From a virus, in IMG/VR virus record IMGVR_UViG_3300025133_000100, positions 1-63,061 of that record: a DNA stretch of 63,061 nt, one strand, 5' to 3'. The notes under the pieces are model-generated. The model did not search any database and was not told the origin of the DNA. It worked only from the letters and a program-made list of their open reading frames with translations. Positions 1-63,061 of this stretch are shown one piece after another. A program made the position numbers and the translations under genes. Position 1 is the first letter of the stretch. Each line of letters starts with the position of its first letter.

Positions 1-2
1 CT

Positions 3-2552
3 GTCCATGAATCAGGTGCCTTGCTGGTCAAGATGACTTGGCACGTCGTTGAAGAAGCTGTGTATGACGCGATGTACGGAGCCTCTGCTGAAGGACCATT
101 ACAAGCAACAACGGCAGGACGAACGCTCGACGTTGCAGCTACAGGAGAGGCAGGAGTAGACTTTGGCAACGTGACCGGAACTCTGACGAACTCAAATCTT
201 GCTTTTGTAGATTCAAACGAACGAGTTGATATTGGCGAGTGGCTAGGAACAGCCGTTACTATGAGCGGTAATTATCCTGATGTTAATTGTCAAGACTGGG
301 GTGCGGCATCTGCTTCAATGGGAATCAGTAGTGATTCACTCCCGCAAGTGGATGCTTACTCAATTTACGACAGCGATACTGTATCTGCTAATGTAGCACT
401 CGACTACGACGGAACTGGCTACAACAAGTCCAACTCAACAATCGGAACGTGTACAACAAATACTGATATGCGAGGCACCGACTCTGCAAACACTGTTGTA
501 CCTATGACCGCAGCCCTCTCGCAGACGGAGCATGACGCAACGCAATCTGCGATCACAGGTTTGAATGACATCGCCGCGACTGACATCGTTTCAGCCGGAG
601 CGATAACAACCTTGTCGGGTGCCGTAGTTAACGTGGACTTGGTGGATCTTGTCACCACCACTACTACGAACACTGATATGCGGGGAACAGACTCAGCTAA
701 CACCGTTGTTCCAATGACAGCCGCTCTTTCCCAGACGGAGCATGATGCTACACAGTCTGCAATCGCAGGTTTGAATGATCCAACAATCGCTGATATTGTG
801 GACGGGGTCTGGGACGAGGCAATCAATAAAGCAAATCACAACGTAGCCAATAGTGCTGCTAAATACTTGCGACAGATCAAGCAGACGGTTTCTGTGAGTG
901 AAAGCGCCGTGGACGATCCAGGAGCAGCAGCAACTACAACAGTGTTTAATACCGAGTTGACTGAGGTAGATGATTTTTGGAATGATTTAACCCTTGTCTT
1001 TACGACAGGTTCTTTAGAGGGTCAAGCAAGAGTCATTACGGACTTTGCTAATACGAATGGTCAAATTACTATTGACGAACCTCTAACTTCTATACCTGCC
1101 GACAACGATGAGTTCATCATCAACTCAACGCATACCCATACACTTACCCAAGTTGCGGGTGCTATACTTTCAGATGGGGTCCCTTTAAACACCTCTAGTG
1201 GTGTTTTAGATACTGTGAACACAGTTAACACCACGACAACCAATACGGACATGAGAGGGACCGACTCTGCATTACTTGCTGCGTCCGCTCCCTCTAACTG
1301 GAGTTCAATGGTAATCTCCGCTGGTGGTGCAGCCGACAGCCTTGTACAGGGTTATCTCAACAACACAATTGCGGAAAGCACAGCGAACAATATTTCTACA
1401 AACTTTGAAGTGTTCTTCGACAATGCTGATGCTGTAACTACGAAGACGGTAGACGATGTCGGCGGCGGCGGGGGTGGTGGCGGGGATGCCACAGAAGCCA
1501 AGCAAGACACCATCATCACACACCTTACAGATGTGAAGGGTACAGGCTTCGCGAAGGATACACACTCCCTTACCGACATCACCGAAGATGTTACAGGTCT
1601 TAATGGGTCTGCTATGAGAGGAACAGACAGCGCTAATACTGTTGTTCCAATGACAGCCGCCTTATCACAGACCGAACACGATGCAACACAGGCAACGCTC
1701 GCAGGGCTTAACGATGTTGCTGCTACCGACATTGTTTCGGCAGGGGCGATTACAACCTTGTCAGGTGCGGTTGTAAATGTGGATCTAGTTGACCTAGTCA
1801 CTACTACTACAACTAACACTGATATGAGGGGGACGGACGGGGCTAATACTGTGGTTCCTATGACAGCTACCTTGAGTCAGACTGAACATGATGCAACGCA
1901 GTCCACCCTAGCGGGACTCAATGATGTGGCAGCGACTGATATTGTCTCTGCGGGGGCTATTACAACACTCTCCGGCGCTGTCGTCAACGTAGATCTGGTA
2001 GCCACTACGACAACCAACACAGATATGCGGGGGACTGACTCAGCCAATACCGTTGTTCCTATGACGGCATCTCTCTCGCAGACAGAGCATGATGCTACGC
2101 AGACGGCTATCATCGCTTTGAATAACATAGCCGCGACCGACATCGTTTCAGCAGGTGCTATTACAACCTTGTCCGGGGCTGTAGTAAATGTGGATCTAGT
2201 AGACACCACTACTACGAACACCGACATGAGAGGCACCGATGGTGCCAACACAGTTGTCCCGATGACAGCAGCACTCTCGCAGACCGAACACGATGCTTCC
2301 CAGTCAGCGATTGCAGCTCTTAATGATCTCTCGGTAAGTGACATCTTTACGACAGCTCTTACGGAAGCCTATCGATCCACGGGAGCAGCAGGTACTGCAG
2401 CAGAATTGCTTTACGAGATCATTGCCCACTTGGGAGAATCCTCAATCGTCAGTACAACTAAGACGTTGAAGAAGCTTGACGGAAGTACACCCGCAAAGAC
2501 TTACACCTTGAACGACGCTACGGAGCCTACTAGCATTACGGAGACAACCTAA
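3..2552 (+). CDS. Repetitive virion protein, probable fibre or decoration protein (5' truncated)
   Basis: The frame is open to the left edge, so the N-terminus is missing; about 849 codons remain. Seven repeats start with MRGTD, six of them as NTDMRGTD. The full units continue through NTVVPMTA, LSQTEHDATQ and TDIVSAGAITTLSGA, giving Ser/Thr/Ala/Val-rich, beta-prone units of about 60-67 residues. A run of eight glycines lies mid-protein, and the last 80 residues are unique with one helical stretch (TAAELLYEII). No enzyme motif is visible. Repeats of this kind are common in phage fibres and head decorations, and the position just before the connector genes fits a virion protein. The repeats are conserved as protein but differ in synonymous codons. 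The exact structural role is inferred. Confidence 0.6.
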   Translation, partial: VHESGALLVKMTWHVVEEAVYDAMYGASAEGPLQATTAGRTLDVAATGEAGVDFGNVTGTLTNSNLAFVDSNERVDIGEWLGTAVTMSGNYPDVNCQDWGAASASMGISSDSLPQVDAYSIYDSDTVSANVALDYDGTGYNKSNSTIGTCTTNTDMRGTDSANTVVPMTAALSQTEHDATQSAITGLNDIAATDIVSAGAITTLSGAVVNVDLVDLVTTTTTNTDMRGTDSANTVVPMTAALSQTEHDATQSAIAGLNDPTIADIVDGVWDEAINKANHNVANSAAKYLRQIKQTVSVSESAVDDPGAAATTTVFNTELTEVDDFWNDLTLVFTTGSLEGQARVITDFANTNGQITIDEPLTSIPADNDEFIINSTHTHTLTQVAGAILSDGVPLNTSSGVLDTVNTVNTTTTNTDMRGTDSALLAASAPSNWSSMVISAGGAADSLVQGYLNNTIAESTANNISTNFEVFFDNADAVTTKTVDDVGGGGGGGGDATEAKQDTIITHLTDVKGTGFAKDTHSLTDITEDVTGLNGSAMRGTDSANTVVPMTAALSQTEHDATQATLAGLNDVAATDIVSAGAITTLSGAVVNVDLVDLVTTTTTNTDMRGTDGANTVVPMTATLSQTEHDATQSTLAGLNDVAATDIVSAGAITTLSGAVVNVDLVATTTTNTDMRGTDSANTVVPMTASLSQTEHDATQTAIIALNNIAATDIVSAGAITTLSGAVVNVDLVDTTTTNTDMRGTDGANTVVPMTAALSQTEHDASQSAIAALNDLSVSDIFTTALTEAYRSTGAAGTAAELLYEIIAHLGESSIVSTTKTLKKLDGSTPAKTYTLNDATEPTSITETT

Positions 2553-2851
2553 TGTCCGTAAACACGATTATTACATTAGGCTTCGGGAACGGAACTCTTG
2601 TAGGTAGTGTCGGGGATGTAATCACGCTTGGGTATATACCCTCCATAGCTGACGTACCTATTTGTGTAGGGGCAGTTTCGTTAGAGAGGCAAGGTCCAAG
2701 TGCAGTCGCCTGCACAAAGCAGGGGGTTAGTACAGTAGGCTTGGCGAGAGTAGGTCCAAGTGTTGTTGCATTCGAGAAGCAAGTGCTTAATCCGGGTGCC
2801 GTAGAGTTACACAGAGACGGACCAAGTTCCGTAGAACTGGAGAAATGCTGA
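2552..2851 (+). CDS. Small hypothetical virion-associated protein with internal repeats
   Basis: Starts at an ATG overlapping the previous stop (TAATG), so it is probably translationally coupled. The 99 residues contain four loose copies of a 15-16 residue unit built around (R/K)xGPSxV and VxLE(R/K) (LERQGPSAV, LARVGPSVV, LHRDGPSSV), preceded by a Gly-rich hydrophobic N-terminus. No family is recognised. Its place between a fibre-like protein and another small beta-rich protein suggests a virion accessory role, which is inference. Confidence 0.55.
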   Translation: MSVNTIITLGFGNGTLVGSVGDVITLGYIPSIADVPICVGAVSLERQGPSAVACTKQGVSTVGLARVGPSVVAFEKQVLNPGAVELHRDGPSSVELEKC

Positions 2852-3246
2852 TGGCAGGTTCATTTAACTTTGATACAATCGACTTCATACAGAAGTCCAA
2901 AGAGATTTGGACTATCTCTCTGTATGAAGAGGACGGGGTAACCCCTGTTGTTCTCGTTGTAGCTGATACTGCGCAGGTAAAAATATGGACAGACAACGGG
3001 GACGCATCGACGACTCTGACGATCACAGAGACAGGAACCTCGACAGTTACCGTGACCTCTCTTGGATCTGTAACTGCTCCAGCCACGCTCACCCTTTCAG
3101 TAGCTGCCGCAGACACAGGGAACGTAACGAAATTTGCAGCCGGGAGGAACCGGATGGAGATCGGGATATTTGACAGCGCCGACTCCGGAGCTTATAAAGC
3201 AGCGGGCAGAGGTTTCATAGAGTTGAAGCAGAGCCCCACTCCCTAA
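2851..3246 (+). CDS. Small beta-rich structural protein, hypothetical
   Basis: 131 residues. The ATG at 2851 is preferred over the one six bases earlier because it sits about eight bases after GGAGAAA and overlaps the preceding stop. The sequence starts with a stretch reading WTISLYEEDG, followed by alternating Thr/Val/Ala strands (TETGTSTVTVTSLGS), and ends in a strand typical of a beta sandwich (FIELKQSP). It recalls the N-terminal attachment domains of receptor-binding baseplate proteins (BppU-like), but only in general pattern. No catalytic residues are seen. Confidence 0.55.
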   Translation: MAGSFNFDTIDFIQKSKEIWTISLYEEDGVTPVVLVVADTAQVKIWTDNGDASTTLTITETGTSTVTVTSLGSVTAPATLTLSVAAADTGNVTKFAAGRNRMEIGIFDSADSGAYKAAGRGFIELKQSPTP

Positions 3247-3260
3247 TCTAAGAGGCACTT

Positions 3261-4442
3261 ATGGAAGGTTTTTCTACCGTGGATTCAAACGAACCCTTGA
3301 AGGGTTTACCACCCCTGGACGAGATGAAGGGCAAGAAGATTGCCCTGAAGCTCACAGGCGGGGTAGGCGACGTTGTAATAGCTATTGGAGGTCTCGCTCC
3401 TGTTCTCGCTGAAGCGGGTGCAGAGGTAACGGCGATTGTTAAAGGTCACCAGACCAAGCTCATCACCCGTATGAAGGGTATAGCCCACGCAATCGAAACA
3501 CAGAAGTTCAACAACCCCCAAGCGCGAAACAAGTTTGACTACCTCGTGGAGTATAGCCACGTCTTCAACGAACGACGAAGCCTCCGAGCAGGCTCCTACT
3601 ATGAGCGGGCCTCGGAGAGGGCGGGTATCTCCCACGGTCCTGGGGAGTTTGAGGTCAAGAGGCTCAAGCCTCTGGTGAAGTGCCTCAACTGTACGGTGGC
3701 TATCCACCCCACTGCCAGCAACCCCAATCGAGTCTGGGACTTCGACAACTGGAAGAAAGTCGCTTACGCGATCCGAGAAGCGGGCTGCGACGTCGTCTGG
3801 CTTGGAACCAAGGATGAACCCGGATTCTCCGACGACCGCATTACAAAGCTATCTGACATTGATGAGGACATGTCCAAGCAGGTGGCAACCCTAGCCCGAT
3901 GCAGCTTCTTCATGGGATCAGACTCAGGATTCGCCCACCTCGCAGGGGTCTTGAAGATTCCAGGGGTGGTTCTATTTTCTAACACTTGGCCTGCCGACGT
4001 CATCGGGGAATATCAGGACTTGATGCCGGTCTGCCGGTTTGACCTGGAACAACCCACCAGGGCCCTCTCACACAACTGTGAGACGTCCCAAAGGCTTATG
4101 AAGGCAATCACGGTCCAGCAAGTCTTAGAGGACGCAGAACGCCTCATACCGTCGATTGACCCGCAGTTCGATATTCGCTCCACGCAGGTAGGACCTGTCT
4201 CTGTGAAAAGGTCTCTCCTATTATTAGGAGACCGGTGCGAGTTTGTTCGTAAGCTCCGAGAGGTCTACGACGTTACCGAAGGCTGCGAGTTGGACTCCTC
4301 GGTTAATCCTGCCGACTTCGACATAGTTTTAGACGCTACTACCGGAACCACTTTCGGGTTGAAAGTGGGTGGTAAAGATGTCAAAGTAGTAGCTAACATA
4401 TCTACTGTCACCCGAGCGATTCGGGAGATCCTCATGGAGTAA
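3261..4442 (+). CDS. Glycosyltransferase, GT9 (heptosyltransferase-like), with C-terminal extension
   Basis: 393 residues with a GT-B fold pattern. The N-terminal nucleotide-fold loop is TGGVGDVVIA (residues 32-41), and the C-terminal donor-binding half shows IHPTASNPNRVW (149-159) and the GT9 signature MGSDSGFAHLAG (218-229). GT9 enzymes transfer heptose or related sugars from ADP-sugar donors. A further 110 residues after the GT core form a second small alpha/beta segment of unknown role. The gene stands between structural genes, so its target is more likely a virion protein than lipopolysaccharide; that is inference. A copy of the genome's 18-base palindrome lies inside the coding sequence at 4214. 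Confidence 0.72.
   Translation: MEGFSTVDSNEPLKGLPPLDEMKGKKIALKLTGGVGDVVIAIGGLAPVLAEAGAEVTAIVKGHQTKLITRMKGIAHAIETQKFNNPQARNKFDYLVEYSHVFNERRSLRAGSYYERASERAGISHGPGEFEVKRLKPLVKCLNCTVAIHPTASNPNRVWDFDNWKKVAYAIREAGCDVVWLGTKDEPGFSDDRITKLSDIDEDMSKQVATLARCSFFMGSDSGFAHLAGVLKIPGVVLFSNTWPADVIGEYQDLMPVCRFDLEQPTRALSHNCETSQRLMKAITVQQVLEDAERLIPSIDPQFDIRSTQVGPVSVKRSLLLLGDRCEFVRKLREVYDVTEGCELDSSVNPADFDIVLDATTGTTFGLKVGGKDVKVVANISTVTRAIREILME
4214..4231. repeat. 18-base palindrome, copy inside a coding region
   Basis: TCTCCTATTATTAGGAGA: 7-base arms around TTAT, the same element found between genes elsewhere in the window. This is the only copy seen fully inside a gene, where it encodes part of the GT9 protein's C-terminal extension. 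Confidence 0.6.
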
Positions 4443-4446
4443 CCCA

Positions 4447-5148
4447 ATGGGCAACTACGCTACCTATACTGACGTTCGTACCCACAAAGTGGCAGGCGAG
4501 GTAGCGGATCTCGTTGCCTTCTCCGATGCGGAGATTACAGCGGAGATTGCCATCGTTGAGGAGTTCATCGAACTTTTTACCAACGATTGGTTTTATGCCC
4601 AAACCAAGACAGTCGTCTACGATGGTGGGGACTATTATCGGTTGTTCTTTCCCCCTGAGATAGTAGCCCCTGCCATTTCAATTACCTCGGTAGAGGAGTT
4701 GGATGATGACGGGACGACAGTCTTAACGACCTACACAGAAGACGAAGACTTCAAAGTCCAGGAACACTACCTGGATATGCTTCGTACAGCGGACACACTG
4801 CGGCGCGTGACCAAAACAAGTCGATTCCCTAAAGGCAAAAGCAACGTCAAAGTTGTCGGTTCCTTTGGACGTTCGACGGTCCCCGCAGCCATAAAGAGAG
4901 CCACGATATTGTGGACTCTTGAGAACCTTATTCCAGGTTCCAGCGGGATGGCTACTCCCGATGTTATCCAAGCTGTTTGGCCTGACTTCACAGTCACATA
5001 CAAGAGGTCCGAAAACGAGACCGACTTCTCAACCGGTTACATAGAATTGGACAGGCTTCTGTCAAGGTACATCAACTTCGTTGACATGTTCTTAGGTGCA
5101 ACGGATGGGATGACACCCGCCGACTATAATCCCTGGAGAGAAGACTAA
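4447..5148 (+). CDS. Head-tail connector (adaptor, HK97 gp6-like)
   Basis: 233 residues. It begins with a YTDVRTHKV segment and an acidic helix (SDAEITAEIAIVEEFIELFTN), followed by beta strands around tyrosine-rich sequence (VVYDGGDYYRLFFPPEI), and ends in helices (AIKRATILWTLENL). This order, a helical platform with a small beta insertion, is that of adaptor proteins of the gp6/gp15 type that bind the portal ring. Position supports it: it opens the classical connector, neck, tail-terminator, tail-tube series. Its stop overlaps the next start (TAATG). Confidence 0.6.
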   Translation: MGNYATYTDVRTHKVAGEVADLVAFSDAEITAEIAIVEEFIELFTNDWFYAQTKTVVYDGGDYYRLFFPPEIVAPAISITSVEELDDDGTTVLTTYTEDEDFKVQEHYLDMLRTADTLRRVTKTSRFPKGKSNVKVVGSFGRSTVPAAIKRATILWTLENLIPGSSGMATPDVIQAVWPDFTVTYKRSENETDFSTGYIELDRLLSRYINFVDMFLGATDGMTPADYNPWRED

Positions 5149-5801
5149 TGCCAGCAAACTCCAGGATCACCCTCTTCGGTTTACCCCACACGGTCTCCGT
5201 AGAGAGGTTGCAAAGTATTGATAACGGACGAGGCGGGGTCACGATGGGCAACGCCTTGGAGATTTACGCATCTCGCAAGTGCCGTATCTCCACTTTAGCA
5301 AAACATGATGAAGAGTTGAAAAAGCCAGGGTTCGACATGGACAAGGCTCGCAAGGTGACTATGGTCTACTCCCCGGCTGTGGAGCTAAATGACCATGTCT
5401 CGGTCCCATGGGGAACCCCGCCCAACATGTCAGGTCCTTCGGGGCTTGGTGCCTTCATGCCTACGACTATTGTCATAGGTACACCTGCAGGCTCCCAGAC
5501 TTTGACGTGGAGCAAAACTCGTGATCGGTATGAGGATTCTATAACAGGAGACTACATAGTCTACTGGACAAGCTCTGTCTGGAAGTTTGAAGATGCAGTA
5601 GCCCCTTTGACTTATGAGTTTACAGGCTTTACCAAGCACCAGAATATCTTCAAACAACCTTGGGCTACTGTTGTAGGAGCTTCCTACTCTGTCACATCCC
5701 AGGCGGGAGTTGCCCAGACCTACCAAGTAGTCTGGCTACATCACCAGCTAGATGACCGGGGGCACATGCACCACACTACTCTTGTGATGGAGCTAATCTA
5801 A
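5148..5801 (+). CDS. Probable head-closure (stopper) protein
   Basis: 217 residues, beta-rich, starting with LFGLPHTVSVERLQ. Head-closure proteins are usually about 110-130 residues of beta barrel. This one is longer because of a central segment rich in Thr/Gly (residues about 100-170) that looks like an inserted domain. It ends with QLDDRGHMHHTTLVMEL, which resembles the final strand of stopper proteins. The assignment rests mainly on order between adaptor and neck genes and is tentative. Confidence 0.45.
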   Translation: MPANSRITLFGLPHTVSVERLQSIDNGRGGVTMGNALEIYASRKCRISTLAKHDEELKKPGFDMDKARKVTMVYSPAVELNDHVSVPWGTPPNMSGPSGLGAFMPTTIVIGTPAGSQTLTWSKTRDRYEDSITGDYIVYWTSSVWKFEDAVAPLTYEFTGFTKHQNIFKQPWATVVGASYSVTSQAGVAQTYQVVWLHHQLDDRGHMHHTTLVMELI

Positions 5802-6346
5802 TGCCTACAGGTGTATATTCGGTAAAGGTTAAATGGAACAGCGGGTTAACCCACTGGTCCCGTTATATCGCAAGCATGTCCTACCAGATGCCCCAAACGA
5901 TGGCGAAGATTCTGCGTACATCTGCGATGCACGTTTTGGTTCCTAGAATCCGAAAGCAGATCAAGAAGAACCGATCTATATTCACAGGCGACTACCACTC
6001 AAGGATGACAGCCAAAGGTGGAGTTAATAACACCAGTGGACCCTTCGTAGACATAGGAGCCTTTGGTGTACCTTATGGGCTTAACCTGGAGCAGGGAGCC
6101 CCAGCACACAAACCGGACTATGCACGAATCGTCGAGTATGTCAGAAGGAAGATGGGGATGAGTGGGTCTGCTGCAGTTAGCCAAGCACTGGCTATTATTA
6201 TGACACTCCAAACAAAGGGCTCTAAAGCCCATCCATCTATATTGCCTGTGTGGAAGGCTAACAGCGATAAGTTCTTTGATGACGTAGTCAGACGCATAGG
6301 CGCTGCACTCCTCAAGGCATCCAAAACTGGCGTTACGCCCCCTTAA
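5801..6346 (+). CDS. Neck protein, HK97 gp10-like
   Basis: 181 residues. The N-terminal half has a long helix (MSYQMPQTMAKILRTSAMHV) leading into IRKQIKKNRSIFTGDYHSRM. A strand-loop follows (VDIGAFGVPYGLNLEQGAPAH), typical of the family in which an alpha helix leads into a GxxxxGxxYxxxLExG pattern, and the protein ends in a C-terminal helix. The family forms the neck ring between connector and tail. Neighbours on both sides fit the standard siphovirus order. Start overlaps the previous stop (TAATG). Confidence 0.6.
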   Translation: MPTGVYSVKVKWNSGLTHWSRYIASMSYQMPQTMAKILRTSAMHVLVPRIRKQIKKNRSIFTGDYHSRMTAKGGVNNTSGPFVDIGAFGVPYGLNLEQGAPAHKPDYARIVEYVRRKMGMSGSAAVSQALAIIMTLQTKGSKAHPSILPVWKANSDKFFDDVVRRIGAALLKASKTGVTPP

Positions 6347-6360
6347 TAAAGAGGACCCTG

Positions 6361-6852
6361 ATGAGTGCAGAATTAGGAAGAGCAATAGTAAACAAACTTA
6401 GAGAGGATACAGGACCCTCTGGTCTGGTAACCTTGACAGGGCACGAGGTCCTTGACCCCGATGGCTATAGGATCTTGACAGGCGAACCTCTGAGAACGGC
6501 AATCTACCCCTACCTCTCCATAGTAATCTTCCAGACGGAGAGGGCGATTGAGAATGGGCCGAGCCAGTTGAAAAAGTCTCGTATCCATTTCCGAGCCTTT
6601 GCAAAGGATGACTTTGTCTGCCAGGACATCTGTGACAGAGTCGCCCACCTCCTAGACCAGGACGACCAGAACCAGGAAGGACCTCTAACCAATAGAGCTT
6701 TCCTGGACTTTTCCAGCCGGTCCATCTCCAATAAACAGACCCAATATGCGGAGCAGGACGTCGAGCCTATCTTCTATGACGAGGACGACACCTTCAGATC
6801 CCAGGTCGAATGCGACGTTTGGTGGGTCAATCAGATCTGCGATACCCTTTAA
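6361..6852 (+). CDS. Tail completion / tail terminator protein
   Basis: 163 residues. The fold pattern is an N-terminal helix (ELGRAIVNKLRED), a strand pair with YPYLSIVIFQTERA, and then an alpha-helix with DDFVCQDICDRVAHLLDQ, matching tail terminator proteins (gpU / DUF3168-like) that cap the tail tube and dock it to the head. It lies immediately before the tail-tube gene, as expected. RBS AAGAGGACC upstream. After its TAA stop the frame stays open for 31 more codons containing six cysteines, discussed as an observation. Confidence 0.55.
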   Translation: MSAELGRAIVNKLREDTGPSGLVTLTGHEVLDPDGYRILTGEPLRTAIYPYLSIVIFQTERAIENGPSQLKKSRIHFRAFAKDDFVCQDICDRVAHLLDQDDQNQEGPLTNRAFLDFSSRSISNKQTQYAEQDVEPIFYDEDDTFRSQVECDVWWVNQICDTL

Positions 6853-6862
6853 AGTCCTGTTG

Positions 6863-6883
6863 TATCTCCCCTTTGCGGAGATA
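6863..6883 (+). terminator. Hairpin before the tail-tube gene
   Basis: TATCTCC and GGAGATA form a perfect 7-base stem around a 7-base loop, followed by AAAATAGGGG rather than a T-run. It may act as an attenuator or RNA-processing site separating the connector genes from the highly expressed tail-tube gene. No U-tract, so classical termination is doubtful. Confidence 0.4.
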
Positions 6884-6953
6884 AAATAGGGGCTGAATGT
6901 GGATGTGGACGTTTCTATTGTAGTTGCAAGACGCCTAAACAGGAGTAAATTCT

Positions 6954-7433
6954 ATGGCTGACGCAGACAATATTATCATTGGTTCCGCTTCGATCACAAT
7001 CAACGGTACTGATATTGGCTACACGATGGGTGGCACGACGGTTCGTCACGAACCCGAGTACATCGAAGTGATTGCCGATCAAGCCGCAGGTGTTGTGAAG
7101 AAAGCTCGATCCGTTGAGCGTATGTATGTTACTACTACCATTCTCGAAGTGAGTTTGGAGCAGTTGCGAATTGCGTTCATGTTACCTGTTGCCAATCTTT
7201 CTGGCTCGACGTTGACCCTTGGGTACAACGACTCTTGCTGGGTTGACGAAGTAGCCTTGGTAATCACCGGCTCAAGCCCTAATTGTGGAACCCGAACATT
7301 CACATTCCCTAAGTGCATCACGTTTGATAACCGTGAATACAACATGCAGCGGGAAGAGGAAGTTCGATTCGAGATTCAGTTTGAAGTGTTGAAAGACACC
7401 TCGGGCAATTTCGGAACAATCGTGGACAGCTAA
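6954..7433 (+). CDS. Major tail (tube) protein
   Basis: 159 residues, beta-rich. It begins NIIIGSASITINGTDIGYTMGG, contains EYIEVIADQAAGVVKKARSVER and a tryptophan-bearing strand, and ends with REEEVRFEIQFEVLKD. The pattern (first strand, Gly-rich turn, I(E/D)VxADQxxGxV) is typical of siphovirus tail-tube subunits that stack as hexamer rings. RBS CAGGAG stands nine bases before the ATG. Its place after the tail terminator and upstream of chaperone and tape measure fits. Confidence 0.68.
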   Translation: MADADNIIIGSASITINGTDIGYTMGGTTVRHEPEYIEVIADQAAGVVKKARSVERMYVTTTILEVSLEQLRIAFMLPVANLSGSTLTLGYNDSCWVDEVALVITGSSPNCGTRTFTFPKCITFDNREYNMQREEEVRFEIQFEVLKDTSGNFGTIVDS

Positions 7434-7447
7434 AGAAGGAGGTCATT

Positions 7448-7693
7448 GTGGCTAACTCTGATGAAGTTTACGATGCGGTGAAGACGTACCTTACAGGTGT
7501 GTCGATTAACACCCAACCTGAAGTGCAGAACTTCCGAGTTCCCGGCGAACGCCGAGACAATTCGGCGTCTCCCACTGCAGGGCAACTGTTCGATTGTTTG
7601 GCGGCAGTCTCTGCCAGCCTAAGCAACCGACACATCTCGCGACGACGTGTCAGGCGAGATGCTTTACGGCTCTTCAAAGAAGGCCAACTTTAA
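7448..7693 (+). CDS. Hypothetical small basic protein
   Basis: 81 residues from a GTG start after AAGGAGG. The C-terminal half is helical and very arginine-rich (NRHISRRRVRRDALRLFKEG); the N-terminal half has a helix (EVYDAVKTYLTG). No family recognised. It sits between the tail tube and a second possible tube-type protein, and a terminator-like hairpin follows it. Confidence 0.5.
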   Translation: MANSDEVYDAVKTYLTGVSINTQPEVQNFRVPGERRDNSASPTAGQLFDCLAAVSASLSNRHISRRRVRRDALRLFKEGQL

Positions 7694-7698
7694 TTCGT

Positions 7699-7718
7699 TT
7701 CTCCTCTTGTTAGGAGAA
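7699..7718 (+). terminator. Terminator-like hairpin
   Basis: TTCTCCT and AGGAGAA form a perfect 7-base stem around CTTGTT, followed by CTTACTTTTTTG. Stem plus T-run make a plausible intrinsic terminator; the arms also match the palindrome family found elsewhere in the window. Confidence 0.5.
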
Positions 7719-7746
7719 CTTACTTTTTTGAAAGGAGAACCATACC

Positions 7747-8160
7747 ATGGTTTTCTCAGAACCTAGTGCGGGCGCAGGTCATAACTACGCCGATAAAGAA
7801 GCGAGTTGGATTGACTTCACTGTCACGCCTTCCGTTGATTCGGGCACTATCGTGATGACTGTTACAGATCCTAAAGGTCTGTTGACGTCCATGAAGATGA
7901 CTCGTGCAGTTATTGGTGATGCAATTGATCAGTGGTTGTCTACCAACGCTGCTCAACTCGTGACCAACAGTGTTTCAGTCGGTAACGACAGCAACTCTGA
8001 TGACATCGGCGGCAGCAATGCTAATCGTCCCCCAGGCGATGGTTTCTACGGTTGGGTCTGGAGCAAGAGTGCAGGTACGGCAACTACGCCTTCCATCACG
8101 ACTACTTCGTTGACAACTACGGGTATCACCGTTTCCAAGCCTTACGCAGACGTAGTGTAA
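7747..8160 (+). CDS. Hypothetical virion protein
   Basis: 137 residues, RBS GAAAGGAGAA. The first half has strands WIDFTVTPSVDSGTIVMTVTD and a helix before SVSVGNDSNSDDIGG; the C-terminus is Thr/Ser-rich (TTTSLTTTGITVS). The context, isolated between two hairpins in the tail gene block, suggests a highly expressed structural protein such as a tail-tube decoration. No family recognised. Confidence 0.5.
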   Translation: MVFSEPSAGAGHNYADKEASWIDFTVTPSVDSGTIVMTVTDPKGLLTSMKMTRAVIGDAIDQWLSTNAAQLVTNSVSVGNDSNSDDIGGSNANRPPGDGFYGWVWSKSAGTATTPSITTTSLTTTGITVSKPYADVV

Positions 8161-8162
8161 GC

Positions 8163-8188
8163 CTATCCCGTCAATCGTGGCGGGGTAG
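8163..8188 (+). terminator. Terminator-like hairpin
   Basis: CTATCCCG pairs with CGGGGTAG (8 bases, one G-T) around a 10-base loop and is followed by TAAGATTTTG. A modest intrinsic terminator or attenuator after the upstream structural gene. Confidence 0.45.
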
Positions 8189-8224
8189 TAAGATTTTGAA
8201 CAAGAGTAACAGGATTAAATTTTA

Positions 8225-8509
8225 ATGTTCGAGTACAGAACCAAAGATTTGAATATGGCAGCATACGTTTGGACCCTTGAGGGCGTTGACTTTATCAACG
8301 TCGTCCCCGAGATGTCCAAAGGTCGCCAGAAGGTTGACGCCTTCTACTTCACATTCAACTTACCTTTCGCAGACCAGCGCCTAACCGAGATCCTTCGAGA
8401 TCACGCAAACGGCAAAGCTTCCGTCGAACCCCAGTTGTTCGTGCAGAAGCAAAACAACCTGCGGGATGTTCTGTATCGAGTGAAAAAGAAACCGATACGG
8501 AGCGCCTAA
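8225..8509 (+). CDS. DUF5659-like small protein
   Basis: 94 residues: FEYRTKDLNMAAYVWTLEGV, then a Phe-rich strand (AFYFTFNL), then ILRDHANGKASVEPQLF and a final helix with LRDVLY. From memory this matches the layout of DUF5659 proteins (xTxDLxLAAxLxxxG, then F.F, then a Gly-Lys/Glu-Ala-x-V-x-P segment and LK/RxxLY), a short domain of unknown function common in phages. The stop overlaps the next start (TAATG). Confidence 0.5.
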   Translation: MFEYRTKDLNMAAYVWTLEGVDFINVVPEMSKGRQKVDAFYFTFNLPFADQRLTEILRDHANGKASVEPQLFVQKQNNLRDVLYRVKKKPIRSA

Positions 8510-9003
8510 TGGCTAAGAAGAAAAAGGCTGCAAAGCCCACAGAAGAAGTCACAGTTACAGAACGCATGCTGAACAGCGGGCGAGAGATCACACTCAAAGA
8601 TGGAACTACACTAACTGTACGGGAACTCTCAATGGAGGATACTGTCAAGTGCGCAAACAGCCTTGTACGGATCATTGCCACCATTGGGATGATGGGCGAC
8701 GACGAAGCCAACCCGATCATCGTTATTGGTAGCATTCTTGCTGACCAATCCACTGCACCTGCTTTACGCTCTGTAGCAGGCGTCATCACCCAAGAGGACT
8801 CAAAGTTCTGGGAAGAGCGACCGCTCTTGGACTGGATGAAACTGATCGAAGCTGCAAAGGCAGTTATTGATTGGGAGGAGATGAAAGAACTTTTTATGAT
8901 GATGGGGATGGACAAGATCTTCCAATCGGGGAAGACGGACCAAGCCCCGACGACGGACGAAGCACTGGAGGACCAGACGAACGAAACCTTGCCAACTCTG
9001 TAG
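8509..9003 (+). CDS. Tail assembly chaperone (gpG-like)
   Basis: 164 residues: a lysine-rich N-terminus, the strand pair REITLKDGTTLTVRELSMED, then helices up to a Met-rich stretch (MKELFMMMGMD) and an acidic Thr-rich tail. This resembles the first (G) product of siphovirus tail assembly chaperones, which coat the tape measure before tube assembly. It lies directly before the tape measure. A second frame overlaps its 3' end and encodes a T-like domain, as expected for a frameshifted partner. Confidence 0.6.
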   Translation: MAKKKKAAKPTEEVTVTERMLNSGREITLKDGTTLTVRELSMEDTVKCANSLVRIIATIGMMGDDEANPIIVIGSILADQSTAPALRSVAGVITQEDSKFWEERPLLDWMKLIEAAKAVIDWEEMKELFMMMGMDKIFQSGKTDQAPTTDEALEDQTNETLPTL

Positions 9004-9278
9004 CGGATTTGGTAGACCAATTTGGCTCTGAGTATAGTTGGAGTCCTGACCTCGTTTACCGAGCTACTTATTTTCAGCTTGGTGAGTGGGGCAGAAGTAT
9101 TTCGACTAGGAAGTACGAGGAACGCCGCATAGCAGCGGACAGTATCCGGTATGCCCAGCATGCTAAGGAGCGGGAGTATTCCCAATTCTTAGATTCACTC
9201 AAACCATCGACGAGCCTCGACGACCATGAAGATAGGGCAACTTTGCCTACAGACATGGCAGTACATGAGGATTTTTAG
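8871..9278 (+). CDS. Tail assembly chaperone, T domain reached by -1 frameshift (gpGT-like)
   Basis: This frame is -1 relative to the gpG-like gene, opens after a TGA at 8868 and runs to the codon before the tape measure. Only its part after about 8990 looks like a protein domain (SPDLVYRATYFQLGEWGR, then ISTRKYEERRIAADSIRYA), matching the T region of chaperones. No ATG with a ribosome site precedes that part, so expression by -1 slippage inside 8871-9003 is likely. No perfect X-XXY-YYZ heptamer is seen; the nearest candidate is G-GGG-AAG at 8928-8934. The fused product would be about 255 residues. Confidence 0.55.
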   Translation: MGGDERTFYDDGDGQDLPIGEDGPSPDDGRSTGGPDERNLANSVADLVDQFGSEYSWSPDLVYRATYFQLGEWGRSISTRKYEERRIAADSIRYAQHAKEREYSQFLDSLKPSTSLDDHEDRATLPTDMAVHEDF

Positions 9279-12200
9279 ATGGCGAGTAAATTAGGTCAAG
9301 CGATTCTGCACATCTCCATGACAGGGGTACGGCAGATCCAAAACGGTGCAACAACCGTTCAGGCAAGTATGCAGAAGTTGGGGGCAGCAGCCACGCAGGT
9401 AGGCTCTGCCCTTACAAGTGCAAGTCGAGGTCTTCGTAACTTCTCTCTAGCGGTCGCCGCTGCCCTGACTCCCATCGTACTCCTGGGTGGTAAATTCCAA
9501 CAGGCGATGCAAGATGTCAAAGCGGTGATGAAGGATGCCAGCGAGGCAAGCACAGACGCCGCCGCGAACTTTGCCAAGCTAACAGCAAAGGCCCAAGAGT
9601 TAGGAGAGACTACTCGCTTTACAGCAACAGAGGTTGCAGAAGCCATGAAGTTCATGGCGTTAGCGGGTCTGAACACTGAGGAGGTATTAGCTGGTGTAGG
9701 CGAGGTTCTTAATCTTGCTGCAGCAGGTAACCTTGAACTTGCACGAGCCTCTGAAATCGCAGTAGATACGATGCGAGCCTTTAACATCGAGGCTTCTAAT
9801 CTAGCTCGTGTTACTGACGTCATCGCCGTTACTGCAGCAAACACTAACACCTCTGTTGAAAAGCTGGGGTTCTCTTTCCAACTAGCTGCACCAATCGCAG
9901 AAGCCTTTGGTCAATCTCTTGAAGAAACTGCAGCAGCCCTTGGTGTCCTAGCCAATGCAGGTATCAAAGGTTCTGTTTCAGGTGCGGGACTTGGTCAAGT
10001 ATTATCCCAAGCCTCTAAGGGTACAAAGAAAGCCCAGGAGACTTTAGGGAAGTACGGACTCACGATCCAAGACATCAACCCTGAAATCAAATCTCTTACG
10101 GAGATTGTTGAAACTTTTGAAGACGCCAACATCAGTGCCACTGACACTTTGATGATCTTTGGTGTTCGTGCCGGTAGACAAATGCTTGCGCTGAAGAACC
10201 AAGGTTCTGATGCGATGAAGAAGATTCAGGGACACATAGAAGGTGCTACAGGTGCCGCAAGAACCATGGCAGAGATCCGCATGGACTCCGTCATAGGCTC
10301 GTTCACCGAGCTTAAATCGATCATCCAAGGCTTGGGGATCACAATTTTCCAAACCTTCCAAGGCGCTTTGCAGAAAGCATTAGACAAGATAACGGGTGTA
10401 GTAAGATCCTTCAATGAGTGGGCGAAAGCTAACAAGGACGTAGTGGCCTCCTTTGTAAAGTCTGTTGCAATTTTTGGAGCAGCAGCGGCAGCACTCTCTG
10501 TTGTCCTTGGAGTAGCAGGGGCTTTGCTTACAGCCCTTGGTGCCTTGATTCCAGTCATCACGTTGGTAGTCGTTTTCTGGGAAGCCTTTCTTATAGGGGC
10601 TGCAGCACTCTTAGTTCTCTTATCACCCCTGGTTGCAATTATAGCAGTAATGGTTGCAGACTTTGAGTTCTTTACCGAGGTGCTGAACGTAGTGGCAAAG
10701 GCTGTGTGGGATATAGGTAAGGCTTTCTTAGAAGGTCTATACTTAGGTCTGAAGGTCGTAGGCACCGTTATGGCAACGGTGATGAAGGCTGTACTCTGGG
10801 CTGTAGGAGGGTGGGAAGGTTTCTATATAGTTATAGAAGGGGTCGCTATAGTTGTAAAATACCTCACAGCCATTCTTGTAGGACTCGCAGCTATTCTCGG
10901 GGGAGCCTTGATAGGCTCTATTGTGGCACTCACCTCACCTATTTGGATAGTGATAGGTGGTTTAAGCTTCCTACTTGGCTTGGCAAAAAGGCTCTTAGTT
11001 TGGTTTGGTCTTCTAGCGGACGACTCAAAAAAGGTAGGCCAATCCTTTTCGGACATGGCTGCCAGTATGGGTATGACTGCCGAGCAGATGAACCAGCTTG
11101 ACTGGATGCAGCACTCAGACGGTGCCAAGAGGATGGGTAAAGAGGTTAGAGACGCTGCCTCGTTTTATGATGATCTAGGGAAGAGTGCATCGCTGACAGG
11201 AACAAAACTTAATGAGTTGACGGAGAGTTGGGAAGAGGGTGGGAAATCCGTTGAGGATTTAACCGCAAGCTTAGACGAGCAGATGATGACGATGATTACT
11301 CTTAAACGGACAATAAACAGGTTGGAAGATGGGGAAACAAAGACCTTACTGGAAGCGGATCTTGCCAATCGGGAGAAGCAATACGAAGTAGGCTTGAAGA
11401 GTCTTAAAGTTGCAAAGACTTTAAGAATTGTAGTCCAAGACACCGAACGAACCGTCAAAGAGCAGATAGAGGTCCACGAGTATCATATAGCCCAACAAGA
11501 GAAAGAAGTTAAGCTAGCCCGGACTGCACTGCGAATGGCGGGGGATGACCTCGATGCACGTAAAGAAGCGGCTGACGCCCTTGCCCAAGCTGAATTGACA
11601 TTAAAGGGTTACAAAACACAGTTACAGATCGTTAATGATCACAACCAAGAGTATCTAGAGTTTGTTAGGAAGATGAGGAATGACGGGGTCTTAGCCTCTG
11701 AGGCGATAACAGAGGCTTGGGTTAACCAGAGACTTGCCCAGCAGGAACTCATAGCTGCCCAAGAGGAGTTGGCAGAAGGAGCAGAGGATTACAAAGACCT
11801 CCTCAAAGATATTCGAGATGCAGAGCTGGAAGGTTTGGACAAAACTATAGCCAAGATTGATGATGAGAAGAATGAGAGATCTGAAGCTTTGAGGTTAGCC
11901 AGGGAGAAAATGCTGGTAGTCCTTGAAGATCTTAAAGCCCAGAAGAAACTTCTAGAAGAGCAGGAGAGAACCAAGGAGAACTTGGAAAAAATAGCGGCAT
12001 TAACACAGCAGATAGCAGATGCGAGAGCAGGCATAGTAGAGAATCAGGAGGCAGCTCGCGCCAACGAAGCGCAACGACGTAAGGAAGTGGAAGAAGAGAC
12101 AAAGGCTGTGGCTGAGAAGAAGAAGAAAGAGGCCGAAGCTGAGAAGGAGAAAATTAGAAAGCAAGGAGAGGACCGCAAGAACTTCAACCGACAATTAAAG

Positions 12201-13298
12201 ATCGAGGAAGCCAAGCGTAAAGGAAATCGGGTAGAAGCTGCCAAGCTAGAGAACGAGAAGATCCTTGAGCAAGAGCGAGCCAAGATGAAAGAGCTTGGAA
12301 TCGTAGGAGAGCAGGCTCGCAAAAACGAAGAACTATTGGCAGCTCAAGCCAGAGATCGTATCCAAAAAGCCCAAGAGGCTATGGCTAAAGATGCCGATAA
12401 GAAACTTGGTAAGAAGCCTGACGTAGCAAAGAACGAAGCGGACCTTGAGAAGCGAGTTACCGATGCTCTCCTCAAGCAGGTGGACAGTGTCCAGAAATTG
12501 ATACTTCTTTACCAAGGTCTCTACTACATACGTTTCCAGCAAGAGGCTCTGGCTATGCGAGCTGCTGACACAGCAGTACGCTTCCAGCAAAACCTGGAAA
12601 GACTTGAGCAGCGACGGGCTAAGGCTTTAGGTCATGGTAATGACACCGAGGTCAAACGCCTGGACGCAGTTATTGAGCGTATGCGAACCCGAGGTCAACT
12701 CGTAAATCAGTTCGCGCAGAAGCGAGCCCAGGAGGCTCAAGTCGCGGGAGCTGTAGGAGGTGCGGGTGGTGATCCTGCTATAGTCCAAGCCAAAATCGAT
12801 GAGGTGCAAAAACGTGTCCACCAGATGCAGTTGGCTGTGCGAGCCAGCATGATCCAAGTGATGAACGACTTCCGAGCCGCACCCGTCCACTGGGTCAATG
12901 CGTTCCTTGAGGGATGGGCAGTAAACTCCCAAAGAATGGTCGCAGCGGTAGCGAAGACTATGTCTGAAATCAAAGGGGAGATGGATAAGAACAAGACCCA
13001 TAGTCCCTCCTTAGTACAGACTTGGGATTCCAACGTGGCAGTCGTCTCCGGAGGTATCGATAGAATGGTTGATACCTTGGCAAAGAAGGGTCCACAATTA
13101 GGGCGACTTGCACCCTCCCATTACATGGGACTAGGCGGGCAAGCTCCTTCTGGTGGAGGAGGTGGGGGTACAACTACCAATAACAATGATAACCGCACAG
13201 TCCGAATGGACATCAACAACAACGTAGATATGGATAACGTGACTCGTCACATCGGAAAGGCAATCTCAAGTGCTAACATGTCTGTAGGAGAAGTCTAA
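9279..13298 (+). CDS. Tail tape measure protein
   Basis: 1339 residues. Residues about 70-270 match the TP901-type tape measure core (GKFQQAMQDVKAVM, ETTRFTATEVAEAMKFMALAG, GFSFQLAAPIAEAFGQS). Hydrophobic membrane-type segments follow at about 390-465, 490-510 and 525-577. Long charged coiled coil runs from about 725 to 1050, and a Gly-run/Asn-rich C-terminus is near 1290. Tape measures set tail length at roughly 0.15 nm per residue, suggesting a tail near 200 nm, and are released through the tube into the cell envelope. The start follows the chaperone gene by one base. Confidence 0.85.
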   Translation: MASKLGQAILHISMTGVRQIQNGATTVQASMQKLGAAATQVGSALTSASRGLRNFSLAVAAALTPIVLLGGKFQQAMQDVKAVMKDASEASTDAAANFAKLTAKAQELGETTRFTATEVAEAMKFMALAGLNTEEVLAGVGEVLNLAAAGNLELARASEIAVDTMRAFNIEASNLARVTDVIAVTAANTNTSVEKLGFSFQLAAPIAEAFGQSLEETAAALGVLANAGIKGSVSGAGLGQVLSQASKGTKKAQETLGKYGLTIQDINPEIKSLTEIVETFEDANISATDTLMIFGVRAGRQMLALKNQGSDAMKKIQGHIEGATGAARTMAEIRMDSVIGSFTELKSIIQGLGITIFQTFQGALQKALDKITGVVRSFNEWAKANKDVVASFVKSVAIFGAAAAALSVVLGVAGALLTALGALIPVITLVVVFWEAFLIGAAALLVLLSPLVAIIAVMVADFEFFTEVLNVVAKAVWDIGKAFLEGLYLGLKVVGTVMATVMKAVLWAVGGWEGFYIVIEGVAIVVKYLTAILVGLAAILGGALIGSIVALTSPIWIVIGGLSFLLGLAKRLLVWFGLLADDSKKVGQSFSDMAASMGMTAEQMNQLDWMQHSDGAKRMGKEVRDAASFYDDLGKSASLTGTKLNELTESWEEGGKSVEDLTASLDEQMMTMITLKRTINRLEDGETKTLLEADLANREKQYEVGLKSLKVAKTLRIVVQDTERTVKEQIEVHEYHIAQQEKEVKLARTALRMAGDDLDARKEAADALAQAELTLKGYKTQLQIVNDHNQEYLEFVRKMRNDGVLASEAITEAWVNQRLAQQELIAAQEELAEGAEDYKDLLKDIRDAELEGLDKTIAKIDDEKNERSEALRLAREKMLVVLEDLKAQKKLLEEQERTKENLEKIAALTQQIADARAGIVENQEAARANEAQRRKEVEEETKAVAEKKKKEAEAEKEKIRKQGEDRKNFNRQLKIEEAKRKGNRVEAAKLENEKILEQERAKMKELGIVGEQARKNEELLAAQARDRIQKAQEAMAKDADKKLGKKPDVAKNEADLEKRVTDALLKQVDSVQKLILLYQGLYYIRFQQEALAMRAADTAVRFQQNLERLEQRRAKALGHGNDTEVKRLDAVIERMRTRGQLVNQFAQKRAQEAQVAGAVGGAGGDPAIVQAKIDEVQKRVHQMQLAVRASMIQVMNDFRAAPVHWVNAFLEGWAVNSQRMVAAVAKTMSEIKGEMDKNKTHSPSLVQTWDSNVAVVSGGIDRMVDTLAKKGPQLGRLAPSHYMGLGGQAPSGGGGGGTTTNNNDNRTVRMDINNNVDMDNVTRHIGKAISSANMSVGEV

Positions 13299-13693
13299 TG
13301 GCAATGGCGTATCAAGCAACTCTTAATTCGGTCAACCTACCTTTATCCTTTAGCTACAGCTTATACGTTCCCCGGAAGAGGATGACGACCACACCCACAG
13401 CAGGTGCGGTAATTCTTCAGGAAGCGGATGATTTAATTGTGCATGGAGATGGTACACTGTCTTGGACTATCCAAGTTGCAACACCCGCCGAATTCAAAGT
13501 CCTCTATGACCTTTACAATACCGCGTCCCTCACCGAGTACCAATTCACCGGTTACTGGGATGATGACCTTCAAGTTCAATTTGTCCAATTGGATTCTCCT
13601 ACTGTTAGGGGAAGGATCTTCTCGGTCTCGGGAATGTTCCAGGTTATCTCTGTCACTACTGAATACTCTGCCCTTGCCTGCGGAGGTGTGTAG
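13298..13693 (+). CDS. Minor tail protein, hypothetical (distal-tail region)
   Basis: 131 residues, beta-rich, with SVNLPLSFSYSLYVPRKR, a central DDLIVHGDGTLSWTIQVA and a final strand pair with FQVISVTTEYSALACGG. The length and strand order resemble small tube-like or distal tail proteins that follow tape measures, but no signature is recognised. It is coupled to both neighbours by TAATG and TAGTG overlaps. Confidence 0.5.
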   Translation: MAMAYQATLNSVNLPLSFSYSLYVPRKRMTTTPTAGAVILQEADDLIVHGDGTLSWTIQVATPAEFKVLYDLYNTASLTEYQFTGYWDDDLQVQFVQLDSPTVRGRIFSVSGMFQVISVTTEYSALACGGV

Positions 13694-15168
13694 TGGTTGA
13701 CCCTAAGATTCGTCAGAAGATTGCTATAGTCTCAGCCGAGCCTGCGACTACTTGGAAGTCTGACGGACTTCTGGACGCTCCTGTACTGACGTCACCTAAC
13801 GATGGTTCTACGATCTGTCCTTACATGACGTTCGGTTCCTCAAACTCTGAGATAGTTCTTACGTGGAACGCCGTTACAGGTGCCACTAAATATGTTCTGC
13901 AGTGGTCCCTCAACTCAAATTTCGTAGGACCTACTACGAAGTCGGTCAAACAGGCTGGCACTTCTTATAACCTCCAATTGATTTCTGACATTCGGATGGG
14001 GGATGAGATCTCTTGGCGAGTACAAGCTATCGATGAGGCGGGTAGCTTTTCCGAGTTGTCCCAAACCCGAACCGTAACCTACGATTGCGAGCCAGGGCAA
14101 GCTTCAGGAGGAGGGGATAGTCAACCGAGTGGAGGAAAGAGTGGCGACCAGAAGTGTAAACTCTTCAACGTCAAGATGAAGCTGCAAGGTCTGGCAGATA
14201 TGTTATGCCAGGACAAGACCTCCTACAAACTTAATACAGAATGGGACTGTAAAGATTCTACAGGGAGGGAGATTGCAACACTTGACGGAGTTGCTTGGTC
14301 GATAGTCCAAGATCCAGATGAAGCTATCCCCGCAGTCACTATCAAGCAATCCACAGACCTAAAGGCTACACTAGAGACTAACGGAACCCAGTCCCAACAA
14401 TTTGAATTGGTAGCCAAAGCTACCTTCACCGACAACGTCAATGGCGGGCAGTTTGTATGCACAGAGAAAAAAGAGATCCACCTAGATTGTGATGTGAAGC
14501 CTAACCAAAAGCCTTGGCTACAGAATATGTATTTGTGCCATGATGGGTATGCCCTGGAAAGCATAGACCCCATCATGCACGATGACCCTGAACTCGATCT
14601 TGCTATTTGGCCCGGTTTGAGTCTACCTTCTGTAGTGGATATGGGTATTATATCCTACTCCAGTAGTGGTCAATTCTACGGAGGGGCAATGATCTCTGAA
14701 ACGTACTATGGCGATGTAGCCAGTGTCTTAGCCGCAGGACCTACAGTGCAAGTGAGTTACACCTTTTCAGAGGAGTACACTTGCGGTAGCAAATCCAACT
14801 ACAGCAGTTACACACCGATCCCCATGGGACCTCGTAAGCTTGTCAAGTTAGAGTCTCGCGCTATCATGCAGTTCGGGTGTGGGTTCACCGTCCTCGGGGA
14901 AGAGTTAGGTTTAGTTACTATCAACAATGAACACTTAGTTGGGCGAGCTGGAACACGAAGAGGTCTAGAAGCCGTAGAGACTTGCTCACTAGGTATCAAC
15001 TATGGAAGTGGTCTGACGATCACCAATGAAGTTTTAGAAATGAAGTTGGATGAGTGCCCCGATGGACCCTTCTCCGCAGTAGTGTGGTCCTCTGCTATAC
15101 CAACTTACGTCTTAGGTTTAGACAGTGACGGTTGTCTCAAGAAGTTCTCTGTTTACGATTGTAGTTAG
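13693..15168 (+). CDS. Tail-tip protein with fibronectin type III-like domain
   Basis: 491 residues from a GTG coupled to the upstream stop. Residues about 28-130 look like a fibronectin-III/Ig domain (LDAPVLTSPNDGS, IVLTWNAVTGATKYVLQWS, EISWRVQAIDEAG). A Gly/Ser linker follows, then a Cys-containing Ig-like segment (about 155-265), and a C-terminal third with no recognisable fold and several Cys residues. FN3 domains in tail-tip proteins usually bind carbohydrates or act as spacers. The position after the tape measure suggests the tail tip. Confidence 0.55.
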   Translation: MVDPKIRQKIAIVSAEPATTWKSDGLLDAPVLTSPNDGSTICPYMTFGSSNSEIVLTWNAVTGATKYVLQWSLNSNFVGPTTKSVKQAGTSYNLQLISDIRMGDEISWRVQAIDEAGSFSELSQTRTVTYDCEPGQASGGGDSQPSGGKSGDQKCKLFNVKMKLQGLADMLCQDKTSYKLNTEWDCKDSTGREIATLDGVAWSIVQDPDEAIPAVTIKQSTDLKATLETNGTQSQQFELVAKATFTDNVNGGQFVCTEKKEIHLDCDVKPNQKPWLQNMYLCHDGYALESIDPIMHDDPELDLAIWPGLSLPSVVDMGIISYSSSGQFYGGAMISETYYGDVASVLAAGPTVQVSYTFSEEYTCGSKSNYSSYTPIPMGPRKLVKLESRAIMQFGCGFTVLGEELGLVTINNEHLVGRAGTRRGLEAVETCSLGINYGSGLTITNEVLEMKLDECPDGPFSAVVWSSAIPTYVLGLDSDGCLKKFSVYDCS

Positions 15169-15714
15169 ATGGCAATCTCAGTAGGTGCAAATGGAGTTAT
15201 CTTTGGAGCCAGCGGCGTATTCTATGGATGTTGTTGCGGTGCTTCGGGTCCCACCCCACCTACAATATGCTCTTGCACGCTTCCAGCAACCTTTGACATA
15301 CAAGGGACAGGCTTTTCAAATAGCTCCTGCTCAAGCTGCTCCCTTTTTAATGTCAGAAAACCTGTAACATATACAGGCATTACAAATTGTGGAGGGACTG
15401 ATTTCAACATCTGGGAGTCTGTGGATGACGTCTATGGTTCTCCTGGAGTTTGTAGTGGGGATTTTGACAACAGAAAACTCTACCTACTTGTAGATGCCGC
15501 AGCCTGTACAATGATACTTAAACTAAGGGCGACAGGTGATGGGGAGTGTAGCAATTATGATGCCTCCGATCCCATTCGCGCTGATTCCCCTTTTGCAGTT
15601 GCTATTCCCGGAAGTTGTTCAGGCTCTATAGATTTGGCTCCGTTTGGTATAACATGGTCAGGTGGTTTACAATGCAACCCTGGTACGTGGCTAGCCCACC
15701 CCTTTGGAACTTAA
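15169..15714 (+). CDS. Cysteine-rich virion protein, hypothetical
   Basis: 181 residues with 13 cysteines, including a CCC cluster (VFYGCCCGASG) and CSC / CSSC pairs near the N-terminus. The remainder is beta-rich and ends in WSGGLQCNPGTWLAHPFGT. There is no signal peptide. The cysteines could form disulfides in the mature particle or bind metal. It follows the FN3 protein without a gap, suggesting another tail-tip or fibre component; the function is unknown. Confidence 0.5.
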   Translation: MAISVGANGVIFGASGVFYGCCCGASGPTPPTICSCTLPATFDIQGTGFSNSSCSSCSLFNVRKPVTYTGITNCGGTDFNIWESVDDVYGSPGVCSGDFDNRKLYLLVDAAACTMILKLRATGDGECSNYDASDPIRADSPFAVAIPGSCSGSIDLAPFGITWSGGLQCNPGTWLAHPFGT

Positions 15715-15738
15715 CATTTATTTTGAAAGAAGACTGAT

Positions 15739-17322
15739 ATGAATCTTATTGGATATGGAACTGACGCAATCAATGAGACCGTGAAATTCACGGCATACCC
15801 GCCGGACAAACCTTCCCACGAAATCTCTTTAAAGGAAAACAAGGAAGTAGAGAATGGGGGAGAGATTACAACCTGGGCTCTTCGTAGAGCTGCAGAAGGT
15901 CTCCAACTTCTACTGCGAAAACAGGACGGCTCTTTAAAGGTCGTAATGAAGCTCAATAGCCAAGGCCACTGGCGAGGTCGAGACATTGAGACAAAAGGTC
16001 TCTTCGCTATGAAGCCAGAGGGTTCTCCTAATGTTTGGCGAGATTTGGCAGACCCTGGTCGCTTTATGAAGAAGAAGCTGGATGAGCTTAGAGTAGAAGC
16101 GGCTGACCATCTTCCCGACGTAGTTTACAAAGAAGCCAATGCAGTCCCCAAGAATCTTGATTGGGAGTCGGTTGCTTACAATCTAGCGGACGACTATGAT
16201 CCCGCTATCCAATCCGACACAGCTATAGCGATCATCGCATGCGACCGGTTGAGCTACTTTAAAGAAGTCCTTGAAGGTCTCTGTAAGAACCCAGAGGTTC
16301 GAGAGAAGAAGCACCCCGTCTACATCTTTATCGACAGACCTTTAATTGGTAACACCCATGTGATGGTTGAGCATGAAGAGCTTGCCAAAAAGTTGATCCC
16401 ACATGCCCACTGTATACACAGGCCGATCAATCTTGGTTGCGGACGGAACATCATCGATGCACGTCACCAACTCCTCACCAACATGGATTATAAGTACGCT
16501 TATATCTTTGAAGACGACATGGTCCCTTCTCCCGAATACCTGACGTACTGTCGAAATCTTATGCTCTGGGGAGAGAAGAATTATGACAATGTAGGAGTAG
16601 TCCAAGGTTGGAGCAAGTGCTTGTTGGGTAGCGAGGAGAAGAAGGAGCAGCTCTCTACAGTCCACGCATCCAGGACAAATCTCTGGGGCTACTTGATCTC
16701 CCGCAAATGCTGGGAAGGTATGTCCCCGACCATACTTGAGTATCAACGTCTCTTCCTCAAGTCGTTCTACCATGACAGGCCCAACAAAACTATTCGACCT
16801 TGGTTTCGAGAGGTGTTGAAGAAGTGTGCTAAGGACTCCACTAAGCCCTTCCCTGTTAACAAGGAATACAAAGACAAGCTTGCCAAGTATTGGGACTCCC
16901 CGGCAACCGGGCAAGACGCAGCGACTTTGTGTTCAATGCAAAGAGCCGGTTTTCTACTGCTTGCCCCAAATGTAAACCGGGGGTTGTACATAGGTCGTCG
17001 AGGTATCCACCAAAGCCCTGCAATGTTTGAGCAGATGGGTTATGGTAAGATGTCTATCGAAGACAACAAGATGGATGCTCGACGTAGAAACTTCCATCCA
17101 GATGGTGAAGCTAAACCCACTAAAAAGAAACCGAAGGCTAAGAAGTCTCCGGTCAAAGGTCTCGCAGTTACGGATACAATAGACGATGGCAAAGAAGAAC
17201 CTCTTCCAAAAAACGGCAAGCCTAGCAAGCGCTCTAATAAACGGAACAACAGTAAGCAAGGAAGTGATGCTGGCAAGGCTGGAGATTTGCCGGGAGTGCC
17301 CTCTGGTACAGCCAAGGGGTGA
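15739..17322 (+). CDS. Glycosyltransferase, GT-A fold (GT2/GT13-like)
   Basis: 527 residues. Residues 1-150 form an unrecognised beta-rich N-terminal domain. The central domain starts with AIAIIACDRLSYFKEVLEGL and contains HRPINLGCGRNIIDAR and IFEDDMVPSPEYL, in which the Glu-Asp-Asp (258-260) is the metal- and nucleotide-sugar-binding DXD motif. This arrangement is closest to the GlcNAc-transferase I (GT13) and GT2 types. The last 60 residues are Lys/Pro/Ser-rich, apparently disordered, and overlap the next gene by 137 bases. Together with the two other transferases nearby it probably glycosylates virion proteins (inference). Confidence 0.72.
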   Translation: MNLIGYGTDAINETVKFTAYPPDKPSHEISLKENKEVENGGEITTWALRRAAEGLQLLLRKQDGSLKVVMKLNSQGHWRGRDIETKGLFAMKPEGSPNVWRDLADPGRFMKKKLDELRVEAADHLPDVVYKEANAVPKNLDWESVAYNLADDYDPAIQSDTAIAIIACDRLSYFKEVLEGLCKNPEVREKKHPVYIFIDRPLIGNTHVMVEHEELAKKLIPHAHCIHRPINLGCGRNIIDARHQLLTNMDYKYAYIFEDDMVPSPEYLTYCRNLMLWGEKNYDNVGVVQGWSKCLLGSEEKKEQLSTVHASRTNLWGYLISRKCWEGMSPTILEYQRLFLKSFYHDRPNKTIRPWFREVLKKCAKDSTKPFPVNKEYKDKLAKYWDSPATGQDAATLCSMQRAGFLLLAPNVNRGLYIGRRGIHQSPAMFEQMGYGKMSIEDNKMDARRRNFHPDGEAKPTKKKPKAKKSPVKGLAVTDTIDDGKEEPLPKNGKPSKRSNKRNNSKQGSDAGKAGDLPGVPSGTAKG

Positions 17323-17536
17323 GCTTATGGCATGCGGGGTTTGCGGCTGTTCCGTCGCAGACTCCGGTTTGTTTAACCTTGCACGATTCGTCGAAACTGA
17401 GAAGTACGGTTGCAAGTATGGCGAAGAGAAGCTTGGTTACCCCCAGTCCAAATGGGCGGCAGCGGGCCTAAGCGGGAACGAGGGTACAGATAGGAACCCT
17501 CCTCCCCCAAAGAAGACTTGTAAGAAATGCAAGTAG
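17186..17536 (+). CDS. Small zinc-binding protein (CxxC type), overlapping the preceding gene
   Basis: 116 residues in a different frame from the end of the glycosyltransferase. The N-terminus AKKNLFQKTASLASALING followed by RLEICRECPL, then CGVCGC and a C-terminal CKKC, gives a four- to six-cysteine zinc-binding pattern. I recall similar small proteins in phages with the same helix before RxxxCxxC, so the long start at 17186 is preferred to the ATG at 17267. Function unknown. The overlap means 137 bases encode two proteins. Confidence 0.55.
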   Translation: MAKKNLFQKTASLASALINGTTVSKEVMLARLEICRECPLVQPRGELMACGVCGCSVADSGLFNLARFVETEKYGCKYGEEKLGYPQSKWAAAGLSGNEGTDRNPPPPKKTCKKCK

Positions 17537-17574
17537 CGGCTTACTTTATTTAGAATAGATTTAGAAAGAACCCC

Positions 17575-17679
17575 ATGAAGATTGTAGTTTGCGGGGAGTC
17601 CCCCTCTTTTCCATCACTTAAAATGCTTTGGACAACAGGCTTGCAAATTGGCAAAGTCTTTGCTAAACTCCAAGCATGA
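17575..17679 (+). pseudogene. Stranded 5' end of the GT4 glycosyltransferase gene
   Basis: A 34-codon frame starting MKIVVCGESPSFPS, the same 14 residues that begin the GT4 gene downstream of the homing endonuclease at 18197, but with different third-position bases in most codons. After Ser14 the frame reads unrelated sequence and stops at a TGA that overlaps the endonuclease start (ATGA). It is the original start of the transferase gene cut off by insertion of the endonuclease, and may now serve only to deliver ribosomes to the endonuclease. Confidence 0.75.
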
Positions 17680-18200
17680 TTATTCCAATACAACTTCCAG
17701 GAATAGAACCTGGATATGGCGTAGATCCTTCTGGGGTAGTGTGGAGCTGTCTAGTCCCTAACGGGCCAGGAAAGAGAAAGGTCTCCGAGACTTGGAAACC
17801 TTTGACCCCTTTCTACAATAATAAAGGTTACCCTATGGTAACCCTCTCTAACCGCAAGAAGTACCTAGTCCACCGCTTAGTGCTCTTGGTTCTCAAAGGT
17901 CCCTGTCCCGAAGGTTGGGAATCTCGACACCTAGATGGAGATCAGGGAAACCCCAAGTTAGAAAACCTTACTTGGGGCACCCGCTCCCAGAATAACTACG
18001 AGGATAAGAAAAAGACAGGGACTTTTCTGGAGGGGAGTAAACACGGGAACTCCAAGCTTACAGAAGATCAAGTAGAGGAGATGCGAGCCTTGAAGGGTAA
18101 GGAAACCTTAGCAGTTTTATCGGAGAGGTACGGGGTAGCCCCCTCTACCATCTCCCGGATTCAGAATCTCATTAGAAGAAAAGGAGGTAGGGCATTATGA
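17676..18200 (+). CDS. HNH homing endonuclease (NUMOD4/HNH type with C-terminal DNA-binding segment)
   Basis: 174 residues. The N-terminal NUMOD4-like part has YGVDPSGVVWSC and KGYPMVTLSNRKKYLVHRLVLL. The HNH core follows with SRHLDGDQGNPKLENLTWGT, in which the His, Asn and the LxNLxWxT box are diagnostic. The C-terminal helix-turn-helix (LAVLSERYGVAPSTISRI) would bind DNA. The gene sits within the 5' end of the GT4 glycosyltransferase gene, flanked by two recoded copies of that gene's first 14 codons. Its last codons carry AAGGAGG, which serves as RBS for the restored transferase start. Confidence 0.85.
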   Translation: MIIPIQLPGIEPGYGVDPSGVVWSCLVPNGPGKRKVSETWKPLTPFYNNKGYPMVTLSNRKKYLVHRLVLLVLKGPCPEGWESRHLDGDQGNPKLENLTWGTRSQNNYEDKKKTGTFLEGSKHGNSKLTEDQVEEMRALKGKETLAVLSERYGVAPSTISRIQNLIRRKGGRAL

Positions 18201-18238
18201 AGATCGTAGTATGTGGAGAATCACCATCATTCCCTAGC
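18197..18238 (+). repeat. Recoded duplicate of the first 14 codons of the GT4 gene
   Basis: Encodes MKIVVCGESPSFPS exactly as 17575-17616 does, but eleven codons differ by synonymous changes (for example TGC/TGT, GGG/GGA, CCC/CCA, TCA/AGC). It overlaps the endonuclease stop by four bases and stands 10 bases after AAGGAGG. It looks like a start segment that came with the endonuclease and replaced the severed gene start. Confidence 0.75.
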
Positions 18239-19955
18239 GGGTTTCGGCCAACAGGTCCGACTACTCGTCCAAGGACTAGCAGAGCTTGGGCATGAAGTGA
18301 CACTTCTTTCCCAGCAGATCCCTATGCCCATCATAGAGATAGAGGGTGTAGAGGAGAGAAGAATGTCAAACGGTTTTGACATGAAAGAGCTTGACCCTGA
18401 GATCCACGACGTTGCACCGGACGCTTGTATCTTCTTCCACCATCCCGGAGGAATCCAAGGTTACCTGGGCTCAACTTCAGCCCCTGCAAACTGTCCTTGT
18501 TTCTTCTGGTTCCCCTATGAAGGCTCCACCATCAAAGACGACGCAGCCTTACACTTTACAGGAATGCCCCCGGAAGGTCTGACACACTTGACAGAGTTTG
18601 CTAGAAAGCTCTGGCAACCTGTGTTCCCTTCTTCTTTGGTGATACCCCATGGGTATGATCCTAGAGTTTGGTATCCCCTCAAGCACGATAGATCCCAGCT
18701 TAGAGAGAAGTGGGAGGACAAGCTGAACGCCCCAATGAGGGACAACACCTTCATTGTACTTAACATGGACAGAAACATTTGGCATAAGAGGTGGGATGCT
18801 ACCTTTGATTACATTCGCCAATTGAAACAGGAGATGCCTGATAGACGAATCAGACTTCTAGCCCACACTAAAATGAACCAGATCCAAGAGGGCGGGCATC
18901 CGGAAGGTTTTGATTTAAAGAAGATGGAAAGCCTTTATGGTTTACAAGACGAAGTCATCTACACAGACTTCGATTGGAACAAGGGTCTTTCCCGAGAAGA
19001 ACTTCGAGAGCTTGTCCTTCTTAGCGATCTAAGAATCACCACATCAGAGGGTGAGGGTTTTGGCATCCCTACAGTAGAGTGCGCGGCGTTGTGTCACCCG
19101 CAGATTGTTAGCAAACATACGGCACTACCTGAGCTAATAGGGGAGGACAATCCTCAGTTGGTAGAGCCTGCTCTGTGGGAACCAAAGAACGATTCCTTGT
19201 GGGCTGTTCCCGATGTAAGAGCAATGGTTGATAGAACTTTAGATTTCCTGGCAGATCCCGATATGCAAGCGGACGCTATAAGAGATGCCGCCACTTACGC
19301 CCGAAGATACGAGCAGTCCCAGGTGGCACTAGATTTTGAAGCAGTCTGTAAAGGGAGCCAGTACCTCAAGGAGACAGCCAAATATAAATACCGCTATGGG
19401 TTTACAAAGCAGGCGTTCATGCCGCAGATCTTCAAAGCTGCGGCCAAGTGTTCCCTTACGCTGGGTGACTCTGTTTTGGAGCTAGGTTCCTTTACGGGAG
19501 ACTTTTTAAGGCAGGCTCGCCGGGAGAAGGTTAACGTCACAGGATTGGAATGGGATGGGGAAGCCCTTGAGAGGTATGACTCTGCTTTGAATTCCAAGTT
19601 GAAGCACCAAGCCCTCTCCGACCCTTGGCCGGAAGCGGACGTCTTGGTCGCAACCGACCTCCATGATCGAATAGCAACCGAGAGCGGAGATAAAGAGAAC
19701 GTCACAATAGCCTTTACAAGAATCGCCCAGAACTATGATTGGGCTTTATTAAGATTCGATCCCCAATATACTTGGGGTACGCCCGTAATCCCTCCAACTA
19801 GGGCAACACAAGTGCTAGAATCGGAAGGGATGATTAGGCGTTATGATTTGGAAAGAATAGCAAAGGATAAGATCCTCCATCTGCAACATCAGATTTGGGG
19901 GAAAGAATCCAACAGCTCTGTGATTCCCGAATTCTATTTGGCTGATGACGAATGA
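18213..19955 (+). CDS. GT4 glycosyltransferase fused to a SAM methyltransferase domain
   Basis: GT-B glycosyltransferase: GFGQQVRLLVQGLAELGHEV at the N-terminus, IWHKRWDATFDYIRQL mid-protein, and the GT4 motif SEGEGFGIPTVECA (Glu281 and Glu289 form E-x7-E). Residues about 400-560 form a Rossmann methyltransferase segment with SVLELGSFTGDFL as the SAM-binding loop. The open frame starts at a GTG (18213), but the natural start is the ATG at 18197. That start is one frame off: a single extra G in the GGG at 18239-18241 separates MKIVVCGESPSFPS from GFGQQ. The gene is therefore either frameshifted, rescued by +1 slippage, or affected by a sequencing error. Probable role: sugar addition and methylation on virion components. 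Confidence 0.72.
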   Translation: MENHHHSLAGFGQQVRLLVQGLAELGHEVTLLSQQIPMPIIEIEGVEERRMSNGFDMKELDPEIHDVAPDACIFFHHPGGIQGYLGSTSAPANCPCFFWFPYEGSTIKDDAALHFTGMPPEGLTHLTEFARKLWQPVFPSSLVIPHGYDPRVWYPLKHDRSQLREKWEDKLNAPMRDNTFIVLNMDRNIWHKRWDATFDYIRQLKQEMPDRRIRLLAHTKMNQIQEGGHPEGFDLKKMESLYGLQDEVIYTDFDWNKGLSREELRELVLLSDLRITTSEGEGFGIPTVECAALCHPQIVSKHTALPELIGEDNPQLVEPALWEPKNDSLWAVPDVRAMVDRTLDFLADPDMQADAIRDAATYARRYEQSQVALDFEAVCKGSQYLKETAKYKYRYGFTKQAFMPQIFKAAAKCSLTLGDSVLELGSFTGDFLRQARREKVNVTGLEWDGEALERYDSALNSKLKHQALSDPWPEADVLVATDLHDRIATESGDKENVTIAFTRIAQNYDWALLRFDPQYTWGTPVIPPTRATQVLESEGMIRRYDLERIAKDKILHLQHQIWGKESNSSVIPEFYLADDE

Positions 19956-21901
19956 CAATAACGACTTCTGACATAATCAATTGGTCCTCTAGGGCATCGT
20001 ACCGAGGCTCTTACACCGCAAGCCTCTCAGTGGTGAACAAAGATTCCAACTACGGCGAGACTAATCTTGCCGAAGTGATCAACATCACCACCACAACCAC
20101 CTCTACGGTTGCCAATGTAGCCAGCGGGGATATAACCATCCTCAACGGCAGCAAGCTCTACGTCAACGGGCTCCTCGAAGGGATCGACGAGAAGACCGGA
20201 ATCTCAGAGAGGATGATAGGCTTTGCCGTAAAATCTTTCTTCGCGAGGCTGACGAAGAAGCCGGTCAACACTGAGGTGAATATCGGGGAAGCCACCGCAG
20301 CCGCTACCACAATCCTTGACGAATACGCAGGAGTCCCGTCAGGGATCTACAGCGTCTCTCTAGCGGCTCGCACAGTATGCGGACCTATCACAGGGTCAAA
20401 TATCCTAGACGAGCTTAAACGGGTCGCACAGGCGGGATTAGGCGCACTCTATGTGGATGAAGTTGGGATACTCCAACTCCAAGAGTGGACTGACCTGACA
20501 GCCGCAGCGGCTTATACGATCCCAGACGAGTTCATCATCTCAGCCCAGCGAGCGATGAATGAAGAAATCATCCCCAGTCGCGTTAAGGTCCGGGGCTGCT
20601 GGGTCTCGCAGATGCCTACCTCTCCTGTAGAGTTGCAGGACTCCGGAGGAGGTTCTGGTCAAGGAGGTCAAGGTGATAGTCAAGGCTCCCGAGTCCGCTG
20701 TATGAACAAAGGTTTGCCCGCTAAACTAGGTGAGTTTATCGTCGAAGTTCCAAGGCAGCATGGAGAGGAACACGAACAAAAGGTTTTGAAAAACGCAGAG
20801 GTAGTGGTAGCCGGTTCTACGTTCTCTCATTGGGAGGGTATGTGGTCAACAGGTGCTAAGTTTGTAGCAGAGAAAGTGACAGGATTCTTCTCCGCAGCCT
20901 CCGAAATTGACATCTCAGTGCTAGGGCAACCACAACCTGAGAGGGAGAAGAAAGTTAAACCCAAGGAGGATCAGAAAAACAAGAAGGGAGATCATGCACT
21001 CCAAGAGATGGCGAGACGGCTAAACGGGAGACCTCCTAACGGGAACATGGCAGGTGGGGGAGGAAGTCCTGGAGGGGAATCCCAGAGAAGTCCCACACGA
21101 TCTGCCACAGAAAGGACCGACCTCCAGATTGAGATGACGATAGATGACTCCGATCTTCAAAGCAAGCATGGACCTTTATCCGAGCAGATCGATAATCCGT
21201 ACATAGAGCACCCCGCTACACTTTTCCAAGTAGGGGTACGTCATCTCCAAGAGAGAAAGATGGCACAGAAGAGTTGGAAGGTGGAGACTGTCATCTTGCC
21301 GGGAGTGTCAATCAACGATCTTGTAACATTCCGAGATCCAAAATTGACGGATGGCACCCAGACTGTAATCACGGGATTGGTCGTAGGTATAGACACCCAG
21401 TGGCAGGACGGAGAGGGCAAGCAGAACCTTGTGATTGAATCCACCGAGGATCTGGGCTCCACGACCTACACTTCGCAGAACCTAATCCTGCACCCAAGTC
21501 TCCATGGGCCAACCAACCAGTGGGTAGTAACGGAGGGCGACTACAAGATCAATCTCGCGGGAACCGTCATGTCCTTCAAGGCAGTACCTCCCACCTCAGG
21601 TACAGACACAGGCACCGTGGATCTCACCCAGGAGCATACTATCGTAGGGGAGGATTATACAATTTCCTTCACCCACTCTGAGACAACCGGAGTAGGAATC
21701 CAGACCTTGGATTTCCGAATCTACGATTCCGGCGGGGACATCTCCACGACGGTAATCAACACGGACGACACCACCTCTGTCAACTTCACAGCCCGAGAGA
21801 CCACCACCAATTTTGAGTGGTTGGTGGATATTACATCCCTCCAGGACAAAACAATCTGGAGAGTTACCCGACCGGTGTTGACAATGACCATCACCGCATG
21901 A
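19952..21901 (+). CDS. Tail-tip / hub-like protein with C-terminal carbohydrate-binding-like domain
   Basis: 649 residues, start overlapping the previous stop (ATGA). The N-terminal 200 residues show paired beta segments and helices (GFAVKSFFARL, AAATTILDEYAGV, LDELKRVAQAGLGALYVDE), a pattern of baseplate hub or gp27-like tail proteins. Two Gly/Ser-rich linkers follow (about 215-230 and 355-375). Residues after about 505 form a jelly-roll-like domain beginning NLILHPSLHGPTNQW, as in carbohydrate-binding modules. It closes the structural block, consistent with a tail-tip adhesin; the exact role is inferred. Confidence 0.5.
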   Translation: MTITTSDIINWSSRASYRGSYTASLSVVNKDSNYGETNLAEVINITTTTTSTVANVASGDITILNGSKLYVNGLLEGIDEKTGISERMIGFAVKSFFARLTKKPVNTEVNIGEATAAATTILDEYAGVPSGIYSVSLAARTVCGPITGSNILDELKRVAQAGLGALYVDEVGILQLQEWTDLTAAAAYTIPDEFIISAQRAMNEEIIPSRVKVRGCWVSQMPTSPVELQDSGGGSGQGGQGDSQGSRVRCMNKGLPAKLGEFIVEVPRQHGEEHEQKVLKNAEVVVAGSTFSHWEGMWSTGAKFVAEKVTGFFSAASEIDISVLGQPQPEREKKVKPKEDQKNKKGDHALQEMARRLNGRPPNGNMAGGGGSPGGESQRSPTRSATERTDLQIEMTIDDSDLQSKHGPLSEQIDNPYIEHPATLFQVGVRHLQERKMAQKSWKVETVILPGVSINDLVTFRDPKLTDGTQTVITGLVVGIDTQWQDGEGKQNLVIESTEDLGSTTYTSQNLILHPSLHGPTNQWVVTEGDYKINLAGTVMSFKAVPPTSGTDTGTVDLTQEHTIVGEDYTISFTHSETTGVGIQTLDFRIYDSGGDISTTVINTDDTTSVNFTARETTTNFEWLVDITSLQDKTIWRVTRPVLTMTITA

Positions 21902-21907
21902 TATACT
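21878..21907 (+). promoter_or_regulatory. Promoter of the replication module
   Basis: TTGACA, 18 bases, TATACT, inside the last codons of the tail-tip gene. Transcription would begin at about 21914, one base before the next ATG, so the message would be leaderless or nearly so. Confidence 0.55.
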
Positions 21908-21914
21908 TCCGGAC

Positions 21915-22703
21915 ATGGAAATAAATAACATCGAGGAGTTTATCTCTTCCGGAAAGTGTAAGGGCGTAGACCCTTGTACCGTTCTTCTCTACTTAGCTAT
22001 GAGGCATAAGGAGTGGAAGGAGGTTACCCCACCCGCTCTCCACATATTAGGAGAGGAGCTGGGAATCGACACTCTGATGGCTATCCCAGCTTTAATCACC
22101 CTAGGCTGGATGATTTCTATTGACAGCCCCGGTGGAGTCATATATGCTTTAGGGGGGTGGAGTTCTACCCATACCTTTAAATGGCATGCCCATAAGAAGC
22201 CCGACATTAAGTCGGCCCTTTTGACTAAAGCATTAGCCAAGCCGGAACCGATAGAGAAACAAGAGCGTAAGAGGAAGACTAAACAACGACCAACACAGGA
22301 CCAACTGGATCAGGCGACAGCCCCACAGATCAAGAAAGCAGTTGTCCAGATTTACCGCGAAGAGTTTGAAAACATCTTCGCGTCCAATGCCACCTTCCTG
22401 AACGTCCCCAAAAACGCGCAGGTAGTTTTGAATATCTACAAGCTTGTGGATTCCAACCTTTCCCTCTTCACTGCTTACCTCAAATTCATCTTTGAGAAGT
22501 GGGAAGAGGTAAAGGCGAATCAACCCTGGATCTCTTGCGAGGTTCCCACGCCAGGAATCTTGTGCAGCACGAATTTTTTTCTAGCGATGCGAAAGGCGAT
22601 GAACGATGGATTCTCCAAGCCAGCCGGAGGACATAAAGGCCAAGATGGAATTGCCGACCGAGCAGCCCAAACAAACTGGGACACCGAGCAATCGGGGTGG
22701 TGA
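21915..22703 (+). CDS. Replication initiator-like protein, hypothetical
   Basis: 262 residues. The N-terminal 75 residues read like a winged helix (TVLLYLAMRHKEW, ALHILGEELGIDTLMAIPAL, LGWMISIDS). A Lys/Arg/Gln-rich linker (about 110-140) leads to a helical C-terminal domain with FENIFASNATFLNVP and FTAYLKFIFEKWEEV. Helicase-loader and helicase genes follow directly, so an initiator or primosome role is plausible (inference). No ribosome site is visible before the ATG, consistent with the leaderless promoter. Its 3' end overlaps the loader gene by 98 bases. Confidence 0.5.
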   Translation: MEINNIEEFISSGKCKGVDPCTVLLYLAMRHKEWKEVTPPALHILGEELGIDTLMAIPALITLGWMISIDSPGGVIYALGGWSSTHTFKWHAHKKPDIKSALLTKALAKPEPIEKQERKRKTKQRPTQDQLDQATAPQIKKAVVQIYREEFENIFASNATFLNVPKNAQVVLNIYKLVDSNLSLFTAYLKFIFEKWEEVKANQPWISCEVPTPGILCSTNFFLAMRKAMNDGFSKPAGGHKGQDGIADRAAQTNWDTEQSGW

Positions 22704-23307
22704 GATTACACAGCGACACCTGGAGCGGATGGGGATACCCAAAAGACATTGGTACTGCACTCTGGAAAAAATTCCGAGCGAGTGTCCACACAAAGCCCGC
22801 ATATTAGATTGGATAGAACATGTCGAGCATCGAGTCAAAGACAGTCAAGGACTGCTCCTCATGGGAGATTACTCCATGGGAAAGACAGGTCTTGCTTCTA
22901 TATGCCTTAAAGCGGCATGCCAGCGGGGCATCATTGGATACTGGATCACTGCCAGAGCTTACCCCCAGCAAGTCATCCAGCAGCACGCTTTCGACCAGAA
23001 GTATTCTGTCCAGGATCGCGCGGAAACTGTGCCTCTCCTCGTCATCGATGAACTCCAAGTCCGAGAGGGAAACGTAAAATTCTCGGAGCAGGCCATTGAG
23101 CATTTGGTTCGTACCCGCATAGATGCTAACCTGTGTACGATCATCACGACGAACCACAACACAGAGTTTCTCAAAGACCATTACCAAGCACTCACCGAAG
23201 CCCTCCGCGAAGCTGTGACACCTATTGTCGTCACAGGACATAACTTCCGCGAAGATCGACAGAAAGAATTCACCGATGGAAGACGTCCTGGGCCTGAGAC
23301 TGCTTAA
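22606..23307 (+). CDS. Helicase loader, DnaC/IstB-like AAA+ ATPase
   Basis: 233 residues. Walker A GDYSMGKT (about 87-94), Walker B LLVIDELQ (about 145-152), sensor-1 ITTNHN and a C-terminal arginine-finger region (LREAVTPIVVTGHNFRED). The first 70 residues are polar, with PKRHWYCTLEKIP resembling the N-terminal segment of DnaC family members. The family loads the replicative helicase at the origin. It sits between an initiator-like gene and the helicase gene, overlapping both. Confidence 0.75.
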   Translation: MDSPSQPEDIKAKMELPTEQPKQTGTPSNRGGEITQRHLERMGIPKRHWYCTLEKIPSECPHKARILDWIEHVEHRVKDSQGLLLMGDYSMGKTGLASICLKAACQRGIIGYWITARAYPQQVIQQHAFDQKYSVQDRAETVPLLVIDELQVREGNVKFSEQAIEHLVRTRIDANLCTIITTNHNTEFLKDHYQALTEALREAVTPIVVTGHNFREDRQKEFTDGRRPGPETA

Positions 23308-24538
23308 AGCGGTTCTTATTGAGCAGTCACTGATTGAGTTAACTACCGCTGGAATTTCTTCACGAGACCTCTCGGGAACTGCCCGAAAAGGATTTGAGTG
23401 GCAAACAGAATACCAGCAAGACTTTGGAGCTTGGCCGACGCCCTCCCAAGTCCAAGACAACATAAAGGGTTTAGTCTTCCCCCCGGCAGACGAACCCCTT
23501 GCCTACCTCTGCGACCAAGTACGAAAACGCCAACTAGGAGGGACGATTACCAATGAACTCAAAGCAGTCGCCAGATCCCTTGAAGGACAAGACCCAGACT
23601 CAGCCCTCCGCAAGATTGCAGAGATCGCTCTCCAAAACCAAGTTGGAAAACGCGGAGCCGTCGTCCGATCCTTTAGGCAAGATGGAGAGAAACGATTTGA
23701 AGAATACCTTGACCTCCAAGCCTCTCTTGAACTTCCTGGAGTCCTTACACCTTGGAACAGTCTCAACGACCGAATCCAATGCTGGGCTAACGGACAGCTC
23801 CATGTCATTGCTGCCACAGCCAACACCGGTAAATCGTGGGCGAGCTGTATCTTCTCCGACTTCGCTATGGGACTCGGAAAGCGGGTGCTACTCGTTACCA
23901 TGGAAATGTCAACCAAACGATTTGAAAGGAGATTAGATGTCCTCCACCACAAACTCCCCTGGGGAGACTTCCGAGATGCTGAGTTGGACTATTTCACCGA
24001 ACGAAGATGGGAGCAACAACTCCATTACGGTAAGTATGACGAAGGCGACATACATATCGCTGACAAACAACTCGTCCAGACGGTTTCCGATGTTACTGCT
24101 CTCGTCAAAGAATATGAACCTGACCTCGTTGTTGTTGATGGGGGCTACCGCTTCACAGGCGAGAAGGGAAGAGGCGACTGGGGTAGCGCTGCTCAAATCG
24201 TGGGGGATTTACAAACTGCTTCAGAAGTGTCAGACGTTCCTTGGGTGGTTACTACGCAGCAAGGAGACGTCACCGACAACTCCAAAAAGACAGACAAGCA
24301 GCGAGGTTACAAAATCCGATACGCCCGAGAGTGGATCATCGACCCCGACGTAGTCATCGAAATGATTGCCGACGAAGACCAGAGATTGCAAAACGAAATG
24401 ACCTGGAAGAACCTGAAGGAGCGTGACTCCAAAGGTGAAAACCATCACGAGGATCTGATAACAAATTGGGATCTTACTACGATGAACTTCGACGAATTAG
24501 TTTTCGACACCTCGCACTCAGCGACGGTTGGGATATAA
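23276..24538 (+). CDS. Replicative DNA helicase, DnaB-like
   Basis: 420 residues from the ATG at 23276, which overlaps the loader gene by 32 bases. An N-terminal helical domain (LRLLKAVLIEQSLIELT) precedes a RecA-fold motor with Walker A ATANTGKSW (about 180-188), VLLVTMEMSTKRFERRLD (the helicase DnaB M-E-M box), Walker B DLVVVDGG and VVTTQQ. DnaB-type proteins unwind DNA ahead of the polymerase as hexamers. It is shorter than bacterial DnaB (about 470), mainly in the N-terminal domain. The primase gene follows within 1 kb. Confidence 0.75.
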   Translation: MEDVLGLRLLKAVLIEQSLIELTTAGISSRDLSGTARKGFEWQTEYQQDFGAWPTPSQVQDNIKGLVFPPADEPLAYLCDQVRKRQLGGTITNELKAVARSLEGQDPDSALRKIAEIALQNQVGKRGAVVRSFRQDGEKRFEEYLDLQASLELPGVLTPWNSLNDRIQCWANGQLHVIAATANTGKSWASCIFSDFAMGLGKRVLLVTMEMSTKRFERRLDVLHHKLPWGDFRDAELDYFTERRWEQQLHYGKYDEGDIHIADKQLVQTVSDVTALVKEYEPDLVVVDGGYRFTGEKGRGDWGSAAQIVGDLQTASEVSDVPWVVTTQQGDVTDNSKKTDKQRGYKIRYAREWIIDPDVVIEMIADEDQRLQNEMTWKNLKERDSKGENHHEDLITNWDLTTMNFDELVFDTSHSATVGI

Positions 24539-24540
24539 AA

Positions 24541-24708
24541 ATGAAACTACCCCTCACGTATTGCGTAATGGTTCGCAGGGGTGGAGGCAAAGAGCCACGC
24601 TGGATGGACATACCCCACAAGACACTTTATGCTACAGGCGAAACTCGTAGAAACCTCTGGGGTGATGTTTTGGATGAATTAGAAAGCAAACATGGGTGGA
24701 CAAGGTGA
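24541..24708 (+). CDS. Small hypothetical protein with P-x-K-x-L-Y / Trp motif
   Basis: 55 residues: a hydrophobic start (MKLPLTYCVMV), then DIPHKTLYATGETRRNLWG and a helical end. The stretch IPHKTLY with a Trp nine residues later recurs in eight other small proteins of this genome. Two bases separate it from the helicase stop and its own TGA overlaps the next GTG. Function unknown. Confidence 0.55.
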   Translation: MKLPLTYCVMVRRGGGKEPRWMDIPHKTLYATGETRRNLWGDVLDELESKHGWTR

Positions 24709-25181
24709 GAGCAATAGCCCAATACCATGACTACGCCCAAGGGGAATATAGGCTCCACACCTACAACAGAGGTGAGTATGGCGATACCGGTTGGAGTACC
24801 GCAGTCGTCAAGATCCCGATTAAGAAACTTTACAGTCAAGGGTACATGGAGTACCAACAATTCAATAACAAGGAGACCATAGATGCCGAAGAAGCCCTCC
24901 ACAGAATGTCCCGAGCTGCCAGCAAAGCCGGAGTTACGGTCGAGCAGTTTACAAATGCTTATGGCTCAATCGGGGACGCCATCACTGCCAAAGCCGGAGT
25001 CTTCATCGCAGACTCCATCTCCCAGCTCGTCATCGACGGAGAGCCCCCCGCAGTCCCCGCCAAAAACGCCAAGCCCGGATTCCGATTCCAAAAAGGGAAA
25101 AAGAAAAGCATCCCCTTCAAAACGAACCATGGGCCGCAACGAGGGGCCAAAGCGAATCACAATCTCAAACATCACCGATAG
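24705..25181 (+). CDS. Hypothetical protein of the replication module
   Basis: 158 residues from the GTG that overlaps the previous stop (GTGA). The N-terminal 55 residues include VVKIPIKKLYSQGY, another loose copy of the PxKxLY pattern. A helical middle contains EEALHRMSRAASKAGVTVEQF, and the C-terminus is Pro/Lys-rich with basic residues (FQKGKKKSIPFKTNHGPQRG), probably disordered and nucleic-acid-binding. The final 53 bases overlap the next gene. Confidence 0.5.
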   Translation: MRAIAQYHDYAQGEYRLHTYNRGEYGDTGWSTAVVKIPIKKLYSQGYMEYQQFNNKETIDAEEALHRMSRAASKAGVTVEQFTNAYGSIGDAITAKAGVFIADSISQLVIDGEPPAVPAKNAKPGFRFQKGKKKSIPFKTNHGPQRGAKANHNLKHHR

Positions 25182-25383
25182 GGAAGAGATCTTTCGAGCG
25201 AAGGCTCCCTTTGGTACGCAGGCGTTCTACCATGAGCAGTTTGTGATAAGGAAGCATGGGGGACCTGACGACCATCCCTACGTTGAAGGTCTTGCTGCCA
25301 AGAAGAAAGACCAGAACCCTTACGTCATTATGCGTGAGTGGGCGCATTGGCAGAACGGTTGGCAACACACGCATGGAAAATAG
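25129..25383 (+). CDS. Hypothetical protein
   Basis: 84 residues from the ATG at 25129. The same frame is open further upstream, but that sequence is Ser/Pro low-complexity read in a shifted frame of the neighbouring gene, so the short form is preferred. It contains TDREEIFRAKAPFGTQAFYH and the Trp-rich ending REWAHWQNGWQHTH. No family recognised. Confidence 0.45.
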   Translation: MGRNEGPKRITISNITDREEIFRAKAPFGTQAFYHEQFVIRKHGGPDDHPYVEGLAAKKKDQNPYVIMREWAHWQNGWQHTHGK

Positions 25384-25549
25384 AACCATCTATGAAGAGT
25401 ATAAGAACGATAGAGTCTCTGCGAAATCATCAGACCTTCTACAGGCTCTGCATCTTGCGGTTAAGCGGCTCTACTGTCAGCCCCAAGTAGAGGAATTCCA
25501 CTGGGTCTTCCGTTCTAGCTTACGTCGAGGGGTAAGCCATGGAGCGTGA
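25373..25549 (+). CDS. Small hypothetical protein with K-R-L-Y / Trp motif
   Basis: 58 residues starting MENRTIYEEYKNDRVS. A helix (DLLQALHLAVKRLY) runs into CQPQVEEFHWVF, placing a Trp ten residues after KRLY, as in the other members of the small family noted in this window, though the usual proline is missing here. Start overlaps the upstream stop and the end overlaps the primase start. Confidence 0.5.
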   Translation: MENRTIYEEYKNDRVSAKSSDLLQALHLAVKRLYCQPQVEEFHWVFRSSLRRGVSHGA

Positions 25550-26537
25550 GCGAGCGTTAGACATTTTGACAAGGACAGGGGTCACCGACTTCAACGAGAA
25601 GTTTCGTGACAAAGGGCAGATGCTCTGTACCTGTCCGTTGGCAAAGTGGACGCACAAGAGTGGGTCAGACGGGAAGCCTTCCTGCTCGATCAACTACTCA
25701 AAGACGCCCGCTGTCTATCACTGCTTCACCTGCCAAGAGAAAGGACCCCTACACTCCCTGGTCAGCACAGTGGGAAGTCTTTCCGGCAGACAGGATCTGA
25801 TCGACCTCGGTATGCGTCTGCAGGTCTCAGATCAAGTCACCCTCGGGGACACCCTTGACAAGATCACCCAAGGGTTGGACGACTGGTATCAACCCACAAC
25901 GGAGGTAGAACCTGTGGCAATGATGAAGTACGAGGCTTTGGCACACATGCCTAAAATAGGCATGGATGCTATGGGAAGACTTACCCACTTTTTAAGAAGC
26001 CGGAACGTCACCCAAGCTATGGTTGATTGGTGGGATCTTCGACACCATGACTACGAACGGATTGTCCAGCCCGTTTATTGCCGAGAGCCTTACGAAGACC
26101 ATCTCTATGGAGCAGTCGGTCGAACAGTCGTTAATGACTCTCGCAAATACTACAACTACTTCGGCATGGAGACCGGTCGAATCTTAGGAGGCTTGCAGCA
26201 TTGGAAAGGCTACGGCAGGACGATCCTCGTCGAAGGCTTTTTCGATATGATGAACATCTGGTATTGGGCGCAGTGCCACGAACTTGATGTCCTCTGTACG
26301 TTCGGGGCGAAGGTCACCGACGAGCAAGCAAAGATCCTCCAAGAGCTTGACACCCATGTCTATTTGTTCTTCGATATGGACGACGCCGGGATCAAAGGTG
26401 CAGCCGAAGGCATGAAGAAATTAGTCAACCTACAGTCGAAACCCAGAACCATCACATGGAAGCCCAAGGAGCTTGACATGGGTGGGTGCGATAAGCTATT
26501 CTTTACCTCGCTGCTTCAAGCAGAGAACATTATTTAA
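25539..26537 (+). CDS. DNA primase, DnaG-like
   Basis: 332 residues. A CHC2-type zinc finger occupies residues 30-65 (CTCPLAKWTH, then YHCFTC). A TOPRIM domain follows with ILVEGFFDMM (Glu at about 232) and the acidic pair in FFDMDDAG (about 277-284). Between them KYYNYFG and GGLQHWKG form the catalytic core lead-in. The protein makes RNA primers. It lacks the C-terminal helicase-binding domain of bacterial DnaG, usual in phages. Start overlaps the preceding small gene. Confidence 0.78.
   Translation: MERERALDILTRTGVTDFNEKFRDKGQMLCTCPLAKWTHKSGSDGKPSCSINYSKTPAVYHCFTCQEKGPLHSLVSTVGSLSGRQDLIDLGMRLQVSDQVTLGDTLDKITQGLDDWYQPTTEVEPVAMMKYEALAHMPKIGMDAMGRLTHFLRSRNVTQAMVDWWDLRHHDYERIVQPVYCREPYEDHLYGAVGRTVVNDSRKYYNYFGMETGRILGGLQHWKGYGRTILVEGFFDMMNIWYWAQCHELDVLCTFGAKVTDEQAKILQELDTHVYLFFDMDDAGIKGAAEGMKKLVNLQSKPRTITWKPKELDMGGCDKLFFTSLLQAENII
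26473..26502 (+). promoter_or_regulatory. Candidate promoter before the probable SSB gene
   Basis: TTGACA, 18 bases, TATTCT, inside the end of the primase gene. It would feed the single-strand binding protein gene starting 68 bases later. Only the hexamers support it. Confidence 0.35.
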
Positions 26538-26569
26538 AGGGCGACAGCCCAGAACCCCAGGAGGACAAT

Positions 26570-27505
26570 ATGTCCAACGAAGAGAGCCCAATGGGCAAAC
26601 CAGATGAAACCCCACCGCAGTCTGCTGCACCTGCTTACCTTTCTGGTGCAGGTCAAACCCCGGAGCCTTCTGCTCCAGTATCCACTCCCCCCGCCGCAGC
26701 CCCAGCTACTCCGCAACATACGGAGAAACCACAGGCTGGTACGGGAGCCCCGGATTGGATGCAACAGGACATGACAAACCCTGACCAAACAGATTTTAAG
26801 GACGAGATCCATCGTCTTTATATAAAGCAGGGTGAGTCCAAAGATGTGATCTTCCTAACGGAGTGGGGCGTTGCTCCCGCCCAAGGTGGACCCATCATTG
26901 TCTTTGAACACAATCCCCAGTTCGGGGAAGGTGCCCAACGATTCAAGCACTACTACAGTTGCTTGCAACCGCTGGGGATTCCTTGTCCTATGTGTCAACG
27001 TGCAGAGACTGCACAAGATGGACGTCGCTACAAAGCGATGATGATGTCGGCTATCGACTGCACTGGATTCCAATCCAAGCAGGGGTTAATCAACAACTTC
27101 AAGACGATCATCTGCTTCAAGCAAAATGTGATGGAGCGTTTCGAGCGAAAGATGCAAGAGCTTCAGTCGATGGGTCACTCCCTTCGCGGAGCCCACTTCA
27201 AGATCTTCCGCAGCCGAGACAACCAGTCTCCTAAGACTGGTGATGATTTCTCGTTCCAGGGAATGGTCGATCTGGCCCAGTACCCTGACAACGCTGTCCA
27301 CGACTGGGCGAATCTTATCGCTCCAGATCCTGTGAAAGTTGAGGAAGCCATGAAAGAATTGGCGAACGCTCAACAGACTAACTTCCAAGGTGGAGGCAAC
27401 CAGGGTGGTGGACAACAAGGTGGTTATCAGCAGCCGCCGCAAGGTCAAGGTGGTTACCAAGGTCCTCCCGGTCAACCAGCCGGTGGACAACAGGTAAGCT
27501 ACTAA
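26570..27505 (+). CDS. Probable single-stranded DNA-binding protein
   Basis: 311 residues. A Pro/Ala-rich disordered N-terminus (1-65) leads to a beta-rich core with an OB-like strand series (IHRLYIKQGESKDVIFLTEW) and a Cys pair region (LQPLGIPCPMCQRAE) that could bind zinc as in gp32-type proteins. The C-terminal 50 residues are Gly/Gln/Pro-rich (GGGNQGGGQQGGYQQPPQGQ), like the flexible linker of SSBs, but without the usual acidic tip. Position between primase and DNA polymerase, a good RBS (AGGAGG) and a strong terminator after it fit an abundant replication protein. No decisive motif, so the call is inferred. Confidence 0.55.
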   Translation: MSNEESPMGKPDETPPQSAAPAYLSGAGQTPEPSAPVSTPPAAAPATPQHTEKPQAGTGAPDWMQQDMTNPDQTDFKDEIHRLYIKQGESKDVIFLTEWGVAPAQGGPIIVFEHNPQFGEGAQRFKHYYSCLQPLGIPCPMCQRAETAQDGRRYKAMMMSAIDCTGFQSKQGLINNFKTIICFKQNVMERFERKMQELQSMGHSLRGAHFKIFRSRDNQSPKTGDDFSFQGMVDLAQYPDNAVHDWANLIAPDPVKVEEAMKELANAQQTNFQGGGNQGGGQQGGYQQPPQGQGGYQGPPGQPAGGQQVSY

Positions 27506-27515
27506 ACCCTTCAGT

Positions 27516-27557
27516 CAAACCCCCTCTCCTATTATTAGGAGAGCGGGGTTTTTCTTT
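27516..27557 (+). terminator. Intrinsic terminator with the shared palindrome as its stem
   Basis: CCCC + TCTCCTA, loop TTAT, TAGGAGA + GCGGGG, followed by TTTTTCTTTT. The stem core is the 18-base palindrome found elsewhere in this genome, here extended by a G/C clamp and a T-run. It separates the SSB gene from the polymerase gene. Confidence 0.75.
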
Positions 27558-27574
27558 TCTCTTGCTGGATTGCC

Positions 27575-29416
27575 ATGTACACCGCACAAGATCTAATCGC
27601 CTCTGCGCGAAAACACAAAATGTTCTGCTTCGATGTAGAACATGCCCACGATACCAATCTCTCGGCTACTGATTTTAAGCTCCATGGTATGGGGTTTGCT
27701 ACCGAAGAGATCACCGTCTATTTGACTGACATGACCGTCATCCGGGAAGTGATAAGAAACCTCTTCCCCGACGACGACATTGAAGCCATCGCGTACAACG
27801 CTAAGTACGATCTCAAGTGTCTCAAAGCTGTCGGCATTATCGACTCCCACGAGTACCCCAATGGGATTCGTGATCCGATGATCGGCTACAACCTTCTCGA
27901 CGAAAACCGCCAGCAGAATAAGATGAAGTTGGAGCATCTGGTCCTCGATATATTCGGTTACCAAATGCAGAGCTACATGCCTGCCTGGGAAGCCGGAGGG
28001 GCGACGTTCGAGGCTTATGCCAAGGACGATGTTTACTGGGAGTTGAAACTCTACAAACACCTCAAGCCAATGATCGTGCGAGAGGGTCTGTGGGGTAACT
28101 TCATCAAGATCCGAATGAGGATTCTCTTGGTGGTTTCCGACTTAGAGTACGTGGGCTTCTATTGGGATCTCGACCGAGCCCGAGAGCTGCTCCACGGTTA
28201 TCAGAAACTCCGAGACAAATACGAAACCGAAATCCACGAGTTGATAGGAAACGTGAACATCAAGTCCGGACCCCAGATGTCGGTCAGACTTTTTGATGAG
28301 CTGGGATACTCGACCCGAGGGTTGGATAAGGTGCCAACAGGGAAGTGGTGGAAGCTTGACGCAGATGCGTTGGACACACTCTCCCGACGATACCCTGTCG
28401 CCCACAAGATCAAACAGTTCCGAACAGCCTCCCAGATGATCGGCACCTACGTCGAACCTCTCTCCCGGATGGCGATGGATGATCCGAACAGCCGGATACA
28501 CTCCAACTTCTGGTTAATCTCCCTCACAGGACGAACGCGGAATACCAACCCTAACCTCCAGAACCAACCCGCACGACTCGACAAGATCTTTGACGACCTC
28601 TCGATTCGTACAGGCTTCGTCCCACGAGACGGCTTCTCTATGATCGTGAGCGATCTCTCTCAGATCGAGTTGCGAGTATGTGCCCATGTGACGGGGGACC
28701 CTGGCTTTACCAAGGCGTATACCGACTGGCAGTGCAAGAGCTGTGGAGCCTCGGGATCTAACATCGTTATCCAACACACCTGCCCCAACTGCGGAGTGTA
28801 CGAAGATGAAGATAATGGATTCTGGCATGGACTAGATCTTCATCAGCAAACCACCGACCAAGTCTCTGCTCTCCAAGGGAACAGGTCCTACGGTAAGCAG
28901 TGCAACTTCTCTCTGATCTACGCAGCCTCGGGACGCCGAATGTGGTATGAGTATCCAGACTTTTCTGAGCAGCAATGGAACGACATTGTCGAGCAGTTCC
29001 TCAACACATACAGCGGGGTGAAGAGATACCACCAACGCATGAAGAGACTTCTTAACACCGATGGAGTTGTCACCAACATCTTCGGCAGGAAGAGAAGGAT
29101 CACCCGCGAGGAATTGAAGAAACACTTCAAGCATTGCTTCAACCAGTTTGTGAACTTCCCGATCCAATCCGCAGCCTTTGAATACATCGCCATCGCGTTG
29201 GTCAACCTCCGGCAGCAGTGGATCGACGAAGGGATCTGGAACACCGATGCGTACTTTGTTAATTTTATTCACGACGAGGTTGTCGTAGAGTGTAAGCATG
29301 GGATGGAAGCGAAGGTCAAAAAGGATGTTGTCTATCACCTTGAACATGCTGTCCAGATGTCAGTTCCTGTGAGAGCCGACATTAAGACTGTAGCCAACTG
29401 GAACGAGATGAAATGA
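27575..29416 (+). CDS. DNA polymerase, family A, with 3'-5' exonuclease and inserted zinc ribbon
   Basis: 613 residues. The exonuclease domain has FCFDVEHA (Asp20, Glu22), AYNAKYDL and YAKDDV (Asp at about 151). Polymerase motif A reads SDLSQIELR (Leu where most have Tyr). Motif B is R437-x3-K441-x3-F445-x3-Y449, so the dideoxy-discrimination position is Phe. Motif C is FIHDEVVVE (His566-Asp567-Glu568). Between motifs A and B lies an unusual Cys-x2-Cys ... Cys-x2-Cys segment (CKSCG, residues 387-391; CPNCG, 403-407), a zinc ribbon not normally present in family A enzymes. It is the phage replicative polymerase. Confidence 0.88.
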   Translation: MYTAQDLIASARKHKMFCFDVEHAHDTNLSATDFKLHGMGFATEEITVYLTDMTVIREVIRNLFPDDDIEAIAYNAKYDLKCLKAVGIIDSHEYPNGIRDPMIGYNLLDENRQQNKMKLEHLVLDIFGYQMQSYMPAWEAGGATFEAYAKDDVYWELKLYKHLKPMIVREGLWGNFIKIRMRILLVVSDLEYVGFYWDLDRARELLHGYQKLRDKYETEIHELIGNVNIKSGPQMSVRLFDELGYSTRGLDKVPTGKWWKLDADALDTLSRRYPVAHKIKQFRTASQMIGTYVEPLSRMAMDDPNSRIHSNFWLISLTGRTRNTNPNLQNQPARLDKIFDDLSIRTGFVPRDGFSMIVSDLSQIELRVCAHVTGDPGFTKAYTDWQCKSCGASGSNIVIQHTCPNCGVYEDEDNGFWHGLDLHQQTTDQVSALQGNRSYGKQCNFSLIYAASGRRMWYEYPDFSEQQWNDIVEQFLNTYSGVKRYHQRMKRLLNTDGVVTNIFGRKRRITREELKKHFKHCFNQFVNFPIQSAAFEYIAIALVNLRQQWIDEGIWNTDAYFVNFIHDEVVVECKHGMEAKVKKDVVYHLEHAVQMSVPVRADIKTVANWNEMK

Positions 29417-30138
29417 TCGACCTAAGACAAGGCGAGTGCATCGAGGTGATGAAGACGCTCCCTGATAATTCCGTTGACATGGTCCTTACCGACCCACCTT
29501 ATGGCACAACAGCCTGTAAGTGGGATGTTGTTATCCCCCTCGGGCCGATGTGGGAGCAGTTGGAGAGAGTCATAAAACCCAAAGGGGCGATTGTGTTAAT
29601 GGCGAGACAACCCTTCACCAGCATACTCGTCAACAGCAACCTCAAAAAGTTCAAGTATGATTGGGTGTGGGACAAGCATATCCCTCGCAACTTTATCAAC
29701 GCGAAGATCATGCCCATGAATAAGCACGAGAGCGTTTTGGTTTTTGGGAAGGGTAAGCTAAACTACTATCCGCAGATGACCAAAAGAAACAAGCCGGTAA
29801 CGGTGAAGAACTACGGGAAGAAGGGGAAGCAGTCGGCCTACCAGATGAACACGAACGGCTCCGATAAGAAGACCCGCACCTACACCCACAGGAATCCCGA
29901 TACGATTATCACAGGCAAGTGGGAAGCAAACAGTGGTAAGGTACACCCCACGCAGAAACCCGTATCGCTGATGGAGTACCTTGCAAAGACTTACACCAAA
30001 GAGGGAGAGACTATCCTCGACTTCGCGATGGGATCAGGCACGACCGGAGTGGCCTGCTTAAACACCAACAGAAGCTTTATCGGAATTGAACTTGACACCG
30101 GTTACTTCAAAATAGCAGAGGAGAGAATACATGGCTAA
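29413..30138 (+). CDS. DNA methyltransferase, DPPY type (N6-adenine or N4-cytosine)
   Basis: 241 residues. DPPY occurs at 27-30, followed by the target-recognition region and then KPVSLMEYLAKTY and DFAMGSGTTGVA as the SAM-binding loop, i.e. the beta-class order. KVHPTQKPVSL is the typical motif before the SAM site. No restriction enzyme gene is adjacent, so it is solitary and probably protects phage DNA or marks it. Start overlaps the polymerase stop (ATGA). Confidence 0.82.
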   Translation: MIDLRQGECIEVMKTLPDNSVDMVLTDPPYGTTACKWDVVIPLGPMWEQLERVIKPKGAIVLMARQPFTSILVNSNLKKFKYDWVWDKHIPRNFINAKIMPMNKHESVLVFGKGKLNYYPQMTKRNKPVTVKNYGKKGKQSAYQMNTNGSDKKTRTYTHRNPDTIITGKWEANSGKVHPTQKPVSLMEYLAKTYTKEGETILDFAMGSGTTGVACLNTNRSFIGIELDTGYFKIAEERIHG

Positions 30139-30283
30139 CAAATGCAAGTGGGAGGCAGTCACAGCCTCCACGCATAGAATGTGGGTTCCAGATGGTTGGC
30201 TTGTAAGAGCGACGGGCTCTGCTAGTGGACAATTTGCACTTACGTTTGTTCCCGATGACCACCACCTCTGGGTGATTGAATGA
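30131..30283 (+). CDS. Small hypothetical protein
   Basis: 50 residues, starting at an ATG within the last codons of the methyltransferase gene and ending in an ATGA overlap with the helicase gene. It is Trp-rich (KWEAVTAS, MWVPDGWLV, FVPDDHHLWVIE). Tight coupling on both sides supports it as real. No family recognised. Confidence 0.5.
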   Translation: MANKCKWEAVTASTHRMWVPDGWLVRATGSASGQFALTFVPDDHHLWVIE

Positions 30284-31608
30284 CCATCAAAGCCGACTAC
30301 GACCGAATGCTCTGGCTTGCTAAGGAGGGACTCCCTTTGAAGCGGATCAAGCGGAGACTTACCCTCATGCCCGAGGGGACCAACGAGGAGATTGAACTCT
30401 TCGACGAATCCCGTCCAGGTCTGATTGGTGTTCCCCGCGAGTGGGCCTACGCCCGAGAATTGGATCTGAAACTCCGGGATATGACCCTCAACCGTCCCCG
30501 AGTCTGGCCGCAGTTCAAGGGATCGTGGCGAGAAGGCCAGGAGGCGTCCGTAAAGAGCCTCCTGTCACATTTCCGAATGGGATGCTATGGAGGGCTACTA
30601 GAGGCCAAATGCGGCTCTGGGAAGACCGTGATGGGTACTGCCGTAGCCGCCCAGATGAATACCCCCACCCTGGTTGTCGTCCCCAAGACCGACCTCGCCC
30701 AGCAGTGGAAGGACACAGCCCAAGACTTCTTCGGAGCCTCAGTCGGCAACGTCTGCCAAGACGAGTGGGATTACAAAGGGCACCACATGGTCACAGCCTC
30801 CGCGCAGACCCTCTGGGCTCGTCGCGAGAGCATCCCTGTGGGCTTCTGGGAGACGTTCGGGATGCTTATATATGATGAGTGCCACCGTTTTCCCTGCAAG
30901 ACTTTCAGCATAGCTCTATCGTCCCCCTGCGCGAGATACAGGCTAGGAGTCTCTGCCACATTCCGACGCAAGGATGGGATGGACGAAGTCTGGACCCACC
31001 ACATTGGACCGGTCGTCCACACGACCAAGGTGAAGAGCCTCCCGGCTGAGTACGTCCAGATCCCTTGGCAGACCCATCTAAGGGATTCCCAGTTCAAGCT
31101 CCATGGAGGGGGAATCAATCACTCGAAATGGGTCACGACCATCTCAGAGGACGCAGCCTACACCCACTGGCTGGTCTCCCAGATTTTGACTTCCGCAAGT
31201 GCAGGAAGACACACCCTTGTCTGCTCCCACCGAACGGACCAGCTCGCAACTATCAGGAGGATGTTAGAGACTCAAGGCTTCACCGACGTGGGCTACTATG
31301 CCGGGAAGGTCGAAGGCAGAACGATCAAGGCCGCAGAGCTGGAAGAGTCCAAGTCAAAGAAGATCGTACTCGCCACGTTTAACAAGATGGCAGAGGGGAC
31401 AGACATTCCCTCACTTGATACACTATTCCTGGCAACACCCGCCGGGGACATTGAACAGGTGGTTGGACGAATCCAACGTAAAGACTCAGGAAAAAAGAAC
31501 CTCCTGATCATCGATCCTGTTTGGAATACTCGCTACATGAAAGCACTTGGAAACAAGCGTCTTCGTTTCTATAACTCCCAGAACTTTAAGGACCAAGCTA
31601 ATGGCTAA
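30280..31608 (+). CDS. SF2 DNA helicase (DEAD/ResIII-like)
   Basis: 442 residues. Motif I AKCGSGKT (109-116), Ia LVVVPKTDLAQQW, II YDECHRF, III GVSATFRR, then VLATFNKMAEGTDIPSLD and motif VI QVVGRIQR near 393-400. About 100 residues precede motif I. The layout matches UvsW/ComFA-like single-polypeptide helicases that remodel branched DNA in recombination-dependent replication. A RecA-like gene follows shortly. Coupled to both neighbours by overlaps. Confidence 0.78.
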   Translation: MTIKADYDRMLWLAKEGLPLKRIKRRLTLMPEGTNEEIELFDESRPGLIGVPREWAYARELDLKLRDMTLNRPRVWPQFKGSWREGQEASVKSLLSHFRMGCYGGLLEAKCGSGKTVMGTAVAAQMNTPTLVVVPKTDLAQQWKDTAQDFFGASVGNVCQDEWDYKGHHMVTASAQTLWARRESIPVGFWETFGMLIYDECHRFPCKTFSIALSSPCARYRLGVSATFRRKDGMDEVWTHHIGPVVHTTKVKSLPAEYVQIPWQTHLRDSQFKLHGGGINHSKWVTTISEDAAYTHWLVSQILTSASAGRHTLVCSHRTDQLATIRRMLETQGFTDVGYYAGKVEGRTIKAAELEESKSKKIVLATFNKMAEGTDIPSLDTLFLATPAGDIEQVVGRIQRKDSGKKNLLIIDPVWNTRYMKALGNKRLRFYNSQNFKDQANG

Positions 31609-31942
31609 AAAAACTACTGACAAAGGAACCTCCGAGGGTCTCTTAGAAATCTCCCGCACGTACAAGGAAGGTGCAGTTGTTACGAAGGAAGATACGGACG
31701 TCGAAGTCATCGAAGTCAAGACCTATCCTGGTGTACCTTTAGCAAAGGTTAGGGCAGGTTCCCGGATGACGATCAACCTTGGGAACTACGAGTCTGTTCA
31801 GATCTCGGTAGAAGTAGAACTTCCCACCCCCGTCGAAGAACTATCCCCTGCTTACGTTGCTGCAAAAGCCTTTGTCGATGACAAAATGGGCACAGAAGTT
31901 TCAGCATGCAAGCAATTCCGTCAAGACAAAGCGAGCGCCTAG
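31601..31942 (+). CDS. Hypothetical protein upstream of recA-like gene
   Basis: 113 residues from the ATG at 31601, eight bases inside the helicase gene. A basic start (MAKKTTDKG) leads to beta strands with VRAGSRMTINLGNYESVQIS and VEVELPTPVEEL, then a helix (AYVAAKAFVDDKM). I recall similar proteins in phages next to recombination genes, annotated only as hypothetical. The G.x.LNLGNYES.xx.V motif is the recognisable part. The stop overlaps the next GTG. Confidence 0.55.
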   Translation: MAKKTTDKGTSEGLLEISRTYKEGAVVTKEDTDVEVIEVKTYPGVPLAKVRAGSRMTINLGNYESVQISVEVELPTPVEELSPAYVAAKAFVDDKMGTEVSACKQFRQDKASA

Positions 31943-33021
31943 TGGCAAAGAAAGAAAAACCTTTGATGACTTTCGACGAGTTTCGTGCGTCAGTCAACGA
32001 TGGTTTTGGTGCCGGGATTATTCAATCTCCCGGAGCTAACCGAAACCTTCGACGACTGTGTACGGGGTTCGTTGGGCTGGACGGAGCAACGGGAGGAGGT
32101 TGGCCCTTTTCTAGGATCAACATCATCGCGGGAGCCGAGTCCAGTGGTAAAACTCTTCGCTGCTTGAAAGCCGCAGAGCAAGTCAAGGAATACGACAAAG
32201 CTACGCACGTACACAAATCACACTTCAAGGATCTTACGGAGTTCACTCCAGGGACTGCCTTGTTCGTGGACGTGGAGAATAGTTTTGACGAGGACTGGGC
32301 TGTACTCAACGGTTGGGACATGGAGAACTACTCGATTGCTGTACCTGCTTCGGCAGAGCAAACGGTAGACCTAGTCACCAAAGCGATTGAGCAGAGGGTG
32401 TTCGATTTGATCATCGTCGATTCAATTGCCGCGATGACTCCTGACAAGGAGTACGAAAGTTCGAGCGAAGATTGGCAAATGGGCCTCGGTGCCCGACTGA
32501 CCAACAAAGCCATGCGCAAGTGGAATGCTGCTCTCGCAAAGGCAACCCAAGACGGTGTTAGCGGACCTTGTGTCCTCGCGCTAAACCAGTTCCGGGAGAA
32601 GCTGGGGATCATGTACGGAGACAACCGTACCTTGCCAAATGGAAAGGGGCAAAGGTTCGCCGCAGCTATCATCGAATACTGCAAACCTGCCCAAGTCCAG
32701 GACGATTCCAAAACTGAATTCGGGGAGGGTATCTACGGTGGTGTGATGAATAAGAACAAGACGTTCACACCAAAGTGTACACACACGTTCACCATGGCTC
32801 TAAAGGGCGACGACAAAGGCAAAGTGAATAACGCTGCCGTTATCGTGAAGCTCTGCGCGGATCATGGTATGCTTACGAAAGACCCGAAGTCAGGTTGGAA
32901 CTATGGAAGCACCAACTTTCGGATCAAGCGAGACTTCATTGACAAGCTCGAAGCCGACCCTGACTTCATGCGTCGAGTATGGCGGGATGTGGTAATGGCA
33001 TTTGGAGCAGACCCATGGTAA
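31942..33021 (+). CDS. RecA/UvsX-like recombinase
   Basis: 359 residues from a GTG overlapping the preceding stop (TAGTG); an ATG 24 bases later is an alternative. The ATPase core has RLCTGFVGLDGATGGG, Walker A AGAESSGKT (about 63-71), LFVDVENSFDEDWA and Walker B LIIVDSIAAMTP, followed by the L2-type region and KTFTPKCTHTFTMAL. Order and length match phage RecA homologues that carry out strand exchange. It follows an SF2 helicase and precedes three nucleases, a complete recombination set. Confidence 0.78.
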   Translation: MAKKEKPLMTFDEFRASVNDGFGAGIIQSPGANRNLRRLCTGFVGLDGATGGGWPFSRINIIAGAESSGKTLRCLKAAEQVKEYDKATHVHKSHFKDLTEFTPGTALFVDVENSFDEDWAVLNGWDMENYSIAVPASAEQTVDLVTKAIEQRVFDLIIVDSIAAMTPDKEYESSSEDWQMGLGARLTNKAMRKWNAALAKATQDGVSGPCVLALNQFREKLGIMYGDNRTLPNGKGQRFAAAIIEYCKPAQVQDDSKTEFGEGIYGGVMNKNKTFTPKCTHTFTMALKGDDKGKVNNAAVIVKLCADHGMLTKDPKSGWNYGSTNFRIKRDFIDKLEADPDFMRRVWRDVVMAFGADPW

Positions 33022-33278
33022 ATAGAAGAAGTTTTTTAACCGCAGCAATTGTAGGAGTTACCTTACCCTTCTTACCCTTTCCCCAAGAAGCCTCTGTTAG
33101 ATCAATACAGATTTATAGAGGAAGCGGAAGGGGTTGCTGGTGGGAAGACCACTCATGGGAGAAAGTGGAGGTAGACCAGATAGTTAGGGTCTGGGACATC
33201 CACGATAAGAAGTGGGTGAATCTGCTTGTAACCGAAACTGGCGAGACTGGGATAGTGGGTGTAGAACCCTTCGCCTAA
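33015..33278 (+). CDS. Small exported protein with Tat-type signal peptide
   Basis: 87 residues. The start MVNRRSFLTAAIVGVTLPFL combines a twin-arginine motif (N-R-R-S-F-L) with a hydrophobic stretch, a textbook Tat signal, and PFPQEAS offers a cleavage region. The mature part of about 60 residues is Trp-rich and beta-like (GCWWEDHSWEKVEV, VRVWDIHDKKW). Export of a folded small protein by a phage is unusual; a role in envelope modification or superinfection control is only a guess. Start overlaps the recA-like stop. Confidence 0.55.
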   Translation: MVNRRSFLTAAIVGVTLPFLPFPQEASVRSIQIYRGSGRGCWWEDHSWEKVEVDQIVRVWDIHDKKWVNLLVTETGETGIVGVEPFA

Positions 33279-33291
33279 TAATAGGAGAGAA
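33274..33291. repeat. Palindrome with ribosome binding site in its right arm
   Basis: CCTAATAATAGGAGA overlaps the stop of the Tat-signal gene. Its AGGAGA is the ribosome site of the nuclease gene starting eight bases later, so pairing of the arms would hide that site. Confidence 0.5.
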
Positions 33292-33293
33292 TT

Positions 33294-33647
33294 GTGGCAG
33301 AGTCACAAATGGGAAGCAAGAAGAGACGCCAGAGCGTCAAAGCCCAGACACTCCAAACGGAGCAGCAGATAGCTGATGACCTGGGAGGCAAGCGGGTGCC
33401 TATGTCAGGAGCGGGAGACAAGAAGGGAGACGTCCAGATAGACGACTTCGTTTTGGATTCCAAAGAGACCCTAGGGGATCGTCTGACACTTAACGCTTCT
33501 GACTTCGTGAAGATCTGCAGGGAGGCAAGCCAGGAGAGCAAAGACCCCGCCTTTGTTTTTACATTTGCAAAGCATGCCCACACTGTTCCGCAGCAGTGGG
33601 TGTGCATTCCCTTTGATAAGTTCGCGGAGTTATTTGGGGATGAATAG
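33294..33647 (+). CDS. PD-(D/E)XK nuclease-like protein
   Basis: 117 residues from GTG after AGGAGAG. A basic N-terminus (KKRRQSVKAQ), then TEQQIADDLGGKRVPMSGAGDKKGDV (helix-Glu, then Gly-Asp) and VLDSKET (acidic-x-Lys) form the order E...D...(D/E)xK of the restriction-endonuclease fold. The C-terminal half is a helix with KICREASQESKDPAFVF, as in resolvase-like small nucleases. Substrate unknown; the neighbours suggest recombination or repair. Confidence 0.55.
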   Translation: MAESQMGSKKRRQSVKAQTLQTEQQIADDLGGKRVPMSGAGDKKGDVQIDDFVLDSKETLGDRLTLNASDFVKICREASQESKDPAFVFTFAKHAHTVPQQWVCIPFDKFAELFGDE

Positions 33648-33777
33648 CGAATACTACTACGAGTGGCGGCAGATGCAGTCAGGCACTACTACGATTGTAG
33701 TCCCCTTCAAGAGACTCTACCGAACCTTTTGTATACTCCCTAGCTTAAAATGGGCCTACGTCCACCGTGAAGAATGA
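33640..33777 (+). CDS. Tiny protein with V-P-F-K-R-L-Y / Trp motif
   Basis: 45 residues. The C-terminal two thirds read IVVPFKRLYRTFCILPSLKW, a clear member of the PxKxLY...W family found throughout this genome. Start overlaps the nuclease stop, and the end overlaps the next small gene (ATGA), showing real coupling. AT-richer than its surroundings. Function unknown. Confidence 0.6.
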   Translation: MNSEYYYEWRQMQSGTTTIVVPFKRLYRTFCILPSLKWAYVHREE

Positions 33778-33926
33778 GACGAACAAATAACTGTAAACAA
33801 TACTGGAGAAGGTGGTATAATTTAAGGAATCCTTTACCTCTTGAACACAGTATAGTACCAGTAAAGATTCTGTATGCGGACGCAAAGATTTACACAGATT
33901 TTTACTGGTTATATGTAACGACATGA
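33774..33926 (+). CDS. Tiny protein with V-P-V-K-I-L-Y / Trp motif
   Basis: 50 residues, basic N-terminus (MRRTNNCKQYWRRWYNLRN), then HSIVPVKILYADAKIYTDFY and WLYVTT. It directly follows another member of the same motif family, suggesting tandem duplication and divergence. Too short for most gene finders, but the ATGA overlap and the shared motif support it. Confidence 0.55.
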   Translation: MRRTNNCKQYWRRWYNLRNPLPLEHSIVPVKILYADAKIYTDFYWLYVTT

Positions 33927-33935
33927 GTAAGACGC

Positions 33936-34340
33936 ATGGCTGCACTACTCCTATTTTTTGCATTACAGCCTAACGAGAATGTTGCCCTTGAAGACACCGT
34001 AGGGTTAATCGAAGTCAACCATTTTTACGACAACGAAGGGAGGCTAGTCTTTGATCAAGTGATCTTCTACGACTGGTCTGTCTACTCAAACCGACACCAA
34101 GTTAGAGCCTGGAGACTTTTGAAACACCGGTCCCAGATTCCAACTTACAATTACCAGACGGGTCTTTACGAATGTATCTGGATGGACGGAAAGATCTTAC
34201 GCAGAGTAAGGACCAAAGCACTACGAGAGTCTTGGACCCGATTTGATCCTGAGATCCTCGAACGAGAATACTTACCCAAAGAATACAGACGAGAGCTTAG
34301 GAAGCTCCGAAAGGTAGAAACACAAGATGGGAATCCTTGA
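33936..34340 (+). CDS. Hypothetical protein of a family remembered from Planctomycetota
   Basis: 134 residues. A short hydrophobic N-terminus (MAALLLFFALQP), then GLIEVNHFYDNEGRLVFDQV, IFYDWSVYSNRHQVRAWRLL and an ending DPEILEREYLPKEYRRELRK. I recall very similar small proteins of unknown function in planctomycete genomes (ELNHFYDxxGxLVFDQVIFY...WR). If right, this points to the host lineage and to gene exchange. No catalytic residues seen. Confidence 0.55.
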   Translation: MAALLLFFALQPNENVALEDTVGLIEVNHFYDNEGRLVFDQVIFYDWSVYSNRHQVRAWRLLKHRSQIPTYNYQTGLYECIWMDGKILRRVRTKALRESWTRFDPEILEREYLPKEYRRELRKLRKVETQDGNP

Positions 34341-35334
34341 TTCACTCAAAGCTGCAGACAAGATGAAAGCCGATCTACAGGAGCTGCGAAATCCTAAGAT
34401 CTACACGAACTTCCCCAATGCTATTCGCGCATTCTCGAAGGTGTTCCCCGGCAGGGTAGGAACGCGAGATCGACTCTACCCCTCGGGGATTGGTTACGTT
34501 TGCCCTCGGGAGTTCGTACTCAACTACTGGAACCCCCAGTTCTCAAGCCCACCCGAGTTTAAGAACATGCTGATGATGGACAGCGGCACATTCATGCACG
34601 AGTTCTTCCAGGACCACATCCTGGGACCGATGGGCGTGTTAAAGGGTATGTGGCAGCACACTGTTACTAACCAACTCGTTGAGGGTTACCATCCAGACGC
34701 AGTATCCGCAGTCTCTCAATACGCAAGTCGGGAGACTAAACCTTGGAGGTTTGTGGAGACCAAGTTTTACCTCGAAGAAGAGAGACTCTCAGGAAAGGGT
34801 GATGGAATTGTTTCGCTCGACCGATTGAAATTCCTCTCTGATAACCTTTACAAAGTGCGGAAGAACCCCCACAGCTTTTTTGAGCAGATCTGGGATATTG
34901 ATCCAGGGGACGAGGCCGACCTCGAAATAAAAACAACGAACGACCACACCTACTCCTCGTTGACCGACGTTAGCTCTTTGACCGATGGTCACAAGATGCA
35001 AGCCGCCACCTACCAGAAGGTGACAGGGAACCGAAAGACCGTCTTCCTTTTTCTCAACCGGGACAAGATGACGATGAAGTCGATCCTCTACGAGAGGGAC
35101 CCTTCCTACTGGAACATCGTCAAAGGAAAGTGTGATCTTATCTGGGACGCGATCAAAACTAGAACCCTCCCTGTGTCAGGTGCGCCCTGCACCTCTGCCT
35201 CGGACAACAGAGCAAAGAAGTGCCCGCAGTGTGGACCCTGTTTCAACAAGTATGCAGCAGGTCAATTTCGGGATTGGACAATCGAACAGCAGACTAACAA
35301 TCCAGACCTCCCTTGGTTACACGAACTTCCTTAG
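34327..35334 (+). CDS. Cas4/RecB-like nuclease with four-cysteine cluster
   Basis: 335 residues. The PD-(D/E)XK core has His91 (TFMHEFFQ), the acidic residue in SGKGDGIV and DLEIKTT (Glu200, Lys202). One N-terminal cysteine (Cys59, YVCPREF) and three or four C-terminal ones (Cys288, Cys299, Cys302, Cys305; KKCPQCGPC) reproduce the iron-sulfur arrangement of Cas4 and AddB nucleases. These enzymes act on DNA ends with 5'-3' polarity. There are no CRISPR genes nearby, and the neighbours suggest end processing for recombination. Confidence 0.72.
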   Translation: MGILDSLKAADKMKADLQELRNPKIYTNFPNAIRAFSKVFPGRVGTRDRLYPSGIGYVCPREFVLNYWNPQFSSPPEFKNMLMMDSGTFMHEFFQDHILGPMGVLKGMWQHTVTNQLVEGYHPDAVSAVSQYASRETKPWRFVETKFYLEEERLSGKGDGIVSLDRLKFLSDNLYKVRKNPHSFFEQIWDIDPGDEADLEIKTTNDHTYSSLTDVSSLTDGHKMQAATYQKVTGNRKTVFLFLNRDKMTMKSILYERDPSYWNIVKGKCDLIWDAIKTRTLPVSGAPCTSASDNRAKKCPQCGPCFNKYAAGQFRDWTIEQQTNNPDLPWLHELP

Positions 35335-35344
35335 AGGCTTGAAG

Positions 35345-35803
35345 ATGCTACCACTCGACATGCTTGACAACTGGCATAAAGACTACGAAGTCTTGGAACG
35401 CCACTACCTCTACGCCGAGGAGACTCCCCAGGCAAAACAGTCGGTGCGAATCGGCAGGGGAGGAGCCTATACAGATCCCAAAAAGAAGAAGTACATCCGG
35501 GACCTCTGCGAGAAGTTTGAAGACTCTATGCCTAATGAGGTTACTATCTCCGGTTTGGTACGAGTCCGGATCGTGTTCTGCTTCCCCTTCCCTCTAGCAG
35601 CCAAACCCCCTTTCACCTGGACCTACCTTGACAAAAAGACGGATCTAGATAATCTTTGTAAACCAACGCTGGACTCGCTAAAGGAAATCCTCCTAAATGA
35701 CGATAGTCAAGTTGTGGAGCTTCAGTGCCGTAAAATACGGTGGCGACAAGGAAAACCAGGATTTATCGGAATTCGGGTTGACGAGATCCGAGAGAGTCGC
35801 TAA
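35345..35803 (+). CDS. rusA: RusA-like Holliday junction resolvase
   Basis: 152 residues from the ATG at 35345, preceded by AGAGGCTTGA. The signature is KKTDLDNLCKPTLDSL and LNDDSQVVEL, supplying the conserved aspartates of RusA, followed by CRKIRWRQGKPGFIGIRV as the last strands. RusA dimers cut four-way junctions. It closes the recombination set (helicase, RecA-like, Cas4-like). A promoter for the next gene overlaps its 3' end. Confidence 0.75.
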   Translation: MLPLDMLDNWHKDYEVLERHYLYAEETPQAKQSVRIGRGGAYTDPKKKKYIRDLCEKFEDSMPNEVTISGLVRVRIVFCFPFPLAAKPPFTWTYLDKKTDLDNLCKPTLDSLKEILLNDDSQVVELQCRKIRWRQGKPGFIGIRVDEIRESR

Positions 35804-35806
35804 ATT
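35778..35806 (+). promoter_or_regulatory. Promoter upstream of the 303-residue hypothetical gene
   Basis: TTGACG, 17 bases, TAAATT, overlapping the end of the rusA-like gene. Same hexamer and spacer rule as the early promoter array. Confidence 0.6.
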
Positions 35807-35835
35807 AGAGCCATACCCGGAAAGATTACCACTCT

Positions 35836-35853
35836 TCTCCTAATGTTAGGAGA
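35836..35853. repeat. 18-base palindrome in the leader
   Basis: TCTCCTAATGTTAGGAGA: perfect 8-base arms around TG, in the transcribed leader between the promoter and the next start. A separate RBS (ACCAGGAG) follows. Confidence 0.6.
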
Positions 35854-35877
35854 GCCCACATTTACCAGGAGACTACC

Positions 35878-36789
35878 ATGAGTCAAGATGCTACCCCCGA
35901 TGTTGAGTCCACAGAGCTAGTCACAGTCGAGACGACTGCGATGGGTATTTGGGACGAAACGTCCACTGTGTTCTGCCCGATGATTCGGGAAGACATGACC
36001 CCCGAAGAGCGACGGGATACCTTCCGTCAGATCTCAACCGCTGCCCAAGCTGGAAGCGACAAGCTCCAGATGGTTCTAGCTGAGACCCTCTATGAGTGCC
36101 GCAACAACGGCTACTGGAAGGACTGGCAAGACGAAGCTGGCGACAGCTACAAGAACTTTGAGGATTACGCCGAGCGTGAACTCAAGATCAAATCGACCAA
36201 GGCGAATCTGCTCGCCCAGATCTATAAGAAGTTCGTCATCGACTTGACGATCCCCCTCGAAGCTCTCCGCGAGCTACGCTGGACGATTGCCAAGGAACTG
36301 CTCCCGGTCGTCGATCAGTCCAACGTCATGTCCCTGTTGGACATCACGAAGAACATGATTATCCTCGACATTCGTGCGATGGTTCGTGCGATGCGACGAG
36401 ACGATCTTGAGCCCGAAGAGGCTGTCGAAGAGTTGGCAAAGCCAGATCCTGTCACCGTCCCTGAGACGGGGTTGGACGACAAGCCAATCAAGATGTCCTT
36501 TATCGTCTCCCAGTCCATTGCTGAGACGGTCAAGCAGGCTCTTGACGAAGCTGGTACGATCTGTGCGAGCGATGCCCCAGGCGAGCAACTGAACATGCTT
36601 GCTGCGGACTTTCTCTCCGGAGCGGGAGGTGGCTCAACCGGTTACTTCCAGCGATTGGATCAAGCCATCGCCATGGTCGAGACTGCCTACAACTGCAAGT
36701 TGGAAGTGGTCAACACCCAGGAAACCCAGGATCACATCAAGAAGATCCAGGAACTTGACAACGCAGCAGAGACTGCCTCTGTTGAGTAA
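35878..36789 (+). CDS. Hypothetical protein, helical, possible DNA-binding regulator
   Basis: 303 residues, mostly helical and acidic. Notable parts are YECRNNGYWKDWQDEAGDSY, FEDYAERELKIKSTKANLLA, a pair of helices with LPVVDQSNVMSLLDI, and a C-terminal domain with GGGSTGYFQRLDQAIAMVET. No family is recognised, though the KIKSTKANLL region looks like a helix-turn-helix. It is expressed from its own promoter and followed by a long gene-free structured region. Confidence 0.5.
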   Translation: MSQDATPDVESTELVTVETTAMGIWDETSTVFCPMIREDMTPEERRDTFRQISTAAQAGSDKLQMVLAETLYECRNNGYWKDWQDEAGDSYKNFEDYAERELKIKSTKANLLAQIYKKFVIDLTIPLEALRELRWTIAKELLPVVDQSNVMSLLDITKNMIILDIRAMVRAMRRDDLEPEEAVEELAKPDPVTVPETGLDDKPIKMSFIVSQSIAETVKQALDEAGTICASDAPGEQLNMLAADFLSGAGGGSTGYFQRLDQAIAMVETAYNCKLEVVNTQETQDHIKKIQELDNAAETASVE

Positions 36790-37170
36790 ACTTTCATGGG
36801 GCACAGGAAACGTAACCTGGGGTGATACCGCAACCTGACGAGGCTTGTAGGACCTCCCGAATCGGCCCCTGTTTCTTTCATATCTGAATAAGGAGAACAT
36901 TAAAAAGTGAGTAGCCTCCAACGATACTCTCGCTAAGTCCCGAGGTGGAACCCGAAAGGTCGAGAGTAGTCATCGAGAGTTGTGGAAGGTCCAATCCGGT
37001 GAGGGTCGTCACAGGCAGCAGGTAGTTTGCAATAACCTGCGGAGGTGCAAGCCCTCCACTTTCGACTTGGGTAGGATCTGAGAAGAGGTCTTACGTTTCT
37101 CGTTGTTTTGTTTGTGCTGCGACTCTGCAGCCTTGGCTAATCCCCTCGGCTGCAGGGTCATTTTCTAGGA
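36790..37170 (+). ncRNA. Candidate structured RNA
   Basis: About 380 bases without a plausible gene in a densely packed genome. Stems visible by eye: TACTCTCG (36925) with CGAGAGTA (36961), 8 pairs; GCAGGT (37018) with ACCTGC (37035); GGAGG-TGCAAGC-CCTCC (37041-37057), the shape of a tRNA T-arm; GAGAA with TTCTC (37080/37097); CTGCAGCC (37125) with GGCTGCAG (37148), 8 pairs. No tRNA can be completed around the T-arm. It could be a free RNA or a long leader of the next gene. Confidence 0.55.
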
Positions 37171-37177
37171 GACCATT

Positions 37178-37546
37178 GTGATAGAGATCGAGGGAAAGGA
37201 GTTGAACTACACAGACGTAGGGAGGAAGGTTTATTACAACCCTCCTACTAAAAAACACCCCGAGCCCCAGAGCGGAGTTATCTCCTCTTGGAATGAGTCT
37301 TTCGTCTTTGTCAAGTATTCAAAACAAGGCAGAGGTTTTTTCCAAGGCTCCCAAGCAACATCCCCCGAACATCTTCGTTGGGTGGAGACCCACGTCGCCA
37401 AGACGATTAGGGATTACCAAGAGCAGAAACCTGGACCTTGGTTCCCCCAACGTACAGAGGAAGTTCTAATTCTAATTCCATACAAGAGACTTTATAAAAA
37501 CGTAGGATTTGAGGGTCTTTGGAATTGGCGGGGAGTAGCAAGATGA
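37178..37546 (+). CDS. Hypothetical protein with I-P-Y-K-R-L-Y / Trp tail
   Basis: 122 residues from GTG after AGGAGACC. The N-terminal domain has LNYTDVGRKVYYNPPTKKHP and GVISSWNESFVFVKYS, a small SH3-like beta barrel pattern I recall from phage hypothetical proteins (GVISSWNExxVFVRY). After a linker, the last 30 residues carry LILIPYKRLYKNVGFEGLWN, the shared PxKxLY...W tail. This shows the tail as a separate module attached to a folded domain. Confidence 0.6.
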   Translation: MIEIEGKELNYTDVGRKVYYNPPTKKHPEPQSGVISSWNESFVFVKYSKQGRGFFQGSQATSPEHLRWVETHVAKTIRDYQEQKPGPWFPQRTEEVLILIPYKRLYKNVGFEGLWNWRGVAR

Positions 37547-38025
37547 ATGACCTAGCCCTACTCGTGTCCGAGATCAGCAACAAACCTTTCTACCTTTTCA
37601 AACAGAAGTCGGACAAAGTCCTCTGCGAGAAGTTAAAGGTAAGAGATGGCATCGTTAACCGCGAAGACATCCACGTCATCAAAGACAGGACCTGCACCTG
37701 TCGAGCATTCTTCAATAAGAAGGTCTGCTCCCATGTGAAGCTACTAGATCAACGCGACTGTTCTTTTGTGGATGGCGTCTCCGGCGAAAACGCGGAGTGC
37801 ATTCTAGAGACGGTCCACATTGTACTCGAAGACTTCATTGCAGCAGACGCACCTCCAATCCCAGAAGATGCAGATTGGACTAAACTTATCGACATGCACA
37901 TACCGATAAAGAATGTACCCGAGGATGTTATTTTTGGATTCTTTACGGTCGTTTTACCCCGGAAACAAGGCACTATCGGCATCTTTCTGGAAGCAAACCA
38001 AAGAAATCTTGAAAACACCGTTTGA
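37543..38025 (+). CDS. SWIM zinc-finger protein
   Basis: 160 residues from the ATG overlapping the previous stop. A SWIM finger (C-x-C-xn-C-x-H) is visible in CTCRAFFNKKVCSHVKLL near residues 50-67. The rest is an alpha/beta region ending in GFFTVVLPRKQGTIGIFLEA. SWIM domains bind DNA or protein partners. The next gene carries a SWIM finger fused to a MoxR-type ATPase and the one after that another, so these probably work together. Confidence 0.65.
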   Translation: MNDLALLVSEISNKPFYLFKQKSDKVLCEKLKVRDGIVNREDIHVIKDRTCTCRAFFNKKVCSHVKLLDQRDCSFVDGVSGENAECILETVHIVLEDFIAADAPPIPEDADWTKLIDMHIPIKNVPEDVIFGFFTVVLPRKQGTIGIFLEANQRNLENTV

Positions 38026-38050
38026 CATAAACTTCCGACTCTGGTAGGTT
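38022..38050 (+). promoter_or_regulatory. Promoter of the MoxR-type ATPase gene
   Basis: TTGACA, 17 bases, TAGGTT, overlapping the upstream stop. The spacer shares TTCCGACYCTGG with the promoter at 40221, so the two genes of the cluster may be co-regulated. Confidence 0.62.
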
Positions 38051-38099
38051 TTAGACATCGACGGAAACGAACCCCACTTTACCCAGGAGACCAACTACC

Positions 38100-39632
38100 A
38101 TGGCGACCACTACTTACAACATCGCCCTTCAGACTGAAGCAAACAAGTTCAAGTTCTACCAAATCACTGACAACAAAGTCCGCTCGACTTCCGTTGTCGA
38201 ACGCAACGCCGATGACGGGAAGCTCTCGTGCAACTGCACCGAGTACCGTTTCGCAGACGACAGCGTCTGCCGCCACACCACCTGCATCACCGACGATGTA
38301 ACGGTCTGGGATAAAGGCTTCGAGCGTAAAGAGAAGGGCTCGCGAAGCAAGCCTGTTCCTGTCCTCTTCGACAGTGAGACCCCCATCGAGTGGACGGGGG
38401 AAGAAACACTCACCCACATTATGCTGCTAGGCAAAGGTGCGGTAGTCCACGCTGTCCACCCTGAGCTTCCCGATCTGGGAGCCTCCGCTCTGTTGGACTT
38501 CCTGACGATGGGCAACATGCCCAAGGTTAAGGTCGATCCCGACAACCCTCGGTACATCAACCCTGCTCGTATCCACGCCGAGTGTGAGAAATCAAGCGAC
38601 TCTTCAAAGTCGTTGGAGTCCACGCAGGTCAAGCAAGCCGGTAAGAAGGTTGACCCTGTGACCAAGGTCACGATAGTGGTGGAGACTGTTTCGGAAGAGG
38701 AGACTCTTGCGGTTGACTTCGCCACCTACGCCGAGACGACCGAGCAGCAAGACGAAGAGAGTTACGAGTTGGTGAAGCCAGAGGATTGGGCCTCGGTAAA
38801 ACGACCCGCCCCTTCCACCTTCTTCGTCACTCCGGAGAACTGGCTAACGGCTGTCTACTGTGCCTTGCATGGTTGTCGAGTCCTCGTGACTGGCCCTTCC
38901 GGTTGCGGTAAGTCGGAGCTTGCCTACTATGTCTCACGACTCTGTGGCATGCCCCCTCTGACTGCGGTCAACTTCGGTGCCATGCAAGATCCGCGAAGTG
39001 CGATCATCGGCAACACGACTGCCAACGTGGATGGCACGATCCATAACCTGTCTCGGTTTGCCCAAGCGATCCAGAAGCCGGGGATGATTCTCCTGGACGA
39101 GATCAGCCGCGATCAGACTGGAGCAGCCCAGAACATTCTGTTGCCTCTCCTGGACAACCAAGGCTACCTCGCCATCGACGAAGACGAGAACTGCCCTGTC
39201 ATCCACAAGCATGAGCGTACCTCGTTCTTCGCCACGGCGAACATCGGGATGGAGTACACTGGAACGGAAGCTTTGGACATTGCTCTGATCGAGCGATTCG
39301 ACTTCCACATCCACATGACTTGGGCACCAAGGGATAAGGAAAAGGACATTCTCCTGAAGAGATGCCCTGGACTGAAACCTGCATCAGCAGACCAGCTCGT
39401 AGACCTTGCTGGGGAGCAACGTAAGCTCCATGAGGAAGGCGACATGTCCAAGTCAATCTCGACTCGTATGCTTCTCGCGGCAGGCACTGCTGTCGGTCGA
39501 GGGATGCCTTACGAGATGGCTCTGTCCGGTTCCGTTATCAACAAGTTCGAGGCTGACGGGGGTGACTCCTCCGAGCAGACCCAGCTCCGACAGTTGGTGC
39601 AACGCAAAGGTGGTGCCAAGAAACGCAAGTAA
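38100..39632 (+). CDS. MoxR/CobS-type AAA+ ATPase with N-terminal SWIM finger
   Basis: 510 residues. The N-terminal SWIM finger is Cys44-x-Cys46 ... Cys57-x-His59 (SCNCTEYRFADDSVCRHT). An acidic linker (about 160-225) precedes the AAA+ core: Walker A GPSGCGKS (about 265-272), Walker B GMILLDEISRD, sensor 1 FFATANIG and the arginine-finger region ALIERFDF. This is the MoxR/CobS class, which works with VWA-domain partners as a chaperone or metal inserter. The VWA partner is two genes downstream. RBS CAGGAG; a terminator follows. Confidence 0.78.
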   Translation: MATTTYNIALQTEANKFKFYQITDNKVRSTSVVERNADDGKLSCNCTEYRFADDSVCRHTTCITDDVTVWDKGFERKEKGSRSKPVPVLFDSETPIEWTGEETLTHIMLLGKGAVVHAVHPELPDLGASALLDFLTMGNMPKVKVDPDNPRYINPARIHAECEKSSDSSKSLESTQVKQAGKKVDPVTKVTIVVETVSEEETLAVDFATYAETTEQQDEESYELVKPEDWASVKRPAPSTFFVTPENWLTAVYCALHGCRVLVTGPSGCGKSELAYYVSRLCGMPPLTAVNFGAMQDPRSAIIGNTTANVDGTIHNLSRFAQAIQKPGMILLDEISRDQTGAAQNILLPLLDNQGYLAIDEDENCPVIHKHERTSFFATANIGMEYTGTEALDIALIERFDFHIHMTWAPRDKEKDILLKRCPGLKPASADQLVDLAGEQRKLHEEGDMSKSISTRMLLAAGTAVGRGMPYEMALSGSVINKFEADGGDSSEQTQLRQLVQRKGGAKKRK

Positions 39633-39641
39633 GAATCGGTG

Positions 39642-39691
39642 GAGGGGGGATCGGTCTCGATTGGTCTCCTGCCGGTTCTCCCTCTTTATTT
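39642..39691 (+). terminator. Intrinsic terminator after the MoxR-type gene
   Basis: GAGGGGGGATCGG pairs with CCGGTTCTCCCTC, 13 consecutive pairs including G-T, around a 17-base loop, followed by TTTATTTAA. Confidence 0.65.
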
Positions 39692-39731
39692 AACACACAT
39701 CAAAACACCCCCTCGCACAAGGACGATTACC

Positions 39732-40229
39732 ATGAATCGAAAAGAATTAGTAGCTAAGTTTCCCGGCTCTCGTCTCCAAGTTACGGACGGGGCTTTTCCT
39801 GACACTACGGACTATGCCTTAGTGCTAGATCAGCCCGGATGGACGTCCGAAGTCAAAGTTACCTGCGGCAAGACGAGGGTGCAGACCCAAGAGGGTTATG
39901 AGTCCCAAGTCCTCACAGACTTAGCCGAGCGGGTAAACCATGGGCAGGGTAACCCCTTCTTCAAGGTCCCTGCCGAGGACTGCACCGTCTACCAAGTCAA
40001 GAGGACCAAAACCAAAAAGGGTGATCCCAAGACCTTTGTGATAGCCTCCAAGTGTATTGCTGGAGAGGTGAGGCTAATCCACACTTTGACACTCACCGAA
40101 GGAGGTAAGCCCACCTGCCCTTGTTTCCAGAATCGGTTCAGCGATGACAACGAATGTGAGCATACTTTAAAGGCGAAACCCCTTTTCGCCAAGGAAGATG
40201 GATTTATCACCAAGGACCCCTTGACGTAA
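39732..40229 (+). CDS. SWIM zinc-finger protein, second copy
   Basis: 165 residues from the ATG preceded by AAGGACG. The N-terminal half starts KELVAKFPGSRLQVTDGAFP; a central region has KVPAEDCTVYQVKRTKTKKG. The C-terminal SWIM finger is CPCFQNRFSDDNECEH (about 129-144), spaced like that in the ATPase. It lies between the ATPase and the VWA gene, and a promoter for the VWA gene overlaps its 3' end. Confidence 0.62.
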   Translation: MNRKELVAKFPGSRLQVTDGAFPDTTDYALVLDQPGWTSEVKVTCGKTRVQTQEGYESQVLTDLAERVNHGQGNPFFKVPAEDCTVYQVKRTKTKKGDPKTFVIASKCIAGEVRLIHTLTLTEGGKPTCPCFQNRFSDDNECEHTLKAKPLFAKEDGFITKDPLT

Positions 40230-40249
40230 TATTCCGACCCTGGTACATT
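40221..40249 (+). promoter_or_regulatory. Promoter of the VWA gene
   Basis: TTGACG, 17 bases, TACATT. The spacer matches the promoter at 38022 over TTCCGACYCTGG, beyond what a core promoter needs, suggesting a shared operator. Confidence 0.6.
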
Positions 40250-40292
40250 TTAAGAATCTGAGAAACACTCCCCAACATAAGGAACTCTGCAA

Positions 40293-42827
40293 ATGGCGAA
40301 AAAGCAGAAACGAAGCTGGTTCGATACACTCGACAAAATCAAGGATCAACGCGATGGTCGCGGCGACCTCTTCGACGAAGCTGCTGGTAACTTCTACAAC
40401 GAAGACCAAGCAACAGAGAGCAACCAGTTCTCCAGCAAGTGGTCACGCAAGCAGTACAAGCTTGACCCCAAAAACGAAAGCAAGTTGGTGATGGACCTTG
40501 CGATGATTCGCAACGCCGTCGTCAACCTTCTACGTGTTCATGGTCTCCCCAGAAACTGCCCGGTTGAATTCGCGCACCTCGGAGAGATCGGAGGGGCCGC
40601 AGCATCTTTCCGCGACATTGGAAAGTGGAAGCAGCCCTTCATCCTGATGGACCTAGTGCCGTTCGAGATTGCCTCCAGTGAGGAGGTTCTCGATCTCTAC
40701 CTTGGCCTAGGTCTCCATGAAGCAGACCACATCCGCGAGACCCGCAAGCTCTTCTTAAAGATGAAGCAGTGGGACGGCACCGAGCCGATTCTTTCGATGT
40801 TCACTGGTCTGTTTGAAGACGAGCGTATCGAAGCCGCAGGGAAGTTGCACTCCCCTGGTTTTGCTCCCTACTACCATGGGATCAAGCGGATCTTCTTCGA
40901 GAAGCGAGAGTTCGGTAGCAGCATCGCCCACTGGGGTGAGGAGCAGCCCGAGGTCAGCCGCATCAACGCTATCTTCTTTGGTTTTATCCGATGCGGATAC
41001 CTGCTAACCAAAGAGATTAAAGAGTGGAAGACTCTCACCAACCACTGCGTCTTCGACGAGCTTCGTGGCATGTTCCCGCACCTCCCTCGCACAGAGGACG
41101 AGGTGATTGAATACGGTCAGAAGATCCATGACTACTACAAGTTCCTGCTGAAGGAATACGACGATCTCCTGGACATGTCTGACGAAGACATTAAGAGCAA
41201 GGTTCAAGGCGAGCAACCAGAAGGACAACCCGAGGGGCAACCTGAAGGCGAAGCTGGCGAAGGTGAAGCCGGTGAGGGTGGTCAAGGTTCCGATGGGGAA
41301 GGTCAAGGCCAAGAGGGTCAAGGTCAAGGTGGTCAAGGTGGCGAGAGCCAGAGCGGTCAAGGTCAGAGCGGTCAAGGCCAAGCCTCCCAAGGTGATGGTC
41401 AAGCCTCCAACGACGATGGCACCGAGGCCCAAGGCCAAGACGCTGCACCTTCCCAAGGTGGAGAGCAACAGCAAGGCGGCAAGCAGAGCCAGCAGAGCCA
41501 GCAGAGCCCCCAGGAGCAAAAAGCTGGTCCTACCTCGGAAGAGATCCAGGATCGCCTAGACGCAGAGCGTAAGGCTCGCAGCAACGCCCAAGCGAAGGAA
41601 GCTACCCAGAAAAGCATCGACGATCTAGTCAAGCAGCACCAGTCTGCTTTGGAGGATTACAAAGATGCTGAGAAGTCGGGTGACTCCTCGCAGGACAGCG
41701 AGAAGAAACGAGCTATCGAAAAGTTCGAGAAGACTCAGAAGAAGCTCAACAAGAAACTCGCTGACTTGGTCGAAGCAGGAATCATGGACGGCAGCTTCAC
41801 CATGCAGGACATGATCCAGATGATGAAGAAGCTAGACGACGTTTCCTCACCGATGGACGCCAAGCAATCTGAAGAGTCGGGTAAGCAAACTGCGAACCGA
41901 GTCGAGCGAGGACCTGATTGGCAACCTGAGAAGGGCTCGTCTCCTGCCGGGACTGTGATCTCTCATCCGCAACCTACGTCTGCTTTGACAGCGAAGTACG
42001 AGAACTACCTCGCTCTGATGCAGCCGCACATCAACCGGATGAAAAAGGTTTTCTCTTACCGAACAGGTAGCCGAAACTTCAACATCACCGAGCAGCCAAA
42101 CGGGCGAATCGACCGACGTAAGCTTCACATGATCAAAGAGGCTCAACTCAAGCACAGAGCCAACCCTGGCTTGAAGAAGCGTGCCTTGCGAATATGCAAG
42201 CAGGAAGTCACAAAGTCGGCCCGAGGGCTCTCTGTGGGCATCCTGCTCGACGAGAGCGGATCTATGGGTTCGTGCTACGACAATCCTAGCATGAGCAGCA
42301 TGGGAAAGGCCGAGTACGCAATGTGCATCGGTGTCCTTCTCCACGAGTGCCTCGTTGGCTTGCCTAGCATCGAGCATGAGATCTACAGCCACACAACCGG
42401 TGGGTGGGGTCGAGGCGGCGGGGACAACGATACGATGTTTACATACCTGTACGGGAAGAACAACCCGCACAAGCATAGCATCGCAGCTTACGATCCCGGC
42501 AGCGGAAACTACGATTACGTGGCGATCAACTGTGCCCGCCATGAGATGAAGAAGTTCTGCAATCCCAAGTTCGAGAAGTTGCTGATCGTTGTCAGCGATG
42601 GTGAGCCCTGCGGCCACTTCGGTGGAATGTCGGCTACGGACGCAACCAAGTTGTCGGTTGACCAGTGCCGCAAGGACGGCTTCCACGTTTTGCAAATCGC
42701 AATCGACGGGGTTCGTAATTCCGACAAGATGTACGGCAAAGAGAACGTCGTCCACTTCGAGGACCTGCCGAACCTGATCGTTAACATGCGGAAGTTCATG
42801 GCTCGCCTGATCCGCAACATTTCGTAA
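40293..42827 (+). CDS. Metallopeptidase-like and VWA domain protein (CobT/ViaA-like partner)
   Basis: 844 residues. The N-terminal domain contains LGLHEADHIRE, an H142-E143-x-x-H146 zinc motif, with a downstream acidic helix (LFEDERIEAA), as in metallopeptidase-like domains of VWA proteins. Residues about 305-410 are a Gln/Gly/Glu-rich linker. A charged coiled coil follows to about 520. The C-terminal VWA domain has the MIDAS motif Asp653-x-Ser-x-Ser (LLDESGSMG) and LLIVVSDGEP. VWA/MoxR pairs act as metal- or protein-remodelling machines; here the set includes SWIM proteins. Substrate unknown. A strong hairpin follows the stop. Confidence 0.75.
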   Translation: MAKKQKRSWFDTLDKIKDQRDGRGDLFDEAAGNFYNEDQATESNQFSSKWSRKQYKLDPKNESKLVMDLAMIRNAVVNLLRVHGLPRNCPVEFAHLGEIGGAAASFRDIGKWKQPFILMDLVPFEIASSEEVLDLYLGLGLHEADHIRETRKLFLKMKQWDGTEPILSMFTGLFEDERIEAAGKLHSPGFAPYYHGIKRIFFEKREFGSSIAHWGEEQPEVSRINAIFFGFIRCGYLLTKEIKEWKTLTNHCVFDELRGMFPHLPRTEDEVIEYGQKIHDYYKFLLKEYDDLLDMSDEDIKSKVQGEQPEGQPEGQPEGEAGEGEAGEGGQGSDGEGQGQEGQGQGGQGGESQSGQGQSGQGQASQGDGQASNDDGTEAQGQDAAPSQGGEQQQGGKQSQQSQQSPQEQKAGPTSEEIQDRLDAERKARSNAQAKEATQKSIDDLVKQHQSALEDYKDAEKSGDSSQDSEKKRAIEKFEKTQKKLNKKLADLVEAGIMDGSFTMQDMIQMMKKLDDVSSPMDAKQSEESGKQTANRVERGPDWQPEKGSSPAGTVISHPQPTSALTAKYENYLALMQPHINRMKKVFSYRTGSRNFNITEQPNGRIDRRKLHMIKEAQLKHRANPGLKKRALRICKQEVTKSARGLSVGILLDESGSMGSCYDNPSMSSMGKAEYAMCIGVLLHECLVGLPSIEHEIYSHTTGGWGRGGGDNDTMFTYLYGKNNPHKHSIAAYDPGSGNYDYVAINCARHEMKKFCNPKFEKLLIVVSDGEPCGHFGGMSATDATKLSVDQCRKDGFHVLQIAIDGVRNSDKMYGKENVVHFEDLPNLIVNMRKFMARLIRNIS

Positions 42828-42832
42828 ACCCT

Positions 42833-42879
42833 GACTGTGCCCCTGAAACTTTACCGCCATTTGGTTCGGGGGCGCAGTC
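42833..42879 (+). terminator. Long hairpin after the VWA gene
   Basis: GACTGTGCCCC pairs with GGGGCGCAGTC over 11 bases (one G-T), followed by CTATTATTAGG instead of a T-run. It may terminate weakly or protect the message end. Confidence 0.5.
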
Positions 42880-42894
42880 CTATTATTAGGAGAA
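42878..42894. repeat. Palindrome containing the next gene's ribosome site
   Basis: TCCTATTATTAGGAGA; the right arm AGGAGA lies a few bases before the ATG at 42899, so hairpin formation would mask it. Confidence 0.55.
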
Positions 42895-42898
42895 GATT

Positions 42899-43009
42899 AT
42901 GGACCTTACACCCGAGCAGATTGCACTTGTACCTCTAGTGACTCTATGCTTAGTAGTTCCCCCTAGCATAGCCTTGATGGTCTACACAGCTTACAGGTGG
43001 GGAGAATAA
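42899..43009 (+). CDS. 36-residue membrane protein
   Basis: MDLTPEQIALVPLVTLCLVV then PPSIALMVYTAYRWGE: one transmembrane helix with a short charged end. RBS AGGAGA at ideal spacing and a stop immediately followed by the next ATG support it despite its size. Function unknown; small phage membrane proteins often act in lysis or host interference. Confidence 0.5.
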   Translation: MDLTPEQIALVPLVTLCLVVPPSIALMVYTAYRWGE

Positions 43010-43243
43010 ATGAGCCTGCTAGATAAGTTCCTCCGCAAGCCGGAGATGGAAACGCTACACGAAGGTCCCACCGTGATGACTCGAATTTGTCCAGTCTGCG
43101 GGGAGCCCAAGCTTAACTCAAAGAACCGGGGAGATCGGATGCACCCTAAGTGCCGGGCAGAGATAGCCAAGCACAGAGAGTACGGAGGGAGCCGCTCAAC
43201 CAACTTCCAATTTGGCCTGGGAGATCCCAGCGTCAAGGACTAG
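43010..43243 (+). CDS. Small zinc-finger protein
   Basis: 77 residues starting MSLLDKFLRKPEMETL. ICPVCGEPKLNSKNRGDRMH followed by PKC gives a C-x2-C ... H-x2-C zinc site. RBS GGGGAG overlaps the end of the membrane protein gene. Role unknown. Confidence 0.55.
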   Translation: MSLLDKFLRKPEMETLHEGPTVMTRICPVCGEPKLNSKNRGDRMHPKCRAEIAKHREYGGSRSTNFQFGLGDPSVKD

Positions 43244-43252
43244 GAGAATCCC

Positions 43253-43552
43253 TTGCAAGAGATTAAGATACGTCTCAACGACGACGAACTTTGGATGCGT
43301 GATGTTATAGATTCCCTCGCACTTCAGATGAATGAGGTGCAAGGATTTAGAACATCTCGCGCCAACATGGCGAAGAACATTTTACGACAGTCACTGGAGA
43401 GGTGGAAGCCTGATGCCGAGGAAGATCGACAACTGGAAGGGAACGCGAGTGAGTGTAACGATCCCGAAGGAACACCAGGACTTTGCGGATGCTCTCCACG
43501 AGATAGTGAAGGGGAGGCAGGCGTTAGGATCTACCGCGAGTCTGAGCAGTGA
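43253..43552 (+). CDS. Ribbon-helix-helix-like protein (first of a tandem pair)
   Basis: 99 residues from TTG after AGGAGAAT. The first 52 residues (IKIRLNDDELWMRDVIDSLA, then RTSRANMAKNILRQSLE) look like a ribbon-helix-helix DNA-binding domain. The last 47 overlap the next gene in another frame and are low quality, so the real product may end earlier by frameshift into the next gene or carry a random tail. Confidence 0.45.
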   Translation: MQEIKIRLNDDELWMRDVIDSLALQMNEVQGFRTSRANMAKNILRQSLERWKPDAEEDRQLEGNASECNDPEGTPGLCGCSPRDSEGEAGVRIYRESEQ

Positions 43553-43745
43553 GCTGTTTAGGATGGCGCTCAACGGATTTAACAACGGCATGCGAGGTGC
43601 CGAACTTGACAACAAACTTTTAAGAGAGCTTAGAGACCATGAAGACAGAAATGCCACGCGAGATGAAGGAGATGTTTGTAGACTTCCTGAAGAAGCAGAA
43701 CGGGGACCTGAAGGTCTTCCAGATGCCGGTGAAGGAGACTGCTGA
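43413..43745 (+). CDS. Ribbon-helix-helix-like protein (second of a tandem pair)
   Basis: 110 residues from the ATG after GGAGAGGTGGAAG. TRVSVTIPKEHQDFADALHE and LGSTASLSSELFRMALNGF form strand-helix-helix as in RHH repressors. The C-terminal third is acidic and overlaps the next gene by 107 bases. With the preceding gene it forms two overlapping RHH-type frames, possibly a heteromeric regulator. Confidence 0.5.
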   Translation: MPRKIDNWKGTRVSVTIPKEHQDFADALHEIVKGRQALGSTASLSSELFRMALNGFNNGMRGAELDNKLLRELRDHEDRNATRDEGDVCRLPEEAERGPEGLPDAGEGDC

Positions 43746-44154
43746 ATTCGTCCGCTTCATGTGGAACGGTTGCCTCTTCCGTTTAACGCTGGACCCCAAC
43801 GAAGACCCTGACGAGTTCCAGGTGATCTGGGCCGACAGCAACGAACGACAAGGCAACGAGTTGTTTGCCAAGTGGTACAAACACCTCGCCCGAATCCAAG
43901 AGCCAAAGGGACAGCCTGAGCGGACGAAAGGGACGACAGAATTCAAGCCACACGAAGGCGTACTTGACATGTCGAACCTGTCGATGCAAGCCAAGCTTTA
44001 TGTCCATGCAGGCTTCACCCCGATGGGTGCAACTATTCTCGAAGACCTTGTCGCCAACGTCGAGCAGACTCAATCCCGAGTCGAAGAATTAGAAAGGATA
44101 TTAAGTGCCTTACTCAATCAAGCTGATGGAGAAGAAGCCATCCCCGGACAGTGA
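43639..44154 (+). CDS. Hypothetical protein
   Basis: 171 residues. A helical start (PREMKEMFVDFLKKQNG), a beta region with FVRFMWNGCLFRLTLDPNED and FQVIWADSNERQGNELFAKW, and a C-terminal coiled coil (ILEDLVANVEQTQSRVEELE). No family recognised. Overlaps both neighbours. Confidence 0.5.
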   Translation: MKTEMPREMKEMFVDFLKKQNGDLKVFQMPVKETAEFVRFMWNGCLFRLTLDPNEDPDEFQVIWADSNERQGNELFAKWYKHLARIQEPKGQPERTKGTTEFKPHEGVLDMSNLSMQAKLYVHAGFTPMGATILEDLVANVEQTQSRVEELERILSALLNQADGEEAIPGQ

Positions 44155-44311
44155 ACCGGTCGTCCACTTTCACGACAGGATCGACGCCGAGGATTATGCC
44201 ACAGATCGCTGGGGTAGCCCCCAGCAATACAGAAGGTTGAAGTGGTGGCATGTCAAAAAAGAGGTTGTGCAGATATGGAAGATAGTCCCCTTAGTAATCC
44301 TAGAAACCTGA
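44105..44311 (+). CDS. Small hypothetical protein
   Basis: 68 residues from a GTG inside the previous gene. It contains VVHFHDRIDAEDYATDRWGS and QQYRRLKWWHVKKEVVQIWK, rich in Trp and basic residues. The next small gene starts within it. Moderate support from coupling only. Confidence 0.4.
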   Translation: MPYSIKLMEKKPSPDSEPVVHFHDRIDAEDYATDRWGSPQQYRRLKWWHVKKEVVQIWKIVPLVILET

Positions 44312-44472
44312 CCAAATGGGTTTGGATAGTAGCCTATAGCGACCATAGAGTAAATAGCTGCTCATGCCTAACGCACTACACACCGCTCAGAAAAAGGATA
44401 GAACAGGGTTACCTGTTAGGCGTTACGTTTACGCCTAGAAAAAACCTCTACTCTTTGAAAGACTATCGATGA
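44275..44472 (+). CDS. Small protein with T-P-R-K-N-L-Y motif
   Basis: 65 residues: NLTKWVWIVAYSDHRVNSCS, a helix (LRKRIEQGYLLG) and a C-terminal VTFTPRKNLYSLKDYR, a divergent member of the PxKxLY family without the final Trp. AAGAGG precedes the ATG. The stop overlaps the next gene start (ATGA). Confidence 0.45.
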   Translation: MEDSPLSNPRNLTKWVWIVAYSDHRVNSCSCLTHYTPLRKRIEQGYLLGVTFTPRKNLYSLKDYR

Positions 44473-45035
44473 ATGATCCCCACGAAGAACTTGTACACCT
44501 CTCTCCCCGCGAGGCTAAACCTAAAGAGCGAAAGTCTCGCCGGGAGCTAGAGGAGGGACGAGAGTTAGCCGAAGAGGATCTGGAGATGGATCACCTCGGC
44601 TTTGACAAACCAGTACCCGCCCCTAAGAAGCCTGTCAACCGATGGGCACTGTTGAAGAGGATTAAAGATGGTGGACCTAACGGACTTGCACTCTCCGACA
44701 TTCGATATTTATACAGCCTTGAAGACCCTCAATCACCTTTCCTACAGGAGCCTCTTGGACTACTGCTCCGGGAAGGATATATACGATCCGTTACCGGGAC
44801 CAGCAGACGCTCACGACTGGTTGGAGTCCTCTACCTTTGCACAGACAAGGGGCTTAACTACGGTAACACAGCGGACGCTCGGGATTACTCAAAAAGGAAG
44901 TCTCCAAGTAAGAGCGGAGATGGCGATGCTGCTAGAGAGGGCAGGGACTTTGGAACACAACCATTCCACCCTTCTGAGAAGAGCCGAGACGACTCTGCGC
45001 CGGTGGCAGAAGAAGAGATGGAATCTAAAGACTAA
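44469..45035 (+). CDS. Hypothetical protein with winged-helix-like middle
   Basis: 188 residues. A highly charged N-terminus (KERKSRRELEEGRELAEEDL), a central winged-helix-like stretch (RWALLKRIKDGGPNGLALSD, then LGLLLREGYIRSV), and an acidic disordered C-terminus. It could bind DNA. The 3' third also encodes another frame, listed separately. Confidence 0.45.
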   Translation: MNDPHEELVHLSPREAKPKERKSRRELEEGRELAEEDLEMDHLGFDKPVPAPKKPVNRWALLKRIKDGGPNGLALSDIRYLYSLEDPQSPFLQEPLGLLLREGYIRSVTGTSRRSRLVGVLYLCTDKGLNYGNTADARDYSKRKSPSKSGDGDAAREGRDFGTQPFHPSEKSRDDSAPVAEEEMESKD

Positions 45036-45132
45036 TCCCTGCATTCCCTGTCGAGAGTTAATAGTGCCACACAAGCAACTTTACACTCCGTTTGAATTAC
45101 GAATCTGGCATTCTCTTTTCGTCGCTCGCTAA
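44920..45132 (+). CDS. Small protein with V-P-H-K-Q-L-Y / Trp tail, overlapping frame
   Basis: 70 residues in a second frame of the preceding gene's 3' end, extending 97 bases past it. It is basic (TLLRRAETTLRRWQKKRW), then CIPCRELIVPHKQLYTPF and ELRIWHSLF, a clear PxKxLY...W tail. The start is uncertain (ATG at 44920 or 44926, after AAGAGCGGAG). The tail motif is the main reason to believe it. Confidence 0.4.
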   Translation: MAMLLERAGTLEHNHSTLLRRAETTLRRWQKKRWNLKTNPCIPCRELIVPHKQLYTPFELRIWHSLFVAR

Positions 45133-45160
45133 AAAAGACCCCTCCCCCTTTATTTTTGAG

Positions 45161-45180
45161 TTCTCCTAATATGCGGAGAA
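45161..45180. repeat. Variant palindrome
   Basis: TTCTCC and GGAGAA arms around TAATATGC, preceded by CCTTTATTTTTGAG. Related to the shared 18-base palindrome; lies in the 124-base gap before the SPFH gene. Confidence 0.45.
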
Positions 45181-45256
45181 ACTGCTCTGGATTCGGCATA
45201 AAAACCACCGATATAATAGGGGACTTAACGGACCCTTTAATCATGGTGGGTAATTT

Positions 45257-45853
45257 ATGGGAGAGCTGTTCCCAGTCCTGACGCGACTCTACGATTTTCT
45301 CGTAATGTTCATCCCACACTTTGTGATCGTGAACACAACGCAGGAAGGTGTAAAGTGGCGATGGGGGTCCAAGGTGCGAGTTGTCAAGCATGACAACGGT
45401 ACTTGGGTCTTCGGTCGAACAGGTATCCACTGGTATTGGCCGGTAGTCACAGACATTCCTACGGTCATCCCCATCAAGCGGCAGACCAAACGACTGCCGA
45501 AGCAGAACCTCACGACCAAGGACGGACTCGTCCTACATCTTCGTGGGGTTCTTATCTATGAAATCTCAGACGTCGAGCAGTTGCTTACGCAGTGCTACGA
45601 CTACGATGATACAGCCGAAGACTTCGCAATTGCGGCTATCTCCCAGGTTATCTCTAACCTCACCTACGAAGAGCTTGTAGGCGATTCTCGGAAGACTGCG
45701 ACCAACCTTGGCAAGAGGCTGAGGGCTGAACTGAAAGAATTTGGAATCAAAGTTATACGTCTGTCGTTGTCGGATTTTGCAAAGGGCGAAACCCTCAACC
45801 ACCTGACAGACTTGGAAAACCCTACGACAATTTCTTCTGCTGAGGACGAGTAA
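45257..45853 (+). CDS. SPFH (stomatin/prohibitin) domain protein
   Basis: 198 residues. The N-terminus is hydrophobic (DFLVMFIPHFVIVNTTQEGV), enough for a membrane hairpin or one helix. The SPFH core follows: VKWRWGSKVRVVKHDNGT, then PVVTDIPTVIPIKRQTKR, LTTKDGLVLHLRGVLIYEI and a final helix with LRAELKEFGIKVIRLSLSD. The family builds membrane scaffolds and controls proteases such as FtsH (HflK/HflC). In a phage it might protect regulators or reorganise host membrane; this is inference. Confidence 0.7.
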   Translation: MGELFPVLTRLYDFLVMFIPHFVIVNTTQEGVKWRWGSKVRVVKHDNGTWVFGRTGIHWYWPVVTDIPTVIPIKRQTKRLPKQNLTTKDGLVLHLRGVLIYEISDVEQLLTQCYDYDDTAEDFAIAAISQVISNLTYEELVGDSRKTATNLGKRLRAELKEFGIKVIRLSLSDFAKGETLNHLTDLENPTTISSAEDE

Positions 45854-45855
45854 TA

Positions 45856-47043
45856 ATGGCCGGTCTAATCGATTTTTGCAATACGGATAAGCAGCGGCTT
45901 ATCATTGAAAAACTAGACAAAATGAGCTATGCGGAAATAGCAAAAGAGGTAGGCGCAAGTACCTCCACGATCAGGGGGTTAGTATCCCGGATCAAAAAGC
46001 GAGCAGCCCTTCAGGGGCACAGCCCTGAACATGACATGACACACACGGTGCCATCAACGCACTATGTTAAGGGCACCTCAACGCTATACGATGAAGACGG
46101 TAACGTCAAGGCCCAGTGGGTAAAATCGTCAGCCGACATGGATCGACTAAAGGAATTCGCTGAAGAATATGCAAAACATGTTTGCCTAGACTTCACCCCT
46201 CTTCCTAAGCGACCTGCCCCCACAAAAAAGGGGATGGTCGCTGACGAGCTGGTCGTCTACCCAATCGGGGACGCCCACATTGGTCTGTACTGCTGGCACG
46301 AGGACGCAGAAGAAGACTGGGACATCGAGATCGCTGACAAGATATTCGCGGAAGGTTTCGACCGACTGATGGAAGCCTCCCCTAAGACCTCTGAGGCAGT
46401 CATCTGCAACCTCGGAGACTGGTTCCACACTGACACCCCTGAGAACGTCACGAGGCGGGGAAAGAATCCCCTGGACGTAGATGGGCGATGGGCGAAGGTC
46501 GCCCGAGTGGGAATCCAGATTATGCGCCGGATGATCGACGCTGCCCTTGAGAAGCATGAGACGGTGACTGTGATCAACGCCATAGGAAACCATGACGAGC
46601 AGACTTCGCAAATGCTCAACCTCTGTCTGGAAGTGGCTTACGAAAAGAATCCAAGAGTCAAGATCGACGTCAGCCCTGATGGTTTTCATTGGTATGAATT
46701 CGGCAACAATCTGATCGGTGTTCACCATGGGCACAAGGTCAAGCCGGAGGCACTCTACAAAGTCATGGCAGAAGACAAGCGAGAGCAGTCTGGGCGATGC
46801 GAACATCGCTACTGGTACACTGGTCACATCCACCACCAGAAAAGGCAAGACGTGGGTGGACAGGTGATAGAATCTTTTCGTACACTGATCCCGCGAGATA
46901 CTTACTCCCACTCACATGGCTACCGATCTAAGCGAGACATCTGCGCGGTTACCCTTCACCGACAACACGGTGAGACCCTTCGCAACTCGCTCCACATCGG
47001 AGCCATCATCGAACAGATTGACAAGGACTTGACAAATGATTGA
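45856..47043 (+). CDS. Metallophosphoesterase with N-terminal helix-turn-helix
   Basis: 395 residues. The first 50 residues form an HTH (MSYAEIAKEVGASTSTIRGL). The calcineurin-like core carries all metal motifs: GDAHIG (Asp139, His141), LGDWFH (Asp188), GNHDE (Asn245-His246-Asp247), VHHGHK and GHIHH (His324, His326). Such proteins occur in many phages next to replication genes and may act as nucleases or phosphodiesterases (SbcD-like). The HTH suggests DNA binding. Confidence 0.75.
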   Translation: MAGLIDFCNTDKQRLIIEKLDKMSYAEIAKEVGASTSTIRGLVSRIKKRAALQGHSPEHDMTHTVPSTHYVKGTSTLYDEDGNVKAQWVKSSADMDRLKEFAEEYAKHVCLDFTPLPKRPAPTKKGMVADELVVYPIGDAHIGLYCWHEDAEEDWDIEIADKIFAEGFDRLMEASPKTSEAVICNLGDWFHTDTPENVTRRGKNPLDVDGRWAKVARVGIQIMRRMIDAALEKHETVTVINAIGNHDEQTSQMLNLCLEVAYEKNPRVKIDVSPDGFHWYEFGNNLIGVHHGHKVKPEALYKVMAEDKREQSGRCEHRYWYTGHIHHQKRQDVGGQVIESFRTLIPRDTYSHSHGYRSKRDICAVTLHRQHGETLRNSLHIGAIIEQIDKDLTND

Positions 47044-47641
47044 AAAGTATGATCTAGCGATCAACAGAACAGGGTGCGAAGACGAAGGTATTATCAGCAT
47101 TCTCTCAGGGGAGTTCCTGAACGTCTTCAACCCTGATCCTGACACCATGAATCTTCTCGACATAGTCTCTGCACTAGCGAAGCTCTGCCGCTTCGGAGGG
47201 CAGTGCGAGAGGTTTTATAGTGTTGCCGAGCATTCGGTGATCGTTGCCCAGGAGGTGAAACTTCGCGGGGGCAATTGGGACACCCAGGTCGCAGCCCTTT
47301 GGCACGACGCAGGCGAAGCCTATATCGGAGACATGTGCCGCCCGATTAAAAACCACCCCTCGATGCAAGCTTTTCGAGAGGTCGAAAATCTTCTGATGGA
47401 TGCCATACTGCGGAAGCTCCCCGTGGATGAAAAAGAGATCGACTGGGAGATCATCAAGGAGTGCGACAACACCGTCTGCCGAGCAGAGGCCGCACTGTTG
47501 ATGAAGGGAAGCGGAGCATGGAAGTGGGAAGGGTGCCAGATGGCAACGTCCTTCGTCCACACGTCACCCACGCAGGTACTCACCCCGCCTCTTGCCGAAG
47601 CATCCTTTTTGGATTTCTGGGGAAAGCTGTTGGTCGCATGA
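47036..47641 (+). CDS. HD-domain phosphohydrolase (YfbR-like nucleotidase)
   Basis: 201 residues. RFYSVAEHSVIVAQEV supplies the first metal His (66), AALWHDAGEAYIGDM the H-D pair (90-91), and IIKECDNTVCRAEAALL the last metal ligand region. This order is typical of 5'-deoxynucleotidases such as YfbR. It probably adjusts nucleotide pools with the kinase gene that follows. Both ends overlap the neighbours. Confidence 0.7.
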   Translation: MIEKYDLAINRTGCEDEGIISILSGEFLNVFNPDPDTMNLLDIVSALAKLCRFGGQCERFYSVAEHSVIVAQEVKLRGGNWDTQVAALWHDAGEAYIGDMCRPIKNHPSMQAFREVENLLMDAILRKLPVDEKEIDWEIIKECDNTVCRAEAALLMKGSGAWKWEGCQMATSFVHTSPTQVLTPPLAEASFLDFWGKLLVA

Positions 47642-48129
47642 AACTTATGATCTGCGGCTACGCCCGCCACGGCAAAGACACCGTTGGGGAACTGCTCGAA
47701 CAAGAACTTGACATAACCTTCGATTCGTCAAGTATGTTCGCCTGCAAACTCTTCCTGTTCGATGCCCTAAAAGTCAAGTATGGCTACAACACTCCACAGG
47801 AAGCCTTCGAGGATCGCGGCAACCATCGCAAGGAATGGTTCGACATGATCTGCGCGTACAACGCCGACGACCCCTCCAGACTCACGCGGGAGATCTTCGC
47901 CCAACACGATATGTACGTGGGGATACGCAACCGCATCGAATTCCTCGACGCCCGCGAGAAGAATCTCTTCGATTTATCGATCTGGGTGGACGCTGCAGAG
48001 CGGAAACCGCCCGAATCCGGCGTCTCAAACACCGTTTCTAAAGATCTTTGCGATATTATTTTGGATAATAATTCGGACGAAAACACCCTAAAACGTAGGG
48101 TCAAACGTCTTGCAGCCTGTCTCCGCTGA
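47638..48129 (+). CDS. Nucleotide kinase (deoxynucleoside monophosphate kinase-like)
   Basis: 163 residues from an ATG overlapping the previous stop. The P-loop is ICGYARHGKDTVGELL near the N-terminus, followed by ACKLFLFDALKVKYGY, RKEWFDMICAYNADDPSRL and a C-terminal FDLSIWVDAAERKPPE region, the order of phage dNMP kinases. It phosphorylates deoxynucleotides for DNA synthesis. The last gene before the early promoter array. Confidence 0.65.
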   Translation: MKLMICGYARHGKDTVGELLEQELDITFDSSSMFACKLFLFDALKVKYGYNTPQEAFEDRGNHRKEWFDMICAYNADDPSRLTREIFAQHDMYVGIRNRIEFLDAREKNLFDLSIWVDAAERKPPESGVSNTVSKDLCDIILDNNSDENTLKRRVKRLAACLR

Positions 48130-48149
48130 AAACTTTCTCGGAATCCCTG

Positions 48150-48178
48150 TTGACGGATGAGATCCCGGTCGATAGATT
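48150..48178 (+). promoter_or_regulatory. Early-type promoter 1
   Basis: TTGACG, 17 bases, TAGATT, then ACTTATATAAGTTAA in the initially transcribed region. Preceded by AAAACTTTCTCGGAATCCC, the conserved upstream element of the array. Drives two small genes and probably the structured RNA. Confidence 0.75.
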
Positions 48179-48222
48179 ACTTATATAAGTTAATCAACGC
48201 AACGCAAACGGGAGACACAAAC

Positions 48223-48411
48223 ATGAGACTTTCCGAAATCAACGACCGACTCGAAGCCGCAATCGTCAACGACAACAAAGCGGAAGTCGAAGCTTGCTTG
48301 GCCGAATACCGCAAGGCAACGCTCGAAATCAAGAAGGCTTACAAGACGATGTGCGACAAGCGGGTGACCCTTGTGCCCGTCACAGCAAAACCAAACGCCC
48401 GATTCAACTAA
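48223..48411 (+). CDS. Small hypothetical helical protein
   Basis: 62 residues from the ATG after ACGGGAGACACAAAC. Two helices (EINDRLEAAIVNDNKAEVEA, then KATLEIKKAYKTM) and a C-terminal TLVPVTAKPNARFN. The VTAKPNA coding segment is repeated at the start of the next gene. Function unknown. Confidence 0.55.
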   Translation: MRLSEINDRLEAAIVNDNKAEVEACLAEYRKATLEIKKAYKTMCDKRVTLVPVTAKPNARFN

Positions 48412-48422
48412 GGAAGAGACCA

Positions 48423-48608
48423 ATGATTGTTACAGCAAAACCAAATGCCTCCAAGAGGACCAAGGAGAGGCTCAAGAGATTCGAGGGGAAGTTCACCTCG
48501 GTCTCGCAGACGAGCTTCCCCACCTGCTTCCAGGGGAAACCAGCGAAGCTTTTTAGAACAGCCAATTGGATCGGGTGGCTCCCTACTGAAGAAATCACCA
48601 TCTCCTAA
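48423..48608 (+). CDS. Small basic hypothetical protein
   Basis: 61 residues: MIVTAKPNASKRTKERLKRF, then KLFRTANWIGWLPTEEITIS. An RTANWIGWLP-like stretch suggests a beta strand pair. The start shares about 20 nearly identical bases with the end of the preceding gene, and the stop is embedded in an 18-base palindrome. Confidence 0.5.
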   Translation: MIVTAKPNASKRTKERLKRFEGKFTSVSQTSFPTCFQGKPAKLFRTANWIGWLPTEEITIS

Positions 48609-48618
48609 CATTAGGAGA
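48601..48618. repeat. 18-base palindrome over a stop codon
   Basis: TCTCCTAACATTAGGAGA; the stop codon TAA is bases 6-8. Identical in sequence and reading phase to the copy at 51901. Confidence 0.65.
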
Positions 48619-49300
48619 AACCCGGCAACCACTAGCTGAATGCTGCGAGTTGTCGATCTGCGGGTTAGGCTTGTTTGACGGCGCATGGGGCAACCCCTAT
48701 TAGACGCAGGGCTGAAACCTAACACCGCAGACCCTTTAGTTTATTTTGTGAGGGTCCTTCGACTTAAAGCGAGGCGACTCACTCCGACTGACACTTGGAG
48801 CATCCTACGCCGAGAAAAGGGTTGTCAGCCTGAAGTATCGGTGGAAAACCTCCGGCGTATAAAACCGGGCAAGGCTCTGGATGGGCGAGGGACTCCCACA
48901 AACTAAACTTTCAAGATCGTCCTTGGGGACAGGGGGCTAGAAGCAATTCGAGCCCACACATCCTCGCGGAGCATTCACCCACTGTTGCAACGGTGGTTGA
49001 GTCGAGCATACGGCATGCCCTCGACTCGCTGAGTGCGGTTCGACTCCTGTTGCCACTGTGGTAGTGGTACTTTGGAAAAGGGTCCTAGAATGGCTCCCTG
49101 CTTCCAAGGACGATCTTGTTGAGACCCTGCCGGGGGTGAGCATCAATCCCGGCGCTGGCGAGTACGCAACCGTAAGCATGCAACAAGTGGGACCGCTGAC
49201 TCAAGTCCCTGCCTCGAAAAGGCCCACCATCGCGGTGCATGCAACCTGTCCAGGTCCACCACTCCAGGTGGCACCCCCCGCAGGGTCTCAAAAGTTTCTC
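48619..49300 (+). ncRNA. Large candidate structured RNA
   Basis: About 680 bases with no credible gene, between an early promoter with two small genes and the next promoter. Visible stems: CTGCGGGTTAGG (48658) with CCTAACACCGCAG (48718), 12 pairs and one bulge; GGCAAC/GTTGTC (48624/48649); GGGG-CAA-CCCC; TACGCCG (48806) with CGGCGTA (48853); CCACTGTTGCAACGGTGG (48979); GAGTCGAG (48999) with CTCGACTC (49020). Size and phage context resemble the GOLLD/ROOL class of giant phage RNAs, but identity cannot be established by eye. Confidence 0.65.
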
Positions 49301-49322
49301 GAAAGTTTTTCCAGATACCCTG

Positions 49323-49351
49323 TTGACGTGGCAGATCGTTGCCGATAGGAT
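49323..49351 (+). promoter_or_regulatory. Early-type promoter 2
   Basis: TTGACG, 17 bases, TAGGAT, then ACTTATAGAAGTTAACG. Upstream element TTTCTCGAAAGTTTTTCC. Confidence 0.75.
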
Positions 49352-49394
49352 ACTTATAGAAGTTAACGAAGCCACGCAAACGGGAGACTCAAAG

Positions 49395-49652
49395 ATGAAC
49401 CTTTCAGACCGACTCGAAAACGGAACCCAGTACCCCGCAGCCCTCGACATGGTCATCTCGGCACGAGCCATCAAGTTGGCAAACGGCTCTGAGTTCGAGG
49501 GGACAGAGCTGGAACACGCAGAGGCTGTTGGGGTTGTGTTCGTCCGAAGCAACCCACGCCAGGGCGTAGAGTTCGTCTACGTGGACGGGGCACTCGCTAC
49601 GAGCGAGGTAGTCTCGGATGCGGTTCTCAACTTCGTCTGCTCGACCTACTAA
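49395..49652 (+). CDS. Small hypothetical protein
   Basis: 85 residues, leader ending ACGGGAGACTCAAAG. Helix LEHAEAVGVV flanked by short strands (VFVRSNPRQGVEFVYVDGAL). No family recognised; single gene under its own early promoter. Confidence 0.5.
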   Translation: MNLSDRLENGTQYPAALDMVISARAIKLANGSEFEGTELEHAEAVGVVFVRSNPRQGVEFVYVDGALATSEVVSDAVLNFVCSTY

Positions 49653-49682
49653 AACTTTTCCAGAATTTCCCCGGTTCCCCTG

Positions 49683-49711
49683 TTGACGGGGAGCCATCCG
49701 GTCGATTATAA
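49683..49711 (+). promoter_or_regulatory. Early-type promoter 3
   Basis: TTGACG, 17 bases, TTATAA (differs from the usual TAGATT but spacer kept), then CTTATAGAAGCTTAACC. Confidence 0.72.
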
Positions 49712-49756
49712 CTTATAGAAGCTTAACCAACTGGACGCCAAACGGGAGACGAGACC

Positions 49757-49981
49757 ATGACCAGAGACTTCACAAAGACCTTCAGCGGAGCCTACATCAC
49801 CGAACACAAGGGTCGCTACATCCGCGTGGAAAAGACCGATGGAGGTTGGTTGGCTCAGACGGTCCTGAAAGAGGGAGTCTTCTTCGTGGACGACAGCTAC
49901 GCCTCGCGACTCCACGACATCAGCAAGACCCGCAAGGCGGCTGTCGAGGTGGTGGCGTACCTGATCGACGAAGGCTTCTAA
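49757..49981 (+). CDS. Small hypothetical protein
   Basis: 74 residues: TKTFSGAYITEHKGRYIRVE, DGGWLAQTV and a C-terminal helix (TRKAAVEVVAYLIDEGF). A compact beta-beta-beta-alpha pattern. Leader CAAACGGGAGACGAGACC. Function unknown. Confidence 0.5.
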   Translation: MTRDFTKTFSGAYITEHKGRYIRVEKTDGGWLAQTVLKEGVFFVDDSYASRLHDISKTRKAAVEVVAYLIDEGF

Positions 49982-50011
49982 AACTTTCCAAAAAGTTTTC
50001 CGGTTTCCCTG

Positions 50012-50040
50012 TTGACGGGGAACTGGACAGTCGATAGATT
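50012..50040 (+). promoter_or_regulatory. Early-type promoter 4
   Basis: TTGACG, 17 bases, TAGATT, then ACTTATAGAAGTTAACA; upstream AAAAAGTTTTCCGG. Confidence 0.75.
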
Positions 50041-50087
50041 ACTTATAGAAGTTAACACCAACCCCTCGAAACCTGGAGACCAAGACC

Positions 50088-50597
50088 ATGATGAAAGCAC
50101 ACGCAACCGTAGGAATGACCGTCACCTTTGGCCGGACTCGCGGAGAGCAGACTCTCGGCAAGATCGTCAAGATGAACCCGAAGAAGGCCAAGGTCGAGAT
50201 CTTGGAGGATCGCGGCAGCAAGTCGAAGAAGGGCGAAGTCTGGGGAGTGCCTTACTCGCTGATGACACCCCACTCGCTGGTCGCGGCGGTCAACGCCGAA
50301 AACGCTCCGGCATCGACGCCGGTCGCCAAGGTCACCGAGTTCAAGCGGGAGATCCGCTTCAACCCCTTCGACTCTGTCACGTACCACACGATGGCAGCGA
50401 TCCACGCCGTCTACGGCGAGCTGGAGCCCGAGATGCTGTCCTGCGACGGGGAAGCCTCTGCTGCCCACGTCAGGAGACGCAGGGCGAAGCTGACCAAGCA
50501 GTTGCAAGCCCTCCAGGCTGTCCTGGGCTACCCCGTGACGCAGGAGCAATGCTGGGAGTACGAGGAGAGCCGAAAAGCCTCGCGAATACCCAGCTAA
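50088..50597 (+). CDS. Hypothetical protein with KOW/SH3-like N-terminus
   Basis: 169 residues. VGMTVTFGRTRGEQTLGKIV then KMNPKKAKVEILEDRGS and a GxVWxVPYxLM segment form a small beta barrel; I recall similar sequences in phage and planctomycete hypothetical proteins. The C-terminal helix pair has VRRRRAKLTKQLQALQAVL. It could bind nucleic acid or ribosomes. Confidence 0.5.
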   Translation: MMKAHATVGMTVTFGRTRGEQTLGKIVKMNPKKAKVEILEDRGSKSKKGEVWGVPYSLMTPHSLVAAVNAENAPASTPVAKVTEFKREIRFNPFDSVTYHTMAAIHAVYGELEPEMLSCDGEASAAHVRRRRAKLTKQLQALQAVLGYPVTQEQCWEYEESRKASRIPS

Positions 50598-50627
50598 AAC
50601 TTTCTCGGAATTTTCCCGGTTCCCCTG

Positions 50628-50656
50628 TTGACGGGGACCGGGACCTCGTCTAGGAT
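50628..50656 (+). promoter_or_regulatory. Early-type promoter 5
   Basis: TTGACG, 17 bases, TAGGAT, then AGCTTATAGAAGTTAACC. Confidence 0.74.
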
Positions 50657-50701
50657 AGCTTATAGAAGTTAACCAACCCCCCTGAAACGGAGACCACAAC
50701 C

Positions 50702-51151
50702 ATGCCAACCGACGCCCCCCAAATCGATCACGCGAACTACCCCAAGTCCCTCAAGGGTCGCAGCGACGACAGCCTCCGCTTCACAATCAAGGATTGCCAA
50801 GCAGCCATGAAGGCGATGCCTGACAACCCCAAGTGCGGCTACTACGCCGACGAGATCCACTACTGCGGGATGGAGCTACATTCCCGCACCAAAGCGGCCC
50901 AGGACGCCCGCAGAGAGGCCCGCAAACCTTCTAACCTCACGAAGTACAAGCAAGCCGCCCGAGTCGCCCAGCGGTACAACCAGCCCCTCCAGTATTGCGA
51001 TCCGAAGGCTGACGCCCACGAAGAGAAGTGGAATGAGAAGATCGATAAGTGCGAAGCCATCGAGGAGCTGTTGACGGCAGCAGAGCGGAAACTCGCAATC
51101 ATCTGGCTGAGTGCCAATGAGATGTACGGCTACATGGGCGAAGTATGCTGA
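50702..51151 (+). CDS. Hypothetical helical protein
   Basis: 149 residues, helical and charged: FTIKDCQAAMKAMPDNPKCG, MELHSRTKAAQDARREARK, CEAIEELLTAAERKLAIIWL. Five cysteines without a clear metal pattern. Sole gene of its promoter unit. Confidence 0.5.
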   Translation: MPTDAPQIDHANYPKSLKGRSDDSLRFTIKDCQAAMKAMPDNPKCGYYADEIHYCGMELHSRTKAAQDARREARKPSNLTKYKQAARVAQRYNQPLQYCDPKADAHEEKWNEKIDKCEAIEELLTAAERKLAIIWLSANEMYGYMGEVC

Positions 51152-51182
51152 AAAGAATCTTGAAACTTTCCCGGTTTCCCTG

Positions 51183-51211
51183 TTGACGGGAACCGGGACA
51201 GTCGATAGATT
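51183..51211 (+). promoter_or_regulatory. Early-type promoter 6
   Basis: TTGACG, 17 bases, TAGATT, then ACTTATAGAAGCTTAAACA. The unit down to the start codon is almost identical to promoter 7. Confidence 0.75.
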
Positions 51212-51257
51212 ACTTATAGAAGCTTAAACAACACAACTCGAACGGGAGACCAAGACG

Positions 51258-51464
51258 ATGCCAGCCACCAAAAACGAGATCAGCCTGAACACTCTGAACA
51301 TGCTCGCAGAGAACGCCATGAGCCAAGCCAAGCAGCGAGGCCCCGACAGCCAGTGGGGGGCAGCCTGGGCCTACCAGGACGTAGTCTCCCGAATGTTCGG
51401 GCACGAAGAGGGCTCGAAGACAGGCGGCAACCTGCTGCGACAAGCCGACGAAATGGGGATCTAA
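51258..51464 (+). CDS. Small hypothetical helical protein
   Basis: 68 residues: LNTLNMLAENAMSQAKQRGP, WGAAWAYQDVVSRMFG, NLLRQADEMGI. All-helical; no family recognised. Leader CGAACGGGAGACCAAGACG. Confidence 0.5.
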   Translation: MPATKNEISLNTLNMLAENAMSQAKQRGPDSQWGAAWAYQDVVSRMFGHEEGSKTGGNLLRQADEMGI

Positions 51465-51494
51465 AAGATTCTCGAAAGTTTTCCAGTTTCCCTG

Positions 51495-51523
51495 TTGACG
51501 GGGGGCTGGACAGTCGATAGATT
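51495..51523 (+). promoter_or_regulatory. Early-type promoter 7
   Basis: TTGACG, 17 bases, TAGATT; recent duplicate of promoter 6, identical over almost the whole stretch from the -35 to the ATG. Confidence 0.75.
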
Positions 51524-51569
51524 ACTTATAGAAGCTTAAACAACACAACTCGAACGGGAGACCAAGACG

Positions 51570-51908
51570 ATGACCAAAAGCACCAGCAGCCAAGCCACCG
51601 CGATCCAGACCACCTGCTACAAGGGCTCTGATCGCAACGCGATCATCCGCGAGCATAGCCGCATCGTTCGGGGCTACGGGGTCGAGATCGAGGGGGTGAC
51701 ATACGGGAGGGACTACTTCCTGACCAAGAGGGGAGCCACCCTCGCGGCGGCTCTGATCAACGACGGGATGCCCGTCGAGCAGGCTGTCAGCCTCAACTGC
51801 GACGACATCGCAGGGGACGCATTCCGAGCCCGGAATCGCTACGTGGACGGCGTCAAGCCCACAGAGCATTGGCTGGAGACAGCCAGGAAGGCCAACCGAG
51901 TCTCCTAA
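51570..51908 (+). CDS. Small hypothetical protein
   Basis: 112 residues. REHSRIVRGYGVEIEGVTYG then TKRGATLAAALINDGMPVEQ, basic and helical at the C-terminus. Ends in Val-Ser-stop inside an 18-base palindrome, exactly as the gene at 48423 ends in Ile-Ser-stop. Confidence 0.5.
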   Translation: MTKSTSSQATAIQTTCYKGSDRNAIIREHSRIVRGYGVEIEGVTYGRDYFLTKRGATLAAALINDGMPVEQAVSLNCDDIAGDAFRARNRYVDGVKPTEHWLETARKANRVS

Positions 51909-51918
51909 CATTAGGAGA
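51901..51918. repeat. 18-base palindrome over a stop codon
   Basis: TCTCCTAACATTAGGAGA, identical to the copy at 48601 and in the same phase relative to the stop codon. Confidence 0.65.
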
Positions 51919-51934
51919 GGGCGACACCTGCCAA

Positions 51935-51984
51935 GCTGGCTGCAGCCAGCAAGTGGTGCGACTTCCGCAGGAGAGACTGCGGGT
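51935..51984 (+). other. Two tandem hairpins in a leader
   Basis: GCTGGCTGCAGCCAGC is a perfect 16-base palindrome; 15 bases later CCGCAG and CTGCGG form a second stem around GAGAGA, followed by GTAATTTT. No promoter of the early type is present here, so this leader separates two genes of one transcript and may attenuate it. Confidence 0.5.
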
Positions 51985-52016
51985 AATTTTCAACCACCAA
52001 ACGGGAGACCAAGACA

Positions 52017-52295
52017 ATGGCAGACAAAAAGCAGACCCTCGTATCCGCTACGATCTTCTGGGACAACGGCTCGCATGACCAAGCCTGGGCCTACCGCACC
52101 AAGTTCGCTGTAGACGGCGAGATCGTCCACGAGGAGTCTGGCGAGTGGTACGCCGACTTCGGAGCCCGGACCAGCAAGAGCGACCTGCAGGAGGCTCTGA
52201 GGGACCTCCTGTTCGAGGAGGGAGTGGAGGTGGACGTGGACTCGCTCTACGCTGACCCAACCCTAGACGGTGGCTACGCCTGCTGGAGCCGCTGA
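52017..52295 (+). CDS. Small acidic hypothetical protein
   Basis: 92 residues: VSATIFWDNGSHDQAWAYRT, VDGEIVHEESGEWYADFGA, DLQEALRDLLFEEGVEVDVD. Beta strands then a helix, strongly acidic, as in some nucleic-acid-mimic inhibitors, but no family is recognised. Confidence 0.5.
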   Translation: MADKKQTLVSATIFWDNGSHDQAWAYRTKFAVDGEIVHEESGEWYADFGARTSKSDLQEALRDLLFEEGVEVDVDSLYADPTLDGGYACWSR

Positions 52296-52327
52296 GAAAC
52301 TTTCTCGAAACTTTTCCGGAATCCCTG

Positions 52328-52356
52328 TTGACGTGGAAGATCGTTGCCGATAGATT
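52328..52356 (+). promoter_or_regulatory. Early-type promoter 8
   Basis: TTGACG, 17 bases, TAGATT; spacer identical to promoter 9 and close to promoter 2. Confidence 0.75.
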
Positions 52357-52396
52357 ACTTATAGAAGTTAACGAAACGCCAAACGGAGCCAAGACC

Positions 52397-52684
52397 ATGA
52401 CCACCTTCAAGAAAACCCAAAAGGCCCAAAGCTACCAGTGGAGAAGCGTTGGAGAAGGTTCAAGCCAAGCAGCAAAGTGGGAAGTGGTCGTTAATGGTGA
52501 GACCGTTGGCACCATAAGCCGAGAGCAGGGTGGCGGGTACATGGAGAAGTCCTGCTGGGTACTGCGAAGCATGGCACAACCCAGCTTCGTCCTAGCCAGT
52601 GGCACCTGTGCCAACTGCAAAGCCAAAGCCAAAACCCATAACTGGAACGAAGTTCTGGTTGCATACGTTCCCCGAAAAAAGTAA
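52397..52684 (+). CDS. Small hypothetical protein
   Basis: 95 residues from the ATG after CGGAGCCAAGACC; the in-frame sequence upstream is promoter DNA. QWRSVGEGSSQAAKWEVVVN and SCWVLRSMAQPSFVLASG suggest paired strands; CANCKAKAKTH may bind metal. Confidence 0.5.
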   Translation: MTTFKKTQKAQSYQWRSVGEGSSQAAKWEVVVNGETVGTISREQGGGYMEKSCWVLRSMAQPSFVLASGTCANCKAKAKTHNWNEVLVAYVPRKK

Positions 52685-52709
52685 ACCTTCCACCAAGGAA
52701 ACCGAGACC

Positions 52710-52859
52710 ATGAAAAAGATCACCATCACCATCAAGGACCGTCCCCTCCGCAAGGGGCACCAGGAGAGAAACTCCAGCGCCGGTGCCATGGGGGACCGTC
52801 GTACCAAACGCAACCGCACCCGAGGTGCCAAGAGCCGCAAGGCAATCCAGGAGGGCTAA
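52710..52859 (+). CDS. Small basic protein
   Basis: 49 residues, 16 Lys/Arg: MKKITITIKDRPLRKGHQER, then GDRRTKRNRTRGAKSRKAIQ. It has a ribosomal-protein-like charge and probably binds RNA or DNA. Leader AAGGAAACCGAGACC. Confidence 0.5.
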   Translation: MKKITITIKDRPLRKGHQERNSSAGAMGDRRTKRNRTRGAKSRKAIQEG

Positions 52860-52861
52860 CA

Positions 52862-53002
52862 GTGAGCCTCAAGATCAAACGAGGGATGGCAGGCTCCAAC
52901 GGTGGGAAGTCCCGCTGGGAGCGAACCGAGACCCTCAAAACACTCAGCAAGAAACTCCGACGAACCCAAGCCAAAAAGGAAATCAAGAATGCCACGAGAT
53001 AA
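52862..53002 (+). CDS. Tiny basic protein
   Basis: 46 residues from GTG after GGAGGGCTAACA: MSLKIKRGMAGSNGGKSRWE, then a Lys/Arg-rich helix (LKTLSKKLRRTQAKKEIKN). Overlaps the next gene by 14 bases. Like its neighbour it is likely nucleic-acid-binding. Confidence 0.45.
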   Translation: MSLKIKRGMAGSNGGKSRWERTETLKTLSKKLRRTQAKKEIKNATR

Positions 53003-53246
53003 CTCAACCAAGATCGTCGTCTGCCCCGAGACCGGGGACCGTCTCTGCTACGACAACAAGTGGAGAAGCTTCGCGATGTTCGGCTCCTCACCGTCCTGCG
53101 TGAAGGAATACAAGTACCTTGGGCCTGCGTTGAAGGCAGGAGCCCGCTACCGGCACCCGCTGAACAAGGGACCCTTCGAGGCTCACGTTGTCCACATCAA
53201 CGAGGGAGATTCGATGGACGCCGCAGGCAACGTCCTGCGGTCCTAA
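52989..53246 (+). CDS. Small hypothetical protein
   Basis: 85 residues after AAGGAAATCAAG. KIVVCPETGDRLCYDNKW, MFGSSPSCVKEYKYLG, then AHVVHINEGDSMDAAGNVL. Small beta-rich protein; cysteines at two positions. No family recognised. Confidence 0.5.
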   Translation: MPRDNSTKIVVCPETGDRLCYDNKWRSFAMFGSSPSCVKEYKYLGPALKAGARYRHPLNKGPFEAHVVHINEGDSMDAAGNVLRS

Positions 53247-53277
53247 AAACTTTCTCGAAACTTTTCCGGAATCCCTG

Positions 53278-53306
53278 TTGACGTGGAAGATCGTTGCCGA
53301 TAGATT
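53278..53306 (+). promoter_or_regulatory. Early-type promoter 9
   Basis: TTGACG, 17 bases, TAGATT; duplicate of promoter 8 including the upstream element GAAACTTTTCCGGAATCCC. Confidence 0.75.
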
Positions 53307-53352
53307 ACTTATAGAAGTTAACCAAGTCGCAACGCAAACCGGAGACCAAGCC

Positions 53353-53661
53353 ATGAGAAACCTTTCAGCCACCGTCAACGAAGTCACCCGCTTCTTCGAG
53401 CCCACCAGCCGCGATTGCTTCGTTGGTAACCAATGCTCCTTCGGAGTCGCCCAAGCATTTTACTTCGAGGCCACAACGCTGGGCGATTGGCGTTACGGAG
53501 TTCGCCTGTTCAACGACGGCAGCGTCACGGTTGACGCCTCCCACCCCGAGTTCGGTCGCAACACTGTTGTCGCCCTCAAGGACGACTGGGGAGTCGGAGA
53601 CGTTGTCAAGGCAGTCTGCGACCACAACCGAATGTCGCCCGACAACGTGACCGTTTCTTAG
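53353..53661 (+). CDS. Small hypothetical protein
   Basis: 102 residues: SATVNEVTRFFEPTSRDCF, CSFGVAQAFYFEATTLGDWR, NDGSVTVDASHPEFGRNTVV. Mixed alpha/beta; a Cys and a His are separated as in cysteine hydrolases, but no motif is clear. Confidence 0.5.
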   Translation: MRNLSATVNEVTRFFEPTSRDCFVGNQCSFGVAQAFYFEATTLGDWRYGVRLFNDGSVTVDASHPEFGRNTVVALKDDWGVGDVVKAVCDHNRMSPDNVTVS

Positions 53662-53688
53662 AATCTCGAAAAGTTTCCGGTTTCCCTG

Positions 53689-53717
53689 TTGACGGGGGAC
53701 CGGACAGCCGATAGATT
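53689..53717 (+). promoter_or_regulatory. Early-type promoter 10
   Basis: TTGACG, 17 bases, TAGATT, then ACTTATAGAAGTTAACC. Confidence 0.75.
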
Positions 53718-53761
53718 ACTTATAGAAGTTAACCAAGCAACGCAAACGGGAGACCAAGACG

Positions 53762-54151
53762 ATGGCAATCAACCGAGCAGCCCAACGAGCCAGCAGCAAC
53801 AACAGCCAGAACGGCAACAAGAACATTTGTGCCCTGGCAGTGGCCCAAGCCTTTGGCTGCGGCGACGTCACCCGCTACCTGCACAACATCAACGATTTGG
53901 TGACAGCCGTTCGCAAGAAGTTCACCGTCCGCAGCCGCCTGTCCCAAGTCAAGGGGAAAACGGTTGGTGGGGCACGAGCAAAGATGGTACAACTTGCCAA
54001 GGAAGTCGATGCCTACGGATTCATCATCCGGGTTGACGGTCACGCCCTCCTGGTTGGTGCCCACGGTCGCACAATCGTCGATACGGATCGACGCAAGTCA
54101 GACCGACGTAAGATCACCCACTGCTACGTCGTCTACCGCAAGAGCCTGTGA
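53762..54151 (+). CDS. Possible papain-like cysteine peptidase fold protein
   Basis: 129 residues. NKNICALAVAQAFGCGD places Cys23 at the start of a helix, RVDGHALLVGAHG places His94 at a strand, and TIVDTDRRKSDRR gives an Asp a few residues later, the Cys-His-Asp order and spacing of papain-like enzymes. It is short for the family (usually 140 or more) and may be an inactive or minimal form. Sole gene of its promoter. Confidence 0.42.
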   Translation: MAINRAAQRASSNNSQNGNKNICALAVAQAFGCGDVTRYLHNINDLVTAVRKKFTVRSRLSQVKGKTVGGARAKMVQLAKEVDAYGFIIRVDGHALLVGAHGRTIVDTDRRKSDRRKITHCYVVYRKSL

Positions 54152-54179
54152 GGGGCTCTGCGGGGGACCTAACCTTTCG

Positions 54180-54195
54180 CCTAATAATAGGAGAC
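54180..54195. repeat. Palindrome carrying the next ribosome site
   Basis: CCTAATAATAGGAGACC; AGGAGA serves the ATG at 54203. Confidence 0.5.
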
Positions 54196-54202
54196 CAGAT
54201 CG

Positions 54203-54325
54203 ATGACACTCGCCCGAGCAATCAATGCCGTCGTCTACGGCAAAGGTGTTAAGCCCACCAACTCGATCAGCGATGCCCGCTGGGCCGCGATGCTGAATTT
54301 CATCACCCGAAACAACCTCGTCTAG
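54203..54325 (+). CDS. Tiny hypothetical protein
   Basis: 40 residues: MTLARAINAVVYGKGVKPTN, then DARWAAMLNFITRNNLV. Helical. Good ribosome site inside the palindrome. Function unknown. Confidence 0.45.
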   Translation: MTLARAINAVVYGKGVKPTNSISDARWAAMLNFITRNNLV

Positions 54326-54337
54326 GAGACCAAGACC

Positions 54338-54484
54338 ATGCCTAGATTCGCCTTCGCGATCTACCGAAACTCCATGAAGCTGGGCACCGTCCTGGCACAC
54401 ACTCGCCGCGAAGCGGAGGAGATCGCCAACCGCAAATGGAGCAACCGCTGGACTTCGATTGGAATCGGAAACTACACACACTAA
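54338..54484 (+). CDS. Tiny hypothetical protein
   Basis: 48 residues after TAGGAGACCAAGACC: MPRFAFAIYRNSMKLGTVLA, then TRREAEEIANRKWSNRWTSI. Strand-helix-strand pattern with a basic helix. Function unknown. Confidence 0.45.
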   Translation: MPRFAFAIYRNSMKLGTVLAHTRREAEEIANRKWSNRWTSIGIGNYTH

Positions 54485-54634
54485 ATCACAGCGAGTGGTA
54501 GGTGGTTTTCATACGCTTACCGAGACGGCTGCGAGAGGTAAATTTCCCAACCGCAGAATCCCGAACTGTGCCACTTCATGGAATGTACAGTCAGCCCCTC
54601 ACCTCGCTTTCAAAACAGAAGGAATACTTGACAC
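54485..54634 (+). other. Gene-free stretch, possibly structured
   Basis: 150 bases without a supported gene. AGCGAG near the start can pair with CTCGCT near the end, and CTGCG with CGCAG inside, so a folded leader RNA is possible. A CAT-bearing loop suggested a tRNA but none can be completed. Confidence 0.35.
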
Positions 54635-55036
54635 ATGCTTAAACACTTGACAACCGAAGGTTACGCCGCTGGCGATCCTGTTGCGTTTCGCGTAGGCCGA
54701 GGTGCCCTTGGCCGAGACACCTACACCATCTCCAAAGTCAAACGGGTGACCCCCACAGGAATCCTGGTGACCAAGTGCGACCGACGCTTCAGCAAGCACG
54801 GCTACCAGAAGGGAGCAGACAGTTGGTCGTCGATCCACCTCTGCACCGTCGAGGAGGCCCAGGCAGGGCTCGCCCAGCAGAAACGCGACCGCAATGCCGC
54901 CCGACGCTGCAACAACGTCACAGACCTGATACAGACGACTCGAAAGGGAGGTGCGTTCAACATCACCCCCGAGATTCGAGCCCAGTTGCTCTCCTTCATC
55001 GAAGGGCTCGTGCCCAATGCTGAAGATAAATCCTGA
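54635..55036 (+). CDS. Hypothetical protein with small beta-barrel start
   Basis: 133 residues: GYAAGDPVAFRVGRGALGRD, TYTISKVKRVTPTGILVTKC, then a helix (LAQQKRDRNAARRCNNVTDL). The first half reads like a KOW/SH3 fold. No promoter immediately upstream. Confidence 0.5.
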   Translation: MLKHLTTEGYAAGDPVAFRVGRGALGRDTYTISKVKRVTPTGILVTKCDRRFSKHGYQKGADSWSSIHLCTVEEAQAGLAQQKRDRNAARRCNNVTDLIQTTRKGGAFNITPEIRAQLLSFIEGLVPNAEDKS

Positions 55037-55107
55037 AAACTTTATGGCAAAACCCGCTATACAGGGTAGAAAAACGAAGAAACTTTCCAACTTTGGCAGA
55101 ATTGTTG

Positions 55108-55136
55108 TTGACGGGAACCTTGAAACTCGATAACTT
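55108..55136 (+). promoter_or_regulatory. Early-type promoter 11
   Basis: TTGACG, 17 bases, TAACTT, then ACTTATATGAGG; weaker match to the array downstream of the -10. Confidence 0.68.
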
Positions 55137-55191
55137 ACTTATATGAGGTTTGCGACTACCGCAGCCCACAACAACCAAGGGAGACCTGACC

Positions 55192-56127
55192 ATGACCAAG
55201 CGAACTGACATCCACCGACCATCTGCCATCGTTCCCGCCGACTACACCTACGTGGCACAGTTGGTCTTCAAGGCCGAGTACGACGCCATCCAGCTCGTGC
55301 AGGAAGAGCGTTCCATCTTCAACGCCCACCAAGCTCAAACGGGTGCGAAGTTCTCCGACCACAACCATGGCGGGCAGTGCCACTGCTGCGGTTCGGTCAA
55401 CGCCATCTACACTTGTGCGTTCTATCACGCCAAGACTAACAGCTACATCGCACTGGGTTCCACCTGTGCCGAGAAGCTGGAGATGGGGAGTGCAAACGCC
55501 TTCAAGGCTATCCAGCACGCAACCAAGAGCTTCCGCGAAGCTAAGGCGGGCAGGACAAAGTGCATCAAGATGCTTGCAGACGCTGGCGTCGAGTTCCTCT
55601 TCGAGGTAGCACGAGAGTGGGACCAGACCTCGCTGACCAAGCAAGGCTGGATCGACTCCAAGGGCTACGCCACTTGGTCGTTGAATGTCCTTCGCGACAT
55701 CATCAGCCGAGCTGTCAAGTACGGCAAGATCTCGCCCAAGCAGATGGCTCTGATCTCTGGCATGCCCGCCAAGGTCAAGGCCGACCTGGATCGTCAAGCG
55801 AAGTGGGAAGCCAACAAGGTTGCCGAGAAGGCAGACCAACTCGCCAACGGCACCGAGTGCCCAACGGGGCGAGGAGTTGTCACCGGCACCGTGCTATCCA
55901 CCAAGCTACAGGAAAGCCGCTTCGGCTGCACCTGGAAGATGCTCGTCAAGGACGACGAAGGCTTCAAGGTTTGGGGCTCGATCCCATCGGACCTGGACGT
56001 TGCCAAGGGTGACAAGGTCACCTTCACTGCTCGCCTTGAGCAGAGCAAGGACGACGCCTACTTCGGCTTCTTCAAACGCCCAACCAAGGCTTCGGTCTTG
56101 GTGAAGGCACCGGAGGTCGCCTCCTAG
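55192..56127 (+). CDS. Hypothetical protein with zinc-finger and OB-like domains
   Basis: 311 residues from the ATG after GGGAGACCTGACC. A Cys/His cluster (GGQCHCCGSVNAIYTCAFYH, then GSTCAEKLEM) suggests a zinc site at about 55-95. Helices follow, and the C-terminal 90 residues (GRGVVTGTVLSTKLQESRFG, KVWGSIPSDLDVAKGDKVTF) look like an OB fold. This architecture is widespread in phages and unnamed; it may bind single-stranded nucleic acid. Confidence 0.55.
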   Translation: MTKRTDIHRPSAIVPADYTYVAQLVFKAEYDAIQLVQEERSIFNAHQAQTGAKFSDHNHGGQCHCCGSVNAIYTCAFYHAKTNSYIALGSTCAEKLEMGSANAFKAIQHATKSFREAKAGRTKCIKMLADAGVEFLFEVAREWDQTSLTKQGWIDSKGYATWSLNVLRDIISRAVKYGKISPKQMALISGMPAKVKADLDRQAKWEANKVAEKADQLANGTECPTGRGVVTGTVLSTKLQESRFGCTWKMLVKDDEGFKVWGSIPSDLDVAKGDKVTFTARLEQSKDDAYFGFFKRPTKASVLVKAPEVAS

Positions 56128-56170
56128 TGTACGAAACTTACTAGCAACACCTTAGTCGTCTGCAGCGGAA

Positions 56171-56192
56171 GTTCGGGAGACATTTCCCGGAC
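56171..56192 (+). other. Hairpin between genes
   Basis: GTTCGGGA pairs with TCCCGGAC (8 bases, one G-T) around GACATT, with no T-run. Possible attenuator before the MazG-like gene. Confidence 0.4.
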
Positions 56193-56223
56193 CTCCGGCA
56201 GGCGATGCAATTTGAAAGCGAAC

Positions 56224-56742
56224 ATGCAAGAGAAAACAACCCACCAACGAAACGTAGAAGACTTCATGCGGAAGGCAGGCCAGGACGTCCCCACGACGCC
56301 CACAGTGCCCTCCCCGGAGGTTCGTCTGCTCCGAGCCCGATTGATCATGGAAGAGTGCCTGGAGACCGTTGAGGCTCTTGGTGTTGATCTTTCCTGTGAT
56401 GGCGACCCCTCGGTGCCTCTCCTCTTCGGGGACATGGACTTCCATGACAACGGCAAGGTAGACCTCGTCGAGATCGTCGATGGCTGTTGCGACATCGCAG
56501 TGGTCACCACCGGAACTTTGTCGGCCTGTGGCATACCTGACAAAAGGTTTCGTCAAGTCATCGACGAGTCCAACCTCGCGAAGTTCGAGGGTGATGCCCA
56601 CAAAGACCCAGAGACGGGAAAATGGATCAAGCCAACCGGTTGGAAGGCTCCCGACCTTCTGCAAATGATCCAGACCTTGACACTGTTACAATCCGAGCCA
56701 ACTTGCTGTGGGCGAGCATGCTGTGAGGAGGCTGAAGCTTGA
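56224..56742 (+). CDS. MazG-like nucleotide pyrophosphohydrolase
   Basis: 172 residues from the ATG at 56224 (a TTG 12 bases earlier is possible). ARLIMEECLETVEALG carries the E-E-x-x-E core and KVDLVEIVDGCCDIAVVTTG the second metal helix (E-x-x-D). It ends with FRQVIDESNLAKF and a DPETGKWIKP turn, typical of the phage MazG/HisE-like all-alpha group. These enzymes hydrolyse NTPs or dNTPs and are thought to modulate nucleotide pools or alarmones. Confidence 0.72.
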   Translation: MQEKTTHQRNVEDFMRKAGQDVPTTPTVPSPEVRLLRARLIMEECLETVEALGVDLSCDGDPSVPLLFGDMDFHDNGKVDLVEIVDGCCDIAVVTTGTLSACGIPDKRFRQVIDESNLAKFEGDAHKDPETGKWIKPTGWKAPDLLQMIQTLTLLQSEPTCCGRACCEEAEA

Positions 56743-57101
56743 TCACTTTCCTACTCGTAACAACCTTCACCTTCGTTGGCTTCGTTTTCGGAATCGGAGT
56801 CTCCGCTTGGCTCGTGACGATGGAGAGCGAGGAGGATAAAGCTGCGAGGCATGCCTTGGAAGAAACCTTCCAGGGCCTGCTCGACCAGCAGGATCTGATC
56901 AACGAACGGAACGCCGTCGTCAAAGAAAAGATGGATGCCCTCTCGTCCACGAGAGAGCTGTATATAAAGCGTGCCGACGCTGACAACGTCAATCGCTGCG
57001 GACAGGAGTACAACGCTCTCCTGGACGAGCTGACGCCCAACGTGTTGCACTACAAAGACTTCCTCCCCTTTCTACCCCCGCACTTGAGAGATCGGTGCTA
57101 A
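56739..57101 (+). CDS. Small membrane protein with coiled coil
   Basis: 120 residues from a TTG overlapping the previous stop. One N-terminal transmembrane helix (FLLVTTFTFVGFVFGIGVSA) is followed by a long charged helix (LLDQQDLINERNAVVKEKMD). The layout resembles an inner-membrane spanin or a holin-associated protein, but no lysis genes are adjacent, so this is only a possibility. Confidence 0.5.
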   Translation: MITFLLVTTFTFVGFVFGIGVSAWLVTMESEEDKAARHALEETFQGLLDQQDLINERNAVVKEKMDALSSTRELYIKRADADNVNRCGQEYNALLDELTPNVLHYKDFLPFLPPHLRDRC

Positions 57102-57125
57102 ATCCTAAATTCTTTCCCTGACCAC

Positions 57126-57154
57126 TTGACACCGGCAGGAATCTTATCTAAGCT
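57126..57154 (+). promoter_or_regulatory. Early-type promoter 12 (divergent)
   Basis: TTGACA, 17 bases, TAAGCT. Spacer rule kept, but the downstream AAGTTAAC element is absent. Confidence 0.6.
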
Positions 57155-57193
57155 ACACAGACCTGAAACACTTCCACCCCCGGAGACCCCAAG

Positions 57194-57499
57194 ATGCCAC
57201 TTGAAGCTGATACCAAACTTCTGACCCAACTGGAGATCGAGTTGCTCCACGAAGACAAAAGGATCTTCTGGGTTGAGTCCGCAGTCCTCGACGTCTACCC
57301 AGACGTTGACGAGTTCGGGCAGGAGTTCTGCGACTCGTTCGACGTCCTCTCAGTCCTCGTGCAGGACTACCATGGCAACGACGTTTACCAACATGACTTC
57401 GACGTCCAGGAGCTGAAAGATCTGGTCGTATCGAAGATCCACGAAACACCCGATTGGCGAGAGAAATTAGTGCAGATGAAGCACTTCAATTGCCGATAA
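57194..57499 (+). CDS. Small acidic hypothetical protein
   Basis: 101 residues: LLTQLEIELLHEDKRIFWVE, DVYPDVDEFGQEFCDSFDVL, VQELKDLVVSKIHETPDW. Very acidic, alpha/beta. No family recognised. Confidence 0.5.
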   Translation: MPLEADTKLLTQLEIELLHEDKRIFWVESAVLDVYPDVDEFGQEFCDSFDVLSVLVQDYHGNDVYQHDFDVQELKDLVVSKIHETPDWREKLVQMKHFNCR

Positions 57500-57742
57500 G
57501 AATCATAAGAGACAGTTGACGAGCGAGGGAGAAACCTCGCAGGTCCAAACGGATTGGGACCGGGCGTCGAGCCCGACTACCCTGTAAAGAGCAGATTCTC
57601 CCAAGGGTCTGTCAGCCTGCCAAAGCTTATCGCAAGTACAATACTCGCCAACTGTTTTTTCAAACTACCCGCTGAAACCCTATCGCCTAATATTAGGCGA
57701 AACCAGCACCTTTGTTCCTTCCTTACCAGGAGACACGTTAGT
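57500..57742 (+). ncRNA. Structured leader or small RNA candidate
   Basis: 243 gene-free bases. Three consecutive hairpins: GCGAGG/CCTCGC (57523/57535), GGTCC/GGACC (57542/57557) and CGGGC/GCCCG (57561/57571). About 105 bases later comes a perfect 18-base palindrome (57683), then the RBS CCAGGAGAC of the next gene. No early-type promoter lies within it, so it is probably a 5' leader or intercistronic RNA. Confidence 0.5.
57683..57700. repeat. 18-base perfect palindrome
   Basis: TCGCCTAATATTAGGCGA; compensatory C/G change in both arms relative to the TCTCC...GGAGA copies, showing that pairing or symmetry, not the base itself, is kept. Confidence 0.6.
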
Positions 57743-58174
57743 ATGATTACTAAAGAACTCGAAGCCGCTGTTTTCCACGCCTTGACCAAGACATGCAACA
57801 AGCATGCCGAGCGAGACAACCTCGCAGCAGGTGGGACGTATGACGTCCGAGGCAGCTTCATCGGTCGCATTCGCGACGAGAATTTCAACATCCCCTTCGA
57901 CATGGCACTCGCCGTGGGGCAGGATGAAGACAAGCCTCACACAGGTCCAACTGCGAGTAAGATCGCAGCGTACCTGATGGGGAAACTCAACCCCGCAACC
58001 CGCGCAGCAGTTCTGCGTGACCTCCCCGCATTGTATGCGGACGAGGGCGAGCTGAAGGTGGAGAAGAAAGACGCGGAGGACTGCAAGGTCCTCATGCAGA
58101 ATCTTCGACTCACGAAGATCGTAACCGCGCGGGGCAAGGTCACCTGCAAGGGTGCCGCTGAACTCCAAGCATAA
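57743..58174 (+). CDS. Hypothetical protein
   Basis: 143 residues after ACCAGGAGACACGTTAGT. ELEAAVFHALTKTCNKHAER, YDVRGSFIGRIRDENFNIPF, AAYLMGKLNPATRAAVLRDL. An alpha/beta protein of a type I do not recognise; the long leader suggests regulated expression. Confidence 0.5.
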   Translation: MITKELEAAVFHALTKTCNKHAERDNLAAGGTYDVRGSFIGRIRDENFNIPFDMALAVGQDEDKPHTGPTASKIAAYLMGKLNPATRAAVLRDLPALYADEGELKVEKKDAEDCKVLMQNLRLTKIVTARGKVTCKGAAELQA

Positions 58175-58187
58175 AGGACACCATCTC

Positions 58188-58400
58188 GTGAAACAGATCT
58201 GTTGCATACTTACCGAGGGGCTGCTGGACGTCATCGACTCCATCTCGCCCAAGCAAAAACGAAACGCAACAATCGAGGACATCCTGTGGGAACACCCAGA
58301 GATCCGGGCGAAAGCCAAGTCTCTGGGGGTCTCGCGGGTGGCTCGACCAACCCAAGGAAGAAAACCAAAGAATGAAACCAAACACTCGAAGACGTCTTGA
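58188..58400 (+). CDS. Small hypothetical protein
   Basis: 70 residues from GTG after AAAGGACACC. A helix (CCILTEGLLDVIDSIS) leads into ATIEDILWEHPEIRAKAKSL and a basic tail. The 3' end overlaps the next gene by 29 bases. Confidence 0.45.
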   Translation: MKQICCILTEGLLDVIDSISPKQKRNATIEDILWEHPEIRAKAKSLGVSRVARPTQGRKPKNETKHSKTS

Positions 58401-58605
58401 ACTTTACACCGCATTGATTGCTGCCCTCCTGGTGCTAGTCACCTGGGAGGCAGTACACTCGCACTGCTATCCGGCTGTCCAAGTCTTAATTAGGATCGCG
58501 ATTGCCATCCCTGCATGGCTTGTACTCTCAGCCTTCTGTCTGCACATCATCAACCCCTCGCGGCTGAACATCCGCACCGAGAAAAGAAAGGAGACCGAGG
58601 AGTGA
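58372..58605 (+). CDS. Small membrane protein, two transmembrane helices
   Basis: 77 residues. A basic N-terminus (MKPNTRRRLELYT), helices LIAALLVLVTWEAV and VLIRIAIAIPAWLVLSAFCL, and a charged C-terminus. Size and topology are those of small holins or inhibitory membrane proteins. Stop overlaps the next GTG. Confidence 0.5.
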   Translation: MKPNTRRRLELYTALIAALLVLVTWEAVHSHCYPAVQVLIRIAIAIPAWLVLSAFCLHIINPSRLNIRTEKRKETEE

Positions 58606-58940
58606 AACTCGCAACATTGGAACTGAACAGGTACTGCAGCAACTTCGTAGCAAAACGAAGACCTAGAAATGTAAGGATCTGCGGGAATGGCATCGAACAC
58701 TTTTTTGATGTACCCGCCGGGCTGAGAAAGATCGAGCTAATCTTCCACGATAGACCAGCAACCCAAAGGGTACGTCTGATAGGTGGGAACTGGGATGGTA
58801 CTCTTTACTGGGACGCCTACGACGAACAGTTTGAGGAACTCACCATCCTCTACAGCTCCTTCGAGGGCTACTTGTCAAGTATTGCCAAGAAGCACAAACA
58901 CTTCTCCGACATTTACGTGGAATGTTTCTACCATGAGTAA
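58602..58940 (+). CDS. Hypothetical protein
   Basis: 112 residues from a GTG overlapping the previous stop, after GGAGACCGAGGA. Beta-rich: LNRYCSNFVAKRRPRNVRIC, KIELIFHDRPATQRVRLIGG, TLYWDAYDEQFEELTILYSS. Overlaps the methyltransferase start by eight bases. Confidence 0.5.
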   Translation: MKLATLELNRYCSNFVAKRRPRNVRICGNGIEHFFDVPAGLRKIELIFHDRPATQRVRLIGGNWDGTLYWDAYDEQFEELTILYSSFEGYLSSIAKKHKHFSDIYVECFYHE

Positions 58941-59763
58941 TCCCATAAAATATCATGGCGGCAAGGCATACCTTGCCGATTGGATTATCTCCCACATGCC
59001 GGAGCATACGCACTACGTCGAGCCCTACTTCGGTGGAGGTGCGGTGTTGTTCCGGAAAGATCCCGAGGGAGTCAGCGAGGTGGTCAACGACAAGTACGGT
59101 GCTTTGATGAATTTCTGGCAGGTACTGTCTGATCCTCTGATGTTTGAAGACTTCGAGAGGATGGTTTATATCTGCCCCTTCTCCAAGACACTCTTCGAGA
59201 GAGCCGAGGCGAATATGGGGAACCTGAACTATACCCTGGCACGTCAAGCCTACTGGTTCTTCATCCGCTACCGGCAGTCCAGGCAAGGACTAGGAAAGGA
59301 CTTTGCAACGCTCTCACGCAACCGTACAAGGCGTGGAATGAACGAACAGGTATCAGCGTGGCTATCTGCAGTTGAGGGGCTACCTGAAGCTCATAGAAGG
59401 CTACAGCGGGTTGTCCTACTCAACGAGGATGCGCTCGACGTGATCGACCGCGAGGATGGACCCAACACCCTTTTCTACCTCGATCCTCCGTATTTGCACT
59501 CTACCCGAATAACCATCGACAACTACACCGAAGAGATGTCCTACCTCGAACACGAGGACCTTCTCAACAAACTGGTAGACCTCGAAGGCAAGTTTCTGCT
59601 GTCGGGTTACCACAGCAAATTGTACGACATCATCGCGGAGCGAGTGGGTTGGAATTGTTACGAGCGAAAGATCGACAACAAAGCCTCCTCGTCCAAAACC
59701 AAACCAAAGAAAACGGAATGCCTTTGGACTAATTTCCACCCCGAGACAGGAGCAAGGATCTGA
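58933..59763 (+). CDS. Dam-like (D12 class) N6-adenine DNA methyltransferase
   Basis: 276 residues from the ATG at 58933. PIKYHGGKAYLADWI is the SAM-binding motif I lead, VEPYFGGGAVLF the D12 F-x-G-G-G box, and LFYLDPPYLHSTR the catalytic DPPY. The order motif I then DPPY marks the alpha (Dam/D12) class. Solitary, without an endonuclease. The second methyltransferase of the window, of a different class from that at 29413. Confidence 0.8.
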   Translation: MSNPIKYHGGKAYLADWIISHMPEHTHYVEPYFGGGAVLFRKDPEGVSEVVNDKYGALMNFWQVLSDPLMFEDFERMVYICPFSKTLFERAEANMGNLNYTLARQAYWFFIRYRQSRQGLGKDFATLSRNRTRRGMNEQVSAWLSAVEGLPEAHRRLQRVVLLNEDALDVIDREDGPNTLFYLDPPYLHSTRITIDNYTEEMSYLEHEDLLNKLVDLEGKFLLSGYHSKLYDIIAERVGWNCYERKIDNKASSSKTKPKKTECLWTNFHPETGARI

Positions 59764-60002
59764 TGCCACTACAATACTTCCAAGGTGGGAAAGTTGACGC
59801 CGAAGGGGGGCGTTACCTCCCTCCCCCACAAGATGGTACAATGGTTACTGCATTTGCACGATACGATTATGATCGCGGCTTCGCAGCAGGGAAGGGAGAC
59901 CTCGCCCTGGTCATGCAATATGAGATCACGGTGAGCGCGCTCAAGGTAGTAACCAAGGTGTTGAAACATGGCAAGAAAAAGACTGGAGAGTCTGAGCCCT
60001 GA
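59763..60002 (+). CDS. Small hypothetical protein
   Basis: 79 residues, start overlapping the methyltransferase stop (TGATG). VTAFARYDYDRGFAAGKGDL then a helix ending in KHGKKKTGESEP. The Arg/Tyr-rich DYDRGFAAG segment recurs, as I recall, in small phage proteins. Function unknown. Confidence 0.45.
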   Translation: MPLQYFQGGKVDAEGGRYLPPPQDGTMVTAFARYDYDRGFAAGKGDLALVMQYEITVSALKVVTKVLKHGKKKTGESEP

Positions 60003-60234
60003 CCAACTGAATGTTGGTGAGGTTTACGTGATTGGATTCACATGCAGGATCGACAAAAAGCTTGAGACATTGATCGGGGAATTCGAGTCCATGTCAACAA
60101 TCAAAGGATCGCTCCATTTGAAGTTCACAGTCCAAGGTGGTCAGAGCTGCATCGCTCAGTGCATGAGCTACTGCCACTTGAGTTGGCGAACTATACATTT
60201 TGTATATCGAAGGCGAAAGAACGACGTACCATGA
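59968..60234 (+). CDS. Small hypothetical protein
   Basis: 88 residues: PDQLNVGEVYVIGFTCRIDK, HLKFTVQGGQSCIAQC, ending in HFVYRRRKNDVP. Beta-rich with several cysteines. Overlaps both neighbours. Confidence 0.45.
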   Translation: MARKRLESLSPDQLNVGEVYVIGFTCRIDKKLETLIGEFESMSTIKGSLHLKFTVQGGQSCIAQCMSYCHLSWRTIHFVYRRRKNDVP

Positions 60235-60764
60235 CCGAGATCGAAGATCTGCAAGCCGACATCAACCTCCTCGCGGGGCAGGTGGGTAGACTGCTCACCA
60301 TCGTCGAGAAGATGCACGAGAAGATCGAGAGAACCGAGTCCGCTCTGCTGGGACCAAAGAGTTGGTCAGCCACCACCAAGACCTACATCCCACCAACCGA
60401 TGCCATCACCGATGCCCATGTCACCCCGGTCGTCACCGACTCCCAACACTACCGGCGAGTGTGGGAGACTCACAAGAAGCTCAACGGCGTGACGATCCCC
60501 CACAAGAGGCTCCACTCAGCCTCTCCCGGCATCGACTGGGAGAGCAACACCAAGAGCGACCTCGAAGATCAGTATCCGACGTCACTGCCACAAAGTTCTA
60601 GGTCCTTCTCTTCCCCCTCAACCCTCCTCGACGATCTCCCTTCTCTAGATATAGACCAGGGCTGGTATGTGGCGAGCGACCCCCTCCCTACAGGCTCTGA
60701 GGAGACTCTGAGCGACGGCAGTGGAACCGTCATCCGGCGGGTGGACGTCTACAAAAGTTTCTGA
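60231..60764 (+). CDS. Hypothetical protein with coiled-coil start and I-P-H-K-R-L-H motif
   Basis: 177 residues. An N-terminal coiled coil (INLLAGQVGRLLTIVEKMHE), then VRxRVWETH-like sequence and NGVTIPHKRLHSASPGIDWE, a divergent PxKxL(Y/H)...W copy mid-protein, and a Ser/Thr-rich disordered C-terminus. Function unknown. Confidence 0.45.
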   Translation: MTEIEDLQADINLLAGQVGRLLTIVEKMHEKIERTESALLGPKSWSATTKTYIPPTDAITDAHVTPVVTDSQHYRRVWETHKKLNGVTIPHKRLHSASPGIDWESNTKSDLEDQYPTSLPQSSRSFSSPSTLLDDLPSLDIDQGWYVASDPLPTGSEETLSDGSGTVIRRVDVYKSF

Positions 60765-60843
60765 GAACTTCTCGGACGTTTGGAGAAGGGCTCCGTTAGT
60801 AAGAGGTAGAAGCAACGCAACCCACCCCAAAAAGGAGACCACC

Positions 60844-60981
60844 ATCAGAAGCCAAACCCAAGAAGAATGGAAAGCTTCGCAGATAGACACTGCGATTGCG
60901 AATGCCCAGGCCAATATGGCAGAGACTATCCGAGCCTTCATGGAAGGGGCTTATGACCAGCAGGAAGGAGGTGACGAATGA
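60844..60981 (+). CDS. Tiny helical protein with possible ATC start
   Basis: 45 residues, helical (EEWKASQIDTAIANAQANMA, ETIRAFMEGAYDQQ). AAAAAGGAGACCACC, the standard leader of this genome's small genes, precedes an ATC where ATG is expected. A GTG at 60721 is in frame but has no ribosome site and reads through a decayed promoter cassette. Either the rare start ATC is used or the start has mutated. Confidence 0.4.
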   Translation: MRSQTQEEWKASQIDTAIANAQANMAETIRAFMEGAYDQQEGGDE

Positions 60982-61247
60982 GCAATTGCGACCAGTGCCA
61001 CCAGCCCTGCCAAGATTTCCTCTGTCCTTGCTGCGAATACATCAGCAACCACAAAGGCTACCAAGCCGGAGAGATGGACCTCTCCCCACCAGAGGACACA
61101 CACGAAGAGGACAAAGCCACTGCGGCAGTCATCATTGCCATTGAGGGTGTAGAGATGGCTATCGCTAACGCCTTCTTCACCATCCAGGTGGAAGCCTTAG
61201 AGACCGAATTGTTCCGACTCAAATCTCAACTAAAGGGGGGTGCCTAA
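60978..61247 (+). CDS. Small cysteine-rich (zinc-finger-like) protein
   Basis: 89 residues. CDQCHQPCQDFLCPCC offers two Cys-x2-Cys pairs for zinc. The remainder is a helix (AAVIIAIEGVEMAIANAFF, then VEALETELFRLKSQL). Start overlaps the previous stop (ATGA). Confidence 0.5.
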   Translation: MSNCDQCHQPCQDFLCPCCEYISNHKGYQAGEMDLSPPEDTHEEDKATAAVIIAIEGVEMAIANAFFTIQVEALETELFRLKSQLKGGA

Positions 61248-61294
61248 TGCCCGGAGACGTTTACGCTCCTCGTCTGATACTTGGCGAGCATTGA
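61247..61294 (+). CDS. Possible 15-residue peptide
   Basis: MPGDVYAPRLILGEH, start overlapping the upstream stop (TAATG). Only the coupling supports it. Confidence 0.2.
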   Translation: MPGDVYAPRLILGEH

Positions 61295-61366
61295 AAGAGC
61301 AAAAAGGGTATCCAGGGTGCCTCCGTCTTGAGGACCCTGTTTCCAGAAACTTTTCCAAATACCCTG

Positions 61367-61395
61367 TTGACGGCGAGAGGGACAGCCGATAAGAT
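61367..61395 (+). promoter_or_regulatory. Early-type promoter 13
   Basis: TTGACG, 17 bases, TAAGAT, then ACTTATAGAAGTTAACG; upstream CAGAAACTTTTCC. Confidence 0.75.
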
Positions 61396-61436
61396 ACTTA
61401 TAGAAGTTAACGAAACACCTGACGGAGACCGAAACC

Positions 61437-61670
61437 ATGAGCTACCAAAGAGAAACTGTTAAGCCTGGACCCGCCCGCCTGCTCACGCGAGTCGCTCGCC
61501 GGATTGCTGAAAGCAACTACGCCGCAGCTCTCGACCAGCAGGACGACTTTGAGTCCCTCGAAGCTGCCCTCGACTCTTACCGACAAAATGCCGTTGATGA
61601 AGCTCAACAGGACGCTGACCTTTGGTACGCGATTGATGCTGAGTTCGCCGCCCTTGTAAACAATAGCTAG
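61437..61670 (+). CDS. Small acidic helical protein
   Basis: 77 residues: RLLTRVARRIAESNYAAALD, SLEAALDSYRQNAVDEAQQD, AIDAEFAALVNN. Helical throughout; a basic start and an acidic end. Function unknown. Confidence 0.5.
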   Translation: MSYQRETVKPGPARLLTRVARRIAESNYAAALDQQDDFESLEAALDSYRQNAVDEAQQDADLWYAIDAEFAALVNNS

Positions 61671-61681
61671 GAGACCTGACC

Positions 61682-61867
61682 ATGAAACGTGCAGAACACA
61701 AGTGGAGCCACCCCGAGAAGGGCACTGGCAACTGCGGCAAGTGCGGAAAGCCTTGCGGCAAACCCCGTCCCGGAGCAGTCCTGTATCACGGGGCTTGCTC
61801 GTTCCCCTCCCCAGTGGAGCCCTACAAGGGACTCCACGAGAATTTCTTCTCGGAAAAAGAATCTTAG
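61682..61867 (+). CDS. Small cysteine-rich protein
   Basis: 61 residues after TAGGAGACCTGACC. GTGNCGKCGKPCGK and a later CSF segment give a probable zinc knuckle; it ends GLHENFFSEKES. Shares its transcript with the preceding gene. Confidence 0.5.
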   Translation: MKRAEHKWSHPEKGTGNCGKCGKPCGKPRPGAVLYHGACSFPSPVEPYKGLHENFFSEKES

Positions 61868-61886
61868 ATTTTCCCGGTTTCCCCTG

Positions 61887-61915
61887 TTGACGGCAGAGGA
61901 GCCGGAGTCTAAGAT
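61887..61915 (+). promoter_or_regulatory. Early-type promoter 14
   Basis: TTGACG, 17 bases, TAAGAT, then GCTTATAGAAGTTAACA. Confidence 0.75.
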
Positions 61916-61962
61916 GCTTATAGAAGTTAACAAACACCACACGCAAACGGGAGACCAAGACC

Positions 61963-62202
61963 ATGAAGTTCCAAAAGACCATCAACCTCTGGGCAGCAGG
62001 CGTTCAAGAAGCAATCATCGCAGGGACCCTCAAACTGCAAATCGGGCAGTGGGTCCAGTGCGGCCAAGGCCCAAAGGCCCGCTTCGTTGGAGTCAGCGAG
62101 CATGGCACCTTCTGGGTAGCCCACTCCGAGGGCAAGGACGGCTGCACCAAGAGCTTCCCCCGCATCCTCAACTGCTGGAACGGGCTGTTCCGGGGGAAGT
62201 AA
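61963..62202 (+). CDS. Small hypothetical protein
   Basis: 79 residues: INLWAAGVQEAIIAGTLKLQ, IGQWVQCGQGPKARFVGVSE, GTFWVAHSEGKDGC. Helix followed by an SH3-like strand series. No family recognised. Confidence 0.5.
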   Translation: MKFQKTINLWAAGVQEAIIAGTLKLQIGQWVQCGQGPKARFVGVSEHGTFWVAHSEGKDGCTKSFPRILNCWNGLFRGK

Positions 62203-62248
62203 GCCCACCCCGCCACCAACCACCACCCTCCAAACGGAGACCAAGACG

Positions 62249-62419
62249 ATGACCAAGCCACCCACCAAGACCCAAGTCCTCCAGCGAGAGCTGGACGCCT
62301 GCTCGCGAAAGCTTTCCCACCTGCTGAAGGCCGGGTATCGACCCGACGCCAAAGAGCGGGTAGCAGCCTTCAAAGCCTATAACGAAGCCTTCGACCAACT
62401 GCGGGCTCACCTCGGCTGA
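62249..62419 (+). CDS. Small basic helical protein
   Basis: 56 residues after CAAACGGAGACCAAGACG: TQVLQRELDACSRKLSHLL, AKERVAAFKAYNEAFDQLRA. Two helices. Function unknown. Confidence 0.48.
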   Translation: MTKPPTKTQVLQRELDACSRKLSHLLKAGYRPDAKERVAAFKAYNEAFDQLRAHLG

Positions 62420-62450
62420 AAAGAATCTCGAAACTTTTCGATTCCCCCTG

Positions 62451-62479
62451 TTGACGGCGATAAGGGGAGTCGATAAGAT
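62451..62479 (+). promoter_or_regulatory. Early-type promoter 15
   Basis: TTGACG, 17 bases, TAAGAT, then ACTTATAGAAGTTAACA. Confidence 0.75.
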
Positions 62480-62523
62480 ACTTATAGAAGTTAACAAACG
62501 AGACGCCAACCGGAGACCGAACG

Positions 62524-62940
62524 ATGAAAGTTAAGACCTGCACCCGCTGCCAAGGCCGAGGAGTTGTCAAAGGTCAGCACGTCATGCACTGCGGCGTGCC
62601 CGGTGGTTGTTACAAATGCGACATGGCAGGCAAGACCCAGCATTGGACGATGGCAGAGCGAGTCGAGCGATTCCTGAAGCAAGTCCCTAAGACCCTCGCC
62701 ACCCTGCAAGAGGAAGCCGAGGAGCTGAAGGCCGGAGACGCCCTGCGACTCGCCAAGCGAAACGCCCGACGAGCCCACCGAGGGCAGGAAGCCTTGGCTT
62801 CCCTCCCCCGCGAGAATCACCAGCTCGTGATGCTGCGAGAGACCTACCGCTCTGTCCTCAAGCAGCAGGCCGAGGTGAAAGCCACCCAGAAGGTGACCAC
62901 CCAACAGTCAGCTGCCTCGGCCCCTTACCGGGGAGCCTAA
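62524..62940 (+). CDS. Zinc-finger protein with helical tail
   Basis: 138 residues. KTCTRCQGRGVVKGQHVMHC and GGCYKCDMAG form a DnaJ-type cysteine cluster (C-x2-C-x-G-x-G ... C-x2-C). The helical remainder is charged (QVPKTLATLQEEAEELKAGD). Function unknown. Confidence 0.55.
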   Translation: MKVKTCTRCQGRGVVKGQHVMHCGVPGGCYKCDMAGKTQHWTMAERVERFLKQVPKTLATLQEEAEELKAGDALRLAKRNARRAHRGQEALASLPRENHQLVMLRETYRSVLKQQAEVKATQKVTTQQSAASAPYRGA

Positions 62941-62968
62941 CCCTTACCCCCCCCGAATGGAGAATCAG

Positions 62969-63061
62969 ATGAAAGCTGAAACAAAGAAGATCGTTCTGGA
63001 CGCCGCAAAGAGGCTCCACAAGAAGTACGGCAAGCCCTCCGCGCTGGTATCGAACGAGGTG
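62969..63061 (+). CDS. Small hypothetical protein, 3' truncated by the window edge
   Basis: At least 31 codons from an ATG after AATGGAGAATCAG: MKAETKKIVLDAAKRLHKKY, then GKPSALVSNEV. Basic amphipathic helix at the start. The gene runs off the right edge. Confidence 0.45.
   Translation, partial: MKAETKKIVLDAAKRLHKKYGKPSALVSNEV

Follow-up and report, generated by a model that had tools for sequence, protein, structure and literature searches.

Two diverged copies of a glycosyltransferase gene start on either side of an HNH homing-type endonuclease gene in an uncultured phage

Introduction

Why should the beginning of one phage gene be encoded twice, with an endonuclease gene between the two occurrences? 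The question is raised by the window analysed here, which is the whole of the virus record IMGVR_UViG_3300025133_000100, 63,061 bases from an uncultured phage. A sequence-only reading had noticed the repeated start of a glycosyltransferase gene and had taken it for the footprint of a homing gene that invades coding DNA and supplies a substitute exon. Two things argue about the origin of such a locus, namely what relatives lacking the nuclease gene look like and how each copy is joined to the rest of the transferase, and both were followed up.

Results and Discussion

The repeated transferase start

The 14-residue start MKIVVCGESPSFPS is encoded from ATG 17575 (copy 1, 17575..17616; all features described are on the + strand) and again from ATG 18197 (copy 2, 18197..18238). 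Direct reading agrees with the earlier observation that 11 of the 14 codons differ, all synonymously, and that an HNH gene lies between the copies. Third positions hold all ten of the ten single-base differences (about 1.7e-5 if these were random by position), and the repeat is real, far beyond chance. Copy 1 is preceded by its own leader (leader A, 17537..17574), which is homologous to the transferase leader (GGCT.AC..TATTTAGAAT..ATTTAGAAA) of a near relative without the HNH gene, IMGVR_UViG_3300025112_000010, referred to here as L002; the local alignment score is 19, and none of 2000 shuffles scored above 14. Copy 1 had been called a dead end. It is indeed cut off from the transferase body, but it opens an ORF of 34 codons (17575..17679, by direct reading), the TGA of which overlaps the ATG of the HNH gene (ATGA, 17676-17679).

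The body of the GT4 glycosyltransferase occupies 18240..19955 (Pfam Glycos_transf_1, 1.6e-9; phrog_2170). A search of cellular genomes with the transferase gave no match, nor did a search of annotated phages by DNA, and by protein the annotated phages yielded distant GT4 relatives only, at 23-26% identity. The C-terminal part (19400-19955; LELGSFTGDFL...VTGLEWD) resembles a methyltransferase fused to GT4 and has no Pfam match.

Relatives without the HNH gene

A degenerate DNA search, followed by a search with alignment, gave eleven further contigs (nine distinct sequences), all without the HNH gene, with transferases 33-41% identical to that of the window. Each has a single continuous in-frame start ending PSGFGQQ or PSGFGMQ (PSGFG[QM]Q), and in the known structure 3oy2 MKLIIVGAHSSVPSGYGRV stands at the position of the PSGFG motif. 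The ancestral state was therefore one start, with the interruption falling between PS and GFG; the doubled start is a derived condition linked to the HNH gene. Going by this comparison, the HNH insertion is after codon 14, within a near-invariant motif, and copy 1 is at the ancestral position, matching the site of the single start in the relatives. That the HNH gene split the transferase gene, as had been proposed, is supported by the comparison with uninvaded relatives that had been suggested as a check; L002, the other relative compared, has copy 2 only.

The gene order in the HNH-free contigs is a 527-aa gene, a 116-aa gene, the GT4 gene and, where the contig reaches, a 649-aa gene. In the window the 116-aa gene (phrog_13558, 17186..17536), which is ancestrally upstream of the transferase and has homologues in the same place in all eleven contigs, has its last ~140 nt in a flank that is diverged from L002. 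The same gene and the end of the 527-aa gene share 137 nt (17186-17322) in different frames, so that some 45 codons do double duty; the distant contigs have homologues of each.

The HNH gene and its junctions

The gene between the copies (17676..18200, 174 aa) encodes an HNH_3 homing-type endonuclease, with an HNH domain at residues 63-107 (Pfam HNH_3, E 5e-10, above the cutoff; phrog_59, 3e-27). In an alignment with phage HNH proteins it keeps VHRLV, RHLDGD and LENL, the conserved residues of a predicted HNH catalytic domain. The gene is present or absent at one and the same site, being absent from L002 and from the eleven more distant contigs.

Directly 5' of the HNH start codon lies a hairpin, GCUUG..UUGGCAAAGUCUUUGCUAA..CAAGC (17639..17675; fold -17.9 kcal/mol, z -1.65), and the region before the start holds this hairpin and no Shine-Dalgarno sequence. 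A search for a dedicated promoter gave only weak consensus matches, no commoner than in shuffles. Elsewhere in the window, at 48131-62493, at least 13 copies of an element of ~62 nt (CCCTGTTGACG...GATAGATTACTTATAGAAGTTA) stand before small genes and look like an early promoter family. At its other end the HNH ORF overlaps the start of copy 2, its stop TGA sharing ATGA with the copy 2 ATG. Coupled translation, from the copy 1 ORF to the HNH gene and on to copy 2 through the two ATGA overlaps, is plausible by likeness to the free-standing nucleases of T4 that overlap upstream ORFs (PMC2988022).

Alignment to the L002 leader places the 3' junction at 18159..18196, where the HNH reading frame passes from its IQN codons (ATTCAGAAT) into leader sequence of the transferase (ATTTAGAAT in L002). 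The two meet at ATTYAGAAT, and the last ten residues, LIRRKGGRAL, are therefore encoded by leader sequence. Homologous HNH proteins have different C-termini, a typical relative ending ISRIKNRQTWKHL. This junction looks like illegitimate recombination in which the HNH C-terminus was replaced by leader-encoded residues, unlike precise homing. A search for other insertions by the exact element upstream of the HNH gene found the same locus only.

The L002 allele and the island of divergence

The transferase of L002 is 98% identical in protein to that of the window, and its leader, ribosome site, start and one-base frame offset (discussed below) are identical to those of copy 2. L002 has this out-of-phase start but lacks the HNH gene as well as copy 1. 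The AAGGAGG at 18181-18187 had been assigned to the endonuclease as its own, but it is the ribosome site of the transferase, which has an identical leader and ribosome site before it in L002. The L002 transferase is itself preceded by a sulfotransferase-like ORF (named by eye, with no PHROGs match). Between the 116-aa gene and the transferase lies a hypervariable spot, with a sulfotransferase-like gene in L002 (5332-5928) and in contig L079 (1708-2343) and other sequence in L080, L086 and L089.

The window and L002 are near-identical at 15.2-17.39 kb and at 19.25-20.5 kb, and between these stretches lies an island of divergence (~17394-19250) which holds the HNH gene. Within the island the divergence is ~20% on the left side and 31% between copy 1 and copy 2, falls to 0 over the 86 nt of 18177..18262, which are identical to L002 between diverged flanks, and is then ~10%. 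Such an island would be expected of a co-converted tract surrounding a homing gene, but it need not stem from homing, because the genomes are mosaic in many other places as well. In the early region, the stretches 48251-49638, 51600-52000 and 61934-62909 of the window are absent from an otherwise collinear contig, G001. At 38100-42827 there is, on inspection by eye alone, a MoxR-like ATPase gene with a gene nearby whose end is VWA-like.

The earlier reading had seen in the changed codons of copy 2 a recoding that would keep the two copies from recombining and the enzyme from cutting again. The left flank has 25 differences from L002 in 143 nt, 21 of them at third positions. Third-position divergence is 10/13 between the copies and 21/47 in this adjoining flank (Fisher p = 0.06), and the divergence of the copies is compatible with that of the left flank of the same exchanged tract, not clearly above it; it is above that of the transferase body. 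With a left flank that is similarly diverged, a purposeful recoding of copy 2 is unneeded, and the synonymous spelling is best read as ordinary divergence between two alleles. A source of copy 1 was not found by a degenerate DNA search of viral contigs for the start MKIVVCGESPS, because the only matches were the contig of L002 and a contig near-identical to the window. Distant relatives aside, only two sequence types of the locus are known.

These same figures bear on a rival account that makes copy 2 the resident start and treats copy 1 as the passenger: a more diverged phage would have contributed the HNH gene along with the flank to its left (the end of the 116-aa gene, the leader and the first 14 codons of that phage's transferase), and microhomology would have joined it to the resident leader. 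The third positions that differ from L002 in the left flank (21/47) and in copy 1 (10/13), against ~25% in the body (p = 0.008 and 0.0002), point in this direction, as do the position of copy 2 within its native leader in L002 and the fusion of the HNH C-terminus to leader sequence. Yet beyond 18239 the body shares its phase with copy 1, not copy 2, and copy 2 with its surroundings forms an 86-nt patch of identity amid divergence, as though an L002-like phage had supplied it. We consider this account possible but rather doubtful. It is also conceivable that the HNH gene is a bystander and that the start was duplicated by ordinary mosaic recombination at a hypervariable spot, without homing. 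The different genes that relatives carry between the 116-aa gene and the transferase, and the genome-wide mosaicism, would suit such an origin, but the break lies in the near-invariant PSGFGQQ codons and not in a spacer, and it is a nuclease gene that fills it; this we hold to be improbable.

The frame offset and the expression of the transferase

Copy 2 had been said to restore the start of the transferase, and this proves wrong by one base, since the body is offset by +1 from copy 2 and in phase with copy 1. The frame from 18197 reads MKIVVCGESPSFPSGFRPTG... and then stops, and the body (GFGQQV...) is in the +1 frame. The transferase ORF 18213-19955, with a GTG start at 18213, reads GFGQQVRLLVQGLAELG..., whereas copy 1 cut after CCATC and joined to 18239 gives uninterrupted in-frame MKIVVCGESPSFPSGFGQQV. 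A search with the joined protein matched two separate frames in the window and in both related contigs. Against phrog_2170, the joined protein aligns from profile position 3 with 98.4 bits, and the protein from the GTG start scores 92.9 bits.

That copy 1 and the body can be joined in frame might suggest an intron, or some other element removed at the RNA level, and indeed joining copy 1 ...CCAT(C) to (C)GGGTTTC keeps the frame, with ends that obey the U...G rule for group I introns. However, there is no Rfam group I or II match at the gathering threshold or even at E 5, only ~100 nt lie outside the HNH ORF, leaving no room for a core, and L002 has the out-of-phase start with neither HNH gene nor copy 1. 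A group I or II intron was rejected for want of a conserved core, and splicing of copy 1 to the body is extremely improbable. As the data are metagenome contigs throughout, an artefact of assembly or sequencing (a chimera, or a single-base error in copy 2) has also to be weighed; it has a negligible likelihood, the locus with its offset being found also in contig G002 (99.9% identical to the window, 21 mismatches in 31 kb) and the offset also in the diverged L002.

The offset site, CCT AGC GGG TTT CGG (18233..18247), is where a slip from TTT to TTC would restore PSGFGQQ, which is in frame in all nine of the nine distinct HNH-free homologues. The +1 offset sits at the interruption point and is common to the window and L002. 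CGG is the least used arginine codon, and two other genes read TTT CGG in frame 0; a stimulatory RNA fold downstream of the offset was not significant (z -0.38). The body, compared with that of L002 over its first 330 codons (NG86), has dN 0.018, dS 0.55 and dN/dS ~0.03, and it is under strong purifying selection. Coding selection is thus seen in both frames across the offset site, in frame 0 from the synonymous-only divergence of the copies and in the body frame from dN/dS. From this selection on the body and the synonymous-only change of the start, it follows that start and body were parts of a single protein over most of their past. The offset in the window and L002 falls in the 86-nt patch of identity, which was perhaps recently exchanged and allows a recent spread of the offset; it is absent from the distant homologues.

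A full-length transferase would need a +1 slip restoring PSGFGQQ, for which UUU_CGG is the best candidate site, and on copy 2 such a slip would yield the N-terminal MKIVVCGESPSFPSGFGQQ. Alternatively, the transferase may be made from GTG 18213, without the first beta strand that is common to all homologues. The offset could mark a site of translational recoding, like the one next to the mobA insertion in gene 60 of T4, or it could just be damage. A more specific proposal, which we put forward tentatively and think unlikely, is that the homing site bears a scar of nuclease resistance, the extra base at codons 15-16 in copy 2, which is tolerated by +1 frameshifting on UUU_CGG; a homing nuclease and a recoding site would then have come together once more, independently of T4 gene 60, and the recoding allele would persist in the nuclease-free L002.

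A proposed course of events

We favour, as on balance probable, an exchange between phages of a tract that contained a free-standing homing gene, by which copy 1 was displaced and another allele contributed copy 2. An HNH homing-type gene would have entered the start of the GT4 gene between codons 14 and 15 (PS | GFGQQ) through recombination between phages, presumably with cutting by the HNH enzyme at a putative cut site, and the events would have run in this presumed order. The original start, copy 1 with its own leader, would have kept the ancestral place but been cut off, leading just into the 34-codon ORF that ends on the HNH start codon. Copy 2, with leader and ribosome site from an L002-type allele, would then re-start the transferase, and the differing spelling of the copies would also make it harder for them to recombine and perhaps for the enzyme to cut again. 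The repair would have been imperfect, joining copy 2 to the body one base off, such that the full-length enzyme would need the +1 slip, or translation would start at GTG 18213. Of the earlier idea of a homing gene with a substitute exon, the two diverged copies flanking the HNH gene stand; an in-frame fusion of the substitute to the body is not what the window has, and copy 2, occurring in L002, is not exclusive to the nuclease.

Comparison with known systems

No report of the same arrangement in phages was found in the literature searched. The closest precedent is the mobile ORFs (mORFs) of fungal mitochondria, in atp6, atp9, cox2 and nad3 of Glomus sp. and atp6 of Allomyces (PMC3630166), of which the phage locus would be a mirror image. 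An mORF brings in a C-terminus of foreign origin and leaves the native one stranded, and the imported copy and the host gene are expressed as a hybrid; the atp6 copies are 63.5% identical in DNA and 91% in protein (PMC3630166). In both cases one end of a host gene exists in two diverged versions, one of them stranded, with a free-standing homing endonuclease ORF between them. However, theirs is the C-terminus and the nuclease is LAGLIDADG or GIY-YIG (PMC3630166), whereas here it is the N-terminus of a phage gene and an HNH nuclease, and copy 2 has a one-base frame offset and occurs without the nuclease in L002.

The other comparisons are with phages. In T4, the mobA HNH homing gene splits a phage gene, and the translational bypass of 50 nt in gene 60 is established (PMC5009743, PMC2988022). 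Alike are an HNH insertion and a nearby frame-disrupting site, maybe protective against the nuclease; the bypass there spans 50 nt (PMC5009743, PMC2988022), whereas the offset here is of one base and recoding is a hypothesis only. The intronless homing of the T4 seg and mob genes also has a free-standing nuclease beside its presumed target and a start overlapping the upstream ORF, and its co-converted flanks would have a counterpart in the putative exchanged tract of the window, but a duplicated gene start is not described for them in the excerpt of PMC2988022. The mobE gene in nrdA of phage Aeh1 is likewise an HNH nuclease within a phage coding sequence, but there both halves are made and assemble (PMC2988022), whereas here the 14-codon front occurs twice and its stranded copy lacks the length to complement.

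Displacement of the end of a host gene with supply of a substitute is known from fungal mitochondria, and in the present locus it would concern the N-terminus of a phage gene, with nuclease-free relatives at hand. The idea that homing nucleases create recoding sites has so far been based on T4 gene 60, and the one-base offset at the interruption codon, common to the window and its relative, gives that idea a testable case.
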